64,000 bases of DNA from Muricea muricata (Eukaryota > Cnidaria > Anthozoa > Malacalcyonacea > Plexauridae): NCBI GenBank assembly GCA_963855995.1, contig OY979718.1:27757782-27821781 (forward strand), given 5' to 3'. Below, one piece after another: positions 1-64,000 of the stretch (the first letter of the stretch is position 1; each line of letters begins with the position of its first letter). The translations under genes and the position numbers were made by a program. The notes beneath the pieces were generated by a model. It did not search any database. It was not told the origin of the DNA and was given only the letters and a program-made list of their open reading frames with translations.

Positions 1-98
1 TACTCTTTTTAAATAGAAATTTAATAGCCATACATAGCAATTATTCTCAATTTCTGGACAATCTAATGCAAAAAAAGTGTGCTTTTTTCATTAAATAG

Positions 99-1004
99 TT
101 GGCAATCGCTTTATACTATTTGAAAGACAAAGGATCACACTGGATGACAGCAAATACATTTGGAGTACACCAGTCAACTGTTTCTAATGTTGTTGTTGAA
201 GTATGCAGTGCAATTTCAAGGCATATTCAACCTGACTACATACACCTTCCAAGAACACAAGAGGAGATGAAGATAAAAGTTGCAGAATTTGAATCAAAAT
301 TTGGCATGGTTCAGGCATTTGGATGTGTTGATGGCACCCACATTCCCATTAGAAGGCCTTATGTAGACTCTCAGGATTATTTTAATTATAAACAGTACTT
401 TTCTGTTAACGTTCAAGCTGTCTGTGATGCTCAAGGGAAGTTCATGGATGTTGATTGTCGATGGCCTGGTTGTGTGCATGATGCAAAGGTTTTTGCAAAT
501 TCTCAAATAAATAATGCATTGAAATCAGGCAATTTATCTGGGACATTCAATAACTTGCTTCCTGGCTGTGACAAAATTCCTAATTACATAATTGGTGATC
601 CCGCTTATCCCTTAACACCATTTTGCATGAAAGAATATCAAAGCTGCAAAACTAATAGTGAGGTCCTGTTTAATAATATACTACGTGAAGCTCGCAACCC
701 AATAGAATGCGCATTTGGCCGCTTAAAAGCACGCTGGTCTATTCTAACCAGGAAAATAGATTTGAAATTGGAAAATATTCCTATTGTTGTAATGGCATGC
801 TTCGTTCTACACAATTTTTGTGAATGGCATAATAATACCATCGACAAGGAGGCTGTCAGGGCACAGATGGAGTGGAATTGTTCTGAAGAGAGTACAAACA
901 AAAACATTCCAGATCCCATTTATTCATGCACAACTGGAGAAGGAGAACTAGTAAGAAAAACTCTAACAAGCTATGTTAAAATAGACGTTCCAGATAGCTA
1001 TTAA
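99..1004 (+). CDS. HARBI1-like DDE nuclease (Harbinger transposase), 3' exon
   Basis: This is the catalytic protein of the Harbinger element, expected to cut and join transposon ends in the nucleus together with a Myb-like partner. The frame opens right after an AG splice acceptor at 97-98 and has no ATG at that point, so it is read as the last exon of a spliced gene whose first exon is upstream. Counted from base 99, the DDE triad is visible as D78 (CVDGTH), D167 (GDPAYPL) and E203 (NPIECAFGRLKARW). The C-terminal LHNFCE motif typical of HARBI1 proteins is present. The 301-residue exon ends at a normal TAA and shows no frame damage. The Myb/SANT gene is convergent, 313 bp away. Confidence 0.9.
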   Translation: MAIALYYLKDKGSHWMTANTFGVHQSTVSNVVVEVCSAISRHIQPDYIHLPRTQEEMKIKVAEFESKFGMVQAFGCVDGTHIPIRRPYVDSQDYFNYKQYFSVNVQAVCDAQGKFMDVDCRWPGCVHDAKVFANSQINNALKSGNLSGTFNNLLPGCDKIPNYIIGDPAYPLTPFCMKEYQSCKTNSEVLFNNILREARNPIECAFGRLKARWSILTRKIDLKLENIPIVVMACFVLHNFCEWHNNTIDKEAVRAQMEWNCSEESTNKNIPDPIYSCTTGEGELVRKTLTSYVKIDVPDSY

Positions 1005-1317
1005 AATACAACTTGAACCTCATCTGTAATGTTCGTGATAACGTTTTATGCATGGTGGCTTTTGGCTCTGATGTTTCAGTCCCTAAAATAATGGTAGCAT
1101 GAAAAGGACGGACGGTGTTAAATTTCTTAAAACAGTGAACACTTCAAAAGCCAATAGTCAACAACATTGCCTAAAACTATCATAATGTGTAACAGTAGCC
1201 TCCATGGTCTCTTTTAATTTTAGTTTTAACTAATATGAAATCTAACAACTATCAACTGTGTAAATATTGTTTGTTCACGTGAAACAATCAAACAAAACAC
1301 CTTATTAATATAAGGCA
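1005..1317. other. Spacer between convergent Harbinger genes
   Basis: AT-rich sequence between the stop codons of the nuclease and the Myb-like gene. It presumably holds both 3' untranslated regions. I see no other gene or repeat. Confidence 0.6.
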
Positions 1318-2404
1318 TTATAACTGATGATATGTTTTATTCTGTTGATGTGCAGAAAATAAATGTTGTGGTTGCTGCCCTGGTAGATACCTCATATCTT
1401 GATTTTCAATGTAATTGCCATGCTGGAATACATTGGGAAGAGTTTGTGCAAAACTCACTGGGGTTTGATCTGTGGTTTGTCTTTGTGCCATTGCAGATAA
1501 CTCGACTGATCGTTGCAAGGAAGAAGCTAGGACTGTCATAGATGAACTCATTGCTTTTAGCGATTCTGCGAAAACAGAATTTGACTCTTTAATAGATTTA
1601 TACATCTCACGCCTAAATTCTTTTTCTTCCTTTTCATCTTGTAGAAAAAGTTTGTCACGTTGTGCAGCAGAAAGTTGCCTCTCCATTTTCTTTCGTTTTT
1701 CGTCAATAAGTTTTGGGATTTGATTAGCATTGCCCCGTTTACGGCTAGTCGGGAGATCATCCTTGCTTGCGGTCACTTCATTTTCAAGCTCTTCATCCGA
1801 AATTGCGAATGATGGAGATGGAGATACAGGTGCATGTATACTTTCATCTGCTAAGTTGTCTTCGAATTCGTCCAGTAAATTTGTTGATGCTACACCATCA
1901 CTAGTTTGTTGTGAGGACTGTACACCAAATGGAAGAGGCTCAGTGGCAGGGGAGCCCCCCCCATATCTGCACCATCGTGTCGTAAAACTCCATGACAAGC
2001 TTACCAGATCCACTTCGAGTCCCTGCTGTAACAGCATTACTGAAACCTTGTCTAAGCTCCTTTATTTTCTCCATGACACGACTGTACCCTTTTCGTACTT
2101 GCTTTTTTTGGACTTCAATGTTTTGAAGGCTTTCCTCTCGATTGTTTTCGTCCACAGGACTCACATCTGTTGGCCCGAAGAAAGACACTTCCACATCCTG
2201 ATACTTTTCTGCCATTGAAGTTCTCACAGCCTCGTACTGTTTAGCTTTGTCGGCATTAAAATCGCTGTTTCGGTACTCCATTTGGCATTTATAATCCGAC
2301 AATGCTTGAAGCATATAACCAACCATTTCTACATCCCATTTAAAGCGTTTTGGCTCCTTTTTAGAACCTGCGTTTCTTTTACGTCTCTGTTGGTTGGAAG
2401 CCAT
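1318..2404 (-). pseudogene. Myb/SANT-like Harbinger accessory protein, frameshifted
   Basis: Harbinger elements encode a Myb/SANT-like DNA-binding protein that recruits the nuclease to transposon ends. The start chosen is ATG at 2404 (MASNQQRRKRNAGSK), after a basic leader; an ATG five codons upstream is also in frame. A Myb/SANT-like segment follows (KRFKWDVEMVGYMLQALSDY onward). The frame breaks at a run of eight C on the plus strand (1955-1962, eight G in the gene). Upstream of the run the protein reads to DTMVQIWGG, and downstream the coherent sequence resumes one frame over as GSPATEPLPFGVQ. The distal part is acidic, then Lys/Glu-rich and probably coiled coil, ending at 1318. A single homopolymer indel explains the break; a sequencing error is possible. 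Confidence 0.82.
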
Positions 2405-2454
2405 ATGTGTTAATTGCACATGAATGCATGTATGTTGGTACTACGCATGCGTTA

Positions 2455-2683
2455 AAGTTTTTCAGCCCGGCTTGACGGGATGAAAACGATTACATGGGAA
2501 ATTTCATCCCGGCAAAGCGGGCTAGCCCGCTTGCAACAAGCGAGATCTCGCCAAAGCGGGCTAGCCCGGCTGACATGTAATCGTAATGCGAAATTAATAT
2601 AAGATTATCAAGTAAAGCGGGCTAGCCCGGTAAAACGGGCTAGCCCGGCAAAGCGGGCTAGCCCGGTCCATGTAATCGGCCCC
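2455..2683. repeat. Harbinger subterminal palindromic repeats and right terminal repeat
   Basis: The motif AAAGCGGGCTAGCCCGG, which contains the self-complementary GGGCTAGCCC, occurs at least five times, three of them nearly head to tail at 2613-2667. Related GATTACATG blocks occur at about 2490 and 2570 and at the very end. Such subterminal repeats are probable binding sites for the element's own Myb-like protein. The last bases before the TAA duplication are GGGCC/GGCCCC. Confidence 0.75.
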
Positions 2684-2686
2684 TAA

Positions 2687-3892
2687 ACCAGGCAATCTTT
2701 TTTGAAATTAAGGGGCGCGGGAACATCCTATTTACTCGAATAACATATCAAACGAAAGCCCATTGTTCGTACTTTACAAATATATCATTTTTAACATGGC
2801 ACAAATTGGTGGCTTTACTATGCGGGACAGCAAACGAGATGAACGCATCCCTGCACGAGAAACTGCATATTAATTTATATTGCAATATTCTTTCACGTAT
2901 AAATCCGAAAAACAAGTGGTTTTTGAAAAGAGAAACGGCTCTTATGTGATTGAATAACATATCGATGGAAAGCCCATATTGCATAGATTACAAGGATATA
3001 CTTTTTAGCCTGGCACAAATTCGTGTCTTCATTCTACGAGGCGTGAAACGGCAGGGAACGCACGCTTGAGACCTGTAACTGCATAATAATTACTTTTGCT
3101 CAATCGGAAAAACGAGTGATTTTTGTCGAGAGAAATGGTTCTTATTTGCTTGAATAATATATCGATCGAAAGCCCATATTGCATAGATTACAAATACGTA
3201 ATTTATAGCCTGGCACAAATTCGCCGTTTTAATCTACGGGCAGCCAAAGGAGACGGAAGGCATGTTTGAGATGTTAATTATTTTCCAGCAATGCTAAATA
3301 TACGCGAATTTTGCCAAGAGAAACGGTTCGTATCTCCTTGAGTAACATATCGATAGAAAGCCCGTGGCCTGTATATTACAAAGATGTAATTTTTAGCCTG
3401 GCACAAATTCGTGCCTACATTCTACGAGACGCGAAACCACAAACAATACACGCATAACAATATTCGATACTATTGTACGCACTTCCAAAATCAGCGATTT
3501 TCGTCCTCAGAAACGGCTTCATTCCGCTTGAAAGAGTTATCAACAGAAAGCTAATACATAGTAGATTACGATTATGCGATATTTAAACTGGTACAAATTC
3601 ATCGATAGATTTTACAGCACGGGGAACGCAATAAAACGCCCGCCGCCGATTCGGAATTCCATAACATGCCTTCCGTCCCTCGAAAACTGGCCAGGATTTT
3701 AGTCCGAAAAACTTCTCCAATCGACTTGAAAACATATCAGTAGACACCCCATTCTCCGTAGATTAGAAATATGTTAAATTTAAGTTGGCACAAATTCGTC
3801 GGTCCACTCTATAGACGAGAAAACGATTTGTGAAGCTACCACAGGATTCGAACGCTCGAAGACGCATACTAATTAACTTTGACAACGTAAAC
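2687..3892 (+). repeat. Left inverted repeat, segment 1 (about 200-bp tandem units)
   Basis: Degenerate tandem units carry the core motifs AGCCTGGCACAAATTCG, AACATATCGAT and GAGAAACGG, spaced about 195-200 bp apart (near 2802, 3008, 3204, 3400, 3590 and 3785). A non-unit stretch at 3620-3880 links this cycle to the next. No coding sequence is seen. Reverse-complement partner sequence lies at 17.6-18.86 kb. Confidence 0.8.
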
Positions 3893-5839
3893 CATAGATA
3901 TAGTAGACCTAGATTGCTGACGTATACCTAGCGCGCGTGACCCCCAATAGAAGAATCCAAGATGGCGTCGCAACCGGGCAAAAAAACTAGGAATAGTATT
4001 ACGAAAAACAGGTTTTTGGGCTTTTTTGATCGTTTAACTGCTGCGAATCACGTTCAACTGGACTTTTTTGAAAATAAGTCACTATTGCGGAGGTTTTGAA
4101 CCTGAAATGAGACGAGTGGGCTGGATTCTTACAAAATTATCGTTCGCTGAAGATTCCAAGGAGTGGATGTTTTGACCGGTTCCGTTAGTTTGCGTGGATT
4201 ATTGCACTTTCAACACTTCGAATCACGATCGATCGCGTATATTTAGGAAACGATGTTTATTATCTATGTTTTAATTGTGAAAAGGAAAGCGTTTGCCGAA
4301 TTTTATGAAAAAATATCGTGGGTTAATTTCCTCAGTATCAGCAGCTATACGCCGGCTATTATGACTGCACATCCACCCCCACCTGGAAGGTAGAATTTTG
4401 TTTGTTTGTTCATTATGGTTTTTATGAGTTTATGGGAAATGATTGTTTGTGTAGAATCTGCTGACAAAGTAGCACAAATGTAAAAACAAATGATTTAAAT
4501 AAGTATGAAAGAAACCCATGTTTCCAATCGGTTTCTATTGATTTATGATTATTGATATCAATACATATAATTTGTGTAAATCTGAGAAGCTAAGCATAGT
4601 TTTAGAGACTCGTGATATTATTAAAGTGTACGTGAACATGCATGGGGCTTGATAACATGCATGAATCAAATTAACATTTAATATACTTGAAGCAAAGATC
4701 TATTAAAATGTTAAATGACCAGGTTTTGTGTCATCAAAACTCAGAAAGTGTCTGGTATTATAAATTATAGATGTACAGCTTAATAAAGTTCAAAATACAT
4801 ATTGCTGGTTGCCAATGTGCTTCTGATTTTGCTCAAAATCAATTACAATATTGAAATCTGCACATGAAAATCTCACCATTTGTCAACAAGCTGTGCCTGT
4901 GACAAATGTGTTGCAAAGATGAAAACAAGTTGTGAAATGCTGTAATTTTTTAAAGCTCCTGTAAGCTTGTTAACAGGACATTTATAAATGCTTGTAAATG
5001 TGTGGGAATGTAAACACAGTTTTTGCAAAACATTATTATAAAATCAGATATTCTTTAGGATTGCTATAGAGATAATTAAGCAATATAACTTGCGACAGAG
5101 ATAATTAAGCAACATAACTTGCTACAGAGATAATTAAGTAATATTGACTTCTGCCTATAGGTATCAATTTTCATTTGTAATAAATATGACATCTCTGCAA
5201 GCCCAAAGCAGAACCCTGCATGTCCATTATTACCTTATCCCAACTTAAAGTCAATCATGCTGCCTCCTGCAAAACTTGTAGTGTACCAGTACTGAAGGAC
5301 TTTACGCAGATGTTCAATTTCACATTTAATACTAAGCAAAAATCAAAATAACACTCAAAATCAAAATCACTAGAAGTAGTAATTTGCAAAAAAGTTAAAT
5401 TTACTACAAGAACATACTAAACAACCAGTTGTCTACTCCAGAAGTCTTTAACGAACGATATTTGATATATGATAAACATCGTTTTCTAAATATATGCGAT
5501 CGGTCGTGATTCGAAGTGTTAAAAGTCCAATAATCCACGCAAACTAACGAAACCGGTCAAAACGTCCACTCCTTGAAATCTTTATCGAACGATAATTTTG
5601 TAAGAATCCAGCCCACTCTTCTCATTTTGCGCTCAAAACCTCCGCAATAGTGATCTATTTTCAAAAAAGTCCAGTTGAAGGTGATTCGCAGCAGTTAAAC
5701 CATCAAAATAGCTCAAAAACCTGTTTTTTGTAATACAATTCCTAATGTTTTTGCCCGGTTGCGACGCCATCTTGGATTCTTCTATTGGGGGTCACGCGCG
5801 CTAGGTATACGTCAGCAATCTAGGTCTACTATATCTATG
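3893..5839. mobile_element. Non-autonomous DNA transposon, 375-bp TIRs, 8-bp duplication
   Basis: The first bases CATAGATATAGTAGACC at 3893 are repeated exactly in inverted orientation ending at 5839, and similarity continues for about 375 bp from each end. The element is flanked by ACGTAAAC at 3885-3892 and again at 5840-5847, an 8-bp target duplication. Intact sites without the element exist at about 13,258 and, inverted, at about 17,660. The interior (about 4270-5460) is AT-rich with no open gene. An 8-bp duplication fits hAT, P or Merlin superfamilies. The CATAG terminus is closer to P than to the usual hAT CAGRG, but without a transposase the family is open. Confidence 0.88.
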
Positions 5840-6822
5840 ACGTAAACATACTGATTGAGGAATACGACATGAAAATGTATTATTCTATAATAATTGACGC
5901 GCACGCGAAAACGTGCGATTTTTGAAAGAGAATTGTCCCGAATATAGTCGAATGGCATATCATTAAAAAGCCCACAGCCTATAGATTACAAATATGTAAT
6001 TTCTAGCCTGGCACAAACTCGCCGTTCTAATCTACGGAAGGTGAAAGAAGTAGGACGCTAGCTTGACACATCAAACTGCATATTAATTGTTTTTGCGCAA
6101 TCAAAAAAATACGCGATTTTCTTCAAGACAAACGGCTTGTATCTGCTTGAATAACATATCGATGGAAAGCCCATAGTGCATAGATCACAAGGATATATTT
6201 TTTAGTCGGGCACAAATTCGTGCCCACATTCTACGAGGCGTGAAACGCGAGGGACGCACGCTTGACACTTGTAACTGCATAATAATTACTTTTGCTCAAT
6301 CGGAAAAACGACTGATTTTTGTCGAGAGAAACGGTTCTTATCTGCTTGAATAACATATCGATCGAAAGCCCATATTGCATAGATTACAAATACGTAATTT
6401 ATAGCCTGGCACAAATTCGCCGTTTTAATATACGGGCAGCCAAAGGAGACGGAAGGCATGTTTGAGATGTTAATTATTTTCCAGCAATGCTAAATATACG
6501 CGAATTTTGCCAAGAGAAACGGTTCGTATCTCCTTGAGTAACATATCGATAGAAAGCCCGTGGCCTGTATATTACAAAGATGTAATTTTTAGCCTGGCAC
6601 AAATTCGTGCCTACATTCTACGAGACGCGAAACCACAAACAATACACGCATAACAATATTCGATACTATTGTACGCACTTCCAAAATCAGCGATTTTCGT
6701 CCTCAGAAACGGCTTCATTCCGCTTGAAAGAGTTATCAACAGAAAGCTAATACATAGTAGATTACGATTATGCGATATTTAAACTGGCACAAATTCATCG
6801 ATACATTTTACAGCACGGGGAA
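5840..6822 (+). repeat. Left inverted repeat, segment 2
   Basis: Continuation of the tandem-unit array after the 8-bp-duplication transposon, with core motifs near 6005, 6205, 6405, 6595 and 6785. It is in the same orientation as segments 1 and 3 and opposite to the right-hand array. The 3' part nearly repeats segment 1 (for example 6360-6800 against 3150-3620), so this region was amplified as blocks of several units. Confidence 0.78.
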
Positions 6823-6923
6823 CTGGATCCGGGGAACGATCATTTTGCAATTACTATAGAATTGTATTACAGTTTTAAAAACACACACACAAAATACTAC
6901 AGGACTTCAAAATTAAGGAAGAA

Positions 6924-7823
6924 ATGTCCAGCTCACGTTCGAATTCGAGTAGCTACAGCAATGTATCAGCTAATAATCTATACGAAGTAGAAGATGAGTT
7001 AAAAGGAAGCGAGAAAAGCGATGATGAAGACAATGCCAATAGCGACAATGACAACATGGATGACAATAGCGACATTGAGGCATATTTTGATGAGCCGATG
7101 GCGGACGAAGCATGGTTGGCAGATTATCTTCGAAGGCGAGAAGAAGACGAGGAAAGACAGCAACAGCTCCAACTTCGTTTAAATGGAAACGAGCCTGTTA
7201 CTTCATGGTAAATTCTGTCGTTCTGCATTATGTAATTTTTGTTTGATCTTGCCTGTTCCCATGTCAGTGTATGTATATGCATATAATTGTGTTGTTTTTT
7301 AAATAGGTGTTCTTGTGGAAACTGTAGGATTGAACTGTTACAAAATGCAAAGGAATGTAATTGTTGCAAAGAAATTGAGAATTGTGTTGAATTCATCTCA
7401 AATTTTCACAAAAAAACCCTGAAATGCATCGTGGACCATCCTGGATTTCCTGCTGTTTGCCTTAACATGTGGTCATTAGAAATAGCAGCCGATAATTATA
7501 AAACTCGTGATGGTAAGCGTTACAGCCAAAGTGGTGGGAAACAAAAGTAAGAGACTGATTCTTTATTTAATATTAAAAATACTTGAGATTTTTTATAACC
7601 TGTTCATTCAAATACATATTTACATGTGCATGGATCTTTTTTGTTCAGATTTCTTCGAGGTGTTGCTTACAGGCAGTTTACACGTATGGTACATGGTCGA
7701 TTGAAAGACAAGAGAATACCATTGCCTGCTTGTGCATACCATATCATACGTTCAACTCATGAAATCGAAGATGAGGAATTTGCAGGTTATGAAGAATTGG
7801 AAACCAGCGAAGAAAGTGAATAG
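6924..7823 (+). CDS. P2X7 cytoplasmic ballast (cysteine-rich) domain protein, 3 exons
   Basis: Exons 6924-7207, 7307-7546 and 7649-7823 join in frame through GT-AG introns to give 232 aa. Residues 1-94 are Ser-rich, then strongly acidic, then Arg/Gln-rich. From residue 95 the protein matches the C-terminal ballast domain of the P2X7 ATP receptor: WCSCGNC, then NCCKEIE, then a block with HPGFPAVCLNMW, then FLRGVAYRQFTR and IPLPACAYHIIR. In P2X7 this domain binds zinc and guanine nucleotide. There are no membrane segments, so this is a free-standing soluble protein, not a receptor. The tail (EDEEFAGYEELETSEESE) is acidic. It is convergent with the THAP gene, 193 bp apart. Its role in the transposon is unknown. 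A longer exon 2 ending at 7512 was rejected because it breaks the frame. Confidence 0.85.
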
Positions 7824-8016
7824 ACACTTAGAAAAACAAAAACATGAAAAACTGTTGTTACTAAATACTAGGCCAATATTGTGTACAGTCCGCTAACCTC
7901 CCCTGGTTGCTTTACTAATGCTTTACTGTACTGCAGACTTTACAAACTGGCAAAAATACAATGCAATAACACAAAAAATTGAAAAATGTTCATTTAATTT
8001 TAAAAAGCCATAATTT

Positions 8017-11000
8017 CTAATCCTTTTTGTTTCTCGGACAACTTGTAACATTTTTGTGGCCTTTCATGGGTTGTTTACACAAAGTGCACTTTGGAGGGTT
8101 CCTTTGTTTTCCAGCTGCAGGATCAGCCCTTACACTAGTGGGAACTAAAATAAAAAATATTGTATTTAGGGTATTAAACACAAAATAAGTATATGTTGTA
8201 CACATGTTGTATTATGTTTCACAGGATTTGTAACAGTCTTTACCTGGGTTAGTAGGAGGGACATCCGAAAGCTGCATGTTATCCCTTGCTTTCTTCTTTT
8301 GAATAGCTTCCTCCCGTGGTTGTTTCACAAGCATGGTATTCATGGGTGGTGGTACTTGTGCCTTCAGTTCAATCATGGCATCTTGTAATTTGTCCTTTTC
8401 AACAGCTTCTACTAATGTTTCGAATATATCCTCAACATAACCTGTAATAAAAAGTTCAAATTATTGCACTATATTCTTGGGTTTCACCAGGACATTTTGC
8501 TGTAAATATGAATGGGGGTCAACCCAAAATATACTGAGGATTATGCTGTATTGTAGTGAGCAAGTCTCACAAAATTGCACACATTTGCTGCCTAACACCA
8601 GGTCAACACCTACAGTGAAATATTATTTTCCTCTGATGACTGTATATATGGATTTGGAGTTAACCACCAGTAAAATTTATAATCTCACATGAAACCCAAG
8701 AATTGCATTGAAATATAGAAAACCTACAATTTTACCAAGACCCCTGTGTATAGGAAAATGGGGGGTTGGACAATATTCATTCTTTAGATCTGACTATATG
8801 TTCATGCATACCAAAATTTTGTTGCACTGTAATCTTTCGAACAACAGCTTCCCCATTCATGAATTTTGGATATACCACATTGTATCGTTCCACACCATCT
8901 TTTGTTTTCTTCTCACGGCATAGATTCTTATTAAAATGCATAACTGCGATTGCATGCCTGCAATAAAAAAGCAACACACTGCATTTAATCTGCTCATGTG
9001 CATGGATTTGTACATTTTTCTAGAAGTAGATAATTTTCAAGTGTCCAATATTTTGAGTGTGAGCTGGTCACAAATGGGGTGGGTTACTTTTTAGAGAGGC
9101 CTTATGTTTGCACACTTTCTTGGTGGGAGGTGGTAAGGGAGGGCACACATGCCACACAAACATTCTTGAGGGGTATGTACCCCCTTCCAGAAAATCTGTC
9201 TTGTGTAACATGCATAATTATAATATATCATTTGTGAATTCTGAGCCCTGACTGGTTAAGAGCTGTGTTGACATAACTTAAATGTCAACACGGAAATTTT
9301 CCCACCACTATTCTTTGTGCTACATTTTAAAAGAAATATAAAACAATTTTGCTTATTAATATGCAGTTATATCAACACGTACTAATGAAAATGGGAAAAC
9401 TCAAAATTTGTGTTAAAACATTCATGTCGTCACACAATTTCTTGTTTTTCCAATTTCCACTAGTGTTCATTTAATTGTATATCAACATGGAAAATTTTTT
9501 TTTTAAATGTAACATATAGAGTAAATAATATACCTGCAAAACATTCCTGTATATGAGTAACCAATCATTTTTGGACAGAAATGATTCAACACGGAATGGA
9601 AGCCTTCAAGGCAACTTGTTTGATCCATTGGTGATGCTTGCATAATCCCTTTCTTTAACCTTTGATTGGTTAAAGAATAATACATTTTCTCATATGCAAT
9701 TGAATCTATAATAAATTACATTACTGCATTAAAAAAATGCAACTTCACTAATTCTAGTTTCAATCTCACATCAAAAGATTGTTTTTGAAATGCAGTTTGG
9801 TGTGATTCTTACAACACTGTAGTGTAAGAATCTTCTGATGTTTCAGTAGGTATGTCCGTCAGTTAAACAAACACAATAAAGACAAACAAAAAATTGTACC
9901 TTTGTCTAACCACTTGCGTGGCTGGATTTCAGCAGCATGCTTACACTTGTTAAATACTGGGTTGTCCAGATTTTCATGTTTGTCTATAACATGGCTTAAA
10001 AACGATGAAAATTTGGCCCAGATAACTTCACCATTTCCATCGCGAGTAGTTCTTGCACTCCAGTAGAGATGCCTGGTGCAAGGCTTTATCCACTCATTAA
10101 TAGCCTCACATCCACTTACTTTTGCAATTTTCATCAACAATTTTGTTACTTCTAAATTTAGAATACATGTACACAAATTTATGTGAAATTACCAATTTAT
10201 GAGGATGTATTGCATACCAAAAGTAGACCATGTCAGGGACAGATTTTTACATTTTGTTTGGGGAGGAGCAGAAATTTTTAGTGGGTGCCCAATAACTTTG
10301 AGGGAGGGGTCGTCAGTTATGAGGTTACTTTCTCATGGGGGCAAGGCAGTTGTCAAACCATTTTAGAAGGGGTGCCAACCCCCTAAAAATCTGTCCATGC
10401 TGTACATATAACTCTGCAAAGAGATTTTAACATACATGTACTATACATACTTTTCTTTAAATGCCATATATCGAAATAATGATGAATGTCAGACAACTTT
10501 TCCCTCATATGTTTTGAAATTGCTGAATGTCTGTCGGAAATAAACGTCTTCAGCAACAAACCCAAACCAAGGAGATACTCCATGCTTCTGGAAAAACCAG
10601 CAAACTCCATAGCTGGACTGCTGCCTACTTCGTTTCTCTGGTAAAATAAATTATAAATATAAATTTATAAAACTTGTACCAATTGATCACATGTACAACA
10701 GGAAACTCAATATAACTGCAGAACAACATATTTATTTTTATAGAATATAAACAATATCATGTACTCCACATACCTGCACCAAGGAAAAATGAATAATAAA
10801 TGGTAATGTGCAACAAAAAACAGTATAGGCACAGTACTTGGCACTGTGACCCATACTGTCATGCCGTCCATCACTTGCAATAACCAATTTCCCCTGCTTT
10901 TTTACTTCTTCAATTAATCCAGCCTGATATTTCTTCCAATGAGGATATACTGAAGGGAACAATTTTTCCTACAAACAATATATTTCAATAGTTAGCTTAT

Positions 11001-12985
11001 GAAAAGTGACTTGTACAGATCATATACACTGTAATACACCCTGTGACCCTTACATCATGCAAAAAAAATATTAATTTGTTATATAAAAAATGACCATGTG
11101 TTAGTAGATTTGTGTAAAATTTACAGGTAGTATTTATTTTACTTACTCGTTGATACTTAAAGAAAGTCGTTAGTGAAACACAGGTCAATCCCATGTGCTG
11201 AAAAACCCTGAAAACCTTGGTTGCTGAGGTACCTGCCACAAGGATGGCAAAACCAAGCAATAAATTGCCAGCTGCAATTTTTGTGCCAGGGAAATTGGGT
11301 TGGCTGTACCAGGATGTCCGCTTTCCACACTCTGGATTGACACATATTGTGACAACCTCAGCCATAGTGCCATGGGCATGTACTTCTGTCAATGCTTTGT
11401 CCGACTTACATGCTCGGCAAATTTGGAAAAGAGTCAACAGCTGTGTCAAGAACACGATGAATTTTGGCTCTGTTCTTATATTGTACTCCTTCTGGGGAAT
11501 TCTGAAATACCATTTTCATTAATAAAAATTAGAAATATGAATATCACAATTTAACTAGAAACTGACCAACTAAATGTCTACCTTTGTGACTGACCACTTG
11601 CATCCTTGTCAGGTTCAGAATCTGATGTTTCAGTCTCAGTCTCAATCTCAACATTGTTATCATTGTTTGAATACTCCTCTGCTTCAATTTCAGATTCATC
11701 ATTCTCATCATCGTATTCACCATCATCACCATCATCATCATGAACCTCACTACCAAGATGACTTTCACCTGTCTGACCTGCACATAAAAGACAAAAAATA
11801 TATATGTTGTCACACTTTTTAAATAAATATAGAAGGTTTAGACATATAATCGGAATGTATGCATATTCCTTACCTGCAATACTGGCCTTAAGAGTTTTTA
11901 ATTCCACTCTGGCCAAATGTAAATTATGCTTTGATTTTTTCCACCAAACGTGAATCCTCTGGTTTTCTTTCTTCAGTAACTTACAATTTTCGCAAGCCTC
12001 TAATTCTACATACTATAAAAACAAAACAAAAAACTGAATGCAAATGTCATATATCCTGAGTTTCACATGTCATCTATACTTTACAACTTACCAACGCTTC
12101 ACTTTCTACTTGCTGTAATGAAGTTGACTCTCCTCTCTCTTCACCAGCAATCTATAAATTTATGAAAACACACGAGTCAACATATACATACTGTAGTAGT
12201 AACATGCGTTGTTTGTGAGACTTAAATTAAAATAAGTCCTACCATCGTTCCTTCTTCGCTTGGCACACCACTCTCTGTAGTCTCTGACACAACAGCAATA
12301 TTTTGAACTCCAGAGCTTTCTTCATCAACAGCCTGCCGAGTTAAGATAAGATATGACAACAATTATATATATCAAATTTCGCGATTCCAGAGCAGAAACT
12401 GTAGAGGTGTAGTATAAAACTATAAAAGCCGCATGAATGTTATTAAATTTTTGAACAAGAATATATTTACAATGCAAATTGACGCAATAAGTATAATTAT
12501 TCCACTTTATGTTTTATTGACGCAAGTCTATGAGATTATATAAACGAATATAACGTTACATGAATGAGCGTATATGATGTTATTCATGTTACTTAATATG
12601 TGAAGAGACAGATAAATACCTTGCTTTCCTGCCTTCGCTTTGCACGTCTCGTGCGCTTACTTTCCACACTTGTTTCAGCACTCGTGGCCAACGTAGGAAA
12701 GACGCATACTCCTAAATTATCTTTCTTTAGCCTTGGAGTCTTGTACTTTTCAACCGTGTCTGAGCCGTATTCGAAGCAATCTTCAGTAAAGTGCTTCGAG
12801 CACACAACAGTCCCACGTGTTGCCGTCCATTTCTGTCTCGTGCTCTTGACAAACTTCTCCCATTTGCCCCTCCGTTTGGCCAATACCGGCGATTCTTCAC
12901 CCCAAAAAGGTATTTCATGCACAGAAATTCCCTCTTCTTGGTTGGCAGTGTTCGAACAGCCCCCAACAACACATCGTTTGGGCAT
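8017..12985 (-). CDS. THAP-domain DDE transposase-like protein, 13 exons, intact
   Basis: Exons on the minus strand are 12985-12620, 12332-12243, 12151-12092, 12012-11874, 11777-11582, 11501-11147, 10968-10774, 10637-10451, 10151-9900, 9705-9534, 8957-8812, 8441-8244 and 8144-8017. All introns are GT-AG and the sum is 2484 nt, 827 aa plus stop. Residues 1-98 form a THAP DNA-binding domain with C5, C10, C62 and H65. A Leu/Lys coiled region and a Glu/Asp-rich stretch (about 219-284) follow. The core has FQICRACKSDK, SDGRHDSMGHSAKY (D435), FISDRHSAI (D502) and SCLEGFHSVL (E647), a plausible DDE triad in an RNase-H-like fold. The C terminus carries a CCHC knuckle (C805, C808, H815, C821). THAP plus DDE is known in P and Kolobok transposases; this family resembles many multi-copy invertebrate proteins. 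It is probably the transposase of the enclosing element. Confidence 0.86.
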
Positions 12986-13067
12986 TTTTTGACCGAAAGT
13001 CGCGAAAGCTTTGTCTCTCACAATAGAAATCCCTAGTTCTTGTCGAAAATGAGTTCCCCGGATCCAG

Positions 13068-13249
13068 TCCCCCGACGGGCCGAACGAAGTGCGCACTTTT
13101 TTCTGTAAAACAGCTCAAATTTCATTGTTTGAGCCGTCATATTTTGAAAACTAAAAGTTGTACGCAAAAACTAGTCTAGAAAGTATTAACTAACTTTTTT
13201 AGCTCTATCTGAATCATCAAAAACCCATTTTGGGTTTAGTAGCACTTTA
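13068..13249. other. Short unique stretch between transposon and array
   Basis: No gene or recognisable repeat. Its sequence does not continue the tandem units, so it may be part of the THAP element or residue of an insertion-associated deletion. Confidence 0.4.
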
Positions 13250-14062
13250 ACTTTGACAACGTAAACATACAAACGATGATGTCATTGAGGAATACGACAT
13301 GAAAATGTAGTATCTATAATAATTGACGCGCACGCGAAAACGTGCGATTTTTGAAAGAGAATCATCCCGAATATAGTCGAATAGCATATCATTAAAAAGC
13401 CCACAGCCTATAGATTACAAATATGTAATTTCTAGCCTGGCACAAATTCGCTGTTTTAATCTACGGAAGGTGAAACAAGTAGAACGCTACTCGCTAGCTC
13501 GACACATCAAACTGCATATTAATTCTTTTTACGCAATCAAAAATATACGCGATTTTTGTCAAGACAAACGGCTTGTATCTGCTTGAATAACATATCGATC
13601 GAAAGCCCATATCGCATAGATTACAAGGATATATTTTTTAGCCTGGCACAAATTCGTGTCTTCATTCTACAAGGCGTGAAACGGGAAGGAACGCGCCCTT
13701 CAGACTTGTAACTGCATCATAATTATTTTTGCTCAATCGGAAAAACAAGTGGTTTTTGTTAAGAGAAACGGTTCTTATCTGCTTGAATAACATATCTATC
13801 GAAAGCCCATAATGCATAGATTACAAATACGTAAATTCTAGCCTGGTACACATTCGTGTCTTCATTCTGCGGGCAGTCAAAGGAGACGGAAAGCATGTTT
13901 GAGATATTAATTATTTTCCAGCAATGCTAAATACACGCGTTTTTGGCCAAGAGAAACGGTTCGTATCTCCTTGAGTAACATATCGATGGAAAGCCCATAG
14001 TCTGTAGATTACAAATATGTCATTTAGCCTGGCACAAATTCGTGCCTATATACATTCTACGA
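13250..14062 (+). repeat. Left inverted repeat, segment 3
   Basis: Starts again with ACTTTGACAACGTAAACATA, as at 3876-5850, and runs through four units (motif GCCTGGCACAAATTCG near 13,436, 13,640, 13,845 and 14,030). It ends at CATTCTACGAGGC, which is also the inner end of the right-hand array. It therefore marks the inner border of the left repeat. Confidence 0.78.
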
Positions 14063-14065
14063 GGC

Positions 14066-14308
14066 ATCGTACTGATCCCGGACCTTGGACGCCGCGTCGT
14101 TGATCAATGTAGACCAGGGCTCGATTTCCTCTCCAGAACTGTTTTCAGTTGTGATTTTCGTGAATGTTGCCTCCTCTAGTATCCACAGCAAAGTCCCAAC
14201 AGTGATGCTGCTTTATTCTTTTTCAAAACTGTTTTCATCCGGCTCATCTATCGGAATGCTACTATCGTCTTTGGCATGAGTTTCCATATAATTTTCGCTG
14301 TAGTCCAT
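14066..14308 (-). pseudogene. Fragment of an unidentified Polinton-core gene
   Basis: From ATG at 14308 the minus strand reads MDYSENYMETHAKDDSSIP and a short acidic stretch, then stops. One frame over, an uninterrupted coding-like stretch continues to the array border and includes EEIEPWSTLINDAASKVRDQ. The two pieces look like one acidic protein with a single frame break, cut off by the repeat array. I do not recognise the family with certainty. A minus-strand acidic gene beside the ATPase fits the layout of Polinton-like elements, but this is inference. Confidence 0.4.
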
Positions 14309-14382
14309 TGTCTTACGAATGTCAGTGCAAAATAAGCGAATTCTCCGTTATGTACGACTATTTCTACACAAAAACAAGACAG

Positions 14383-14440
14383 AAGCTTGGCAGAAGCTTC
14401 ACAAAAGCTTCGCAGAAGCTTGGCAGAAGTTTGACAGAAG
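14383..14440 (+). repeat. Five copies of an 11-bp repeat with HindIII-like core
   Basis: AAGCTTGGCAG is repeated five times with small changes (AAGCTTCACAA, AAGCTTCGCAG, AAGCTTGGCAG, AAGTTTGACAG). It lies just upstream of the zinc-finger and ATPase genes and may be a promoter-proximal element. Confidence 0.75.
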
Positions 14441-14547
14441 AGAAACTTTACATAAGCTTTAGAGAACTTCCAGACCACTGCTCCCTCAAAGCAATAGTAT
14501 ATTGAATCGTGTTTCTATCTAAACTGGAATCATTTACGGGAGCAGCC

Positions 14548-14730
14548 ATGCAAAGACGATTTCGCCGGACCTGTCCGGTTTGCGGACGACCTGATTTGAA
14601 GAATATCAGTACACATCTTTTACAAGTTCACGGCTTATCTTCTGAGGAGAGAAAACCCTATCTTAAACAAGCCCCGGTGTCGTCATGGCAGCCCCGCATC
14701 GAAAGGTCTCCGCATATAACCATGTCCTAA
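14548..14730 (+). CDS. Small C2H2-type zinc-finger protein upstream of the ATPase
   Basis: A 60-residue basic protein starting at ATG 14548; the frame is open a further 13 codons upstream but without an ATG. It has one zinc-finger-like motif, CPVCGRPDLKNISTHLLQVH (C-X2-C-X10-H-X4-H), followed by SSEERKPYL. Its stop codon is directly followed by the ATG of the ATPase relic at 14731. A short zinc-finger ORF next to the packaging ATPase suggests a Polinton gene of unknown role, perhaps DNA binding. Unlike the ATPase it shows no break. Confidence 0.6.
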   Translation: MQRRFRRTCPVCGRPDLKNISTHLLQVHGLSSEERKPYLKQAPVSSWQPRIERSPHITMS

Positions 14731-15698
14731 ATGAACGTTGAGAAGCCTGGACAAAAGCGTGTAAAACAAAGTGAACATTTGCGACCCGCAAAAAGACCAA
14801 GAACAGCAGCGCGTACGACATCTTTGGCAACCAAGTCCTTTCCGGAATTCAACTTCCGCGATAAATTCTCACTTTTGGTTGTGGGTCATACACAAAGCGG
14901 GAAAACATATTCTGTCCAACAAATTTTAAAACACAATCGTATCGTGTATGAAGAGCAAAAGAGTATTCGCATTTTTTTGGTACTACAATCAATGGCAAGA
15001 ATGTTACGAAAAGCTAAAAAAAGTCTCTCGGTAAAAGCATCCGATTTGAAAGAGGTGTGCCCGAGGTGTCTGAAGATCTGTGTGAAATCAATGCACGGTA
15101 AAACAATATCATCATCCAAGACGATTTGATGGCTGAAACGACAGACAGTCGTGCGGTATCTCGACTATTTACACAAGGCCGCCATCGAAAGGCCAGCGTT
15201 ATCTTATTGCTGCAAAACATGTTTCCTAAGGGGAAATATAATGCAGATATCAGCCAGCACTTTGCTCTCTTTCGAAGTCCTAGCGATCGAAAACAAATCG
15301 GAATTATTGCAGAACGCATCTTTGACACGAATAGAGTGCACTTTATGAATGCTTATTACAAGGAGACCGAAAAACCGTATGGATACTTGTTGGTGGATAA
15401 CAAGCCCAACACACCACCCGATAATCAAATTCTTGCAGACCTATTTGGGGAATGCTATACTTATCACAGCACAGCAACCAAAACGACCTCTTCAACGAAT
15501 AAGCCTGCGCAAACCGTAACCTGGTCGGATGTTCCAAACGACGTGTGGCAAAAAAACACCTTGGGAGCACCGGAAGTCCATAAGATTCCCGAAGGATATG
15601 TTATCATTGAAATGTACAACACATCGCGCAACGGAAATCATCAGCCTGTCCGTGGAGGTCTGTTAATCAACGACGAAAATTATTGGCCTGTGAAATAA
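14731..15698 (+). pseudogene. Decayed Polinton packaging ATPase (HerA/FtsK type)
   Basis: This gene would encode the genome-packaging ATPase of Polintons and related double-stranded DNA viruses. After a basic leader, a Walker A motif is clear (VVGHTQSGKT, near 14880). The frame then breaks near the T7 run at about 14971, again near 15026, and is interrupted by a TAA at about 15096. Coherent sequence resumes in a third frame with a Walker B-like IIIQDDLM and then FTQGRHRKASVILLLQNMF and SQHFALFRSP, typical of this ATPase group, to a stop at 15698. At least two frameshifts and one nonsense codon make it non-functional. No reconstruction is attempted. Confidence 0.85.
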
Positions 15699-16235
15699 AA
15701 GCACCTATCTACAAGTCATACCAAATGCGTGAATTTACACAGCGATGAGCCTACCGTCCAATCCATTGTTAAAAAAAACCGTGGAAAACACTACAGAGCC
15801 AAAGGTAAACTATTGCCCTAAGTAAATGCTTGTAATGAGAAGGCTATATCTTAATAAATATGTGGAAACACTGTTTCTGTTCTCTTTTATATGTTTACTC
15901 AACCATATTAGGCATAACGTTATCCCCATAAGCCATAACGTTATCGTGCTGACGTTAGCCGCCATCTGATCGGTAACGTCACCGGTGACGTTACTGGTAA
16001 CGTTACTTGTAACGTTATCATGACGTCACCGCATGACGTAATCGTTACTTCCAGCGCCAATACCATCCTGCATACTAATTACTTCAACCGCCAATGACTC
16101 CTCCTCATCATGACGTCACCCTCCTTGAATACTAATTACTTCCGGCACCATTTTAAATACTAATTACTTCCGGTGCCATTTTGAATACTAATTACTTCCG
16201 TTACAAAAGGGGCTCACAGGTACTACTTCTATGTG
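15699..16235. promoter_or_regulatory. Intergenic core end with CRE-like palindromes and ACTAATTACTTCC repeats
   Basis: No gene is supported here. Between 15910 and 16125 there are many AACGTTA/TAACGTCA variants, including the perfect CRE palindrome TGACGTCA at 16021-16028 and 16111-16118. Between about 16072 and 16200 the motif ATACTAATTACTTCC recurs four times with CATTTT spacers (period near 30 bp). The clustering suggests a regulatory or subterminal binding region of the Polinton relic. Confidence 0.5.
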
Positions 16236-18863
16236 ATAAGTTTCACGCCTCGTAGAATGTAGGCACCAATTTGTGCCATACTAAAAATAACATATTTGTA
16301 GTCTATGAACTATGAGCTTTCTATCGATATGTTATTCAATTAGACATGAGTTGTTACTCTTGGCAAAATTCACTTGTTTTTCCGATTTCGCAAAATAATT
16401 ATTATGCAGTTTCAAGTCTCAAGCGAGCCTTCCGTCCCTTTTGACGGCCTGTAGAATGAAAACACGAATTTGTGCCAGACTAAAAAATATATCCTTGTAA
16501 TCTATGCAATATGGGCTTTCGGTCGATATGTTATTCAAGCAAATAAGAACCGTTTCTCTTGACAAAAATCACTTGTTTTTCCGATTCCGCATAAATAATA
16601 AACATATTGTTTTGAAGTCTAAGGCAATCTGCGTCACTAGTTTCTCGCCTCGTAGAATGTAGGCACGAATTTGTGCCAGGCTAGAAATGACATATTTGTA
16701 ATCTATAGATTATAGGCTTTCCATCGATATGTTACTCAAGAAGATACGAACCGTTTCTCTTGACATAAATCACTTGATTTTCCGATTGAGCAAAAATAAT
16801 CATTATCCAGTCAGAAGTCTCAAACATGCTTTCCGTCTCCTTTGACTGCCCGTAGAATGAAGACACGAGTGTGTGGCAGGCTAGAATTTACGTATTTGTA
16901 ATTTATGCATCGTGGGCTTTTGATAGATATGTTATTCAAGCAGATAAGAACCGTTTCTCTTGACAAAAACCACTTGTTTAATTTCTCCGATTGAGCAAAA
17001 ATAATTATGATCCAATTACAAGTCTGAAGGGCGCGTTCCCTCTTGTTTGACGGCCCGTAGAATGAAGACACGAATTTGTACCAGGCTAAAAAATATATCC
17101 TGGTAATCTATGCAATATGAGCTTTCGATCGATATGTTATTCAAGCAAATAAGAACCGTTTCTCTTGTCAAAAATCACCTTTTTTCTGATTGCGCAGAAA
17201 TAATGAACATGCACGGTCTTGAAGTCCAAAGCAACTGTGTCTCTAGTTTCTCGCCTCGTAGAATGTAGGCACAAATTTGTGCCAGACTAAAAATAACATA
17301 TTTGTAATCTATGAACTAAGAGCTTTCTATCGATATGTTATTCAACCGGATACAACCCGTTTCTCTTGAAGAAAATCGCGTATATTCTTGATTGCGTAAA
17401 AATAATTAACATGGAGTTTGAATAGTCGAGCTGTCGTTCTGCTCGTTTCACCTTCCGTGGATTAAAACAGCGAATTTGTGTCAAGCTAGAAATTACATAT
17501 TTGTAATCTATAGCCTGTGGGCTTTTTAATGATATGCTATTCGACTATATTCGGGACAATTCTCTTTCAAAAATCGCACGTTTTCGCGTGCGCGTCAATT
17601 ATTATACAATACTACATTTTCATGTCGTATTCCTCAATGACATCATCGTTTGTATGTCTACGTTATCAAAGTTAATTAGTATGCGTCCTCGAGCGTTCGA
17701 ATCCTGTGGTAACTTCACAAGTCGTTTTCTCGTCTATAGAGTGGACCGACGAATTTGTGCCAGCTTAAATTTAACATATTTCTAATCTACGGAGAATGGG
17801 GTGTCTACTGATATGTTTTCAAGTCGATTGGAGACGTTTTTCGGACTAAAATTCGGACGAGTTCAGTCGAGGGACGGAAGGCATGTTATGGAATTCCGAA
17901 TCGGCGGCGGGCGTTTTATTGCGTTCCTCGTGCTGTAAAATCTATGGATGAATTTGTACCAGTTTAAATATCGCATAATCGTAATCTACTATGTATTAGC
18001 TTTCTGTTGATAACTCATTCAAGCGGAATGAAGCCGTTTCTGAGGACGAAAATCGCTGATTTTGGAAGTGCGTACAATAGTATCGAATATTGTTATGCGT
18101 GTATTGTTTGTGGTTTCGCGTCTCGTAGAATGTAGGCACGAATTTGTGGCAGGCTAAAAATTACATCTTTGTAATATACAGGCCACGGGCTTTCTATCGA
18201 TATGTTACTCAAGGAGATACGAACCGTTTCTCTTGGCAAAATTCGCGTATATTTAGCATTGCTGGAAAATAATTAACATCTCAAACATGCCTTCCGTCTC
18301 CTTTGGCTGCCCGTAGATTAAAACGGCGAATTTGTGCCAGGCTATAAATTACGTATTTGTAATCTATGCAATATGGGCTTTCGATCGATATATTATTCAA
18401 GCAAATAAGAACCATTTCTCTCGACAAAAATCACTCGTTTTTCCGATTGAGCAAAAGTAATTATTATGCAGTTACAGGTCTCAAGCGTGCGTTCCCTGCC
18501 GTTTCACGCCTCGTAGAATGAAGACACGAATTTGTGCCAGGCTAAAAAGTATATCCTTGTAATCTATGCAATATGGGCTTTCGATCGATATGTTATTCAA
18601 TCACATAAGAGCCGTTTCTCTTTTCAAAAACCACTTGTTTTTCGGATTTATACGTGAAAGAATATTGCAATATAAATTAATATGCAGTTTCTCGTGCAGG
18701 GATGCGTTCATCTCGTTTGCTGTCCCGCATAGTGAAGCTACCAATTTGTGCCATGTTAAAAATGATATATTTGTAAAGTACGAACAATGGGCTTTCGTTT
18801 GATATGTTATTCGAGTAAATAGGATGTTCCCGCGCTCCTTAATTTCAAAAAAGATTGCCTGGT
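16236..18863 (-). repeat. Right inverted repeat of the Polinton relic (uninterrupted)
   Basis: About 13 tandem units of roughly 195-200 bp in the orientation opposite to the left repeat; typical blocks are TTTGTGCCAGGCTA, ATGTTATTCAAGC and CCGTTTCTCTTG. The non-unit linker corresponding to 3620-3880 lies at about 17,650-17,940. The outer end matches 2687 onward, including the GGCAATCTTTTTTGAAATTA block. No coding sequence. Confidence 0.8.
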
Positions 18864-18866
18864 TTA

Positions 18867-19613
18867 CTCATGGTTCAGTTCGTCATAATTAAGACGCTAT
18901 GACCGGATCTGAGTCCCGTGCTAAGCTCGCGTTCGTCTAATTTCGGGATGAACGAATGACGCTGAGTCCTGTGGTAGCTTCGCATTGGTCAATTTTAGAA
19001 AGAACGAATCCCGTGGTGAATCCTGTGGTAGTTTCACAGAAGTGTATCATTTATGTCAATTTATCAGATCGCGTGCGTGCAGTGCGTGCCAATATAGTTT
19101 GTAAAATATGGCATAAAATGCAAGCATTGCTGCATAAACCAATGAAAATTTGCCATATAAACAATTACATCATGGGGAATCGATTGCCGATGTTTTTGAG
19201 CCGATACAATACAAAAATACCGGAGAAAATAGCGCCGAAAGTTTACCGACCGTGCATTGACGACGCGACAAACACGGGCATTCACGAATCTTGCCGTACA
19301 AGGCCATCAGTTTGTCGTACATCAATAAATTACAGAGCTTTTGAAAGCTGAAGAAAAGCGTGTTCGAATGGTGGTATTTTCAAGACTATACCATTTATTC
19401 CGAAAGAATTATGAGGCATGGAATACGCACTAAGTTGTGAACGTATGCAGACATTCAATTAGTAAACAAACCGAAATTCAGAGTACGCGATAGTGCATAA
19501 ATCGGCCGTATCGCTTTGTAAACAAACGATATTGGCCTCATTGAATAGGCCAATTACATAGTAGAATTACATGACGATTCGAATGGTAGTATTTATGCCG
19601 AAGTTTGATGACT
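18867..19613. other. Unannotated stretch outside the Polinton relic
   Basis: Contains a short degenerate duplication (GAGTCCTGTGGTAGCTTCGCA-like, about 18,965-19,035) but no supported gene. A 131-codon frame here has no recognisable domain and looks accidental. Confidence 0.4.
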
Positions 19614-20720
19614 ACAAATGGAGTTATAGGAGGTGACAAAGTCATCATCCATCTCGTTTCATATGGAACGGTATTTTATGACGTGCCGACGCCAAAGAGT
19701 TTTAATGGTGCGTTTCACACTGAAGTTTATTCTAAGCCTACTGATGCGCATCGATATTTGAATTTTAAATCATGTCACCCTCCACACGTAAAGAGAGCGA
19801 TCCCTTATAGCCAGGGTTTACGCTTGAGACGAATTTGTAATTCGGATAATGTTTTTGAGGAAAAGTTAGGAGAACTTAAAGGGTTTTTGGTAAAACGGGG
19901 GTATTGTTCCGATTATGTTGATAACCAGTTTGAAAGGGTGAGGGGAGTCAACAGGAATAGTCTACTTAAGCGGAAAGAGGGGTTTGAAAATAGTAATAAA
20001 AATTGCTTTGTATTGATTATCATCCAGCATTGAGAGTTCTTTATGAGATATTTAGAGAATTGCAGGGAATTGTAGCTTGGTCTGAAAGGTTTTTGCAGAT
20101 TATGCCAGAACCACCAATGGTGTGTTTTCGTCGTACCAAGAACCTTAAGGACCATTTAGTTTGTGCTAAGTTGCGAAGGGAAGAGGAAGCAGTCGTTGGG
20201 ATGTTTAAGTGCGGAAAGAATAGATGTAAAATTTGTGATAACGTTACAGTTGGTGATAAATTTAAAAGCAATGCGGAGGGACGTTCTTTCTTCATTAATC
20301 ATCGTTTCGATTGTCACTCAGAGGGTGTAATATATTTAATAAGTTGTAACAGCTGTGGGCTGCAATACGTTGGAAGTACTATAACATCATTTCGGTTGCG
20401 CTTTAATAATCATAAAAGCTCTTTAAATAGGTATGGTTGTGGGCAGACAAATGTTGCTGGGCAGCATTTGTACGCTCATTTTTTCGGGGAGGGCCATTCA
20501 GGTTTATGTGATTTGTCAGTGCAGGTTATTGATTGTACTGACGTTAATAACCCTACTGAGAGGGAGAGTTTTTGGGTAGAGAAGCTTAATTGCTATGTGC
20601 CTAATGGACTTAATTTGAAAGAAGAGGTTTGATTTATGTTTATATGCAAAATATAGAAGGTATTTAAAGAGACGGGGATTAATGAATGTCACTCTGAAGA
20701 AGGGGCTTGACCCCGAAACG
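19614..20720 (+). pseudogene. Penelope-like element, 3' part: RT end plus GIY-YIG nuclease
   Basis: PLE retroelements encode a reverse transcriptase joined to a GIY-YIG endonuclease. This 5'-truncated copy starts inside the RT, and the typical tail FHTEVYSKPTDAHRYLNFKS is present near 19,710. The frame shifts by one near 20,000, after NSNKNC, and continues as IDYHPALRVLYEIFREL. The GIY-YIG domain follows: CKICDN zinc-type cysteines, GVIYLISCNSCGLQYVGST and ESFWVEKLNC, to a stop at 20,632. The 3' untranslated part ends in a hammerhead-like core and then directly in (TA)n. Confidence 0.85.
20694..20720 (+). ncRNA. Hammerhead-like core at PLE 3' end (stem I not evident)
   Basis: CTGAAGA, a GGGG/CCCC hairpin and GAAAC occur in hammerhead order. 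Sequences either side do not pair as stem I, so this is likely decayed or incomplete. PLEs are known to carry hammerhead ribozymes near their ends. Confidence 0.45.
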
Positions 20721-20739
20721 TAATAAAATTTTGTTTTTC

Positions 20740-20741
<2 letters not shown>

Positions 20742-20831
<90 letters not shown>

Positions 20832-20843
20832 TATATATATATA

Positions 20844-20900
<57 letters not shown>
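20742..20900. repeat. (TA)n microsatellite
   Basis: About 160 bp of almost pure TA, with a few interruptions (CATATA, TTTATA, AAATA). It directly follows the PLE 3' end. Confidence 0.97.
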
Positions 20901-20903
<3 letters not shown>

Positions 20904-21013
20904 TATATACTATATGTAATATAGTAATAACCGTTGGCAGAGTGCTCAATGACAATGGTAGACCAGAGCATATTATAGTAAAAAAATCAAAGAGTCAACA
21001 GTTGTGACCAGAC

Positions 21014-21070
21014 ATTTTATTACTGTCAGTTTCGTGCCACACAAATAGTGCGCTACTCTTCAGATAAAAT
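21014..21070 (-). ncRNA. Hammerhead ribozyme, minus strand (inverted partner 1)
   Basis: Read on the minus strand: stem I ATTTTAT, core CTGAAGA, a long stem II hairpin, GAAAC, a short stem III ACU/AGU, cleavage triplet GUA, then ATAAAAT closing stem I. It differs from the copy at 21122 by a change weakening the outer stem II pair. The two copies face each other across about 50 bp. Confidence 0.75.
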
Positions 21071-21121
21071 TGCCTAATCGTTTAATTTCCTAATCGTTTA
21101 ATTTTCTAATTGTTTTAGGCA

Positions 21122-21178
21122 ATTTTATCTGAAGAGTACCGCACTATTTGTGTGGCACGAAACTGACAGTAATAAAAT
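21122..21178 (+). ncRNA. Hammerhead ribozyme, plus strand (inverted partner 2)
   Basis: Stem I ATTTTAT (21122-21128) pairs with ATAAAAT (21172-21178), seven pairs. CTGAAGA is at 21129-21135, stem II is a CCGCAC/GTGTGG hairpin, followed by GAAAC, stem III ACU/AGU and the GUA triplet before position 21172. All core elements are in canonical order. Probably the terminal-repeat ribozyme of a PLE. Confidence 0.8.
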
Positions 21179-21214
21179 GTCTCGTCACAACTGTTGACTC
21201 TTTGATTTTTTTAG

Positions 21215-21365
21215 ACGATCATTAGACGACATTCCCACAAGTTTTAAAATGTTTGAAGCTGATCTGATTATATTTCAAAACATACTAAAAATGAAAGATA
21301 GAAATATTAAAAACGTTCTAATAAAATACTGAAGGCTGCTAACTGCTAGCCTTCTTCAGAACAAA
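21215..21365 (-). repeat. PLE 3' terminal fragment, minus strand
   Basis: About 85-90% similar to 50206-50345, which lies directly 3' of a PLE GIY-YIG frame on the minus strand. It contains the hairpin AGGCTAGCAGTTAGCAGCC. It appears to be a stand-alone remnant of the same PLE family. Confidence 0.6.
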
Positions 21366-21406
21366 TATGGCAAAGGTTTAATCTGAGTAGCTTTTACACT
21401 CTCCGT

Positions 21407-21490
21407 CTAGGGGATAATCTTTATAATTAGGGGATAATCTAGGGATAATCTTTATAATTACTAGGGGGTAATCTTTATAATTACTATAAA
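21407..21490 (+). repeat. Short imperfect tandem repeat upstream of LINE
   Basis: The unit AGGGGATAATCTTTATAATT occurs about three to four times, partly truncated. Function unknown. Confidence 0.7.
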
Positions 21491-21555
21491 ATTCAAGGTA
21501 TTGTATTACATAACAATATTAGCTATACGATTATTATACTTACATATAACTCAAT

Positions 21556-24500
21556 ATGGCACAACTTTCAGACGTAATAAGTGATAGCACTAATTGTTAC
21601 CCTTTTTATAATGTTACCAATGATGATTTCGAAACACTTAGTTCTGTAAACAGGCTAAGTCAGAATGATATGGACAGACTAAGCCAATCAAGATTTATAC
21701 ATTTTGAACCAAATCAAAATACAGCGCTCTCAGACAATAATGTTGAACTCGATTCATCTTTCAATACAAACAAAATACAGTGCGATTATTTTCTGCCGGA
21801 GGATTTCAAAAAGCGAATAGAAAATGAAGATATCAATGAAAAGTTTGCGCTATTACATTTAAACATAAGAAGCATTTCAAATAAATTTGACTCTTTGAAT
21901 AATCTGATTGAAGCATTGAAAATACCATTTCAGGTAACTGGACTCACTGAGACATGGTTGAATCTCTTGAATAAAAATAATTTCAACTGTTTTTCGATGA
22001 ATAACTATAAATATTTTGGCACTAATAGAGTAGACAAACGAGGTAGAGGTGTAGGCCTTTATGTTTCGAAACAGCTAGAGTGTAAAATTCGGAATGACTT
22101 AACTACAAATATAGAAGATATAATTGAAACCAAATTCATTGAAATAGTAAATAGTAACGGTAAAAATATCATTATTGGTGTTGTTTATAGACCACCTAAT
22201 AGGAGTTTTGCAACATTTGAAAGCGCTATGAACACAATTTTAGAAAAAATTGACAGAGAAAAATAGCACTGTTATTTAATGGGAGATTTTAATATTGACC
22301 TTTTTAAATCAGAGTCTTGTGATTATGTGAGCCAGTTCATCGAACAATTATTTACTTCATCATTTTTCCCATTAATAAGTAAGGCAACACGAATCACTGA
22401 ACACACTGATACACTTATAGATAATATTTTCACCAGCAACCTAGAAAAACTTGATGAAAGTATAAATGCAATTATTATTAGCGATATTTCAGACCACTTA
22501 CCGATTGTGCATGTTTCTGATACAAATATTTTTTACAAAAATAGCAACGCCAATGAAACTGAAGTCTCATATCAAAGAATATATAGTAAAACTAACATAG
22601 ATGCATTTAAAAATGCAGTTAAAAATATTTGTTGGGAAGAAGTACTAGATGAACCTAAAGATCCTGAAAAAGCATTTGATGAGTTTCTGAAATTGTTTAT
22701 GAAGACATACGACGCACGGTTTCCACTTAAGAAGAAGCAAAACAAATTAAAAATAGATAAGAATAAAAGCCCTTGGATGACTAGGTGCATTTTAAAACCT
22801 GTTAAAAATAAATTATACAAGTCCTTCCTTAAAAATCCAAATTATAGAAACAAGCAAAAATATATAAAATATAAAAATAAACTAAACCATATTATAAAAA
22901 TAGCGAAGAAAATTTACTATGAGGAACAATTAATTAGGTATAAGCAAAATAAAAAAATGATGTGGAAAACTTTGAATGAACTACTTAACAAGCCAAACAA
23001 AACAATTAAGCTACCAAAAACTTTTAAAGAAAGTGATTCATTAAATATCATAGAAGATCCGGTCGAAATAGCTAACAAATTTAATGGCTATTTTATAAAC
23101 ATTGGTCCTAATCTACCAAAAGAAATAAAAAGCGACAATAATGATACTTTTAAGAAGTATATATATGGTAGTTATCAGTCCAGGCTTTTTCTTAATGCCA
23201 TTACAGAGAAAGAACTCGAAACTGAACTTGGGAATATGAAGCTGAATGCAAGTTCTGGATATGATGACGTTAATACTAAAATTATTAAAAAAACTGCCAA
23301 GGAAATTTCTAATCCACTAACGCTCATTTTCAACTTATCATTCTCAACTGGCATAGTTCCAGATAACTTGAAAATTTCATTAATTACACCAATCTTTAAA
23401 AGTAATGAAGAAAACAAGTTTGAAAATTACCAACCAATATCAGTCTTAACTTGCTTTTCCAAATTACTGGAAAAACGTATGGCAAGAAGACTAACTAAAT
23501 TTGTTGATAAAAACAATATATTGTCGAAACATCAGTACGGCTTCAGAAAAAACAGATCAACGGAACATGCTATAATTGATTTTGTTGATAAAATTACAAA
23601 GTCAATTGACCAGGGGAAATTCTCTGTGGGTATTTTCCTTGACTTATCAAAGGCTTTTGACACAATTAATCACAAGATTCTGATACGAAAATTAGAGCAT
23701 TACGGCATACGAGGAGTAGCAAAAAAATGGTTTAAAACTATCTGAGCAGAAAACAATTGGTAAAATTTAACGGTATTAAATCTGAGAAAATGGCTATCAC
23801 TACCGGTGTACCACAGGGATTGGTATTGGGTCCTTTATTATTTCTGCTATATATAAATGATATCCAGTATTGTAGTGACTTGGTTTCAGTTATATTATTT
23901 GCTGATGACACAAATGTACTTTATAGTCATACTTGCTTTAAAACTTTAAATGAAATTCTTCAAATTGAAATGAAAAAAATTACAAATTGGTTGAATGTTA
24001 ATAAATTGTCTCTCAATACTACAAAAACCAAGCTCATTCTTTTTAGATCAAGAAATAAAAAATCCAAGCATGATTTAAATATTTCTATAAATGAAGAAAA
24101 TATAAAACAAGTAAAAAATATTACTTTCTTAGGAATTGTTATTCACGAATTCTTAACATGGCGAGATCACATAGACCTGATTTCAAAAAAAATTATCAAA
24201 TGTGCAGCTATTATTTCCAGAATCCGACATTTTACAAATTTAAATTCTCTAAAACTGATCTATTATGCATTGGTCTATCCATATCTTACTTATGGTAATC
24301 TTATTTGGGGTAATGCCGACAAATCTCACATTCAAAAATTAGTAAATATTCAGAAAAAGGTTGTAAGATTAATGGCTTTCAAATCATATTCTGAACATAC
24401 TGAACCAATTTTTAATGATTTGAAAATATTAAACCTGTCGAAACTAAATGAATACTTAACAAGTTCATTTATCGTATAATTTCATCTGCATAATCTTCCT

Positions 24501-24734
24501 GAAATCTTTACCGATTATTTTCTGTCGAACAAAGATATTCACAATTATAACACAAGAAATGCAGCTCTGCTTGACAAAAAATTCAATAGGACAAATTATA
24601 ATAAACACACACTTGCTAACAAGGGAACAGATGTGTGGAATAATCTTCCATTGCAATACAAAGAAATTAGATCTTTTCCTACATTTAAAGCGACATTGAA
24701 AAAGTACTTTCTTCATCGTGATATTGACAAATAG
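21556..24734 (+). pseudogene. APE-type non-LTR retrotransposon (CR1/L2/Jockey-like), ORF2 decayed
   Basis: A LINE ORF2 encoding an apurinic-type endonuclease and a reverse transcriptase. The endonuclease shows LLHLNIRSISNKFDSL, TETWLN, IIGVVYRPPN, MGDFNIDLF and ISDHLPIVH. The RT shows GYDD, PIFKSN, YGFRKNRSTEHAI, FLDLSKAFDTINH, GVPQG, FADDTN and FLGI, and a C-terminal tail with NYNTRN and WNNLPLQY ends at 24,734. Damage: an in-frame TAG at 22264-22266, a one-base frameshift near 23,744, and an in-frame TAA at 24477-24479. No ORF1 is seen upstream. The clade is judged from motifs only. The 3' end lies within about 110 bp of the next element. Confidence 0.9.
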
Positions 24735-24844
24735 TAAAGAAAAGTTTAATTGTTTTTTGAGCAAATAGCTCAATCCTATGTTACTACTATACTTATTCAT
24801 ATGAATGAATTGTATATATACTACCTTATACACTGTAAATTTAA

Positions 24845-25700
24845 AAGGGCTGAAACGACCCCAAAATTGGGGCCAAAACGTTGACCGCAAAATAGGTCTT
24901 TTTTTGGGGTCAAAACAGCACCTATGAGGTGGTGGCCCCTGAGGGGCGATTCGGCTCTTCTAGTATAGGGCCATTTTAACTCCCGTGAAGGGCCAAAATA
25001 GAAAACGACACTGTCGTTTTGGTCTTTAGGTGGCGCTGTTTTGGAAAATATCGGGGTTATTTTGGAAAAGAAAAAAGTCAAATTGGCTCTCATTCAGAGG
25101 CATATCAGCCCCAAAAAGTACTGATATTAGGAGCCATTTCAGCTCCTGAGATAGAGGGCCATTTTAGCTCTTCTGTGGCGACGTTTTGACATTGATAGGG
25201 CTGAATTTAAAAAGTCGATTCCGCCCCTAAAAGTACTGTTGTAAGGGCCGTTTCGGCCCCTAAAATAAAGGGCCATTTTAGCTCCACTTTAAGCCTAGTT
25301 TCCATATGGTCGTGAACGTGTCGCGACTGTGTCGCAAGTGTCGTCGAGATAGAGTCAGAGTCTATCTCGACGACACTTGCGACACAGTCACGACACGTTC
25401 ACGACCATATGGAAACTAGGCTATAGAGACGTTTTGAAATAAATAGGGCTGAATTTAAAGAGTCGATGCTGCCCCTAAAAGTATTGTTGTTGTAGCCGTT
25501 TTGGCTCATGATAATGAGGGCCGTTTTAGCTCCACTATAGCGACGTTTTGAAATTAATAGGGCTGAATTTAAAGAGTCGATTCTGCCCCTAAAAGTACTG
25601 TTGTTGTAGCCGTTTTGGCTCATGATAATGAGGGCCGTTTTAGCTCCACTTTAGCGACATTTTGAAATATGTGGGGTCGCGATTAGAGAGAGTCGATTCT
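24845..25700 (+). repeat. Left subterminal tandem repeats of the TTAA element
   Basis: Units of roughly 120 bp with TTTTAGCTCCACT, GCGACGTTTTGAAAT, AGGGCTGAATTTAAAGAGTC and GCCCCTAAAAGTA repeat at about 25,130, 25,250, 25,430, 25,540 and 25,650. Interrupted by a 131-bp hairpin element. Confidence 0.75.
25292..25422. repeat. 131-bp near-perfect hairpin (foldback MITE)
   Basis: Starts AGCCTAGTTTCCATATGGTC and ends with its reverse complement; arms of about 64 bp meet around a CAG centre, with a 3-base difference between arms. Sister tandem units lack it (CTCCACTATAGCGACG), showing it is an insertion, probably at TA. Confidence 0.85.
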
Positions 25701-25719
25701 ACGCCGCTTTAGATGTCAT

Positions 25720-28640
25720 GGGGCTAAAAAGTCTGCTTTTCTTAAACAGCTAAAGTGTCGAACGTTAGGCTGTATCAATCGCAAACTAAATAGTTGAAAT
25801 TGCAACATGCTAGCGCTGTTTCTACAATATAACAGTAATATAATAAAATCTAGACCATCTAATTAAGAAGGATCATACGAACACAGTTATAATATTCTTT
25901 TTAAGACATATATTAAAAGCAGACAAAATGTCAATTGCAAAATGTTCTGATTGAGTTATACTGTATTATGTATAATAAAGTACAAAGCATGGTTAAGTGT
26001 GCTAATAACTTGCCTCTAAATTTACATTGAGATCAACAATATAAGGTTTTTTCGTGGATGCAACAACAAAACGTTGGACAACATTTCGTTGCACACAGCA
26101 CAGACAACTGAATTTAAGAAAAATAGAATCATGTACATGATCATACTGTCTCCGTGATACTGTACAACATACAGGTATTCAAACTTGCCAGCAAGACAAT
26201 GGGAGCATCAACACGCACTGCATTACTGGTGATGGTACGAAATGGTTGTCCTCAAATACATGGCTGTGAATATGCGTTCCAATATGCCAATTAACATACT
26301 GCCATAAATAATTATACAGGATGAGGCTGTGCCAGAAACTCGTCAAGATTTTCAGACTCCTAAAGATGTTAACATTAAATGTTGTTAACATATATACAGT
26401 ATTAACAACGTCACAGTGGATGGCATAGCCATAGGGATTACATGTATTACGGGAGGTATCGTATTATGCAATAAGAAATAATCTGTGAGGTATAGAGGTT
26501 TGTGATTATTACCTACACAGGAATTGCATCACATTGATGCTTAACTGCCCAACAAAGAAACTGGAACTTGAGCCCAATACCCTGCCAGATCACAGCAAAC
26601 TTTCCTACATGTGAAAGGGGTGCATTTTACCTTGAAGATTTGATATGCGTTTGTTTTGTGTAATGAACTATGCTTAGCAAAAGTTAAATTTGTTTAGACG
26701 TAAAAGTTTATAGATCAGACATTATTGTACATACCATCTGTTATACTGTATACCATATAGGGCAGTTTAATATGTTTTGTCCAGGTTGGGATTTGAGCTA
26801 AAATTTTGCAAAGGAAAAGAACAACTAAAATACCCACAAATACCAGCTAGATGACTCCATAGTTTAAACTCTTCAACATCCATGACTTGTACACATCAAT
26901 TGAATTATACTTTTAGATATTCCTTTTTAGGATGTCCAGTTTATTTGTGCAATCAGTTAAGTATTGGTATCATACAAGTTGAAAATATAGAAATAGACAA
27001 TTCTGTATGCACATGCACCTCACATGTTTCTGTGAAAACCTATAGTAATTACTACAGTTTTAAGTTTCTCCTGAGGCTTTTCTGCATGTGGTGGGCTTTA
27101 GGGATAACATTATCTTACAACAGCTTATTGCCTATGTATTTTACAATACTGTACTTTTCCATGGTCAGGATAAATAAGTGGTCAGGATAAATCAAGTCAT
27201 ATATAAAATAGACAATTTCTTAATGCTCCCAGCTCTAGCTGCAAATTTGGAAATCTGGCGAAGAAATATGTAAAGCTATATATAGATCTGTAGCAGAAGA
27301 TGGAGGATAGGGTGGTTGTTCATGAATTTCTCTCATCTTATTTAAATTGGTACTTTTTTCAATCATGCATGTTGCGTGCTGCATGTATGGAAGCATCATG
27401 CATGTTGTGTTGTGCTCCATGTATGGAAGAATATCAAGAATCAGATTTCTAATCTGTACAGTTCTGTTCCTGCACAAAATCTTCGCACCTGCACATCGTG
27501 TTTAGGACTGTGTTCCAAAACATGAAATTGTTCTGCCCAACAGCCCTGCAAGTTCCCAAAGACTTGTGTAGCCCATGTATATCATAGTACAGACCATAGA
27601 AATACAAATTCAAAATATATTTCCATAACAAATATACACGTTCAAGCAATTGTAATATTTTAAGATTATAATATATGTCGTGTAGTTTTATAATACAAAC
27701 TATTATGTGATTTTACTGATTTACATGTCTTAAAAATACAGTATAAATACAGCATTCTGAAATGTGGAACACTGCCATACCAATATATGAAGTATAAAAA
27801 TAAGCAAACTAAATGAAGGTCGAGTGATTTGAAGCCACAGAGCGTGCTTTGTATTATTAATACATGTTTAATAAATAAGCATCTGGGAACTAATACAGTT
27901 TGCTTGTCGCGCCAAATGCAAATTTTAAATCGGCGCACTGTTGGCTTAATCTCAATATTAAAATCTAATTTCAAGTCCGAGTCACAATGTAAGACCTTGT
28001 ATACAAATAATGTAATAACATCATCGTTTACTTCAAATATTGCCGCGCCAAATTCAAATTTTATCCTGGCGCATATGCTCAAAATATTCATGAACGTAGG
28101 ATGAGAAATATTTCATTTTAAATTGGCCTTATCTATACATAAAACATAACTATATTCTCACCTTAGTGTTACGCATCTATCTCCGATGTGATCCTCTTGA
28201 AAATTACTCTTTAGCTTGGTTAAAAAGCATTTTGTTTGACGTAAACGATTCAAATATGAATTTGAAAAATATGGCCGCGAGGAATGCCGCGGTGTGGTGA
28301 CACTATCCCGAGAAGCTTTGCGCGTTGCAATACAGTAATTGGACACCGGCCAGTCGATCAGCACACGCGTCTCGCAATGTGACAATATAATTATTACAAA
28401 TTTCAGCCTATATTTTGGATGTTGTGTGTGTTTAAATCTCATAGAACGTATCGGACCTTCTATAAATGCGCATTACATGTCAATGCTATATCACGCTATG
28501 TCAGTATCGCGCTTTGCGTCAAAATATCTGTAAATTAATAAACGTTTAATATACATGTTTATAAGTCGATTTATTATATAAAGTACAGGTCACAAAGTTC
28601 ACGCTCGATTTAACACGGAGATCGAGTCGACCAATTTGCA
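25720..28640. other. AT-rich interior without recognisable gene
   Basis: Open frames here are short, cysteine/isoleucine-rich and without domain signatures. I see no RNA gene. Confidence 0.5.
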
Positions 28641-29300
28641 AGCGAATGCTAGAATGACAATTTATAGGGTTAATACACTGAAAAGATACGCTGAGGGTCG
28701 CTTATATTCGCTTTAATCTGAGGGCTATTTTGCTCTATAGGGCCGATTTAAAATGCGATGGGCTATATTGGAAAATGACAGCGTCATTATGGCAAGTGGC
28801 ACGTCGAATCACTCGAATGGGCCAAAATGACAATTATATACGGCTGATACGTACACCATCAGGGTCGTTTTAAAGGAGCTGAAATAGGTCTAGCTCTGAG
28901 GGCTATTTCGCTCCATGGGGCCGACTTAAAATGCGAGGGGCTAAATTCGAGAATGACAGTGTCGTTATGGCAAGTGGCACGTCGAATCACTCGAATGGGC
29001 CAAAATGACAATTATATAGGGCTGATACGTACACCATCATGGTCGTTTTAAAGGAGCCGAAATAGGTCTAGGTCTGGGGGCTATTTCGCTCCATGGGGCC
29101 GATTTAAAATGCGAGGGGCTGAATTGGAAAATGACAGAGTCGTCATGGCAAGTGGCAGGGCCGAATTGGCTAATCTGTAGAGCTAAATGGGCTTGTGGAT
29201 GTCGTTTCAGACTTTGAAAGCCAGAACGGCTTTTGGGTAGGGCCAAAACAACTTTAGCCCTCAGGGGGCCAAAACGAAATTTGGGGTCGTTTCAGCTCTA
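28640..29300 (-). repeat. Right subterminal tandem repeats of the TTAA element
   Basis: Units carrying GGCAAGTGGCACGTCGAATC, GGGCCAAAATGACAATTATA and GGGCTATTTCGCTCCATGGG repeat at about 120-130 bp spacing (28,790, 28,970 and 29,150). Confidence 0.75.
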
Positions 29301-29484
29301 TTAAATTAACTGTGGTATCCTATTTTACAATAACACTATTTTAAATTTAAAATTGTAACTAGGGACCTTAATTAAAAAGCCCTATGGTTTCTAGAAGGTT
29401 CCTAGCCCCACTTTTGTAAATATTTCAAATTTTTTTTTTCATCTGTGTAATGTATTTTGGGCAATCAATTAAAATTAAAAAAAA

Positions 29485-29679
29485 ATTGTCTTTAACTAAA
29501 GGTAAGTAGCAGCTAGGGAAGTCTACGTCCACATTAAAAGACTCCTTATCCAATACTGAGTGCCATACCCCAAGGATTTTTACATCCGCTTTCGCTACAT
29601 CATGTTCGGTGCCTTCTGCATGGTCTTTTATTACAGAGGTAATCTTTCTCCTGTAAGCAGCACGATGCTCACTCTTCAT
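29485..29679 (-). pseudogene. PLE coding 3' remnant in copy A
   Basis: Minus-strand frame MKSEHRAAYRRKITSVIKDH followed by WHSVLDKESFNVDVDFPSCY, the end of a PLE GIY-YIG protein. Compared with copy B it lacks about 18 codons between VKIL and WHSV. Only a short tail remains. Confidence 0.6.
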
Positions 29680-29769
29680 TACATGATATATAAATCAAAG
29701 TACGACCAAACCATGCACCTGCATGCATACGGATATAAATTAATGTACCACGATTTTTTATTCACTTAA

Positions 29770-31500
29770 CTTCACTTTTTTATCCTCTTGTCTGGCATTG
29801 ATCTGAAACCACAACAGGATAAAGCTTCTGTCATGCATTAATGAAACTAATGGCGGCCATATTGGGCTATCCACTATAAATCTACATTCGCATTACCTAC
29901 TTAGCAGAAGAGATTTTTATCAACGAGAATGCACAAACATTTTCACAGATAATCTATGTTTTCTTTTAAATTTGCCTGTAAATAACTAATGTATAGTCTA
30001 AGATGGTCCCCATGAGTTCGTTATCAAGTGTTTCAAGCCTTTTTGCAGCCATTAGATAAGTTGTGGCAAGCTACGTCTTTCCAGTTAATCTGGAAAAGAG
30101 ATTTGCTTGATAATTTGGCCAGTTTTTACACATCTCAATTTGATTTGCATAAGTTTTCATCGGTTTTAATATATCATCTCATTATAGATACTTTGGTTTT
30201 GGGTCACTGAATTCAAAAGCATGCTTTATCCAGTTTTAATCAGATCAGTGCTGTCTGGGCCTTCTGAGCATATATTGAATAAAAATAACATTTTAATTTA
30301 ATTTTACATTGTCGGGAACAATTAGCCCAAAGATGAAAAATATAGAAAGTAGTATGCCCAGTTTTAGTGATAGAAAAATCTTATTGCCAACTACGGACTT
30401 GTTAAACTGCTTTGTTATAATATGTAAATCATCCAAGTTTACTGTTCAAAGAAACTTGAGAGTGCAAACTGTAATGTTGGGCACAATGAAAGAATATTAA
30501 GGAAAGTCATATAGCTGCTTAAAAGAGTGAGTTAATACATTTAACTACATGTTAAACTGGGACAGCGTCGGCGATGTATTTTTGTGTTGGGGTGGGACAT
30601 TATTGGACATATCGTATATGCTCGCGTGTTCGACAATTCTCCAAAACGTATGGCGTATTAAGCTGTACAGTTTGAGGTACTCAAGTGTGCTACGTAGTTT
30701 ACTTCAAGCAATTTGTACCAATATTAAATAGGTGTTAAAGATTTTGGTTTATATTGGTCTTTGGAGAAAATGCAATGGATGTGCTTCGACCATTGCTGAA
30801 GAGGTCCAAGAGGAGCCATCAAAAATACTAGCTTTAAATTGGTTTTGCAAAAAGTGCTTTTTCAAGGGTGAAAATCCACACCTATTTTGTACCTAAATAA
30901 TAGAAAAAATGCATGTTGCGACTGGAGTTATTTCTTCTGGCCGATGTGATTGAGTAAATTCTATACTATTCCAAAAGCGATCTAATGTTTGTATTATATC
31001 TCAATTTGTTCGCATATTTATTCTCATGCGTGAGAACAAGAGAATCCCCAATACTTACTATAAGTGTGAGCCAGGCTTTAACTGAAATAATCCAAAGAAA
31101 AATTTTAACGTTCATCTATCTCGATCAAATCAAAATTTAGCATGCCCTAGTAAAATCCAAAGTGGCTGACGTTTAAAACATCATAACTTCATCTTATTAG
31201 CATACATGTTTGCTATATGTCCAGACGCTCTTTAGTATTATTCAGGTGCAATTCAATTAAATTTGTTTATGAATAATGAAAAGTTGCGTCTCATTTTCGA
31301 ATTGCGTGCGGTTTGCATGGATCTTAAGAGCGGGATTTTAGTTTGTCTTTTTTTTTCACTTATGGATTTCACTTTGCATGTACTGTTTTGAGAGAACTAA
31401 TTGAGAGTTTCAATTATACTTTAACCTAATGCCACTTACGTCACTTAAAATATTTTATGATGCTACAAAAACATAACAAACCATAGTAACGCTTTCTTAA
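29770..31500. other. Non-coding part of duplication, copy A
   Basis: Closely similar to 51,280-52,740. No supported gene; the short frames differ between copies by stops and frameshifts. Confidence 0.6.
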
Positions 31501-31529
31501 TGCAAAGAATGCAAGGGTAAATGTGCATG

Positions 31530-31537
31530 TATAAAAG
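31530..31537 (+). promoter_or_regulatory. TATA box of cysteine-rich peptide gene, copy A
   Basis: TATAAAAG, 77 bp upstream of the start codon gap, within a 300-bp stretch nearly identical in copy B. Spacing suits a short 5' untranslated region beginning near 31,560. Confidence 0.75.
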
Positions 31538-31614
31538 GGAGAGCGAACACCAAGTTTTCACAGATCAGATCTTAACTGCAAACCTCAACTGAATTTGGGA
31601 AGTTCTGAAGAAAA

Positions 31615-33343
31615 ATGAAGAAGACTACATTCCTTGCTTTCTTAATCTTGGGATTGGCATGCATCTATGGTAAATCACTAGCTTCATATTTTTAGTTTGT
31701 CTTTGTTTCCGATAACTTCCAATAGCATCATAAGAACTATTAGTGGAAAACCAGTCACAAATCCACGTTAAATATTTAAGACTGGTATATTTGTTATTCG
31801 TTTAGCTAATAAATTTTAAACAATAGTGCTATAATTTCTTTCGTGCAGCTGCAACGACTGAAGAGGAGATTATCGAGGAAGAGCCTGCAGAGGAAGATGA
31901 AGTAATCGAAAATGATGAAGGTGATTTATTTTAACCAACTATCAACCTCTTCGATAAACCGCTAACTTTTCCATTATCTTTTGCGCTCCAAAGCTATTGT
32001 CTATGAACAGTAATATCCATGACGTTATAAATAGACGTTAAAAAGGTCGAAAACTAAAATTTGATCAACGTTTTCTTGTTCTGTGAATCACATGAACTAT
32101 ACTGATTAAAACATTAAACCAATTATAAAAATTTTAAGATTAGCCACCTATAGATACTAAAGTCCTTGCGTAGATGCTTGCGGATTTTCGGCGCTCTTAA
32201 TTGACACTAAATAGGAAGAACTTAACATCGCTCATCCTGAGCAACATTTGCTTCAGTATCACGATTGATGAAGCCGATCAAGTGACAAATAAAATTGTTT
32301 CATAAAGTATTTTATAATTACAGATGAAACAGAAAATGACGAAGAAAACGGTGTGGAGAAGAGAGCGGGTATGTAAACTAATTTTCGTTCTTAACTGACC
32401 ATTTAAAATGTTGATGATCAAACTCAAATTTCTAACCTGCATGAGCAGTTTAAGAACTATGGGAGACCTTAAAACACGAATTTATTGGTTTTTAAACATT
32501 AACCAGGTTCTCACCCGCTAGTGCTATATAATCTTTGGAAAGATTCTACTTGATTGATATATAATGATTGTGTATAAGGTTGTATTAATGATATAATTAT
32601 CGTACCGAAATGACATATAGCTCGTCTTCACGTACCAGGCATGCTCACGTCTTCACGTACCAGACATGCTTAATTATGCATAATATACGTTTAAGTGTAA
32701 GACGAGGTATTCTACATTAAGAAGAATATATTGCCGTATAGTATGCGAGAAAATTATTTCAGGTCTTTTGCTGTAGGGCAATTTATATTTCTTCGTACCT
32801 ACCGTCTATATTATAAGCCTCCGACATTTTCCCAAATGCAAACGACTATCGTCATGATCGCGTTTAGTGACTTCGTTTTCAGTTGTACTGTACCTTTTTA
32901 TAAAGCTGTATGCAAGACAATACGCACGATCCCGATACATGTTATTATGTCCTCGCAGAAACGTGTTTATTAAACAAAATATGAATAACGTATAGTTTAG
33001 GATTTATTTTTATAGCAGTATCGATATCGAATCTGGGAACGACCGACAGTCTCGACTTTTTAGGTTTTGACTTAGACTTAGTTGTAATTTGAATTCTTAG
33101 GAAATAACTTTTTTCGTGAGTAATATTTTTTCGCACTCAACTATCTCTTCTGTTATTCTTTGGTTAGTGCGTTGTAGATTCTGCTTTAAAAGAAGAAAAG
33201 GGTGTTGTGTGAAGTATTGTTATTGTACATGCCGCAAATGTAATCGTAGATGTAAAAGACGTTGCCCTCGTAAAAGGTGCTATCGTGGCTCGGTAAGTAA
33301 TAAAGTAGTCATAAACATATTTTGTAAAAAAATATATAAGTAA
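31615..33343 (+). CDS. Secreted cysteine-rich cationic peptide precursor (host-defence-like), copy A
   Basis: Exons 31615-31669, 31849-31920, 32324-32368 and 33168-33343 join through GT-AG introns, all phase 1, giving 115 aa. Residues 1-19 are a signal peptide (MKKTTFLAFLILGLACIY). Residues 23-54 are almost all acidic (EEEIIEEEPAEEDEVIEND onward). A Lys-Arg site at 55-56 would release a mature part from residue 57 that is very Arg/Lys-rich with 12 cysteines, including a CC pair and the run CYCTCRKCNRRCKRRC. The acidic pro / basic Cys-rich plan matches cnidarian antimicrobial precursors such as Hydra periculins and coral damicornin, so a defence role is inferred; a venom or structural role is possible. 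A strong donor G|GTAAGT inside exon 4 (after 33291) could instead splice to about 34,008 and remove the last cysteine. Confidence 0.78.
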
Positions 33344-34353
33344 TTATATATTAGGGAAGAGTAAAAAACTTTTTTTCTTTCTATCCTGTATTAAATTCCA
33401 TACTGAAATGGTTCAGTGATTCTCTAATCCTATTCTAATCGGGAAAATTTAAAAAATATTCCTGAAAAAGTGTTTCTTATTAAATTCTTACCCAATATGA
33501 TTTAGCATAAAGTCATATAGTCCTGCAGAGAAAGTTTAATTAAACCGAAGCTTAGAATATTTTGCGAATGGTATTGACAACAAATGAAAACAAACAGTAT
33601 AACGACGAAGCAACTTGTGTCATGATAGAATGATTTGCCATCATTGTGTCGCGGCTCGTTGCATGACCTGTTTGGATGTTTGTAGGCGAATTGGGACGAA
33701 TCAATTATGTATATGATGTTTCTTCTGTCCAAAATAACACAAAAATTGTTGAAATACGCAAAGGCTTTCTGAAGTTTTAGAGCCCGTCGCGAATATAAAC
33801 GCCATGCCTTTGACAGGCCAGATTGAATCAGTGGAGCCGTGAATCTGAATTAAGCTGAAGCTGACTTGCTTTAATTGATGGGGTATATAGATTCACTATT
33901 TTAAGGCCGTGGCATATTTTCGCTCGCATAAACGTTCGTCCGAAATTCTCACTTGTTTGCGACAGTGACCAATAACAATGCGTAAATTCCCGTTTTTGTG
34001 GTTTCAGGCGATTCACCTGCAGGTAGCACTAACAAATAAAAGTACTCCAGTGATAAAAATTTAATCTTCAAAAATATAAAGGCACACATTTTATGACAGA
34101 AGTTTTTACAAAAAAATTAAAGATTACAATGCTGGAAGAGCAATGTTTGCGATATTTTCTAGACAGTTTGTCAAACACTTTTGTTGTTGTTTTGTTCGGC
34201 ATCATTTTCGTGTAGCTCGCATGTGGGTCATTATCTTGTTCCTCCAGGATTGTTGAACTCGCTCAATGAGTGTTTGTCGTCACTGTATGGCATAATAAGC
34301 TTTATAATTTGCTTTAAAATTTTATTCCTACGACTTCTTCGCGAGCGGGCAAG

Positions 34354-34446
34354 ATGAATTTAGCGTTCGCTATTTTACTCAGCTGTGTAATATTCCTTAT
34401 CAAACCAACTGGCTCAAGTGAATTGGAAAAATTTCATGTAAATTAA
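34354..34446 (+). pseudogene. Small secreted-peptide gene, copy A, frameshifted
   Basis: ATG at 34354 opens the same signal peptide as in copy B (MNLAFAILLSCVIFLIKPTG). One extra A at about 34,444-34,446 creates TAA after 30 codons. The donor (about 34,483) and second exon (from about 34,602) are still present, but the reading frame cannot continue. Confidence 0.65.
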
Positions 34447-34745
34447 TTTCACCTTTCCCTACATGTTTGTTACTAGAAGCCTAAGTAAGTTATTTTATTC
34501 CCATGTTGTATTGTCGTGCAATTAATTTTTGTACATTCAATACCAAAATCCATACGCTTCTGTAAAATTCTAAAATTTGTTCCATTTTTTTCGATATAGT
34601 GCCCCCGGGGTTAAAACGCAAGACCATACCAATAGATTCCACACAAAGGACCTAAAACGGAGGACGGATATTGATAAATATACTCAGCATGATGAAGTAG
34701 AAACATGTTCACAGGGGTTGTCTACATAAAACCTCAATAGTTATT

Positions 34746-34751
34746 AATAAA
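34746..34751 (+). terminator. Polyadenylation signal, copy A
   Basis: AATAAA followed about 20 bp later by a T/G-rich stretch (TTTTTTGTTTTGTCG). Identical context in copy B at 57513. Confidence 0.7.
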
Positions 34752-34879
34752 GTTCATTGAAAACACTTTTTTGTTTTGTCGTATCTAAAATATGTATTCA
34801 TGGATGTATAAGTGAGGGAAAAATCCATAAAAAATATGGAAAATTTTGTCGTAAATTTTTCACTCATGGAAATAAGCTC

Positions 34880-35828
34880 ATGGAAACGCGTCGCCATCCT
34901 CCTTTTCACAGTAGTGAGCAAAAATTTTATGCCATCTTAGTCCCCGTATACACCTGCTAGGGAAATCGGAGGATTCGTTTTACCGTTTACAGTAAGGATA
35001 CAAAATTATCACAGATAGATCATGAATACGGAACTTTCGAATCCGGAAAAGTTTGTGGGGTCTTTGTATCGGAGAAAGTTTGAATCCGACAAAACTTCTC
35101 CTGTAAACTCTTTCCATAAAGAATTTGAGTGAACTTGCTCCATCATGTGGTTTTCAAATTGATTGGTATTATTTTCAACTGTCAAAATCAGTCAAAAAAT
35201 CACGAAATAATATTGGTAGAATCACGGTTGGGCTTTATCTATTGATAATCGCTGTGCGAGGCTGTGCAGTATAAACGCCGTCGACCTGAAAGTCAAGCAA
35301 TCCGGATATTTTTACAAATCCGGAAACTTTTACCCTAGTGTAAACCGAGTCTTATATTGGCTATTGCCAAAAAAATCAGGGCTGCGTCTTTCAGATAATC
35401 TAACTAATTAGGATTGTATCAACGTTTTGCCAAACTTTTGTGACATTATATTCTAAACTGCAAGTGCCGTAATAACCGGATATCTATGAGTTTCAATACT
35501 TTTTTGGAAATTTATTTCTGGAAAAGTACTTTTGGGTCTCTAACGCTTGTACACTCAGTATCCAATGTTTCCCCAATCTTTAATTTTGCTTCAATACAAA
35601 AGTTTCACCAGCTGCATAATTTCCCCGATAGTTTGTTTTTATAATACCCTTCTTGTTTTCTTTCAAGTTACTTTACTTTTTTTCAGCATACAAAGCAATC
35701 AATACATCCTTTGCATTTTTGTACATGTCGTACTGAATATTCTTATTCGTGCTTGCTATTGACCATAACTTATTGATGTCTTCATTCATGGACGTTTTTA
35801 AACTTACCGTGAGACAGTTTGGCATACT
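34880..35828. other. Unannotated AT-rich spacer
   Basis: No gene recognised. It contains short near-duplicated phrases around GAATCCGGAAAAGTTTGTGGGG (about 35,040-35,095), perhaps an old inserted repeat. Confidence 0.4.
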
Positions 35829-35851
35829 AATAATAATAATAATAATAATAA
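35829..35851. repeat. Short (TAA)n tract at LINE 3' end
   Basis: Eight TAA units directly abutting the 3' end of the minus-strand RLE-type LINE. Confidence 0.9.
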
Positions 35852-37256
35852 TGAAAACTTTATTAACTTTTTGATATATATGTACAAACAATTGTAAATC
35901 TCACTTATACAGGTAACTTACAATTCGTCAACTGAGAGTTAACAAGGTCTATCTGTAGTTTGAGAAGTTTGGAGAAGATCACTCTTGAATTTTCAGGAAT
36001 TGAACAAAGTTGCTCATTACAATTAATTTTGTGTTAGTAATGATTTTGTATCTCCTACGAGTTTATGTAACTGAAATTTTTGTTTCAGCTTCCGAAAGTT
36101 TAAAAGTGATCTTCTCCCAACTTCCCAGAACACAGATAGACCTTGTTAACCCTCGGTTGACGAATTGGCTACTTGAAATCACCATTATACTCTACAACAC
36201 ACAATAATCTAATCTATATATACACAAATGATATTAAATATTTAAAATTTCATTAAATCAGGAATTGTCCATTCGATCCTTGTTGCGACAACAAAAGATA
36301 TTGTAAGATGATCTAATGCAGATGTTAATAATTTTCTTTATACAATATTTAGTTTGAGTTTCACAAACATCAAGGTCATTGAGCATTTTCAAAAATGTAG
36401 AAGATTCTTTGTCAAAAACTCCAAGTGCACTAATAGAAAGATTGATGAATTCAACGGATTTAAAACGTTTCTTTTGCTCCTTAATAACATTCATGTATTT
36501 AGCCTGTTTACGTTTACTATTATTTCTAAGATTAGTTTCATATCCCACAGTTAATTCAATAACATACAAACAGTTGTTATTCGTCGTTAGGAACAAATCA
36601 GGCCGATATTTGTCACCAGTTACAATTGAAGGGTTGAGAAATCCAGGAAGGTAAACATAAAGCTTTTTGGAATGTATAGGTTGTAGAATATTATTAGCAA
36701 TGAAGTTAAATACTGAGTCGTGTCTCCAAGTGAATCGATTTAAATATGAGTTACAACCAGCTACGACATGTAACAAGGATTCAGGATTAAGACAAAAAGA
36801 GCAATCAGCTGTCGAAGGCGCCATTTTGAAAGGTTTCTGTGGGTCGGAAGGGTGTTGTTTATGTAGCGGATCGTGAAGTTAAAAATGTTTTTGGGAGCTT
36901 TGATTGACAGGCTGACCAGATAATATTAACTTGAGATAGGGAGAATTTTGTCACGCTGGAAAAGAAGGATCCTTGGGATGTCAAATGGTTTTTAAGCTTA
37001 TCTTCTTGACTCGATCGAAACTTTGTAATGACTTCCTTTGTAGAATTATAAGTATCATATTGAATATTAGTGTGATTACTTGTTAATTTCCAGAGATGAT
37101 TGACGGAATCATTAGGTGATGACTTTAGTGCATTTCAAAGGGTTGATTGACATTGTGTAAATTTTATCGATGGGAGAATATTATTAAGACCAAATTTGTT
37201 ATAGTTTAGGAATACGTTACTCAAAGTTCCTGATACTGGTACATCAAGCCACTTGC
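35852..37256 (-). pseudogene. RLE-bearing LINE (R2 superclade, R4/Dong-like), 3' fragment 1
   Basis: The minus strand encodes the C-terminal zinc knuckle and restriction-like endonuclease of an R2-type LINE: CSFCLNPESLLHVVAGC, then YRPDLFLTTNNNCLYVIELT (PD...E-type catalytic motif), then YCIKKIINICIRSSYNIFCC, to a stop at 36258. The 3' untranslated region ends at (TAA)n (35829-35851) and the truncated 5' side abuts the next (TAA)n at 37,257. A 55-bp inverted repeat at about 35,930-35,985 and 36,107-36,162 lies in the 3' part. R4/Dong elements are known to insert in TAA repeats. Confidence 0.75.
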
Positions 37257-37601
<345 letters not shown>

Positions 37602-39743
37602 TTTTAAACAGTAGAAATCTTTATTAATGAAATTGAAGTTACAAAATCATTAGATTTACAATCTAAATATAAGAGAAATAGTTCACTATTTTAAGCAGAT
37701 AGGTCCATTCTCTACACATATATATCGATAGCAGCTAATAGAAACTCAGCAAGTCTGGATTATTCCAAGGTTTATTCCTTCTACAATAAATATAAAATGT
37801 TGCTCTAAAAGCTACCTCCATGCACTTTCTAATAATTCGTTCATCATTCAGATCAAATGTCCGTAATAGTGTGCGAAATCTATCAATATCCTTTGACACA
37901 AAACCTAGAGTGGTAACTTCAAGTGTAATGACTTCAAACGAACAGAAGTCGATTCCCAGTTGCGACTTAGGAAACAAATTTTTTTTTATTCCAAAAGTGT
38001 GACATTTATTTACTCGGATGTACAAATCGGCCCAAGAAGACCACTTACTGAATGCATTGCACAATAGTTGATTATCTTCGTTGTGCGCAGATATTATTGC
38101 AGCATCATCTGCAAATTGAAACCAATGACGCGGTCTCAATGACACATCGTTAACATAACCGAGACAGTGAATTTTTTCATCTTTTATCGTGTTAATAAGT
38201 GAATTTACGCACAAATTAAACAATAAAGGGGACAATATATAATTCAGCAGTTCAGTATGTTCAACTGTTCCAGAAACACCTGGCCAAAAGCCCTTTTGAA
38301 TGTTTGTTTCAATGTATTTATTCTCACATACAAACTTGAAAATTTTGTTCCTTATTACCGAGGTCAAAACTTTCAGCATGACTGGCTCCAAAGCAATTGG
38401 CCGAAAATTTGCTGGGTTATCGGGTAAATCCTTTTTATAAATAAGAACCGCTACTGCCCGCTTCCAAATCGTCGGAATATATTTTTCTGTCCAACATTTC
38501 GAGATTATTCTCCAAAGCTGAGTCCTCAAAATGGGACACCGTTTAAAAGGAATAATGCTTATCTGATCAATAGGGCAGGGCGAACCACTGCTTTTCATTT
38601 TCCAAATTATTTTCGTGATTTCTCTGTAAGTTGGGCACTCCAAATCGAAGTCGATCGATGCCACAGGGAATGGTTTTAACCACGATGGAAAGTTAAATTG
38701 ACGAATTTTAAACTTTTCCAGAAAAACATTTTTGAAAAAGTCATAACAGGTCGATTCGTCAAAATTTGGTTGCTGAGATTCTGCCTGCTCGAACTCTCCT
38801 TTACAAAATTTCCAGAAATCTTTACTCAACTCTTCTTCATAATTGCGTACGTGATCTTGAGAGCGCAATTTCTTGCGCAACAGTTTACTAACATATCTTA
38901 TTTCTTCTACATTTCCGCACTGAAGTTTCAAATTTCTAAGAATTTTCTTAAGCTTAGATTTAGACACCGTATTATATTGACTGAATTTACTTCTGGGCTT
39001 AACTTGGTCATAGTCGTTAAAATACGCCCACATCATTCTATTCAAATGATCTATTTCCATATTCAAATCACCTAATTCCCTTGAAGTATTTAGCTGTGTA
39101 CTGAAATATTCATTTGCCCTGTCCCATTCAGATTGCGTTCTTGGGAGTTTTACTCCAACCAACAACGATGGTTTTGGACTTACGAAAACAGGACTAGGCA
39201 TACCAGTTGAAACCTCATCTACTACAGCTCTATCAGAACTGTTAATATCAACGAATAAGTCCGATAAAGTGCCAACATTGTTCTCAACAAAGCATGATCT
39301 GCGATGCAAAGTCAACGAGCGGCGGCTTGAAAATATACGACCACAATAGCACTTAAAGTTTACACACTCACCAACCGACCCAATTTCAACGTTGACATTA
39401 GCTTGACTAGTCCCAGTGTTTGATGTACGCTTTTCGTTTCTTTGCCCTTCATTTTCAGTCTGGGATGAATGACCAACGCGGTGTTTACATCGCCAGACAT
39501 GTCTTCCCAAAGACTTGAAATCTTTGCCACAATACTCACAGACCGTCGCATTAACACTCCAAAACTTCCCCAATAGCAACCAGAGTAACGCAATATTGAT
39601 CAGGAAGAAGCCTTTCATGTTTATACCAAATTTACAGTAGCTCAAAACTATCGAAAGTGCAGTGAAACTTGAAAACTTTTAAAAATATGGCAGGAGCGCC
39701 GAAAGCATGACCGCCCCCGATGCCAATCTCTGCATAATGTCTC
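37602..39743 (-). mobile_element. R4/Dong-like LINE copy 2, internally deleted
   Basis: A minus-strand element lying between two (TAA)n arrays with 3' end at 37602. It retains both termini but only part of the open reading frame, as described in the CDS entry. Confidence 0.75.
37735..39645 (-). CDS. R2-superclade reverse transcriptase / endonuclease protein with internal deletions
   Basis: One open frame of 636 aa. Near the N terminus are two zinc-finger motifs: C36-C39...H49-C53 (CEYCGKDFKSLGRHVWRC) and CYCGRIFSSRRSLTLHRRSC near residue 100, as in R2-type LINEs where they bind target DNA. The RT follows with SSGSPCPIDQ, FRPIALEPVMLKVLTSVI and a GFWPGVSGTVEHTELL block. The text then jumps straight to SPLLFNLCVNSLI, so the stretch with RT motif A is missing. 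FADDAAIISA is present. After about residue 555 it jumps to the end of the endonuclease (FDLNDERIIRKCMEVAFRAT, then YIYCRRN), so the knuckle and catalytic endonuclease are also lost. Both deletions are in frame. The protein is not expected to be active. Confidence 0.8.
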   Translation of the reverse strand: MSYCKFGINMKGFFLINIALLWLLLGKFWSVNATVCEYCGKDFKSLGRHVWRCKHRVGHSSQTENEGQRNEKRTSNTGTSQANVNVEIGSVGECVNFKCYCGRIFSSRRSLTLHRRSCFVENNVGTLSDLFVDINSSDRAVVDEVSTGMPSPVFVSPKPSLLVGVKLPRTQSEWDRANEYFSTQLNTSRELGDLNMEIDHLNRMMWAYFNDYDQVKPRSKFSQYNTVSKSKLKKILRNLKLQCGNVEEIRYVSKLLRKKLRSQDHVRNYEEELSKDFWKFCKGEFEQAESQQPNFDESTCYDFFKNVFLEKFKIRQFNFPSWLKPFPVASIDFDLECPTYREITKIIWKMKSSGSPCPIDQISIIPFKRCPILRTQLWRIISKCWTEKYIPTIWKRAVAVLIYKKDLPDNPANFRPIALEPVMLKVLTSVIRNKIFKFVCENKYIETNIQKGFWPGVSGTVEHTELLNYILSPLLFNLCVNSLINTIKDEKIHCLGYVNDVSLRPRHWFQFADDAAIISAHNEDNQLLCNAFSKWSSWADLYIRVNKCHTFGIKKNLFPKSQLGIDFCSFEVITLEVTTLGFVSKDIDRFRTLLRTFDLNDERIIRKCMEVAFRATFYIYCRRNKPWNNPDLLSFY

Positions 39744-40615
<872 letters not shown>

Positions 40616-40740
40616 GCGTAATGCGGGGCAAAACGAGACAGTGGGGCTAAATGAGACACTTTGGCTTAAATGAATATAGCGAGTGATCTACCGCTATTTG
40701 CCTAATAAGGAATTGCGGGCTCATTCGTGATGCTTCTTGG

Positions 40741-40964
40741 CATAGAATAAGAATACATAGAAGAGCCACTCGCGTCGGAGCCTTTGAAGTTTTTGAAGCC
40801 GCGCATGTCGCATTACGCACGTTATTAGCCTTTTCTCAGCCAGTCAATTGCATTTTCTGGCCAATAGGAATGCTGAACTGGCTGGTGGCAGCCAGTAAAC
40901 TGCATAAACATAGGGTGACATGTTGCACTGCTGAGTGGCCCTTCTATTCATTTCTTATTCTATG
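40741..40964 (+). mobile_element. 224-bp MITE, copy 1
   Basis: Ends CATAGAATAAGAA and TTATTCTATG, flanked by CTTGG (40736-40740 and 40965-40969). Same family as 41522-41745 but in the opposite orientation. Confidence 0.85.
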
Positions 40965-41521
40965 CTTGGCTTGTTTTGAAAGTTATTACAAATCAAAGGC
41001 TAATTTCTGACGAGAATTATCCTGAATTTTGTGAGTGACATTGGATCCTGTCTGGTTAAATTAAGGTACATTATTATTTTATATTTTAAATAGTATTTCT
41101 TTTCTCTCGCAAGTCGTAACGATCGAATAAAACCTTATTTATTTAAGAGGCATTAGCATGTGCCCTTTCATGTCAGATGTATATTTTGTTAATGTTGACT
41201 GTAATTTTTCGCATTGGACGACTTTTAATTCACTCAGGCAGTTGGGGCAAAATGAGACAAGCCTACAGCCTTTTAAGTTTGTATACTTAATATGTGAACC
41301 TTTTTGTTTGTCGTTATCTGTTGTTGTGTTTACTAAATGATTCTGCACAACAGCACAATATTAATGTTGTCTCAATAAAGCAAACTCGCCAATTCTTTAT
41401 GGATTTATTGCCAATGTAACATGTAAATAGGTCACCAAATTCTGGTGTGACACCAGTTACACATCATCCAATTCAAGTTGTGTGAAATTTTACCTAGAAA
41501 TGTTGCACCAATGGTCATTAG

Positions 41522-41745
41522 CATAGAATAAGAAATGAATAGAAGGGCCACTCAGCAGTGCAACATGTCTCCCTATGTTTATGCAGTTTACTGGCTGCCA
41601 CCAGCCAGTTCAGCATTCCTATTGGCCAGAAAATGCAATTGACTGGCTGAGAAAATGCTAATAACGTGCGTAATGCGACATGCGCGGCTTCAAAAACTTC
41701 AAAGGCTCCAACGCAAGTGGCCCTTCTGTGTATTCTTATTCTATG
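41522..41745 (-). mobile_element. 224-bp MITE, copy 2
   Basis: Same length and ends as copy 1, flanked by the 8-bp direct duplication GTCATTAG (41514-41521 and 41746-41753). An 8-bp duplication fits a hAT- or P-type transposase. Confidence 0.9.
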
Positions 41746-42806
41746 GTCATTAGTATATGACTTTACTGCAAAATAAGCAATATTAACAACAATTTTAAAT
41801 TTGGCTGCAAACTCATTGGTCATGATTTTTTGCCGATCAACCAAAATGAAACCCTGATCTGTCATTTCGAAAACCACTTGTGACTGATGTATATAGTGTG
41901 AATAAAATGCCTGTCCACTGTATTATAATACTGGGGCAACTGTGTTAAATAAGCTGTGTGTGAGTGGCTTATAAATACTCAAATGTTGTGAAAATAGTTT
42001 AATAAGTGTACATATGTCAGTGATAGTTATAGTCTCGAAGATGTTATAAAGCGGCATGTCTCTTGTTAGCGACCAGTGGTAGGCATGGTCGAACTACCAT
42101 AATATTATTTATTCTATTTGTATTCAGTGACATGTGTCAGTGGTGTTAAGTTTGTCCCACCAGTGATGAACTTGAAAGAAAAAACAAGTCTGCTTTGATC
42201 GACCATGCTTCAGAACCTGCTGGCCTCTGTTCTCCAACGAGTGAATAGACTATGACTGGTTTCTGATGTTTCATCAACATTTTGTCATCCAGCCCTAGCC
42301 TGCAAAATGTTCCTAAGATCTGACACTGAGCATGTGCAAGATATACCAAATGTCATGTGTGTGATGTGTTCTGGTCCAAGTCTGCTGCAGGCAAGGAGTG
42401 AGATAAATGCTCCTTGTTTGAACATTATGGTAACAGGAAAACTGTCAATCCATGGTAGTCATCTGAAATGCAACCTGTGATTTGTTTATATATTAAGAAA
42501 CTGATAGTTAATGTATTGTTACATTTAGTTAAATCATTTGATCAAAAATTTTTTTATTTTTGAACATTTTTGTAGCATTTTATTTGCCTGTCTCATTTTG
42601 CCCCACATGCTGGCTTGTGCCATAATGACTTGTTGTTTTTGTTCTCATAACACGACAGCCATGTCTCCAAAAGAGTTTTTCTTCTCTGTATTGCTAGTCA
42701 TGAGTCTATTTAACATAATCATTATGAAAAAAGTACTTGATTTTGCTTTCATGCTTTTTTATAGCAAGTGAAATCCTTAAGTGTCTCGTTTTGCCCCGCA
42801 TTACGC

Positions 42807-43117
<311 letters not shown>

Positions 43118-43118
<1 letters not shown>

Positions 43119-44571
43119 ACTCTATTTAGGCTCGATAGCCCCAATAGGTTTTTACAAGCCTCTTTTCGTGGGGGTCGAGAGACACATACATACAATTGAT
43201 ACAATCTATATATAATAACTACAAAATAGACATTAAACTATAAAATTGAATTGAGGTAGGACTGATAAAAATGCGTATAGCAAGCTATGACAAGCAAGAC
43301 GCCAGAGACTTAGACTCACGAATATGTAGCGGAGAGTTCATTATATAACTTAGGACCATTAACACTAAATGCTCGTTTATATACACTAGATCTGGTAAAA
43401 GAAACTTCTAAATGTTTAGCTTCCACTGAGCGTCGACACATGGATGTTTTTGGCTCATAGTGGTTTAATATACTACCAATATAGCTTGGAGCCAATGAGT
43501 TAAGACCTCTATATACTAAAGTTACCACCTTTAGTTTATAGCGGTATGATAATGGAAACCATCGTAACTCACGGTAACTAAATGTCGTCTTCAGACAAAT
43601 ATATGTCACTACTCAGGATTAATCTCATTGATTTCTTTAATAAACGATCCAAACGCTTTAAATCATTTGCACCACAACATCCCCAGATTGACAAACAATA
43701 CTCAAAATGCGGTAGAATAAAACTGTTAAAAAACTGCTATCTGGCTGTACAGGGTAGAAAGGCTTTAATTTGATGAAGTAGGTAGAGTTTTACTCTTGAT
43801 CTTCTTGCACACCGTGTTAATATGTTCACTCCATGAAAGATCATTCTGAATCACAACTCCAAATAATTTTTCACTGTTCACATTATCCAAATGAATACTA
43901 TCGAAGTAAATATCCAATTCCTTCTTGGTTAGCATACTACGTTTCTTTAATTTGAAGTAGTGACAAGCACACACTTAGTTTTCCCGGCATTGGGACACAT
44001 CCTGTTCTCTTGACACCAATCATTAATATTAGCCAGTTCTGAATTAAGAACTAATTCCAAAGTCTCCGGTGACTTTGCAGCTGCGTAAAATGTTGCGTCA
44101 TCAGCAAACACGTTGACCTCACTATGACGAGTGATAAGAGGTAGGTCATTGATAAAAACAAGGAATAATAAAGGGACTAGAATTGACCCCTGGGGTACAC
44201 CCACATTCACGGGCATCCTATCTGAAAGTAGACCAGCAAAAGAAACAACTTGACTCCGGCCTCGGAGATAATCTCGAAAGAACAACAGAGCATTGCCATG
44301 TACCCCATAAATTTCCAGCTTTTGAATCAGCAACTGATGATTCACCAGGTCAAAAGCTTTTCTTAAATCCAAGGTAATTACTCCGACCAAGTCACGAGCA
44401 GCTACATGTTTACTCCAACAGTCAATTAGATGAGTTTGTGCTGTCTGACATGAGTGGCATGGAAGGCACGAAAACCAGATTGATTGGCATAAATCAAATC
44501 ATTAGTATTTATGTAACTAATTTGCCTGAACTGAAGAAGTCCTTTTCTCTGGTTTAAATAAACCAGCCGTA
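43118..44571 (-). pseudogene. APE-type LINE reverse transcriptase, truncated
   Basis: The minus strand encodes the RT core of a CR1/L2/Jockey-like [83 protein letters not shown], then after a frameshift near 43,960 KLFGVVIQNDLSWSEHIN, and after another break RYKLKVVTLVYRGLNSLAPS. The 5' side is cut at the (TA)n array (44,572) and the 3' end abuts (TAA)n. At least two frame breaks. Confidence 0.85.
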
Positions 44572-44576
44572 TATGT

Positions 44577-44979
<403 letters not shown>

Positions 44980-45048
44980 GTTAAAAGAAGCGTCTTCAGA
45001 CATTAAAAAGTAATAATAAAGAACGTTTAAAAAAACTTTATTAAAAAC

Positions 45049-45086
45049 GTCCAGACGTTTCGCCGGTTAGGGCTTCTTCAGTGGAC
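45049..45086 (-). ncRNA. Hammerhead ribozyme, left arm of PLE palindrome
   Basis: On the minus strand: GTCCA, CTGAAGA, A-GCC-loop-GGC hairpin, GAAACGTC, TGGAC. GTCCA/TGGAC form stem I; stem III is only A-U and C-G, as in PLE ribozymes that act as dimers. Cleavage is expected after GUC. Confidence 0.85.
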
Positions 45087-45190
45087 TGATCTTATAGTAA
45101 TATTCTTTTCCTTTGTACATGATTATTGAATAAATTAATGACTATTCACATGATTAAAAATAACTTGATTGAACTCTTGTACTGCTTATA

Positions 45191-45639
45191 TTAAATGCTA
45201 ATAACACGTCTTACACAACCGTTCATAATATTCCCAGAGTGTTTTTGGATTTCCATCGCTTCAATACATTTTCTTTGTCTATGGTTTTGAATATTTCCAT
45301 AAATTATTTTCCAAGTAATGTCGCTATAGCTGGGTTGCTCTTTTTCTCTCTTATGGTTCATAATATGTTTATACACAGTCTGTTTGTTCATTTTCAAATG
45401 TTCTTTTATTCGTGAACCAATCGTCCTTCCCGTTTCACCAAATAAAGACTTCCACAATGAGAGCAGCATATTTCGTAGTTCTTGAAGCAATTGTTTAAAT
45501 CTTTTGCACTTTTACAGGTTTCGCATTCTTCAGGGCAATTCATGCGGTCTTTAGGGGCCGAAAATACTTTAGATAGTGGCTTTCCATTTAAAAAACAAAT
45601 CTTCACATTCTTTATGCCAGAACGCCGTACAATGGCCAT
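45191..45639 (-). pseudogene. PLE GIY-YIG endonuclease, left arm, frameshifted
   Basis: Minus-strand frame with KICFLNGKPLSKVFSAPKDR, CETCKSAKDLNNC and ICCSHCGSLY, then a one-base loss, and in the next frame FGETGRTIGSRIKEHLKMNK to SGNIMNGCVRRVISI. This is the zinc-binding linker and GIY-YIG nuclease of a PLE. The identical break occurs in the right arm. Confidence 0.85.
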
Positions 45640-45777
45640 AGCACGTCTTTTGTAATCCTCGTTTATGTATGGTAATTTGAGGTAGATGGATTTCTCTGTA
45701 CAATCTTCAGCTGGTTTGTTATGTCTATTATTCTTAGTTTTTCGTATGACGTTTCGACAAAGGCTTTGGGATAACCA

Positions 45778-46138
45778 TTGTTAACAAAAGATCTCTTTAC
45801 TTCTTTAAGTGATTCCTTTGTGGCACGGGAATTTATCGATGATTATTTTGCAGTCTTGTTGTCCAGTTCACTGTCGGCGGAGCGGCTGTTGACCATAGCA
45901 AACAACCTAAATGATAAAATCCAGTTTACCCTAGAAGCACCGCACAACAACACGTTGCCCTTCTTAGATACACTGGTCTCATATGACTCTGAAGCCGAGT
46001 CCTTCTCCACCCAATTGTACATTAAGCCCATCCATAGCCGATCCATCTGCCATGGGATAGCCATGGCTCTATATCTTCGAAAAGGGCCATCTTAATTGGG
46101 GAAACCAAGAGAGCGATTGCATGTTCGACTAATTCCCG
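45778..46138 (+). pseudogene. PLE reverse transcriptase fragment at palindrome centre
   Basis: FIDDYFAVLLSSSLSAERLL, FTLEAPHNNTLPFLDTLVSY and FSTQLYIKPIHSRSICHG resemble the RT thumb region of PLEs (FLDT...YRKPTHS). The frame ends at 46,095; a shift continues the text (GETKRAIACSTNSRATKE) into the right arm. Confidence 0.75.
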
Positions 46139-46324
46139 TGCCACAAAGGAATCACTTAAAGAAGTAAAGAGATCTTTTGTTAACAATGGTTATCCCAAAG
46201 CCTTTGTCGAAACGTCATACGAAAAACTAAGAATAATAGACATAACAAACCAGCTGAAGATTGTACAGAGAAATCCATCTACCTCAAATTACCATACATA
46301 AACGAGGATTACAAAAGACGTGCT

Positions 46325-46773
46325 ATGGCCATTGTACGGCGTTCTGGCATAAAGAATGTGAAGATTTGTTTTTTAAATGGAAAGCCACTATCTAAAGTAT
46401 TTTCGGCCCCTAAAGACCGCATGAATTGCCCTGAAGAATGCGAAACCTGTAAAAGTGCAAAAGATTTAAACAATTGCTTCAAGAACTACGAAATATGCTG
46501 CTCTCATTGTGGAAGTCTTTATTTGGTGAAACGGGAAGGACGATTGGTTCACGAATAAAAGAACATTTGAAAATGAACAAACAGACTGTGTATAAACATA
46601 TTATGAACCATAAGAGAGAAAAAGAGCAACCCAGCTATAGCGACATTACTTGGAAAATAATTTATGGAAATATTCAAAACCATAGACAAAGAAAATGTAT
46701 TGAAGCGATGGAAATCCAAAAACACTCTGGGAATATTATGAACGGTTGTGTAGGACGTGTTATTAGCATTTAA
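46325..46773 (+). pseudogene. PLE GIY-YIG endonuclease, right arm, frameshifted
   Basis: Mirror copy of the left arm with the same one-base break after CSHCGSLY (near 46,520). It ends at TAA 46,771-46,773. The shared defect shows that the arms were copied from one template after the damage. Confidence 0.85.
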
Positions 46774-46880
46774 TATAAGCAGTACAAGAGTTCAATCAAG
46801 TTATTTTTAATCATGTGAATAGTCATTAATTTATTCAATAATCATGTACAAAGGAAAAGAATATTATTACTATAAGATCA

Positions 46881-46918
46881 GTCCACTGAAGAAGCCCTAA
46901 CCGGCGAAACGTCTGGAC
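46881..46918 (+). ncRNA. Hammerhead ribozyme, right arm of PLE palindrome
   Basis: Stem I GTCCA (46881-46885) with TGGAC (46914-46918); CTGAAGA 46886-46892; GCC/GGC stem II; GAAAC at 46906-46910; GUC at 46911-46913. Identical to the left-arm copy. Confidence 0.87.
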
Positions 46919-46986
46919 GTTTTTAATAAAGTTTTTTTAAACGTTCTTTATTATTACTTTTTAATGTCTGAAGACGCTTCTTTTAA

Positions 46987-47455
<469 letters not shown>

Positions 47456-47571
47456 ATATTGCTCTGCTATCTCGTATCGAGCACTCTGATTGTCAAGAAG
47501 AACAACGTGTATGTATATTCCGCTCCTGATGTTGAGCACTCTATCTTTCTCGGCATAACGTCTACAGTACG

Positions 47572-49479
47572 ATGCAACAACGGACATTCAATTATTCACT
47601 AAAAAACATACCAATACCACCCAGGAAGAGTTATAAAAAGCGACTAATCGAAAGTGTTGAAAATGTAATCAAAAGAATGCGATGGAAAGCCATTTATTTA
47701 ATAAAAAACCAAGATGACGACCATAAGAAAAGCAATAATTTCGGCATCAACTCGAAGAAATGCCCACCACCAGTCAAAGAAACGGAAAATTTCGAATTGG
47801 AACTCTTAGACATGGCGCGAAACGTGAAATTTAAAAAGACGAACAACGAATTCCAAAAGACCTTAAAGACCGACCTCAAGTCCATAAGAAATTCGAAGAA
47901 AGCTTTCATCCCAGCGGACAAAACGAGAAATATGTATGAAATGGACAGAGCAGCGTATGAAAAACTACTCCACGAAAACATCACAAAGTCCTACAAAAAG
48001 ACCGGCGCTAACACCCTCAACGATATTAACCGTGAAGCAAAGCACATCGCGAGCGATTTAGGCATCAACGACAGGACTATGTCATTCCCCAAGAACCAAG
48101 CATTCATCACGCTAAAGGACCACAAGGAAAACTTTGAAAATCCCCCAAAATGTCGTCTTATCAATCCGGCCAAGAGTATATTAGGTCGCGTAAGTAAACA
48201 AATCCTAGAAAGTTTGAACGAAGCCACAAAAAGATCGACAATGGTAAACCAATGGAAAAACACGAAATGCGTAATCGACTGGTTCAAGGCGCTTACTAAC
48301 AAACGAACATGTACCTTTATACAATTCGATATAGTGGACTTCTACCCATCCATCACGGAAGAGCTACTCGCAAAGGCCATCAACCACGCCAAACAGCATA
48401 CAACCATCAGCAACAAAGATCTTGAAGTAATCATGCACGCACGAAAATCCCTCCTGTTCGACAAAGATGAAACATGGATGAAGAAAGATAACGACTCCAC
48501 TTTCGATGTCACAATGGGGAGCTACGACGGAGCGGAAGTCTGCGAGCTGGTAGGAATCTATATATTATCAACCCTAAATGAGAAATACAGCGACCACCAA
48601 ATAGGACTGCACCGAGACGACGGATTAGGAGCCTTCCACAACTTAAATGGCCAAGCCTCGGACAGGATACGGAAAGATATAATCAAGATATTCGATTCCC
48701 TCGGACTGAAGATAACCATCCAGGCCAACCTTAAACAAGTTAATTTCCTCGACGTGACCCTCGACCTGCACACCGGAACGTACAAACCCTACAGAAAGCC
48801 CAATGATCACCCACTATACATCAACACGAATTCCAACCACCCACCTAGTATCATTAAAGAGCTTCCACACAACATCAGCAAAAGAATAAGCGAGGTTTCA
48901 TCAAGCGAAGAGATTTTCAACGAAGCCGCCCCGTACTACAACAACGCTCTCAAATCCAGCGGGTACAAAGAGAACATCAAGTATACACCTATATCAGATC
49001 CTGAGCCAAGGTGCCGTATACGAAAGCGGAAGATACTCTGGTTCAACCCCCCTTACAACATGAACGTGAAAACCAATATAGCAAGAAACTTCCTACAGCT
49101 GTTAGAAAAGCACTTTCCTCCAGGGCACAAGCTGCACAAGATCTTCAACAGGAACAATGTAAAAGTCAGCTACGGATGCACCCCCAGCGCAGCCAGTATC
49201 ATCAACAGTCACAACAAAAAGATCCTAGAAAACCAACCTAGTAACACGACCGCAGAATGCAACTGCAGAGTAAAAGATTCCTGCCCACTCCAAGGAAAAT
49301 GCCAGACGGAAAACGTGGTTTATCTAGCCCAAGTGACAAACACGAAAAACAGCGAAAGAAAATGCTACATAGGACTCACAGAACGAACATTTAAAGACAG
49401 GTTCTACAAAAATCGCAATTCACTACGCCACCGGAGTAAAACAAACAGCACAGAACTATCAAAGTATATATGGAACTGA
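47572..49479 (+). CDS. PLE reverse transcriptase with GIY-YIG endonuclease
   Basis: A 635-aa frame starting at ATG 47572 (MQQRTFNYSLKNIP). An N-terminal PLE region is followed by AFITLKDHKENFENPPKCRL (RT fingers), IQFDIVDFYPSI (motif A, about residues 250-258), DVTMGSYDGAEVCELVGIYI (motif B), LHRDDGLGAF (motif C, about 346-354) and VNFLDVTLDL. A linker with WFNPPYNMNVKTNIARNFL and HKIFNRNNVKVSYGC is typical of these elements. Cysteines CNCRVKDSCPLQGKC lead into a GIY-YIG nuclease (VVYLAQV, CYIGLTERTFKDRF). The frame ends early at TGA after SKYIWN; further PLE tail follows in frame (KDKSIDEIDVSWSIL), so this is probably one nonsense change. Otherwise intact. Confidence 0.88.
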   Translation: MQQRTFNYSLKNIPIPPRKSYKKRLIESVENVIKRMRWKAIYLIKNQDDDHKKSNNFGINSKKCPPPVKETENFELELLDMARNVKFKKTNNEFQKTLKTDLKSIRNSKKAFIPADKTRNMYEMDRAAYEKLLHENITKSYKKTGANTLNDINREAKHIASDLGINDRTMSFPKNQAFITLKDHKENFENPPKCRLINPAKSILGRVSKQILESLNEATKRSTMVNQWKNTKCVIDWFKALTNKRTCTFIQFDIVDFYPSITEELLAKAINHAKQHTTISNKDLEVIMHARKSLLFDKDETWMKKDNDSTFDVTMGSYDGAEVCELVGIYILSTLNEKYSDHQIGLHRDDGLGAFHNLNGQASDRIRKDIIKIFDSLGLKITIQANLKQVNFLDVTLDLHTGTYKPYRKPNDHPLYINTNSNHPPSIIKELPHNISKRISEVSSSEEIFNEAAPYYNNALKSSGYKENIKYTPISDPEPRCRIRKRKILWFNPPYNMNVKTNIARNFLQLLEKHFPPGHKLHKIFNRNNVKVSYGCTPSAASIINSHNKKILENQPSNTTAECNCRVKDSCPLQGKCQTENVVYLAQVTNTKNSERKCYIGLTERTFKDRFYKNRNSLRHRSKTNSTELSKYIWN

Positions 49480-49547
49480 AAGGACAAAAGCATCGATGAA
49501 ATAGATGTCTCGTGGTCAATTTTAGACATATCACCGCCCTACAAAAA

Positions 49548-49880
49548 TGGAACAAGAACAGCCCGCATTGCCTTTCAGAAAAATACCACATAATTTTCCA
49601 TGAACAAGGAAACCTACTGAACAAAAGATCGGAAATTCTTTCGAACTGTCGTCATCAAAACAAATTCCTCCTTTGCAATTTTAAAGAAAAACCCCCAGAC
49701 AATTAACGTTTAATGACTCTTAATGACATTATAATTAATCTTCCAACGTAACCACGTAGTGAACTGTAAATTCCAGAACTATAATTGAATGTGATCAGTC
49801 GTCTGATGATTGCCTAAAGGCATGAAACACCGTGTAACGATTTACCGATAGTTGTAAAATTCTTTAGAAAAGTCAAATAT
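49548..49880 (+). repeat. PLE pseudo-LTR, right
   Basis: Same as the left repeat, but the coding tail has a one-base loss near 49,562 (GCCCGCATTGCC against GCCAGCTTTGCC). Confidence 0.85.
49797..49842 (+). ncRNA. Hammerhead ribozyme, right pseudo-LTR
   Basis: Identical over 46 nt to the ribozyme at 47372-47417: AGTCGT, CTGATGA, GCC-TAAA-GGC, GAAA, ACACCGTGT, A, ACGATT. Confidence 0.88.
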
Positions 49881-50644
<764 letters not shown>

Positions 50645-50764
50645 TACATGATATATGAATCAAAGTACGACCAAACCATGCACCTGCATGCATACGGATA
50701 TAAATTAGTGTACCACGGTTTTTTATTCACTTAACTTCACTTTTTTATCCTCTTGTCTGGCATT

Positions 50765-51280
50765 ATAACAAACTTACTTGCAGGGAGGTTGGTTCGGGAT
50801 TAACGCACCAAGGGGTCTGACAGCTGTTCGAACCTTTTTATCTCATACTTAACTTATCTTCTTGTGTTGTTTTCCGAGGCTCGCTGAGTCGCCGATGTCA
50901 CCGATGTACTTTGTCAACATTTTCTCTTCTTAAACTTATTGGTCTCTTAATATTTCTTTATCAGGATCTCTATTGTCTTTAGTTTACAATTTTCCGTTTC
51001 TTTTTGCTTTGTTTCTGTGATGTTTTTTGCCCAAAAATGTTCTTTAAAGAGTAGGTTTAATAATCAGCTAAATTTTGTTCGCCATTGTTGTTGAGCAGTT
51101 TGAGGCGGACGGCAGCCTAAGCAGCAAGCAGGTCAGTTTGGGTTTTTTTAACCAATCAGAAAGCCGGTTTTATCGATAAAAAAGAAAAGCGGGTAAGTTC
51201 GGAAAAAGCAGGTTAGTTCGAAAAAAACTAACCTGCTGAGAACCAATCATAACACCCCTTTCATCCACATATGGGACAAT
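50765..51280. other. 516-bp block present only in copy B
   Basis: Absent from copy A, where the flanks join at 29,800 (GGCATT|GATCTGAAACC). It has an internal hairpin AGCAGGTTAGTT/AACTAACCTGCT at about 51,210-51,237. No gene. An insertion in B or a deletion in A would both explain it; no target duplication was found. Confidence 0.6.
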
Positions 51281-52740
51281 GATCTGAAACCACAACGGGA
51301 TAAAGCTTCTGTCATGCATTAATGAAGCTAATGGCGGCCATATTGGGCTATCCACTATAAATCTACATTCGGATTACCTACTTAGTAGAAGAGTTTTTAT
51401 CAACGAGAATGAATAAACATTTTCCCAGATAATCTATGTTTCCTTTTAAATTTGCCTGTGAATAACTAATGATATAGTATAAGATGGTCTGCATGAGTTC
51501 GTTATCAAGTGTTTTAAACCTTCTTGCAGCCATTAGATAAGTTGTGGCAAGCTACGTCTTTCCAGTTAATCTGGAAAAGAGATTTGCTTGATAATTTGGC
51601 CAGTTTTTACACATCGCAATTTGATTTGCATAAGTTTTGATCGATATTAATATATCATCTCATTATAGATACTTTGGTTTTCGGTCACTGAATTCAAAAG
51701 CATGCTTTATCCAATTTTAATCAGATCAGTGCTGTCTGGGCCTTCTGTGCATATACTGAATAAAAAACAATTAGCCCAAAGAAAAATATAGAAAGTAGTA
51801 CACCCAGTTCTAGCGATAGAAAAATCTTATTGCCAACTACGGATTTGTTAAACTGCTTTGTTATAATATATAAATCATCCAAGTTTATTGTTCAAAGAAA
51901 CTTAAGAGTGCAAACTGCAATGTTGAGCACAATGAAAGAATATTAAGGAAAGTCATATAGCTGTTTAAAAGAGTGAGTTAATACATTTAACTACATGTTA
52001 AACTGAGACAGCGTCGGCGATGTATTTTTGTGTTGGGGTGGGACATTATTGGACATATCATACGCTCGAGTGTTCGACAATTCTCCAAAACGTATGGCGT
52101 ATTAAGCTGTACAGTTTGAAGTACTCAAGTGTGCTACTTAGTTTGCTTCATGAAATTTGTACCAATATCAAATAGGTGTCAAAGATTCTGGTTTATATTG
52201 GTTTTTGGAGAAAATGCAATGGACGTGTTTCGACCATTGCTAAAGGGGTCCAAGAGGGGCAATCAAAAATACTAGCTTTAAATTGGTTTTGCCAAAAGTG
52301 AATTTTCAAGGGCGAAAATCCACACCTATTTTGTACCTAAATAATAGGAAAAATGCATGTTGCGACTGGAGTTATTCCTTCTGGCCGATGTGATTGAGTG
52401 AATTCTATACCATTCCAAAAGCGATCTAATATTTGTTTTATACTGATCTCAACTTGTTCACATATTTATTCAATTAAATTTGTTCATGAATAATCAAAAG
52501 TCGCGTCTCATTTTCGAATTGCGTGCGGTTTGCGTGGAACTTAAGAGCGGGATTCTATTTTTCATTTTCTTTTTCATTTATGGATTTCACTTTGCATCCA
52601 CTGTTTTTTCTATGTAGCTGTATATATGAATCACTGTATATAATTAGAACTAATTGAGAGTTTCAATTATACTTCAACCTAATGCCACTTACGTCACTTA
52701 AAATATTTTATGATGCAACAAAAACATAACAAACCATAGA
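51281..52740. other. Non-coding part of duplication, copy B
   Basis: Counterpart of 29,800-31,480. No supported gene. It lacks about 240 bp of copy A (31,030-31,250 region). Confidence 0.6.
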
Positions 52741-52782
52741 AACGCTTTCTTAATGCAAAGAATGCAAGGGTAAATGTGCATG

Positions 52783-52790
52783 TATAAAAG
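52783..52790 (+). promoter_or_regulatory. TATA box of cysteine-rich peptide gene, copy B
   Basis: TATAAAAG in the same context and distance from the ATG as in copy A. Confidence 0.75.
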
Positions 52791-52867
52791 GGAGAGCGAA
52801 CACCAAGTTTTCACAGATCACATCTTAACTGCAAACTTCAATTGAATTTGGGAAGTTCTGAAGAAAA

Positions 52868-55800
52868 ATGAAGACGACTACATTCCTTGCTTTCTTACTC
52901 TTGGGATTGGCATGCATCTATGGTAAATCACTAGCTTCACATTTTTATTTTGTCTTCGTTTCCAATAACTTCCGATAGTATCATAAGAACTATTAGCGGA
53001 AAATCAGTCACAAATCCATGTTAACTATTTAGTGACTGGTATGTTTGTTATTCCTTCAGCAAATAAATTTTAAGCAATAGTGCTATAATTTCTTTCGTGC
53101 AGCTGCAACGACTGAAGAAGAGATTATCGAGGAAGAGCCAGCAGAGGAAGATGAAGTAATCGAAAATGATGAAGGTGATTTATTTTATCCAACTATCAAC
53201 CTCTTCGATGCACCGCTAACTTTTCCATTATCTTTTGCGCTCCAAAGCTATTGTCTATGAACAATAATATCCATGACGTTATAGACGTTAAAAAGGTCGA
53301 AAACTAAAATTTGATCAACGTTTTCTTGTTCTGTGAATCACATGAACTATACTAATTGAAACACTAAACCAATCAAAAAAATTTTAAGATTAGCCACCTA
53401 TAGATACTAAAGTTCTTGCGTAGATGCTTGCAGATTTTCGACACTTTTAATTGACACTAAATAGGAAGAACAGCAACATTTGCTTCAGTATCACGATTGA
53501 TGGAGCCAATCAAGTGACAAATGAAATTGTTCCATAAAGTATTTTATAATTACAGATGAAACAGAAAATGACGAAGAAAACGGTGTGGAGAAGAGAGCGG
53601 GTATGTAAACTAATTTTCGTTCTTAACTGACTATTTAAAATGTTGTTGATGAGTTGATCAAACTCAAATTTCTAACCTGCATGAGCAGTTCAAGAACTAT
53701 GGGAGACCTTAAAACACGAATTTCATGGTTTTTAAACAAAGGTTTTCACCCGCTAGTGCTATATAATCTTTGGAAAGGTCTACTTACTTGATGTATAATG
53801 ATTGTGTATAAGGTTGAATTAATGATATAATTATCGTACCCAAATGACATATAGCTCGTCTTCACGTACCAGACATGCTCACGTCTTCAGGCTGTGTGTG
53901 TAAATGATGCGCTGTAATTATGCATAATACACGTTTAAGTGTAAGACAAGGTACTCTACATTAAGAAGAATATTTATATTGCCGTATAGTATGCGAGAAA
54001 ATTATTTCAGATCTTTAGCTGTAGGGTAATTTATATTGTTTCGTACCTACCGTCAATACTGTAAGCCTCCGACATTTTCCTAAATGCAAACGACTATCGT
54101 CATGATCGCGTTTAGCGATCTCGACTTCGTTTTCAGTTGTACTGTACCTTTTTATAAAGCTATATCCAAGACAATACGCACGATCCTGATACATGTTATT
54201 ATGGACCTTAAGATTTACGACGCGGCAGCTCGACGACGCGGTTTCATAACAAAGGATCTTTTTATACAAGACAACAGCCATGAATAATTTGTGGTCCTAT
54301 CCGGGCATTCTCAAGTGCGTAGCCATGCCTAGTACAACATTAAACTGAGAATTATCACGTCCATTGGGAAACGCGAGAGCATGCTACGACGTAAGAAGTG
54401 TTTTGGAAGTCCTACTTAATATATCAAAGCTTTTGATTTGACCGCTACGACAACAAAACAGACAAACAAGTAATTGTGTGGGAGAGATGGGTCGTTGAGG
54501 GTGAAGTACTCCGGTAGTAAAAAATTAATTACATAGCATTTTCAGTGTTATCATAGACTCATAAATATGCAAGCTTGTATAACCTAGCGGGGTGTATATA
54601 TGCCCGCTAGGCGACTGGATGCCTTGGGGTTACAATCCCCATCAGGCAATGTTAGAGGGGCTACAATCCCCCATAACATTAACCTGTTCAAGGGGTTAAA
54701 ATCCCCTTGGACAGTTCCTAGAACTTGCATTGAGTATATATTCACAATAAATAATGTGAGTCTATGGCCAGAAAGTGATCATTAGGAGCACTTCAACCCC
54801 AAGACCAAAATTTTATTCATATTTAAGTAAAACCAAATTCAAATAACAAATCCCTCATAATTTCAGATAGACTACTATATTATATTACATTGTCTGTGTG
54901 CATCTTCCAATGTCTATTTCTGATTGTTCCTCTCCGTTGTTAATCCCGATGAGATGGATTACCTAGCGGGGTGTATATATGCCCGCTACGTGACTGGAGC
55001 CCTTGGGGTTACAATCCCCGTCAGGCAATGTTAGAGGGGTTACAATCCCCCATAACATTAACCTGTCCAAGAGGTTACGATTCCCTTGGACAGTTCCGAG
55101 AACTTGCATGGATTATATTTACAATAAATAAATGCGATGTCTGTGTGCATATTCCAATGTCCATTTTCAGATTGTTCCTGTCCGTTGTTAGCCCTGACGA
55201 GGTGGGTGGGTGGGTGGGGAAACAATTTCGTGCTCCCTATCGTATCTCTCTCAACTTTAGAACAAATTGATACCTAATAAATGCGCCTCATCCGTTTATA
55301 TCCTACGGAAACTATTTCTATTGGTTGATCAATGTCAACAAAGACAATATTGTCTGTCTATTAGTTGTTGGATTACATTTGACATGATATGCACATGTTT
55401 GCATCGTGCACAGCGCGTGATCGCTGATGCATTAGGTTAATGACTGACAATTGTGCACGACGTGAAATTCTGCGCACTAGGACAATCTCCAACAAATGTA
55501 AGAACTTTGAACAATGTTAACAGCATTTCTCCATTAACTTTAATTTATAATCCGGATATTATAAATTGGCTTTATAGCCGAAAGCATTTCGTTTTGGCAA
55601 ACAAAGCTATTTGTAAGTTACTAAAACAAGCTTCAAATGGTTATCAAAACAATCAAATTCCAAAAAGCTTCTTCCTGTACTTATATATTGACACCGCGTC
55701 TCCGAAGTTGCCGCGTTGTCGATCTTAAGCTCCCTATTATGTCCTCGTAGAAAGGTGTTTATTAAACAAAATATGATTAACATATAGTTTACGATTTATT

Positions 55801-56117
55801 TTTATAGCAGTTTCGATATCGAATCTGGGTTCACTTTTTAGGTTTTGACTTATACTTTGTAATTTGAATTCTCAGGAAATAACTTTTTTCAGAAGTAATA
55901 TTTTTTGCACTCAACTATCTCTTCTGTTCTTCTTTGGTTAGTGCGTTGTATATTCTGCTTTAAAAGAGGCCTAAGACGGTGTTGTGTGAAGTATTGTTAT
56001 TGTACATGCCGCAAATGTAATCGTAGATGTAAAAGACGTTGCCCTCGTAAAAGGTGCTATCGTGGCCCGGTAAGTAATAAAGTAGTCGTAAACATATTTT
56101 GTAAAAAAAAAACATAA
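52868..56117 (+). CDS. Secreted cysteine-rich cationic peptide precursor (host-defence-like), copy B
   Basis: Exons 52868-52922, 53103-53174, 53556-53600 and 55942-56117, all phase-1 GT-AG introns, encode 115 aa. Signal peptide and acidic propiece are almost identical to copy A (MKTTTFLAFLLLGLACIY, then the Glu-rich block, then EKR). The mature part differs more: the loop between the second cysteine and the CC pair is FKRGLRR here and FKRRKG in copy A, and the tail is IFCKKKT instead of IFCKKIYK. Cysteine number (12) and order are kept. Intron 3 is enlarged to 2.3 kb by a transposon. Divergence concentrated in the mature part would fit selection on a defence peptide, but a rate test is needed. 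The same internal strong donor occurs in exon 4. Confidence 0.78.
54583..54735 (+). repeat. Hairpin cassette, copy 1
   Basis: Four successive hairpins: AGCGGG/CCCGCT, GGGGTTACAATCCCC, AATGTTA..GGGG/CCCC..TAACATT and a CCAAGGGG-type stem closing with CCCCTTGG. Confidence 0.8.
54962..55110 (+). repeat. Hairpin cassette, copy 2
   Basis: The same four-hairpin order as copy 1, about 88% alike; the stretch after it (to about 55,260) also matches flanks of the other copies. Confidence 0.8.
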
Positions 56118-57121
56118 AGTAATTACATATTAGGAAAGAGTAAAAAACTTTTTTCTTTTCATCCTGTATTAAATTCCATACTAAAATGGTTCAGTGATTC
56201 TCTAATCCTGTTCTAATCGGGAAAATTTAAAAAATATTCCTGAAAAAATGTTTCTTATTAAATTCTTCCCAACTGATATGATTTAGCATAAGGTCATACA
56301 GTCATGCAGAGAAAGTTTAAATAAATCGAAGCTTAGAATATTTTGCGAATGCATGGTATTGACAAAAAATGAAAACAAACAGTATAACGACAAAGCAACT
56401 TGTGTACGTGATAGAATGATTTGCCATCAATGTGCTGCGGCTCGTTGCATGACCTGTTTGGATGTTTGTAGGCGAATTGGGACGAATCAATTATGTATAT
56501 GATGTTTCTTCTGTCCAAAATTACACAAAAAAATGTTGAAATACGCGAAGGCTTTGTCGCGAATACAAACGCCATGCCTTTAACAGGCCAGATTGAATCA
56601 GTGGAGCCGTGAATCTGAATTAAGCTAGGGCTTACTTGCGTTAATTGATGGGGTATAGATTCACTATTTTAAGGCCGTGACATATTTTCGCTCGCATAAA
56701 TGTTCGTCCGAAATTCGCACTTGTTTGCGACAGTGACCAACAACAATGCGTAAATTCTCGTTTTTGTGGTTTCAGGCGATTCACCTGCAGATAACACTAA
56801 CAAATAAAAGTACTCCAGTGATAAAAATTTAATCTTCAAAATTATAAAGGCACACATTTTATGACAGAAGTTTTTACAGAAAAACTAAAAATTAAAATGC
56901 TGCAAAAACAATGTTTGCGATATTTTCTAGACAATTTGTCAAACACTTTTGTTGTTGTTTTGTTCGGCATCATTTTCGTGTAGCTCGCATGCAGGTCATT
57001 ATCTTGTCCCTCCAGGATGGTTGAACTCGCTCAACGAGTGTTTGTCGTCACTGTAAGGCATAATAAGCTTTATAATTTGCTTTAAAATTTTATTCCTACG
57101 ACTTCTTCGCGAGCGGGCAAG

Positions 57122-57422
57122 ATGAATTTAGCGTTCGCTATTTTACTCAGCTGTGTAATATTCCTTATCAAACCAACTGGCTCAAGTGAATTGGAAAAAT
57201 TTCATGTAAATTATTTCACCTTTCCCTACATGTTTGTTACTAGAAGCCTAAGTAAGTTATTTTATTCCCATGTTGTATTGTCGTGCAATTAATTTTTGTA
57301 TAGTCAATACCAAAATCTATACGCATGTGCAAATTTCTAAAATTTGTTCCATTTTTTTCGATATAGTGCCCCTTCGGTTAAAACGCAAGACCATACCAAC
57401 AGATTCCGCACAAACGACTTAA
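57122..57422 (+). CDS. Small secreted peptide, two exons, copy B
   Basis: Exons 57122-57251 and 57367-57422 (GT-AG) give 61 aa. Residues 1-22 are a clear signal peptide (MNLAFAILLSCVIFLIKPTG). The rest is short and basic near the end: FHVNYFTFPYMFVTRSL then MPLRLKRKTIP, with a Lys-Arg site that could allow further processing. No cysteine in the mature part and no family recognised. AATAAA follows 91 bp after the stop. It sits about 1 kb downstream of the cysteine-rich peptide gene and could be a separate gene or an alternative 3' part of the same transcription unit. Copy A is broken by one base. Confidence 0.55.
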
Positions 57423-57512
57423 AACGGAGATCGGATACTGTTAAATATACTCTGCATGATGAAGTAGAAACATGTTGACAGGGGTTGTCTACCTAAAACC
57501 TCAATAGTTATT

Positions 57513-57518
57513 AATAAA
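57513..57518 (+). terminator. Polyadenylation signal, copy B
   Basis: AATAAA followed by a T/G-rich stretch, conserved with copy A at 34746. Confidence 0.7.
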
Positions 57519-57599
57519 GTTCATTGAAAACACTTTTTTGTTTTGTCGTATCTAAAATATGTATTCATGAAATCCATAAAAAATATGTAAAATTTTGTC

Positions 57600-58121
57600 G
57601 TAAATTTGGAAATAAGCTCAGACGTAGTGTTACATATGTAGGAAAATGATCGATATACGAAAAACACTATTATTGGCTTGGTTTTTTTGGGCTGAACCTC
57701 CAAGGCTATCATTTCGATATCCTCACATTCAAGGTCAGTACGTCTACTATACACGACAATGAATCATTAATAAATGCAATAACACCTCAACCTTTGGTCT
57801 TCATGTGACTGTTTGTAGAATTTCGATCACTGCGAATAAGTGAATGACCAGGAACATAGATTATCACTATATCCATCATTAAGCCAAGATTCAGTAAGAC
57901 CCATGCATAATATCAATTTCTTTGGGGTAGGATGACAAGATATTTCTAACTTCATCAATTTTGTTTCTCACTGAACGAATATTCAGATGAATCACTGTGA
58001 GACCTTTCTCAGGTAAACAACTAAAGGCATTAATATTTATAAAGAAATACATTTGGTCAATCACAGGACCAGGGTTAGTTTCAAGATCACCAGAAAGTAA
58101 GAGGAATAGAACGAAATACAA
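57600..58121 (-). pseudogene. LINE 5' fragment with N-terminal 2A-like peptide
   Basis: From ATG at 58121 the protein begins MYFVLFLLLSGDLETNPGP, a hydrophobic run ending in a 2A-like motif (ribosome skipping expected before the last Pro), then KGLTVIHLNIRSVRNKIDEV, the start of an APE-type endonuclease. The frame is broken after about 76 codons; a later piece has CEDIEMIALEVQ and IIVFFVYRSF (about 57,735-57,640). 2A-like leaders are known in CR1/L2-like LINEs of several invertebrates. The rest of the element is missing. Confidence 0.75.
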
Positions 58122-58214
58122 GCGACACGAATTTACAGAACACCGTGATGATTTCCAGCTAATTTTTAGTCTGCGACACCATTTTGCTAAGGAGAATATG
58201 GAACAGTTAGTCAG

Positions 58215-58613
58215 TTAGTTCATGTTTGATACCTTTTCTACCCTGCCTACGCAGAGACGATTACATTCGGTAAGTTGTCCGCATTCTAGTGTGTGTTCGT
58301 AGGGTAGGAGTGAGAGTAGGTCTGCGAGATCTGCGCTGCATTCTGCGTGGAGTTTTGTATGGCAGCACGTTGTGCAGCTGAGTTTTTCGCTGTATTCTTG
58401 TAGGCAAAGAAAACAGGTGTCTTCGTACGGATAGGTGGTTCTGCAATAGGCGCAGTGTACGACGGATTCTTTGTGGGATGTAGATGCCCATGTCTTGAAG
58501 CAGATGGTGTGGACGAGATGTCCGCAGCACGGCAGTTTGAGTACCATTAACAGATCAATTGCTTTTCGGTATGAAATAGATTGTCCGTTAAAAACACACA
58601 AAGAATAACGCAA
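58215..58613 (-). CDS. RING-like zinc-binding protein, family uncertain
   Basis: A 132-aa frame with cysteine/histidine patterns of RING or RING-like type: LPCCGHLVHTICFKTW followed by HCAYCRTTY, then a second cluster CFLCLQEY, CTTCCHTKLHAEC. The first N-terminal cysteine pair of a standard RING is not evident, so it may be a partial or divergent domain. Its start is uncertain (ATG 58613, or MVLKLPCC further in). It could be a ubiquitin ligase-like accessory gene of a mobile element, since similar small RING ORFs occur in Polinton-type elements, but no neighbouring core gene supports that. Confidence 0.5.
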   Translation of the reverse strand: MRYSLCVFNGQSISYRKAIDLLMVLKLPCCGHLVHTICFKTWASTSHKESVVHCAYCRTTYPYEDTCFLCLQEYSEKLSCTTCCHTKLHAECSADLADLLSLLPYEHTLECGQLTECNRLCVGRVEKVSNMN

Positions 58614-58614
58614 T

Positions 58615-59050
58615 GTTTATGTGGGAGAAATGGGTCATGGTGATGAAGTACTCCAATATAAAAGAACTATTACATAGCATTACTTTTGTAATCATAGACT
58701 CGTATACAGTAACCAGCGGGGTGCATATAGGCCCGCTTGTAAGCTGAGTGCCCTTGGGATTAAGATTCCCATCAGGCAATGTTAAAGAGGTTAAGATCCC
58801 CCCTAACATTAACCTGTCCAAGGGGTTAAGATCCCCTTGGACAGTCCCTAGAATTTGAACAAGGGGTTAAGATCCCCATAAGACAATGTTAGAGGGCTTA
58901 AGATCCCCTCTAACATTAACCTGCCCAAGGGGTTAAGATCCCCTTGGACAGTCCTTAGAACTATTTACACATATTGTAGTAACATTAAAGATGTGAGTCT
59001 ATGGCCTGAACGTGATTATGGGAGCACTTCATCCCCACAAATACACAGAA
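58615..59050 (+). repeat. Hairpin cassette, copy 3, with matching flanks
   Basis: Related to 54,480-54,800. GGGGTTAAGATCCCC occurs repeatedly; CCAAGGGGTTAAGATCCCCT forms long perfect stems with flanking CTGT/ACAG, and AATGTTAGAGGG pairs with CCTCTAACATT. The hairpin pair is duplicated within this copy. Confidence 0.8.
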
Positions 59051-61613
59051 TGTGTATTCCCCATAGACGAACAACCAACTCCCACAACAGCTGTAGTCAT
59101 ATAGAAGACAGCTTTTGCCAGGAAATGGTAAGACTTGCTGTTTAGGCATTACCATTGGTTTTATTACAGCTGGATCATCAGGGTGGCCAGGAAAAACCTG
59201 GGCACAGGAAACCTGGATGGGGCCAGATAAATACCAGCAGCTTCCCCACAAAGCTTCTATATTACAACTTAATGATGAAACCACTGGTAATACGGAAAAC
59301 AGAGCTGACCATTCTAGCCTTTTTGAAATATTTGTTCATCACTATTTAATCAGTTCAGCATGCTTTCAAGATTTTTTTTTTTCGCAGGGAGACAAACAGA
59401 AATGACCTTCTATTATCATTATTTTTTTTTTCTTTCTTATATACAGTATTTGTTCATTCTGTTTTAATCACTTTCACACGATTGCATGTGAGTTGTGTTT
59501 TATGGCAAGAATAAAAATAACTTGGCATATTAAAAACATTGTTTTGCCCTGGTCTTCATTTTCAATATTTTGGAAACTTTTGTCGTTAGTTTTACAGATC
59601 GACTGCGCCGTTAATCGATATACTGAAGCTTGTACTTTCCAATTCCGAGCGGCGCGCGCAGACTGACAGCTAGCGACGCTTATGCGACTTAAGCAGGAAC
59701 CAATTTGAAATAAATAAACTGTGTCAAAATTTAACTCTAGTAAGATGCCGAATGCCACTAGAAGTAATATTAATTTTTTGAAAGTAAACATTAAAATTTA
59801 AGTACAGTTGGAAGAAATAGATTTTCCTTTGTGTAAGCAGAAATTTTTTCCACTGGTCTTAATAACGGGATATATAGAATTTCTTGATATGTGTCAAATA
59901 CAGATCTTGTGCTCAATATTTCTCAAGATATCTCATCTAGGAAAGCAATCATATTTGTATCGCATGTCTCAACCGCGTTAAAATATATTCAGCTGATTAG
60001 ATCAGGTAGGATTACACAATAATCTCTCTTAGCAAGCCTTATTTATGCTCGTGTTCTACCACAAATAACAAATTGTGTGCATTTTGATTAGATTTTAAAC
60101 GAAATATGCAATAAAAATTTTTGGAATGCCCGGAATACTTACGATACCATATACAGCTAGCGCACATCATGATAGATGTAATATCAGATGCGACACTCAA
60201 CTAGGTGCCACAATCCCCTTCAGACGTTGGTGTTGTTGCAAAATCTGCTGTACCGTACTCGCCAGAGCGCAGGGAAGAAACCGCGTCAACAGCTAGTATA
60301 CACGCAGGCTTGAAACGATGTTGGAGACACTATACAAGCTAGCGCTCTTCTACAGGACTGAGACGCGACGCTCGACGTTGGGTTTGAACAAGAATCTGCC
60401 GTGTTGACCGCGATCTCGTCTAGAACAGCTGGGCTGCTGTTGTAACAAACTTGCTGAGGCATCGTGGACATGACTTTGACAGCGGCACGGGCCGCATTGG
60501 TTGCAATAACGGCTACCGATTCTTCCACGCTACGAGAAACAATTGGTCATATCTTGTATGCGCCAAGTGGTCCTTGGAAAATAACGAAGATTGTGGGTTG
60601 TCAAGTTAAGGAAATGTCGACGTAGACGGCAAATTTGCGTTCCCTGCGGCGTCTACCGTTGGCCTCGAAGACGAAGTGATTGCGTGCTGTTGTAGCCGAG
60701 AGACTAAAGCATTCTTTTGTCCATGGTTAGGTAGTCCTCTCTCAGTACATTGGCGTCGTAAACTCTCCGTATCACTATTGGCCGCCGTTGATCGAGATCA
60801 ATCATTGCGGTTAGAAATCCCTTTGGCGTTTTTACGACGAACAGGAGGCATTTCGATGAATAATAATTTGCGTGAAAATTCAAAATTATTGTAGCAGCTC
60901 CTATCTTTTGAGAGCTTTTACACAAATTAAAGATATGACTGGCGAGCATGCATTGTTATCCTTACAAACGGACGGTTTTTATTGGCCGATCAGATCTCGG
61001 TCATATTATTCAGAATTCTCATTGGTTATTTAAGACAAGCTGGCATTGATGTGCACGTGCCCACAGCATGCATAGAGCATGATTATTGAGCTGATGTTAA
61101 ACAGCGATAACCTTTGATCCATGCGTGAAATATTCAAATCACACCTAACAGAAACATGAGAACTTAGCACAGCCAATATGACTGCGTGAACAATATTCGA
61201 GGGACTTCCCTGCAATTATTCGCATTGCTCTATTAACTTTAATTTATAATTTTGGTATTATAAATTGGCTTAAACTGTCCTTTTGTGATGGTTTCAAAGC
61301 AAAAGTGGCACGTTTCTTCTTGTTCGGCGGGAGGGCTCAATAGGCCGAATAGTGCTATGATTGTAGGTGATAAGACATCTTCTGCTTCAGCCAGAGCACA
61401 GAGTATACAGAGGTTCAACTTCTTATTAATTTTGCGTATTTGAAGCTTAGCCAGTGCGCGTTGGAGAGGCAGTCACCCCCCCCCCCCGAAAATTTCAACA
61501 TGGCGGGCATCTTTTTTCTGAAAAGAATACAGCAAAATCTGTTTCCACTTTCCAGATCAAACAGATGGCTTCATGTTACGCTAAATTTTTTAGAAATATT
61601 TTTGTTTTCAAGT
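59051..61613. other. 2.6 kb without a recognisable gene
   Basis: Short frames on both strands show no domain. A stretch at about 61,222-61,270 resembles 55,528-55,580 in the intron-3 transposon (TTAACTTTAATTTATAAT, ATTATAAATTGGCTT), so part of this region may be related mobile DNA. A C11 run occurs near 61,480. Confidence 0.4.
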
Positions 61614-63815
61614 CTGCCTATGGAAACAGGACATTTGAACATGTGTGACAGTTTGTTTTGGCCGTTTAGGTAATATATAGGTTTAATACGAGCGGGAATT
61701 TTATAGAATTGCAAAGTTCGGTTCAATCTGCTTTGTAATTTTAGTTCAATATATACATCTAAATTGTAGTGGATCGTATGTGGAAAGAAAGAAGCCATGC
61801 GGGTTGACAACCAGCTAATATGGTTTCCATCTCCAGGGTACAGCTGAAGTTTTTAAAACTGTATATATTATATTACATTAATTAAAAGTGATTTATGTGA
61901 TCCTAAAATGAACTTTTAGGCTAGTAACTAAAGTTTGATTTTAAACATTTTTGTGGCTCCTTGAAACATCAAGCCTGAGTGTGGTACATAATAGATGTGT
62001 GTTAGGTAAGGAATGTGCTGCAGGAATAAGCGTATAAATACTAGTTTAAGTAAAATTTCAATATGAATCAATGTGAAATAATGAATGATTCAGGATTTTA
62101 GACCATATCAAGAGAATATCAAGAGAAAGTGAGAATCTGGTCTTTTTTTCTATTTTAACTATTGCACAGTTTTAAATTAAGTTCAAAACAGATTGAAATT
62201 TTACATAAATATGCTTTCAATTTTGATTTATAACAAAAAGGCAAAAATGAATTATATACAAATTGTATTTTACTAACAAAAACAAATTCACACAATATTG
62301 TATGAACTCTGGGTTGGGGGCATGCAACACTTCTTTCTTTATTTGGCCCAAGTATTTTCAACAACTTATAATATTATTTACATTTTTGTGCTCATTCTAG
62401 TTGCAACATGATCAAAACAGTCATCAACAATGTTTGTGCTAATACATATCAAAAGGATATGGTACTGACATTGTGGCATTGCAGGCAAGTACCACATATA
62501 CACCAAAACACCTCATAAGTTTATTTTATACAACTCCTTTGATGAGTATGTTTTTATTGAAAAAGCAAACTTTTTTATCAAAGCTTGGCAATCAACACAA
62601 TTATCAAGACAATACAATTACAATACATGAAGTAGCTCTTTGCTACAACAAATTTGACTGGCTGAAACAAACTCATCAAATTTGTTAGAATTTTTATCTT
62701 GTCAATCATTTTGATACTTTTTTGAAAAATGAAAGGTTTTGACCACGAAAAAACAAAAAAAGACATGTGTTTGCTTCAATATAATTGTATTGTCTTGATA
62801 ATTGTGTTGATTGCCAAGCTTTGATAAAAAAGTTTGCTTTTTCATAAAAAACATACTCATCAAAGGAGTTGTATAAAATAAACTTATGAGGTGTTTTGGT
62901 GCATATGTGGTACTTGCCTGCAATGCCACAATGTCAGTACCATATCCTTTTGATATGTATTAGCACAAACATTGTTGATGACTGTTTTGATCATGTTGCA
63001 ACTAGAATGAGCACAAAAATGTAAATAATATTGTATGTAAGTTGTTGAAAATACTTGGGCCAAATAAAGAAAGAAGTGTTGCATGCCCCCAACCCAGAGT
63101 TCATACAATATTGTGTGAATTTGTTTTTGTTAGTAAAATACATTTATACAATTTGCATACAATTCATTTTTGCCTTTTTGTTATAAATCAAAATTGAAAG
63201 CATATTTATGTAAAATTTCAGTCTGTTTTGAACAGTTGAACTTAATTTAAAACTGTGCAATAGTTAAAATAGAAAAAAGACCAGATTCTCACTTTCTCTT
63301 GATATTCTCTTGATATGGTCTAAAATCCTGAATCATTCATTATTTCACATTGATTCATATTGAAATTTTACTTAAACTAGTATTTATACGCTTATTCCTG
63401 CAGCACATAATCATTCCTTACCTAACACACATCTATTATGTACCACACTCAGGCTTGATGTTTCAAGGAGCCACAAAAAATGTTTAAAATCAAACTTTAG
63501 TTACTAGACTAAAAGTTCATTTTAGGCTCACATAAATCACTTTTAATTAATGTAATATAATATATACAGTTTTAAAAACTTCAGCTGTACCCTGGAGATG
63601 GAAACCACATTAGCTGGTTGTCAACCCGCATGGCTTCTTTCTTTCCACATACGATTCACTACAATTTAGATGTATATATTGAACTAAAATTACAAAGCAG
63701 ATTGAACCGAACTTTGCAATTCTATAAAATTCCCGCTCGTATTAAACCTATATATTACCTAAACGGCCAAAACAAACTGTCACACATGTCCAGATGTCCT
63801 GTTTCCAGCATAGGC
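61614..63815. repeat. 2.2-kb palindrome with 1-kb arms
   Basis: The left arm (61614-62620) and right arm (62782-63815) are reverse complements with only scattered differences and a 161-bp centre. Each arm encodes the same frame, MSTRMASFFPHTIHYNLDVY onward (minus strand from 61810, plus strand from 63618), which has no recognised domain. Whether it is a foldback transposon or an inverted duplication is unclear; no target duplication was found. Confidence 0.88.
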
Positions 63816-64000
63816 GGCCCAATTCAGTGTGTAGTTTCATATAGAGATCAGTAGCGTATTGTTTACATATATAAAATACATAAGATTGGCAACTAAATTT
63901 CACTTGACGAACATATCACTTTTGTTAAACAAAAAATACATCGCTCGTGAAATTAAAAACAGGTAAAAAATTATAACACGTTAATCTCCGATAATTTTAC
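63816..64000. other. Window end, nothing recognised
   Basis: AT-rich sequence without gene or repeat that I can identify. Confidence 0.5.

Follow-up and report, generated by a model that had tools for sequence, protein, structure and literature searches.

This locus raises the question whether a transposase gene and a neighbouring gene for a protein with the ballast domain of the ATP receptor P2X7 belong to one mobile element, and what such a protein does there. Both genes lie in the window, the whole stretch of 64,000 nucleotides of the Muricea muricata genome that was analysed. They were found to make up one DNA transposon with a convergent gene pair, the transposase on the minus strand and the P2X7-ballast protein, KolX, on the plus strand. 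Judged from its sequence features, the element very likely belongs to the Kol0 type of the Kolobok superfamily, as a DNA transposon with two genes that moves by cut and paste. It represents a previously undescribed family of the M. muricata genome, of the two-gene Kolobok/KolX kind which has been in print since 2022. Four other reading frames of the window gave no Pfam match.

The transposase gene runs from 12985 to 8017 on the minus strand and possesses 13 exons, with GT..AG borders in 12 of 12 introns, coding for 827 aa. This model and that of KolX represent splicing predicted from genomic sequence alone. The exons are as follows.

12620-12985, minus strand: transposase exon 1, start and THAP domain (residues 5-89)
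11582-12332, minus strand: exons 2-5 (12332-12243, 12151-12092, 12012-11874, 11777-11582), linker with an acidic stretch
11147-11501, minus strand: exon 6, where the Mutator/Kolobok-like core begins
10774-10968, minus strand: exon 7, first catalytic Asp, D435 in SDGRHDSMGHSAKYC
10451-10637, minus strand: exon 8, second catalytic Asp D502 and the DxxH motif (D523-H526)
9900-10151, minus strand: exon 9, Cys/His stretch located between DxxH and the final Glu
9534-9705, minus strand: exon 10, catalytic Glu, E647 in CLEGFHSVLNHFCPK
8017-8957, minus strand: exons 11-13 (8957-8812, 8441-8244, 8144-8017), short Cys-containing tail and stop

The THAP domain (PF05485), a usual Kolobok feature according to PMC6004289, scored 42.6 bits in Pfam (cut-off 23.9), while the Mutator-like transposase family PF20700 scored 37.3 bits (cut-off 26.5) and was the only transposase family above its cut-off. 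The catalytic set of the window copy is composed of D435, D502, D523-x-x-H526 and E647. Across 14 loci, D435 is kept in all 13 that have letters there, D502 in 12 of 13, E647 in 14 of 14 and DxxH in 12 of 14. The Cys/His stretch GCEAINEWIKPCTRHLYW is similar across loci and, by its position, is a candidate for the Kolobok zinc finger between C/DxxH and the catalytic Glu.

The second gene, KolX, codes for 232 aa in three exons.

6924-7207, plus strand: KolX exon 1, acidic N-terminal part
7307-7546, plus strand: KolX exon 2, first zinc-cysteine clusters (WCSCGNC ... CNCC ... C)
7649-7823, plus strand: KolX exon 3, with the last zinc cysteine, the counterparts of the rat P2X7 arginines R546 and R578, and the stop codon

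The protein matches the P2X7 C-terminal domain P2RX7_C (PF20478) with 30 bits (cut-off 23.5, E 6.1e-07). No other Pfam family rose above its cut-off, and a P2X channel domain was not found in a Pfam search of the 232 aa. A profile of KolX aligned with a P2X7 ballast segment by hhalign at probability 97.1 (E 6.6e-11 in a single comparison). In a phmmer search of solved structures P2X7 came third with E 0.64, below two DnaI chains (0.018 and 0.15), and in a profile search two P2X7 sequences ranked first (E 0.0086 and 0.0088), where no individual stretch passed by itself. The seven cysteines are conserved in all 14 loci, a set that includes three near-duplicates. By these matches KolX is assigned the P2X7 ballast domain, and the protein is predicted to bind zinc and to be soluble. 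Of the guanine-nucleotide site positions of rat P2X7 (R546, H547, R574, R578 and K583), assigned by reading the alignments by eye, R546 corresponds to KolX R178, kept in 19 of 21 cases (12 of 13 in the genome), and R578 to R209, kept in 17 of 19 with letters (14 of 14 in the genome). Histidine stands at the H547 position in 1 of 21 and lysine at the K583 position in 1 of 17 with letters, while the R574 position never holds arginine. The original prediction of two complete convergent genes holds, with PF20478 in KolX and THAP and PF20700 in the transposase all above their cut-offs.

The extent of the element was drawn from comparison with its near-identical copies elsewhere in the genome.

6815-13250, no strand: very probable Kolobok (Kol0-type) transposon, window copy; extent common to near-identical copies elsewhere, right end complete, left tip missing
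6815-6836, plus strand: remnant (inner part) of the left terminal inverted repeat, matching 13052-13073 on the opposite strand at 21 of 22 positions
13052-13246, minus strand: right terminal inverted repeat, outer tip 5'-AGTGCTACTAAACCC reading inward
13247-13250, no strand: TTAA target site at the right end, with TTAA at the right end in 6 of 6 other near-identical copies whose right end was retrieved

Complete copies measure about 6.6 kb and are flanked by TTAA, with terminal inverted repeats of about 200 bp starting 5'-AG. The inverted ends had been placed at 6823 and 13067; the 21/22 match near 6815 and 13073 is instead the inner part of the longer terminal inverted repeat. The repeats are 84% identical over 231 aligned columns when the left end of one copy (L010) is set against the right end of another (L002). 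The match continues to 13250 or 13251 in all six right-end loci, and in 7 of 7 other near-identical copies element sequence is present beyond 6815, where the window copy stops. Measured against L010, which retains the outer part of the left repeat, the window copy is without 157 bp at the left, and the full length would be about 6,589 bp. Because this part of the left tip is absent, the window copy is probably immobile. The first nine letters of the left remnant (6815-6823) are identical to the host repeat, with 8 of 9 also in other element copies, and may be derived from the host repeat.

The location inside the repeat of another element, also predicted originally, was borne out, as both flanks belong to an array of units of about 200 bp, which has inverted copies at 2684-3892 and 17656-18866. 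A single TTAA stands at the matching point in two unoccupied relatives of the insertion site in this host repeat. The window copy would have inserted into the host repeat and lost its left tip afterwards, a loss that probably took about 250 bp of host repeat too; the join of this deletion would lie at the nine letters nearly common to element and host repeat. Seven further near-identical copies were found, each with different flanks, and one of them has lost part of the transposase. Their identity to the window is 99.3-99.8% at the six right-end loci and 98.9-99.6% at the seven left-end loci. The family has been recently active, because copies about 99% identical stand at different places. All copy counts are lower bounds, as the genome searches for KolX and the transposase scored part of the candidates and listed part of the matches.

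The intact reading frames and the introns of both genes would suit two unrelated host genes side by side with no transposon. This reading has next to no probability in view of the seven other copies with different flanks, the TTAA-flanked terminal repeats and the unoccupied relatives of the insertion site; chance neighbours were likewise rejected on the dispersal of the copies. The THAP domain is known from P elements, as also noted in the title of reference 37 of PMC6004289, and could speak for one, and the sole transposase family above its Pfam cut-off is named Mutator-like, which would favour a MuDR-like element. PiggyBac also uses TTAA targets, according to the part of PMC9587614 drawn on here. 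A transposon of any of these three kinds is nevertheless very improbable. In the near-identical copies the 4-bp TTAA target site duplication of Kolobok was observed, with TTAA at both ends in 5 of 8 (window included) and next to the one end that is intact or retrieved in the other three. The element starts 5'-AGTGCTAC and has AG/CT ends, which agrees with the 5'-RR / YY-3' termini of Kolobok and not with the non-RR termini of piggyBac. A Pfam search at E up to 10 gave neither a piggyBac nor a P-element family. Taken together, TTAA, 5'-AG/CT-3' ends, THAP, DxxH and a KolX partner agree with Kolobok Kol0 as portrayed in the portions of PMC9587614 and PMC6004289 used here.

The Kol0 lineage (Kolobok-1_XT type), in the part of PMC9587614 drawn on, likewise combines a DDE transposase and KolX with TTAA targets, 5'-RR/YY-3' ends and a C/DxxH motif. 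Its KolX is akin to the cytoplasmic ballast of P2X7 and has 7 conserved Cys, and the second protein of the present element shows the same relation through PF20478, hhalign and seven Cys; the assignment to Kol0 rests on these tested features. Compared with that portion of the published account, the present element adds a 13-exon transposase, a 3-exon KolX, and co-divergence and selection shown within one genome. The Xenopus XKol elements (PMC6004289, in the part consulted) share the THAP domain, TTAA target duplications, AG termini and recent full-length copies. They differ in length (12,216 and 9,163 bp in two table rows), and the word KolX is absent from the main text of that paper. An H2CH zinc finger is described for them, to which the Cys/His stretch of the present element may correspond.

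The pairing of the two genes extends across the genome. Of 24 transposase loci with at least 60% identity, 22 have KolX within 15 kb, in every case downstream and on the opposite strand (pairing distances being those between match starts). The test set beforehand for a two-gene transposon was that both genes recur together between the same ends, with target duplications that are consistent; these 22 pairs, along with TTAA at both ends in five of the eight copies, agree with it. Among the KolX matches listed, 75 of 98 transposase loci were without KolX within 15 kb and one more had a same-strand KolX 12 kb away; this KolX search scored 150 of 1,379 first-look candidates and listed part of 190 matches. 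The opposing case, transposase copies always lacking a ballast gene, was checked by direct reading of 13 of the 75 loci, chosen to span identity groups and not at random. KolX was present in 11 of the 13; of the others, one has a truncated transposase and one retrieved stretch ends too early. A lack of KolX in the distant transposases, which the listed matches had seemed to show, was rejected on the reading of these 13 loci. The tail-to-tail pair recurs in very diverged families, with transposase identities as low as about 28-39%. For the locus at C1:32.52 Mb, the listed KolX is one of the many-copy derivative family described below and may not be the partner of that locus. Among six distant loci scanned, two (L031 and L034) are TTAA-flanked with AG ends, 5'-AGGGGCAC, with a terminal repeat of 219 bp at 98.6% in L031 and 31-bp tips in L034, while L035, L036, L038 and L039 showed no terminal repeats within the stretches retrieved.

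The two genes have been kept together and have diverged in step over a long time. Transposase and KolX distances correlate over 14 loci with a Mantel r of 0.93, reached by 0 of 9,999 permutations. This partly reflects two deep clades, yet it holds inside each: r is 0.93 in the intron-rich clade (reached by 3 of 5,040 orders) and 0.96 among the five loci of the other (1 of 120 orders, the true order itself). The dN/dS of the KolX zinc domain is 0.11-0.18 between the window and seven diverged loci, approximate values as dS is saturated, and indicates, to that approximation, purifying selection on KolX between families. Five of these seven loci are damaged: L021, L022 and L026 have stops, and L027 and L028 are without part of the first zinc cluster. 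Between close copies dN/dS is not low, with 1.08 (L021-L022) and 0.60 (window-L017) in the zinc domain, 1.21 in the N-terminal part and 0.30 in the zinc domain for L024-L025, and 0.82 in the N-terminal part for window-L018.

In the proposed working of the element, the THAP domain would bind the terminal inverted repeats and the DDE centre, given its conserved residues, would cut and join DNA. TTAA at the ends and the unoccupied relatives of the site show insertion at TTAA. The convergent second gene codes for KolX, a small protein with the P2X7 ballast domain. Because the genes co-diverged and KolX appears to be under purifying selection, KolX probably serves the movement of the element itself, as partner or regulator of the transposase, and is not a stray host gene; we hold this with moderate confidence. 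Not every copy need encode KolX in cis, because the gene is damaged in several: internally deleted in a close relative with its transposase at C2:37.43 Mb (L019, L020), frameshifted in one near-identical copy (L015), and damaged in a many-copy derivative family whose transposase core is absent.

Such damaged copies would also suit KolX as passenger cargo, a host-derived gene that takes no part in transposition and is either of use to the host or neutral, and the link to the transposition reaction is drawn from linkage and selection. The cargo reading seems unlikely, as a passive passenger should go missing or be exchanged over divergence of this extent, whereas the convergent order is retained at the 22 close and 11 further loci down to the most diverged families, the two genes co-diverge stepwise, and KolX appears to be selected between families. 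It is also possible, though doubtful, that KolX benefits the element in some way other than through the transposition reaction, for instance by blunting a host silencing or DNA-damage response, or by controlling how the convergent gene expresses the transposase. Linkage and selection are compatible with this, and the P2X7 ballast is a cytoplasmic, not DNA-bound, module in the part of Rump et al. 2020 (PMC7016195) referred to; positive support for it was not found in the present analysis. It overlaps the regulator named in the preferred reading, so that the likelihoods given here do not add up to one. A role in the movement of the element stays the preferred reading.

The route by which a mobile element could have brought the domain to P2X7 was part of the original prediction. 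The two-gene transposon in it is confirmed, while the route itself is not new: Kojima & Bao 2022 (PMC9587614), in the part drawn on, gave KolX its name, recognised in it the ballast fold of P2X7 and put forward P2X7 as a fusion of a P2X4-like gene with KolX. The zinc-coordinating cysteine domain of the P2X7 ballast, and Nanor, show the same WCxCxxC, CC, C, LPxC pattern as KolX in the text used of Rump et al. 2020 (PMC7016195), and the arginines at the R546 and R578 positions are shared with KolX. Unlike P2X7, KolX has no channel-domain match, and the rat guanine-nucleotide residues H547, R574 and K583 are not conserved in it. Free short ballast-domain proteins exist in invertebrates according to the same part of Rump et al. 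2020 (PMC7016195), and the 'ancestral synteny' around invertebrate ballast genes described there may be the gene pair of the transposon itself. It is conceivable, as a rather improbable conjecture, that the P2X7 ballast began as an obligate transposase partner; KolX, perhaps switched by guanine nucleotides via its two conserved arginines, would control Kolobok excision or target joining, and the P2X7 of vertebrates would have inherited the module through capture of a KolX exon by a P2X4-like gene.

What is new here is the evidence, from within one genome, for KolX as an old, selected partner of the transposase. Over many insertions in one genome, the ballast domain known from the ATP receptor P2X7 is confirmed as what the second gene of an old transposon lineage regularly encodes, and the published fusion hypothesis for P2X7 gains a population of recently active elements of the source type. 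The suggested route to understanding what the domain does for the receptor is to ask what it does for the transposase.

The genome searched comprises 453 Mb in 74 contigs, and the window corresponds to C3:27757782-27821781. A single DNA transposon spans 6815-13250 of the window. The two convergent genes of the original prediction were recovered by splicing of the genomic sequence in silico and are arranged tail to tail.

6924-7207, 7307-7546 and 7649-7823, + strand: three exons of the KolX gene, encoding a predicted ballast protein of 232 aa
12985 to 8017, - strand: 13 exons of the transposase gene, encoding a predicted protein of 827 aa

All 12 introns of the transposase gene are GT..AG, and Pfam recognises in the 827-aa protein a THAP domain as well as a transposase core of Mutator-like type. 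Pfam P2RX7_C (PF20478) scores 30 bits (cut-off 23.5) on residues 72-222 of KolX. The nearest relative of KolX is a protein of the octocoral Dendronephthya gigantea, with 64% identity over 88%, which makes an octocoral host probable.

The element had been predicted to lie between short inverted ends at 6823 and 13067. In the window, 21 of 22 inverted positions pair between 6815-6836 and 13052-13073. Comparison of copies showed this match to be the inner portion of a longer terminal repeat, with other copies running beyond it on both sides, and these boundaries were rejected. At the right end, the match extends to 13250 or 13251 in all six near-identical loci, 13247-13250 is TTAA, and the flank beyond differs at each locus. 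At the left end, element sequence goes on past 6815 in all seven other near-identical copies while the window copy ends there. The tip TTAA-AGTGCTACTAAACCCAAAA is present in six of these seven (at most 4 mismatches); in L015 the outermost left stretch is gone and the tip is absent. In the copy at C1:105.76 Mb, the left and right terminal repeats agree at 84% over 231 aligned columns. Measured with this copy, the complete element is about 6,589 bp, and the window copy is without 157 bp at its left end.

As predicted, the element sits inside the repeat of another element. Both flanks derive from an array of ~200-bp units that occurs at 2684-3892 and, inverted, at 17656-18866, the two copies agreeing at 98% over 1.2 kb. 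Such units were also observed at 5854-6823, 13284-14066 and 16228-17675, and the arrays are apparently the terminal arrays of a host element. The right junction of the occupied site reads ...TTAACTTTGACAACG, while two unoccupied relatives of the site read ...CTAATTAACTTTGA(C/T)AACG with one TTAA only, as expected from insertion at TTAA. The nine letters of the left junction, ACGGGGAAC (6815-6823), are identical to the host repeat at 3619-3627, and other element copies match eight of them. A later deletion at this near-match would have removed the left tip together with ~250 bp of host repeat; with its left tip deleted, the window copy is probably no longer mobile by itself.

The repeat-bounded stretch of ~16 kb that received the Kolobok contains two reading frames at 14731-15698, one with a GHTQSGKT motif, which we take to be Walker-A-like. 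A Pfam search of these two frames gave no match, and the stretch may represent an element of DNA-virus-like or Maverick-like type. Other features of the window are the following.

99-1004: 301-aa frame with a DDE_Tnp_4 transposase domain (128.9 bits), presumably Harbinger-type
20003-20632: frame with a GIY-YIG domain (25.2 bits)
29485-34880 and 50411-57620: long direct repeats of four blocks, 85-91% identical, a large duplicated element or segment
47572-49479: 635-aa frame, no match in a Pfam search, presumably a Penelope-type protein

The right 2.1 kb as query gave seven full-length matches at 99-100% among 45, and the ballast gene gave eight at 99-100% among 42, the window being counted in both. 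The copy at C1:81.10 Mb accounts for the difference; ~930 bp of its transposase side is missing and the right-end query matches it in two pieces (1-618 and 1551-2101). Over longer stretches, identity to the window was 99.3-99.8% at six right-end loci and 98.9-99.6% at seven left-end loci. KolX is free of frameshifts and internal stops in the window copy and six of the seven others, and the window copy and five of the six others examined have exons 1-10 of the transposase open. The element family is recently active.

The features of the element fit membership of the Kolobok superfamily, with whose descriptions it shares TTAA, AG/CT ends, THAP and a DDE centre with DxxH (PMC9587614, PMC6004289). 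A Cys/His stretch precedes the last Glu of the transposase and may hold zinc ligands. A second gene encoding KolX is the mark of the Kol0 lineage (PMC9587614). From their families, the THAP domain would bind DNA and the DDE centre would catalyse. The element would move by cut-and-paste at TTAA, for which the ends and the empty site give good support.

Built from 21 sequences, a KolX profile matched a P2X7 ballast segment with a probability of 97.1 (E 6.6e-11, 28% identity, 114 columns). Against solved structures, the single KolX sequence gave a weak match with P2X7 ranking third (E 0.64); with the profile P2X7 came first, still weakly (E 0.0086). Among the ten cysteines of the window KolX, 96, 98, 101, 114, 115, 135 and 203 are kept in 14 of 14 loci, of which L031, L034 and L038 are near-duplicates. 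Their number is that given for the zinc sites of the P2X7 ballast, where seven cysteines surround two zinc ions (PMC9587614). In rat P2X7 the guanine nucleotide is held by R546, H547, R574, R578 and K583 (PMC7016195). Arginine is regular in KolX only at the R546 and R578 positions, as in the invertebrate ballast domains described by Rump et al. (PMC7016195).

The predicted co-occurrence of both genes was examined in at least 98 transposase and at least 103 ballast loci among the matches listed, the transposases being grouped by the identity of their best exon (60% or more versus below). At 60% or more, 22 of 24 transposase loci have a ballast locus within 15 kb among the matches listed, always downstream and on the opposite strand, and within 5 kb in 20; the other two have none listed. 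These 22 include C2:37.43 Mb, where KolX is internally deleted, and C1:32.52 Mb, where the listed KolX comes from a many-copy derivative family. Below 60%, 73 of 74 loci are without a ballast gene among the matches listed, and the sole one listed, on the same strand and 12 kb off, is probably unrelated to the transposase. Because ballast matches were only partly listed, 13 of the 75 apparently unpaired loci, picked to span the groups, were inspected in sequence, and 11 carried a convergent downstream ballast gene. On these 13 loci, the possibility that distant transposases lack KolX was rejected. In the other two, the transposase itself ends after about residue 613 (L029) or the stretch examined stops at its 3' end (L040). 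In seven of the 11, one or a few open frames hold the transposase core, the introns seen in the window copy are absent, and identity is 28-39% per matched core piece. Two of these elements, L031 and L034, have their own TTAA-flanked ends beginning AG, and the terminal repeats of L031 are 219 bp (98.6%).

Two deep Kolobok clades coexist in the genome, one with an intron-rich transposase (for example the window, L030, L032, L033, L041-L043) and one with the core as a single or nearly single open frame (for example L031, L034-L039). Upstream of the core of L031, a separate frame gives a weak THAP-like match. KolX is convergent in the inspected loci of both clades. The derivative family, described from two copies (L027:749-3244 and L028), keeps parts of the first and last transposase exons, with the core between absent. 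In its KolX the first zinc cluster reads CTGSTG, not CSCGNC, and is two cysteines short; 26 of the matches listed start at KolX residue 103 or 104. The family resembles a non-autonomous element that is mobilised in trans.

Pairwise distances of transposase core and ballast protein were correlated over 14 loci with r 0.93, a value that none of 9,999 permutations reached. Part of it comes from the split into two deep clades, and the correlation was therefore repeated inside each. It was 0.93 for seven loci of the intron-rich clade (reached by 3 of 5,040 orders, the true one among them) and 0.96 for five distinct loci from the second clade, where only the true order among 120 reached it. Between the window and L021, L022 and L024-L028, the KolX zinc domain showed dN/dS of 0.11-0.18 with dS above 1. 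Five of these seven diverged loci are damaged, by stops (L021, L022, L026) or by loss of part of the first zinc cluster (L027, L028). Values were higher between close copies: 1.08 (L021-L022), 0.30 (L024-L025) and 0.60 (window-L017) for the zinc domain, and 1.21 (L024-L025) and 0.82 (window-L018) for the N-terminal part. Over these few sites, such a pattern is expected if selection acts at the lineage level while single copies decay.

According to Kojima & Bao 2022 (PMC9587614), KolX of Kol0 resembles human P2X7 residues 476-595 and takes the ballast fold, the P2X7 tail derived from KolX by fusion with a P2X4-like gene, and Nanor is suggested to be a domesticated KolX. Among 5.39 million papers searched, the word KolX, and P2X7, 'ballast domain' and transposon together, were found only in that paper; the passages of it examined contain no mention of KolX co-divergence or selection. 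As the KolX-P2X7 relation is published there, the window element represents a further family of a known kind: the family is new, and its two-gene KolX kind was already published in 2022. Linkage, co-divergence and selection together suggest, with fair likelihood, that KolX would help the transposase.
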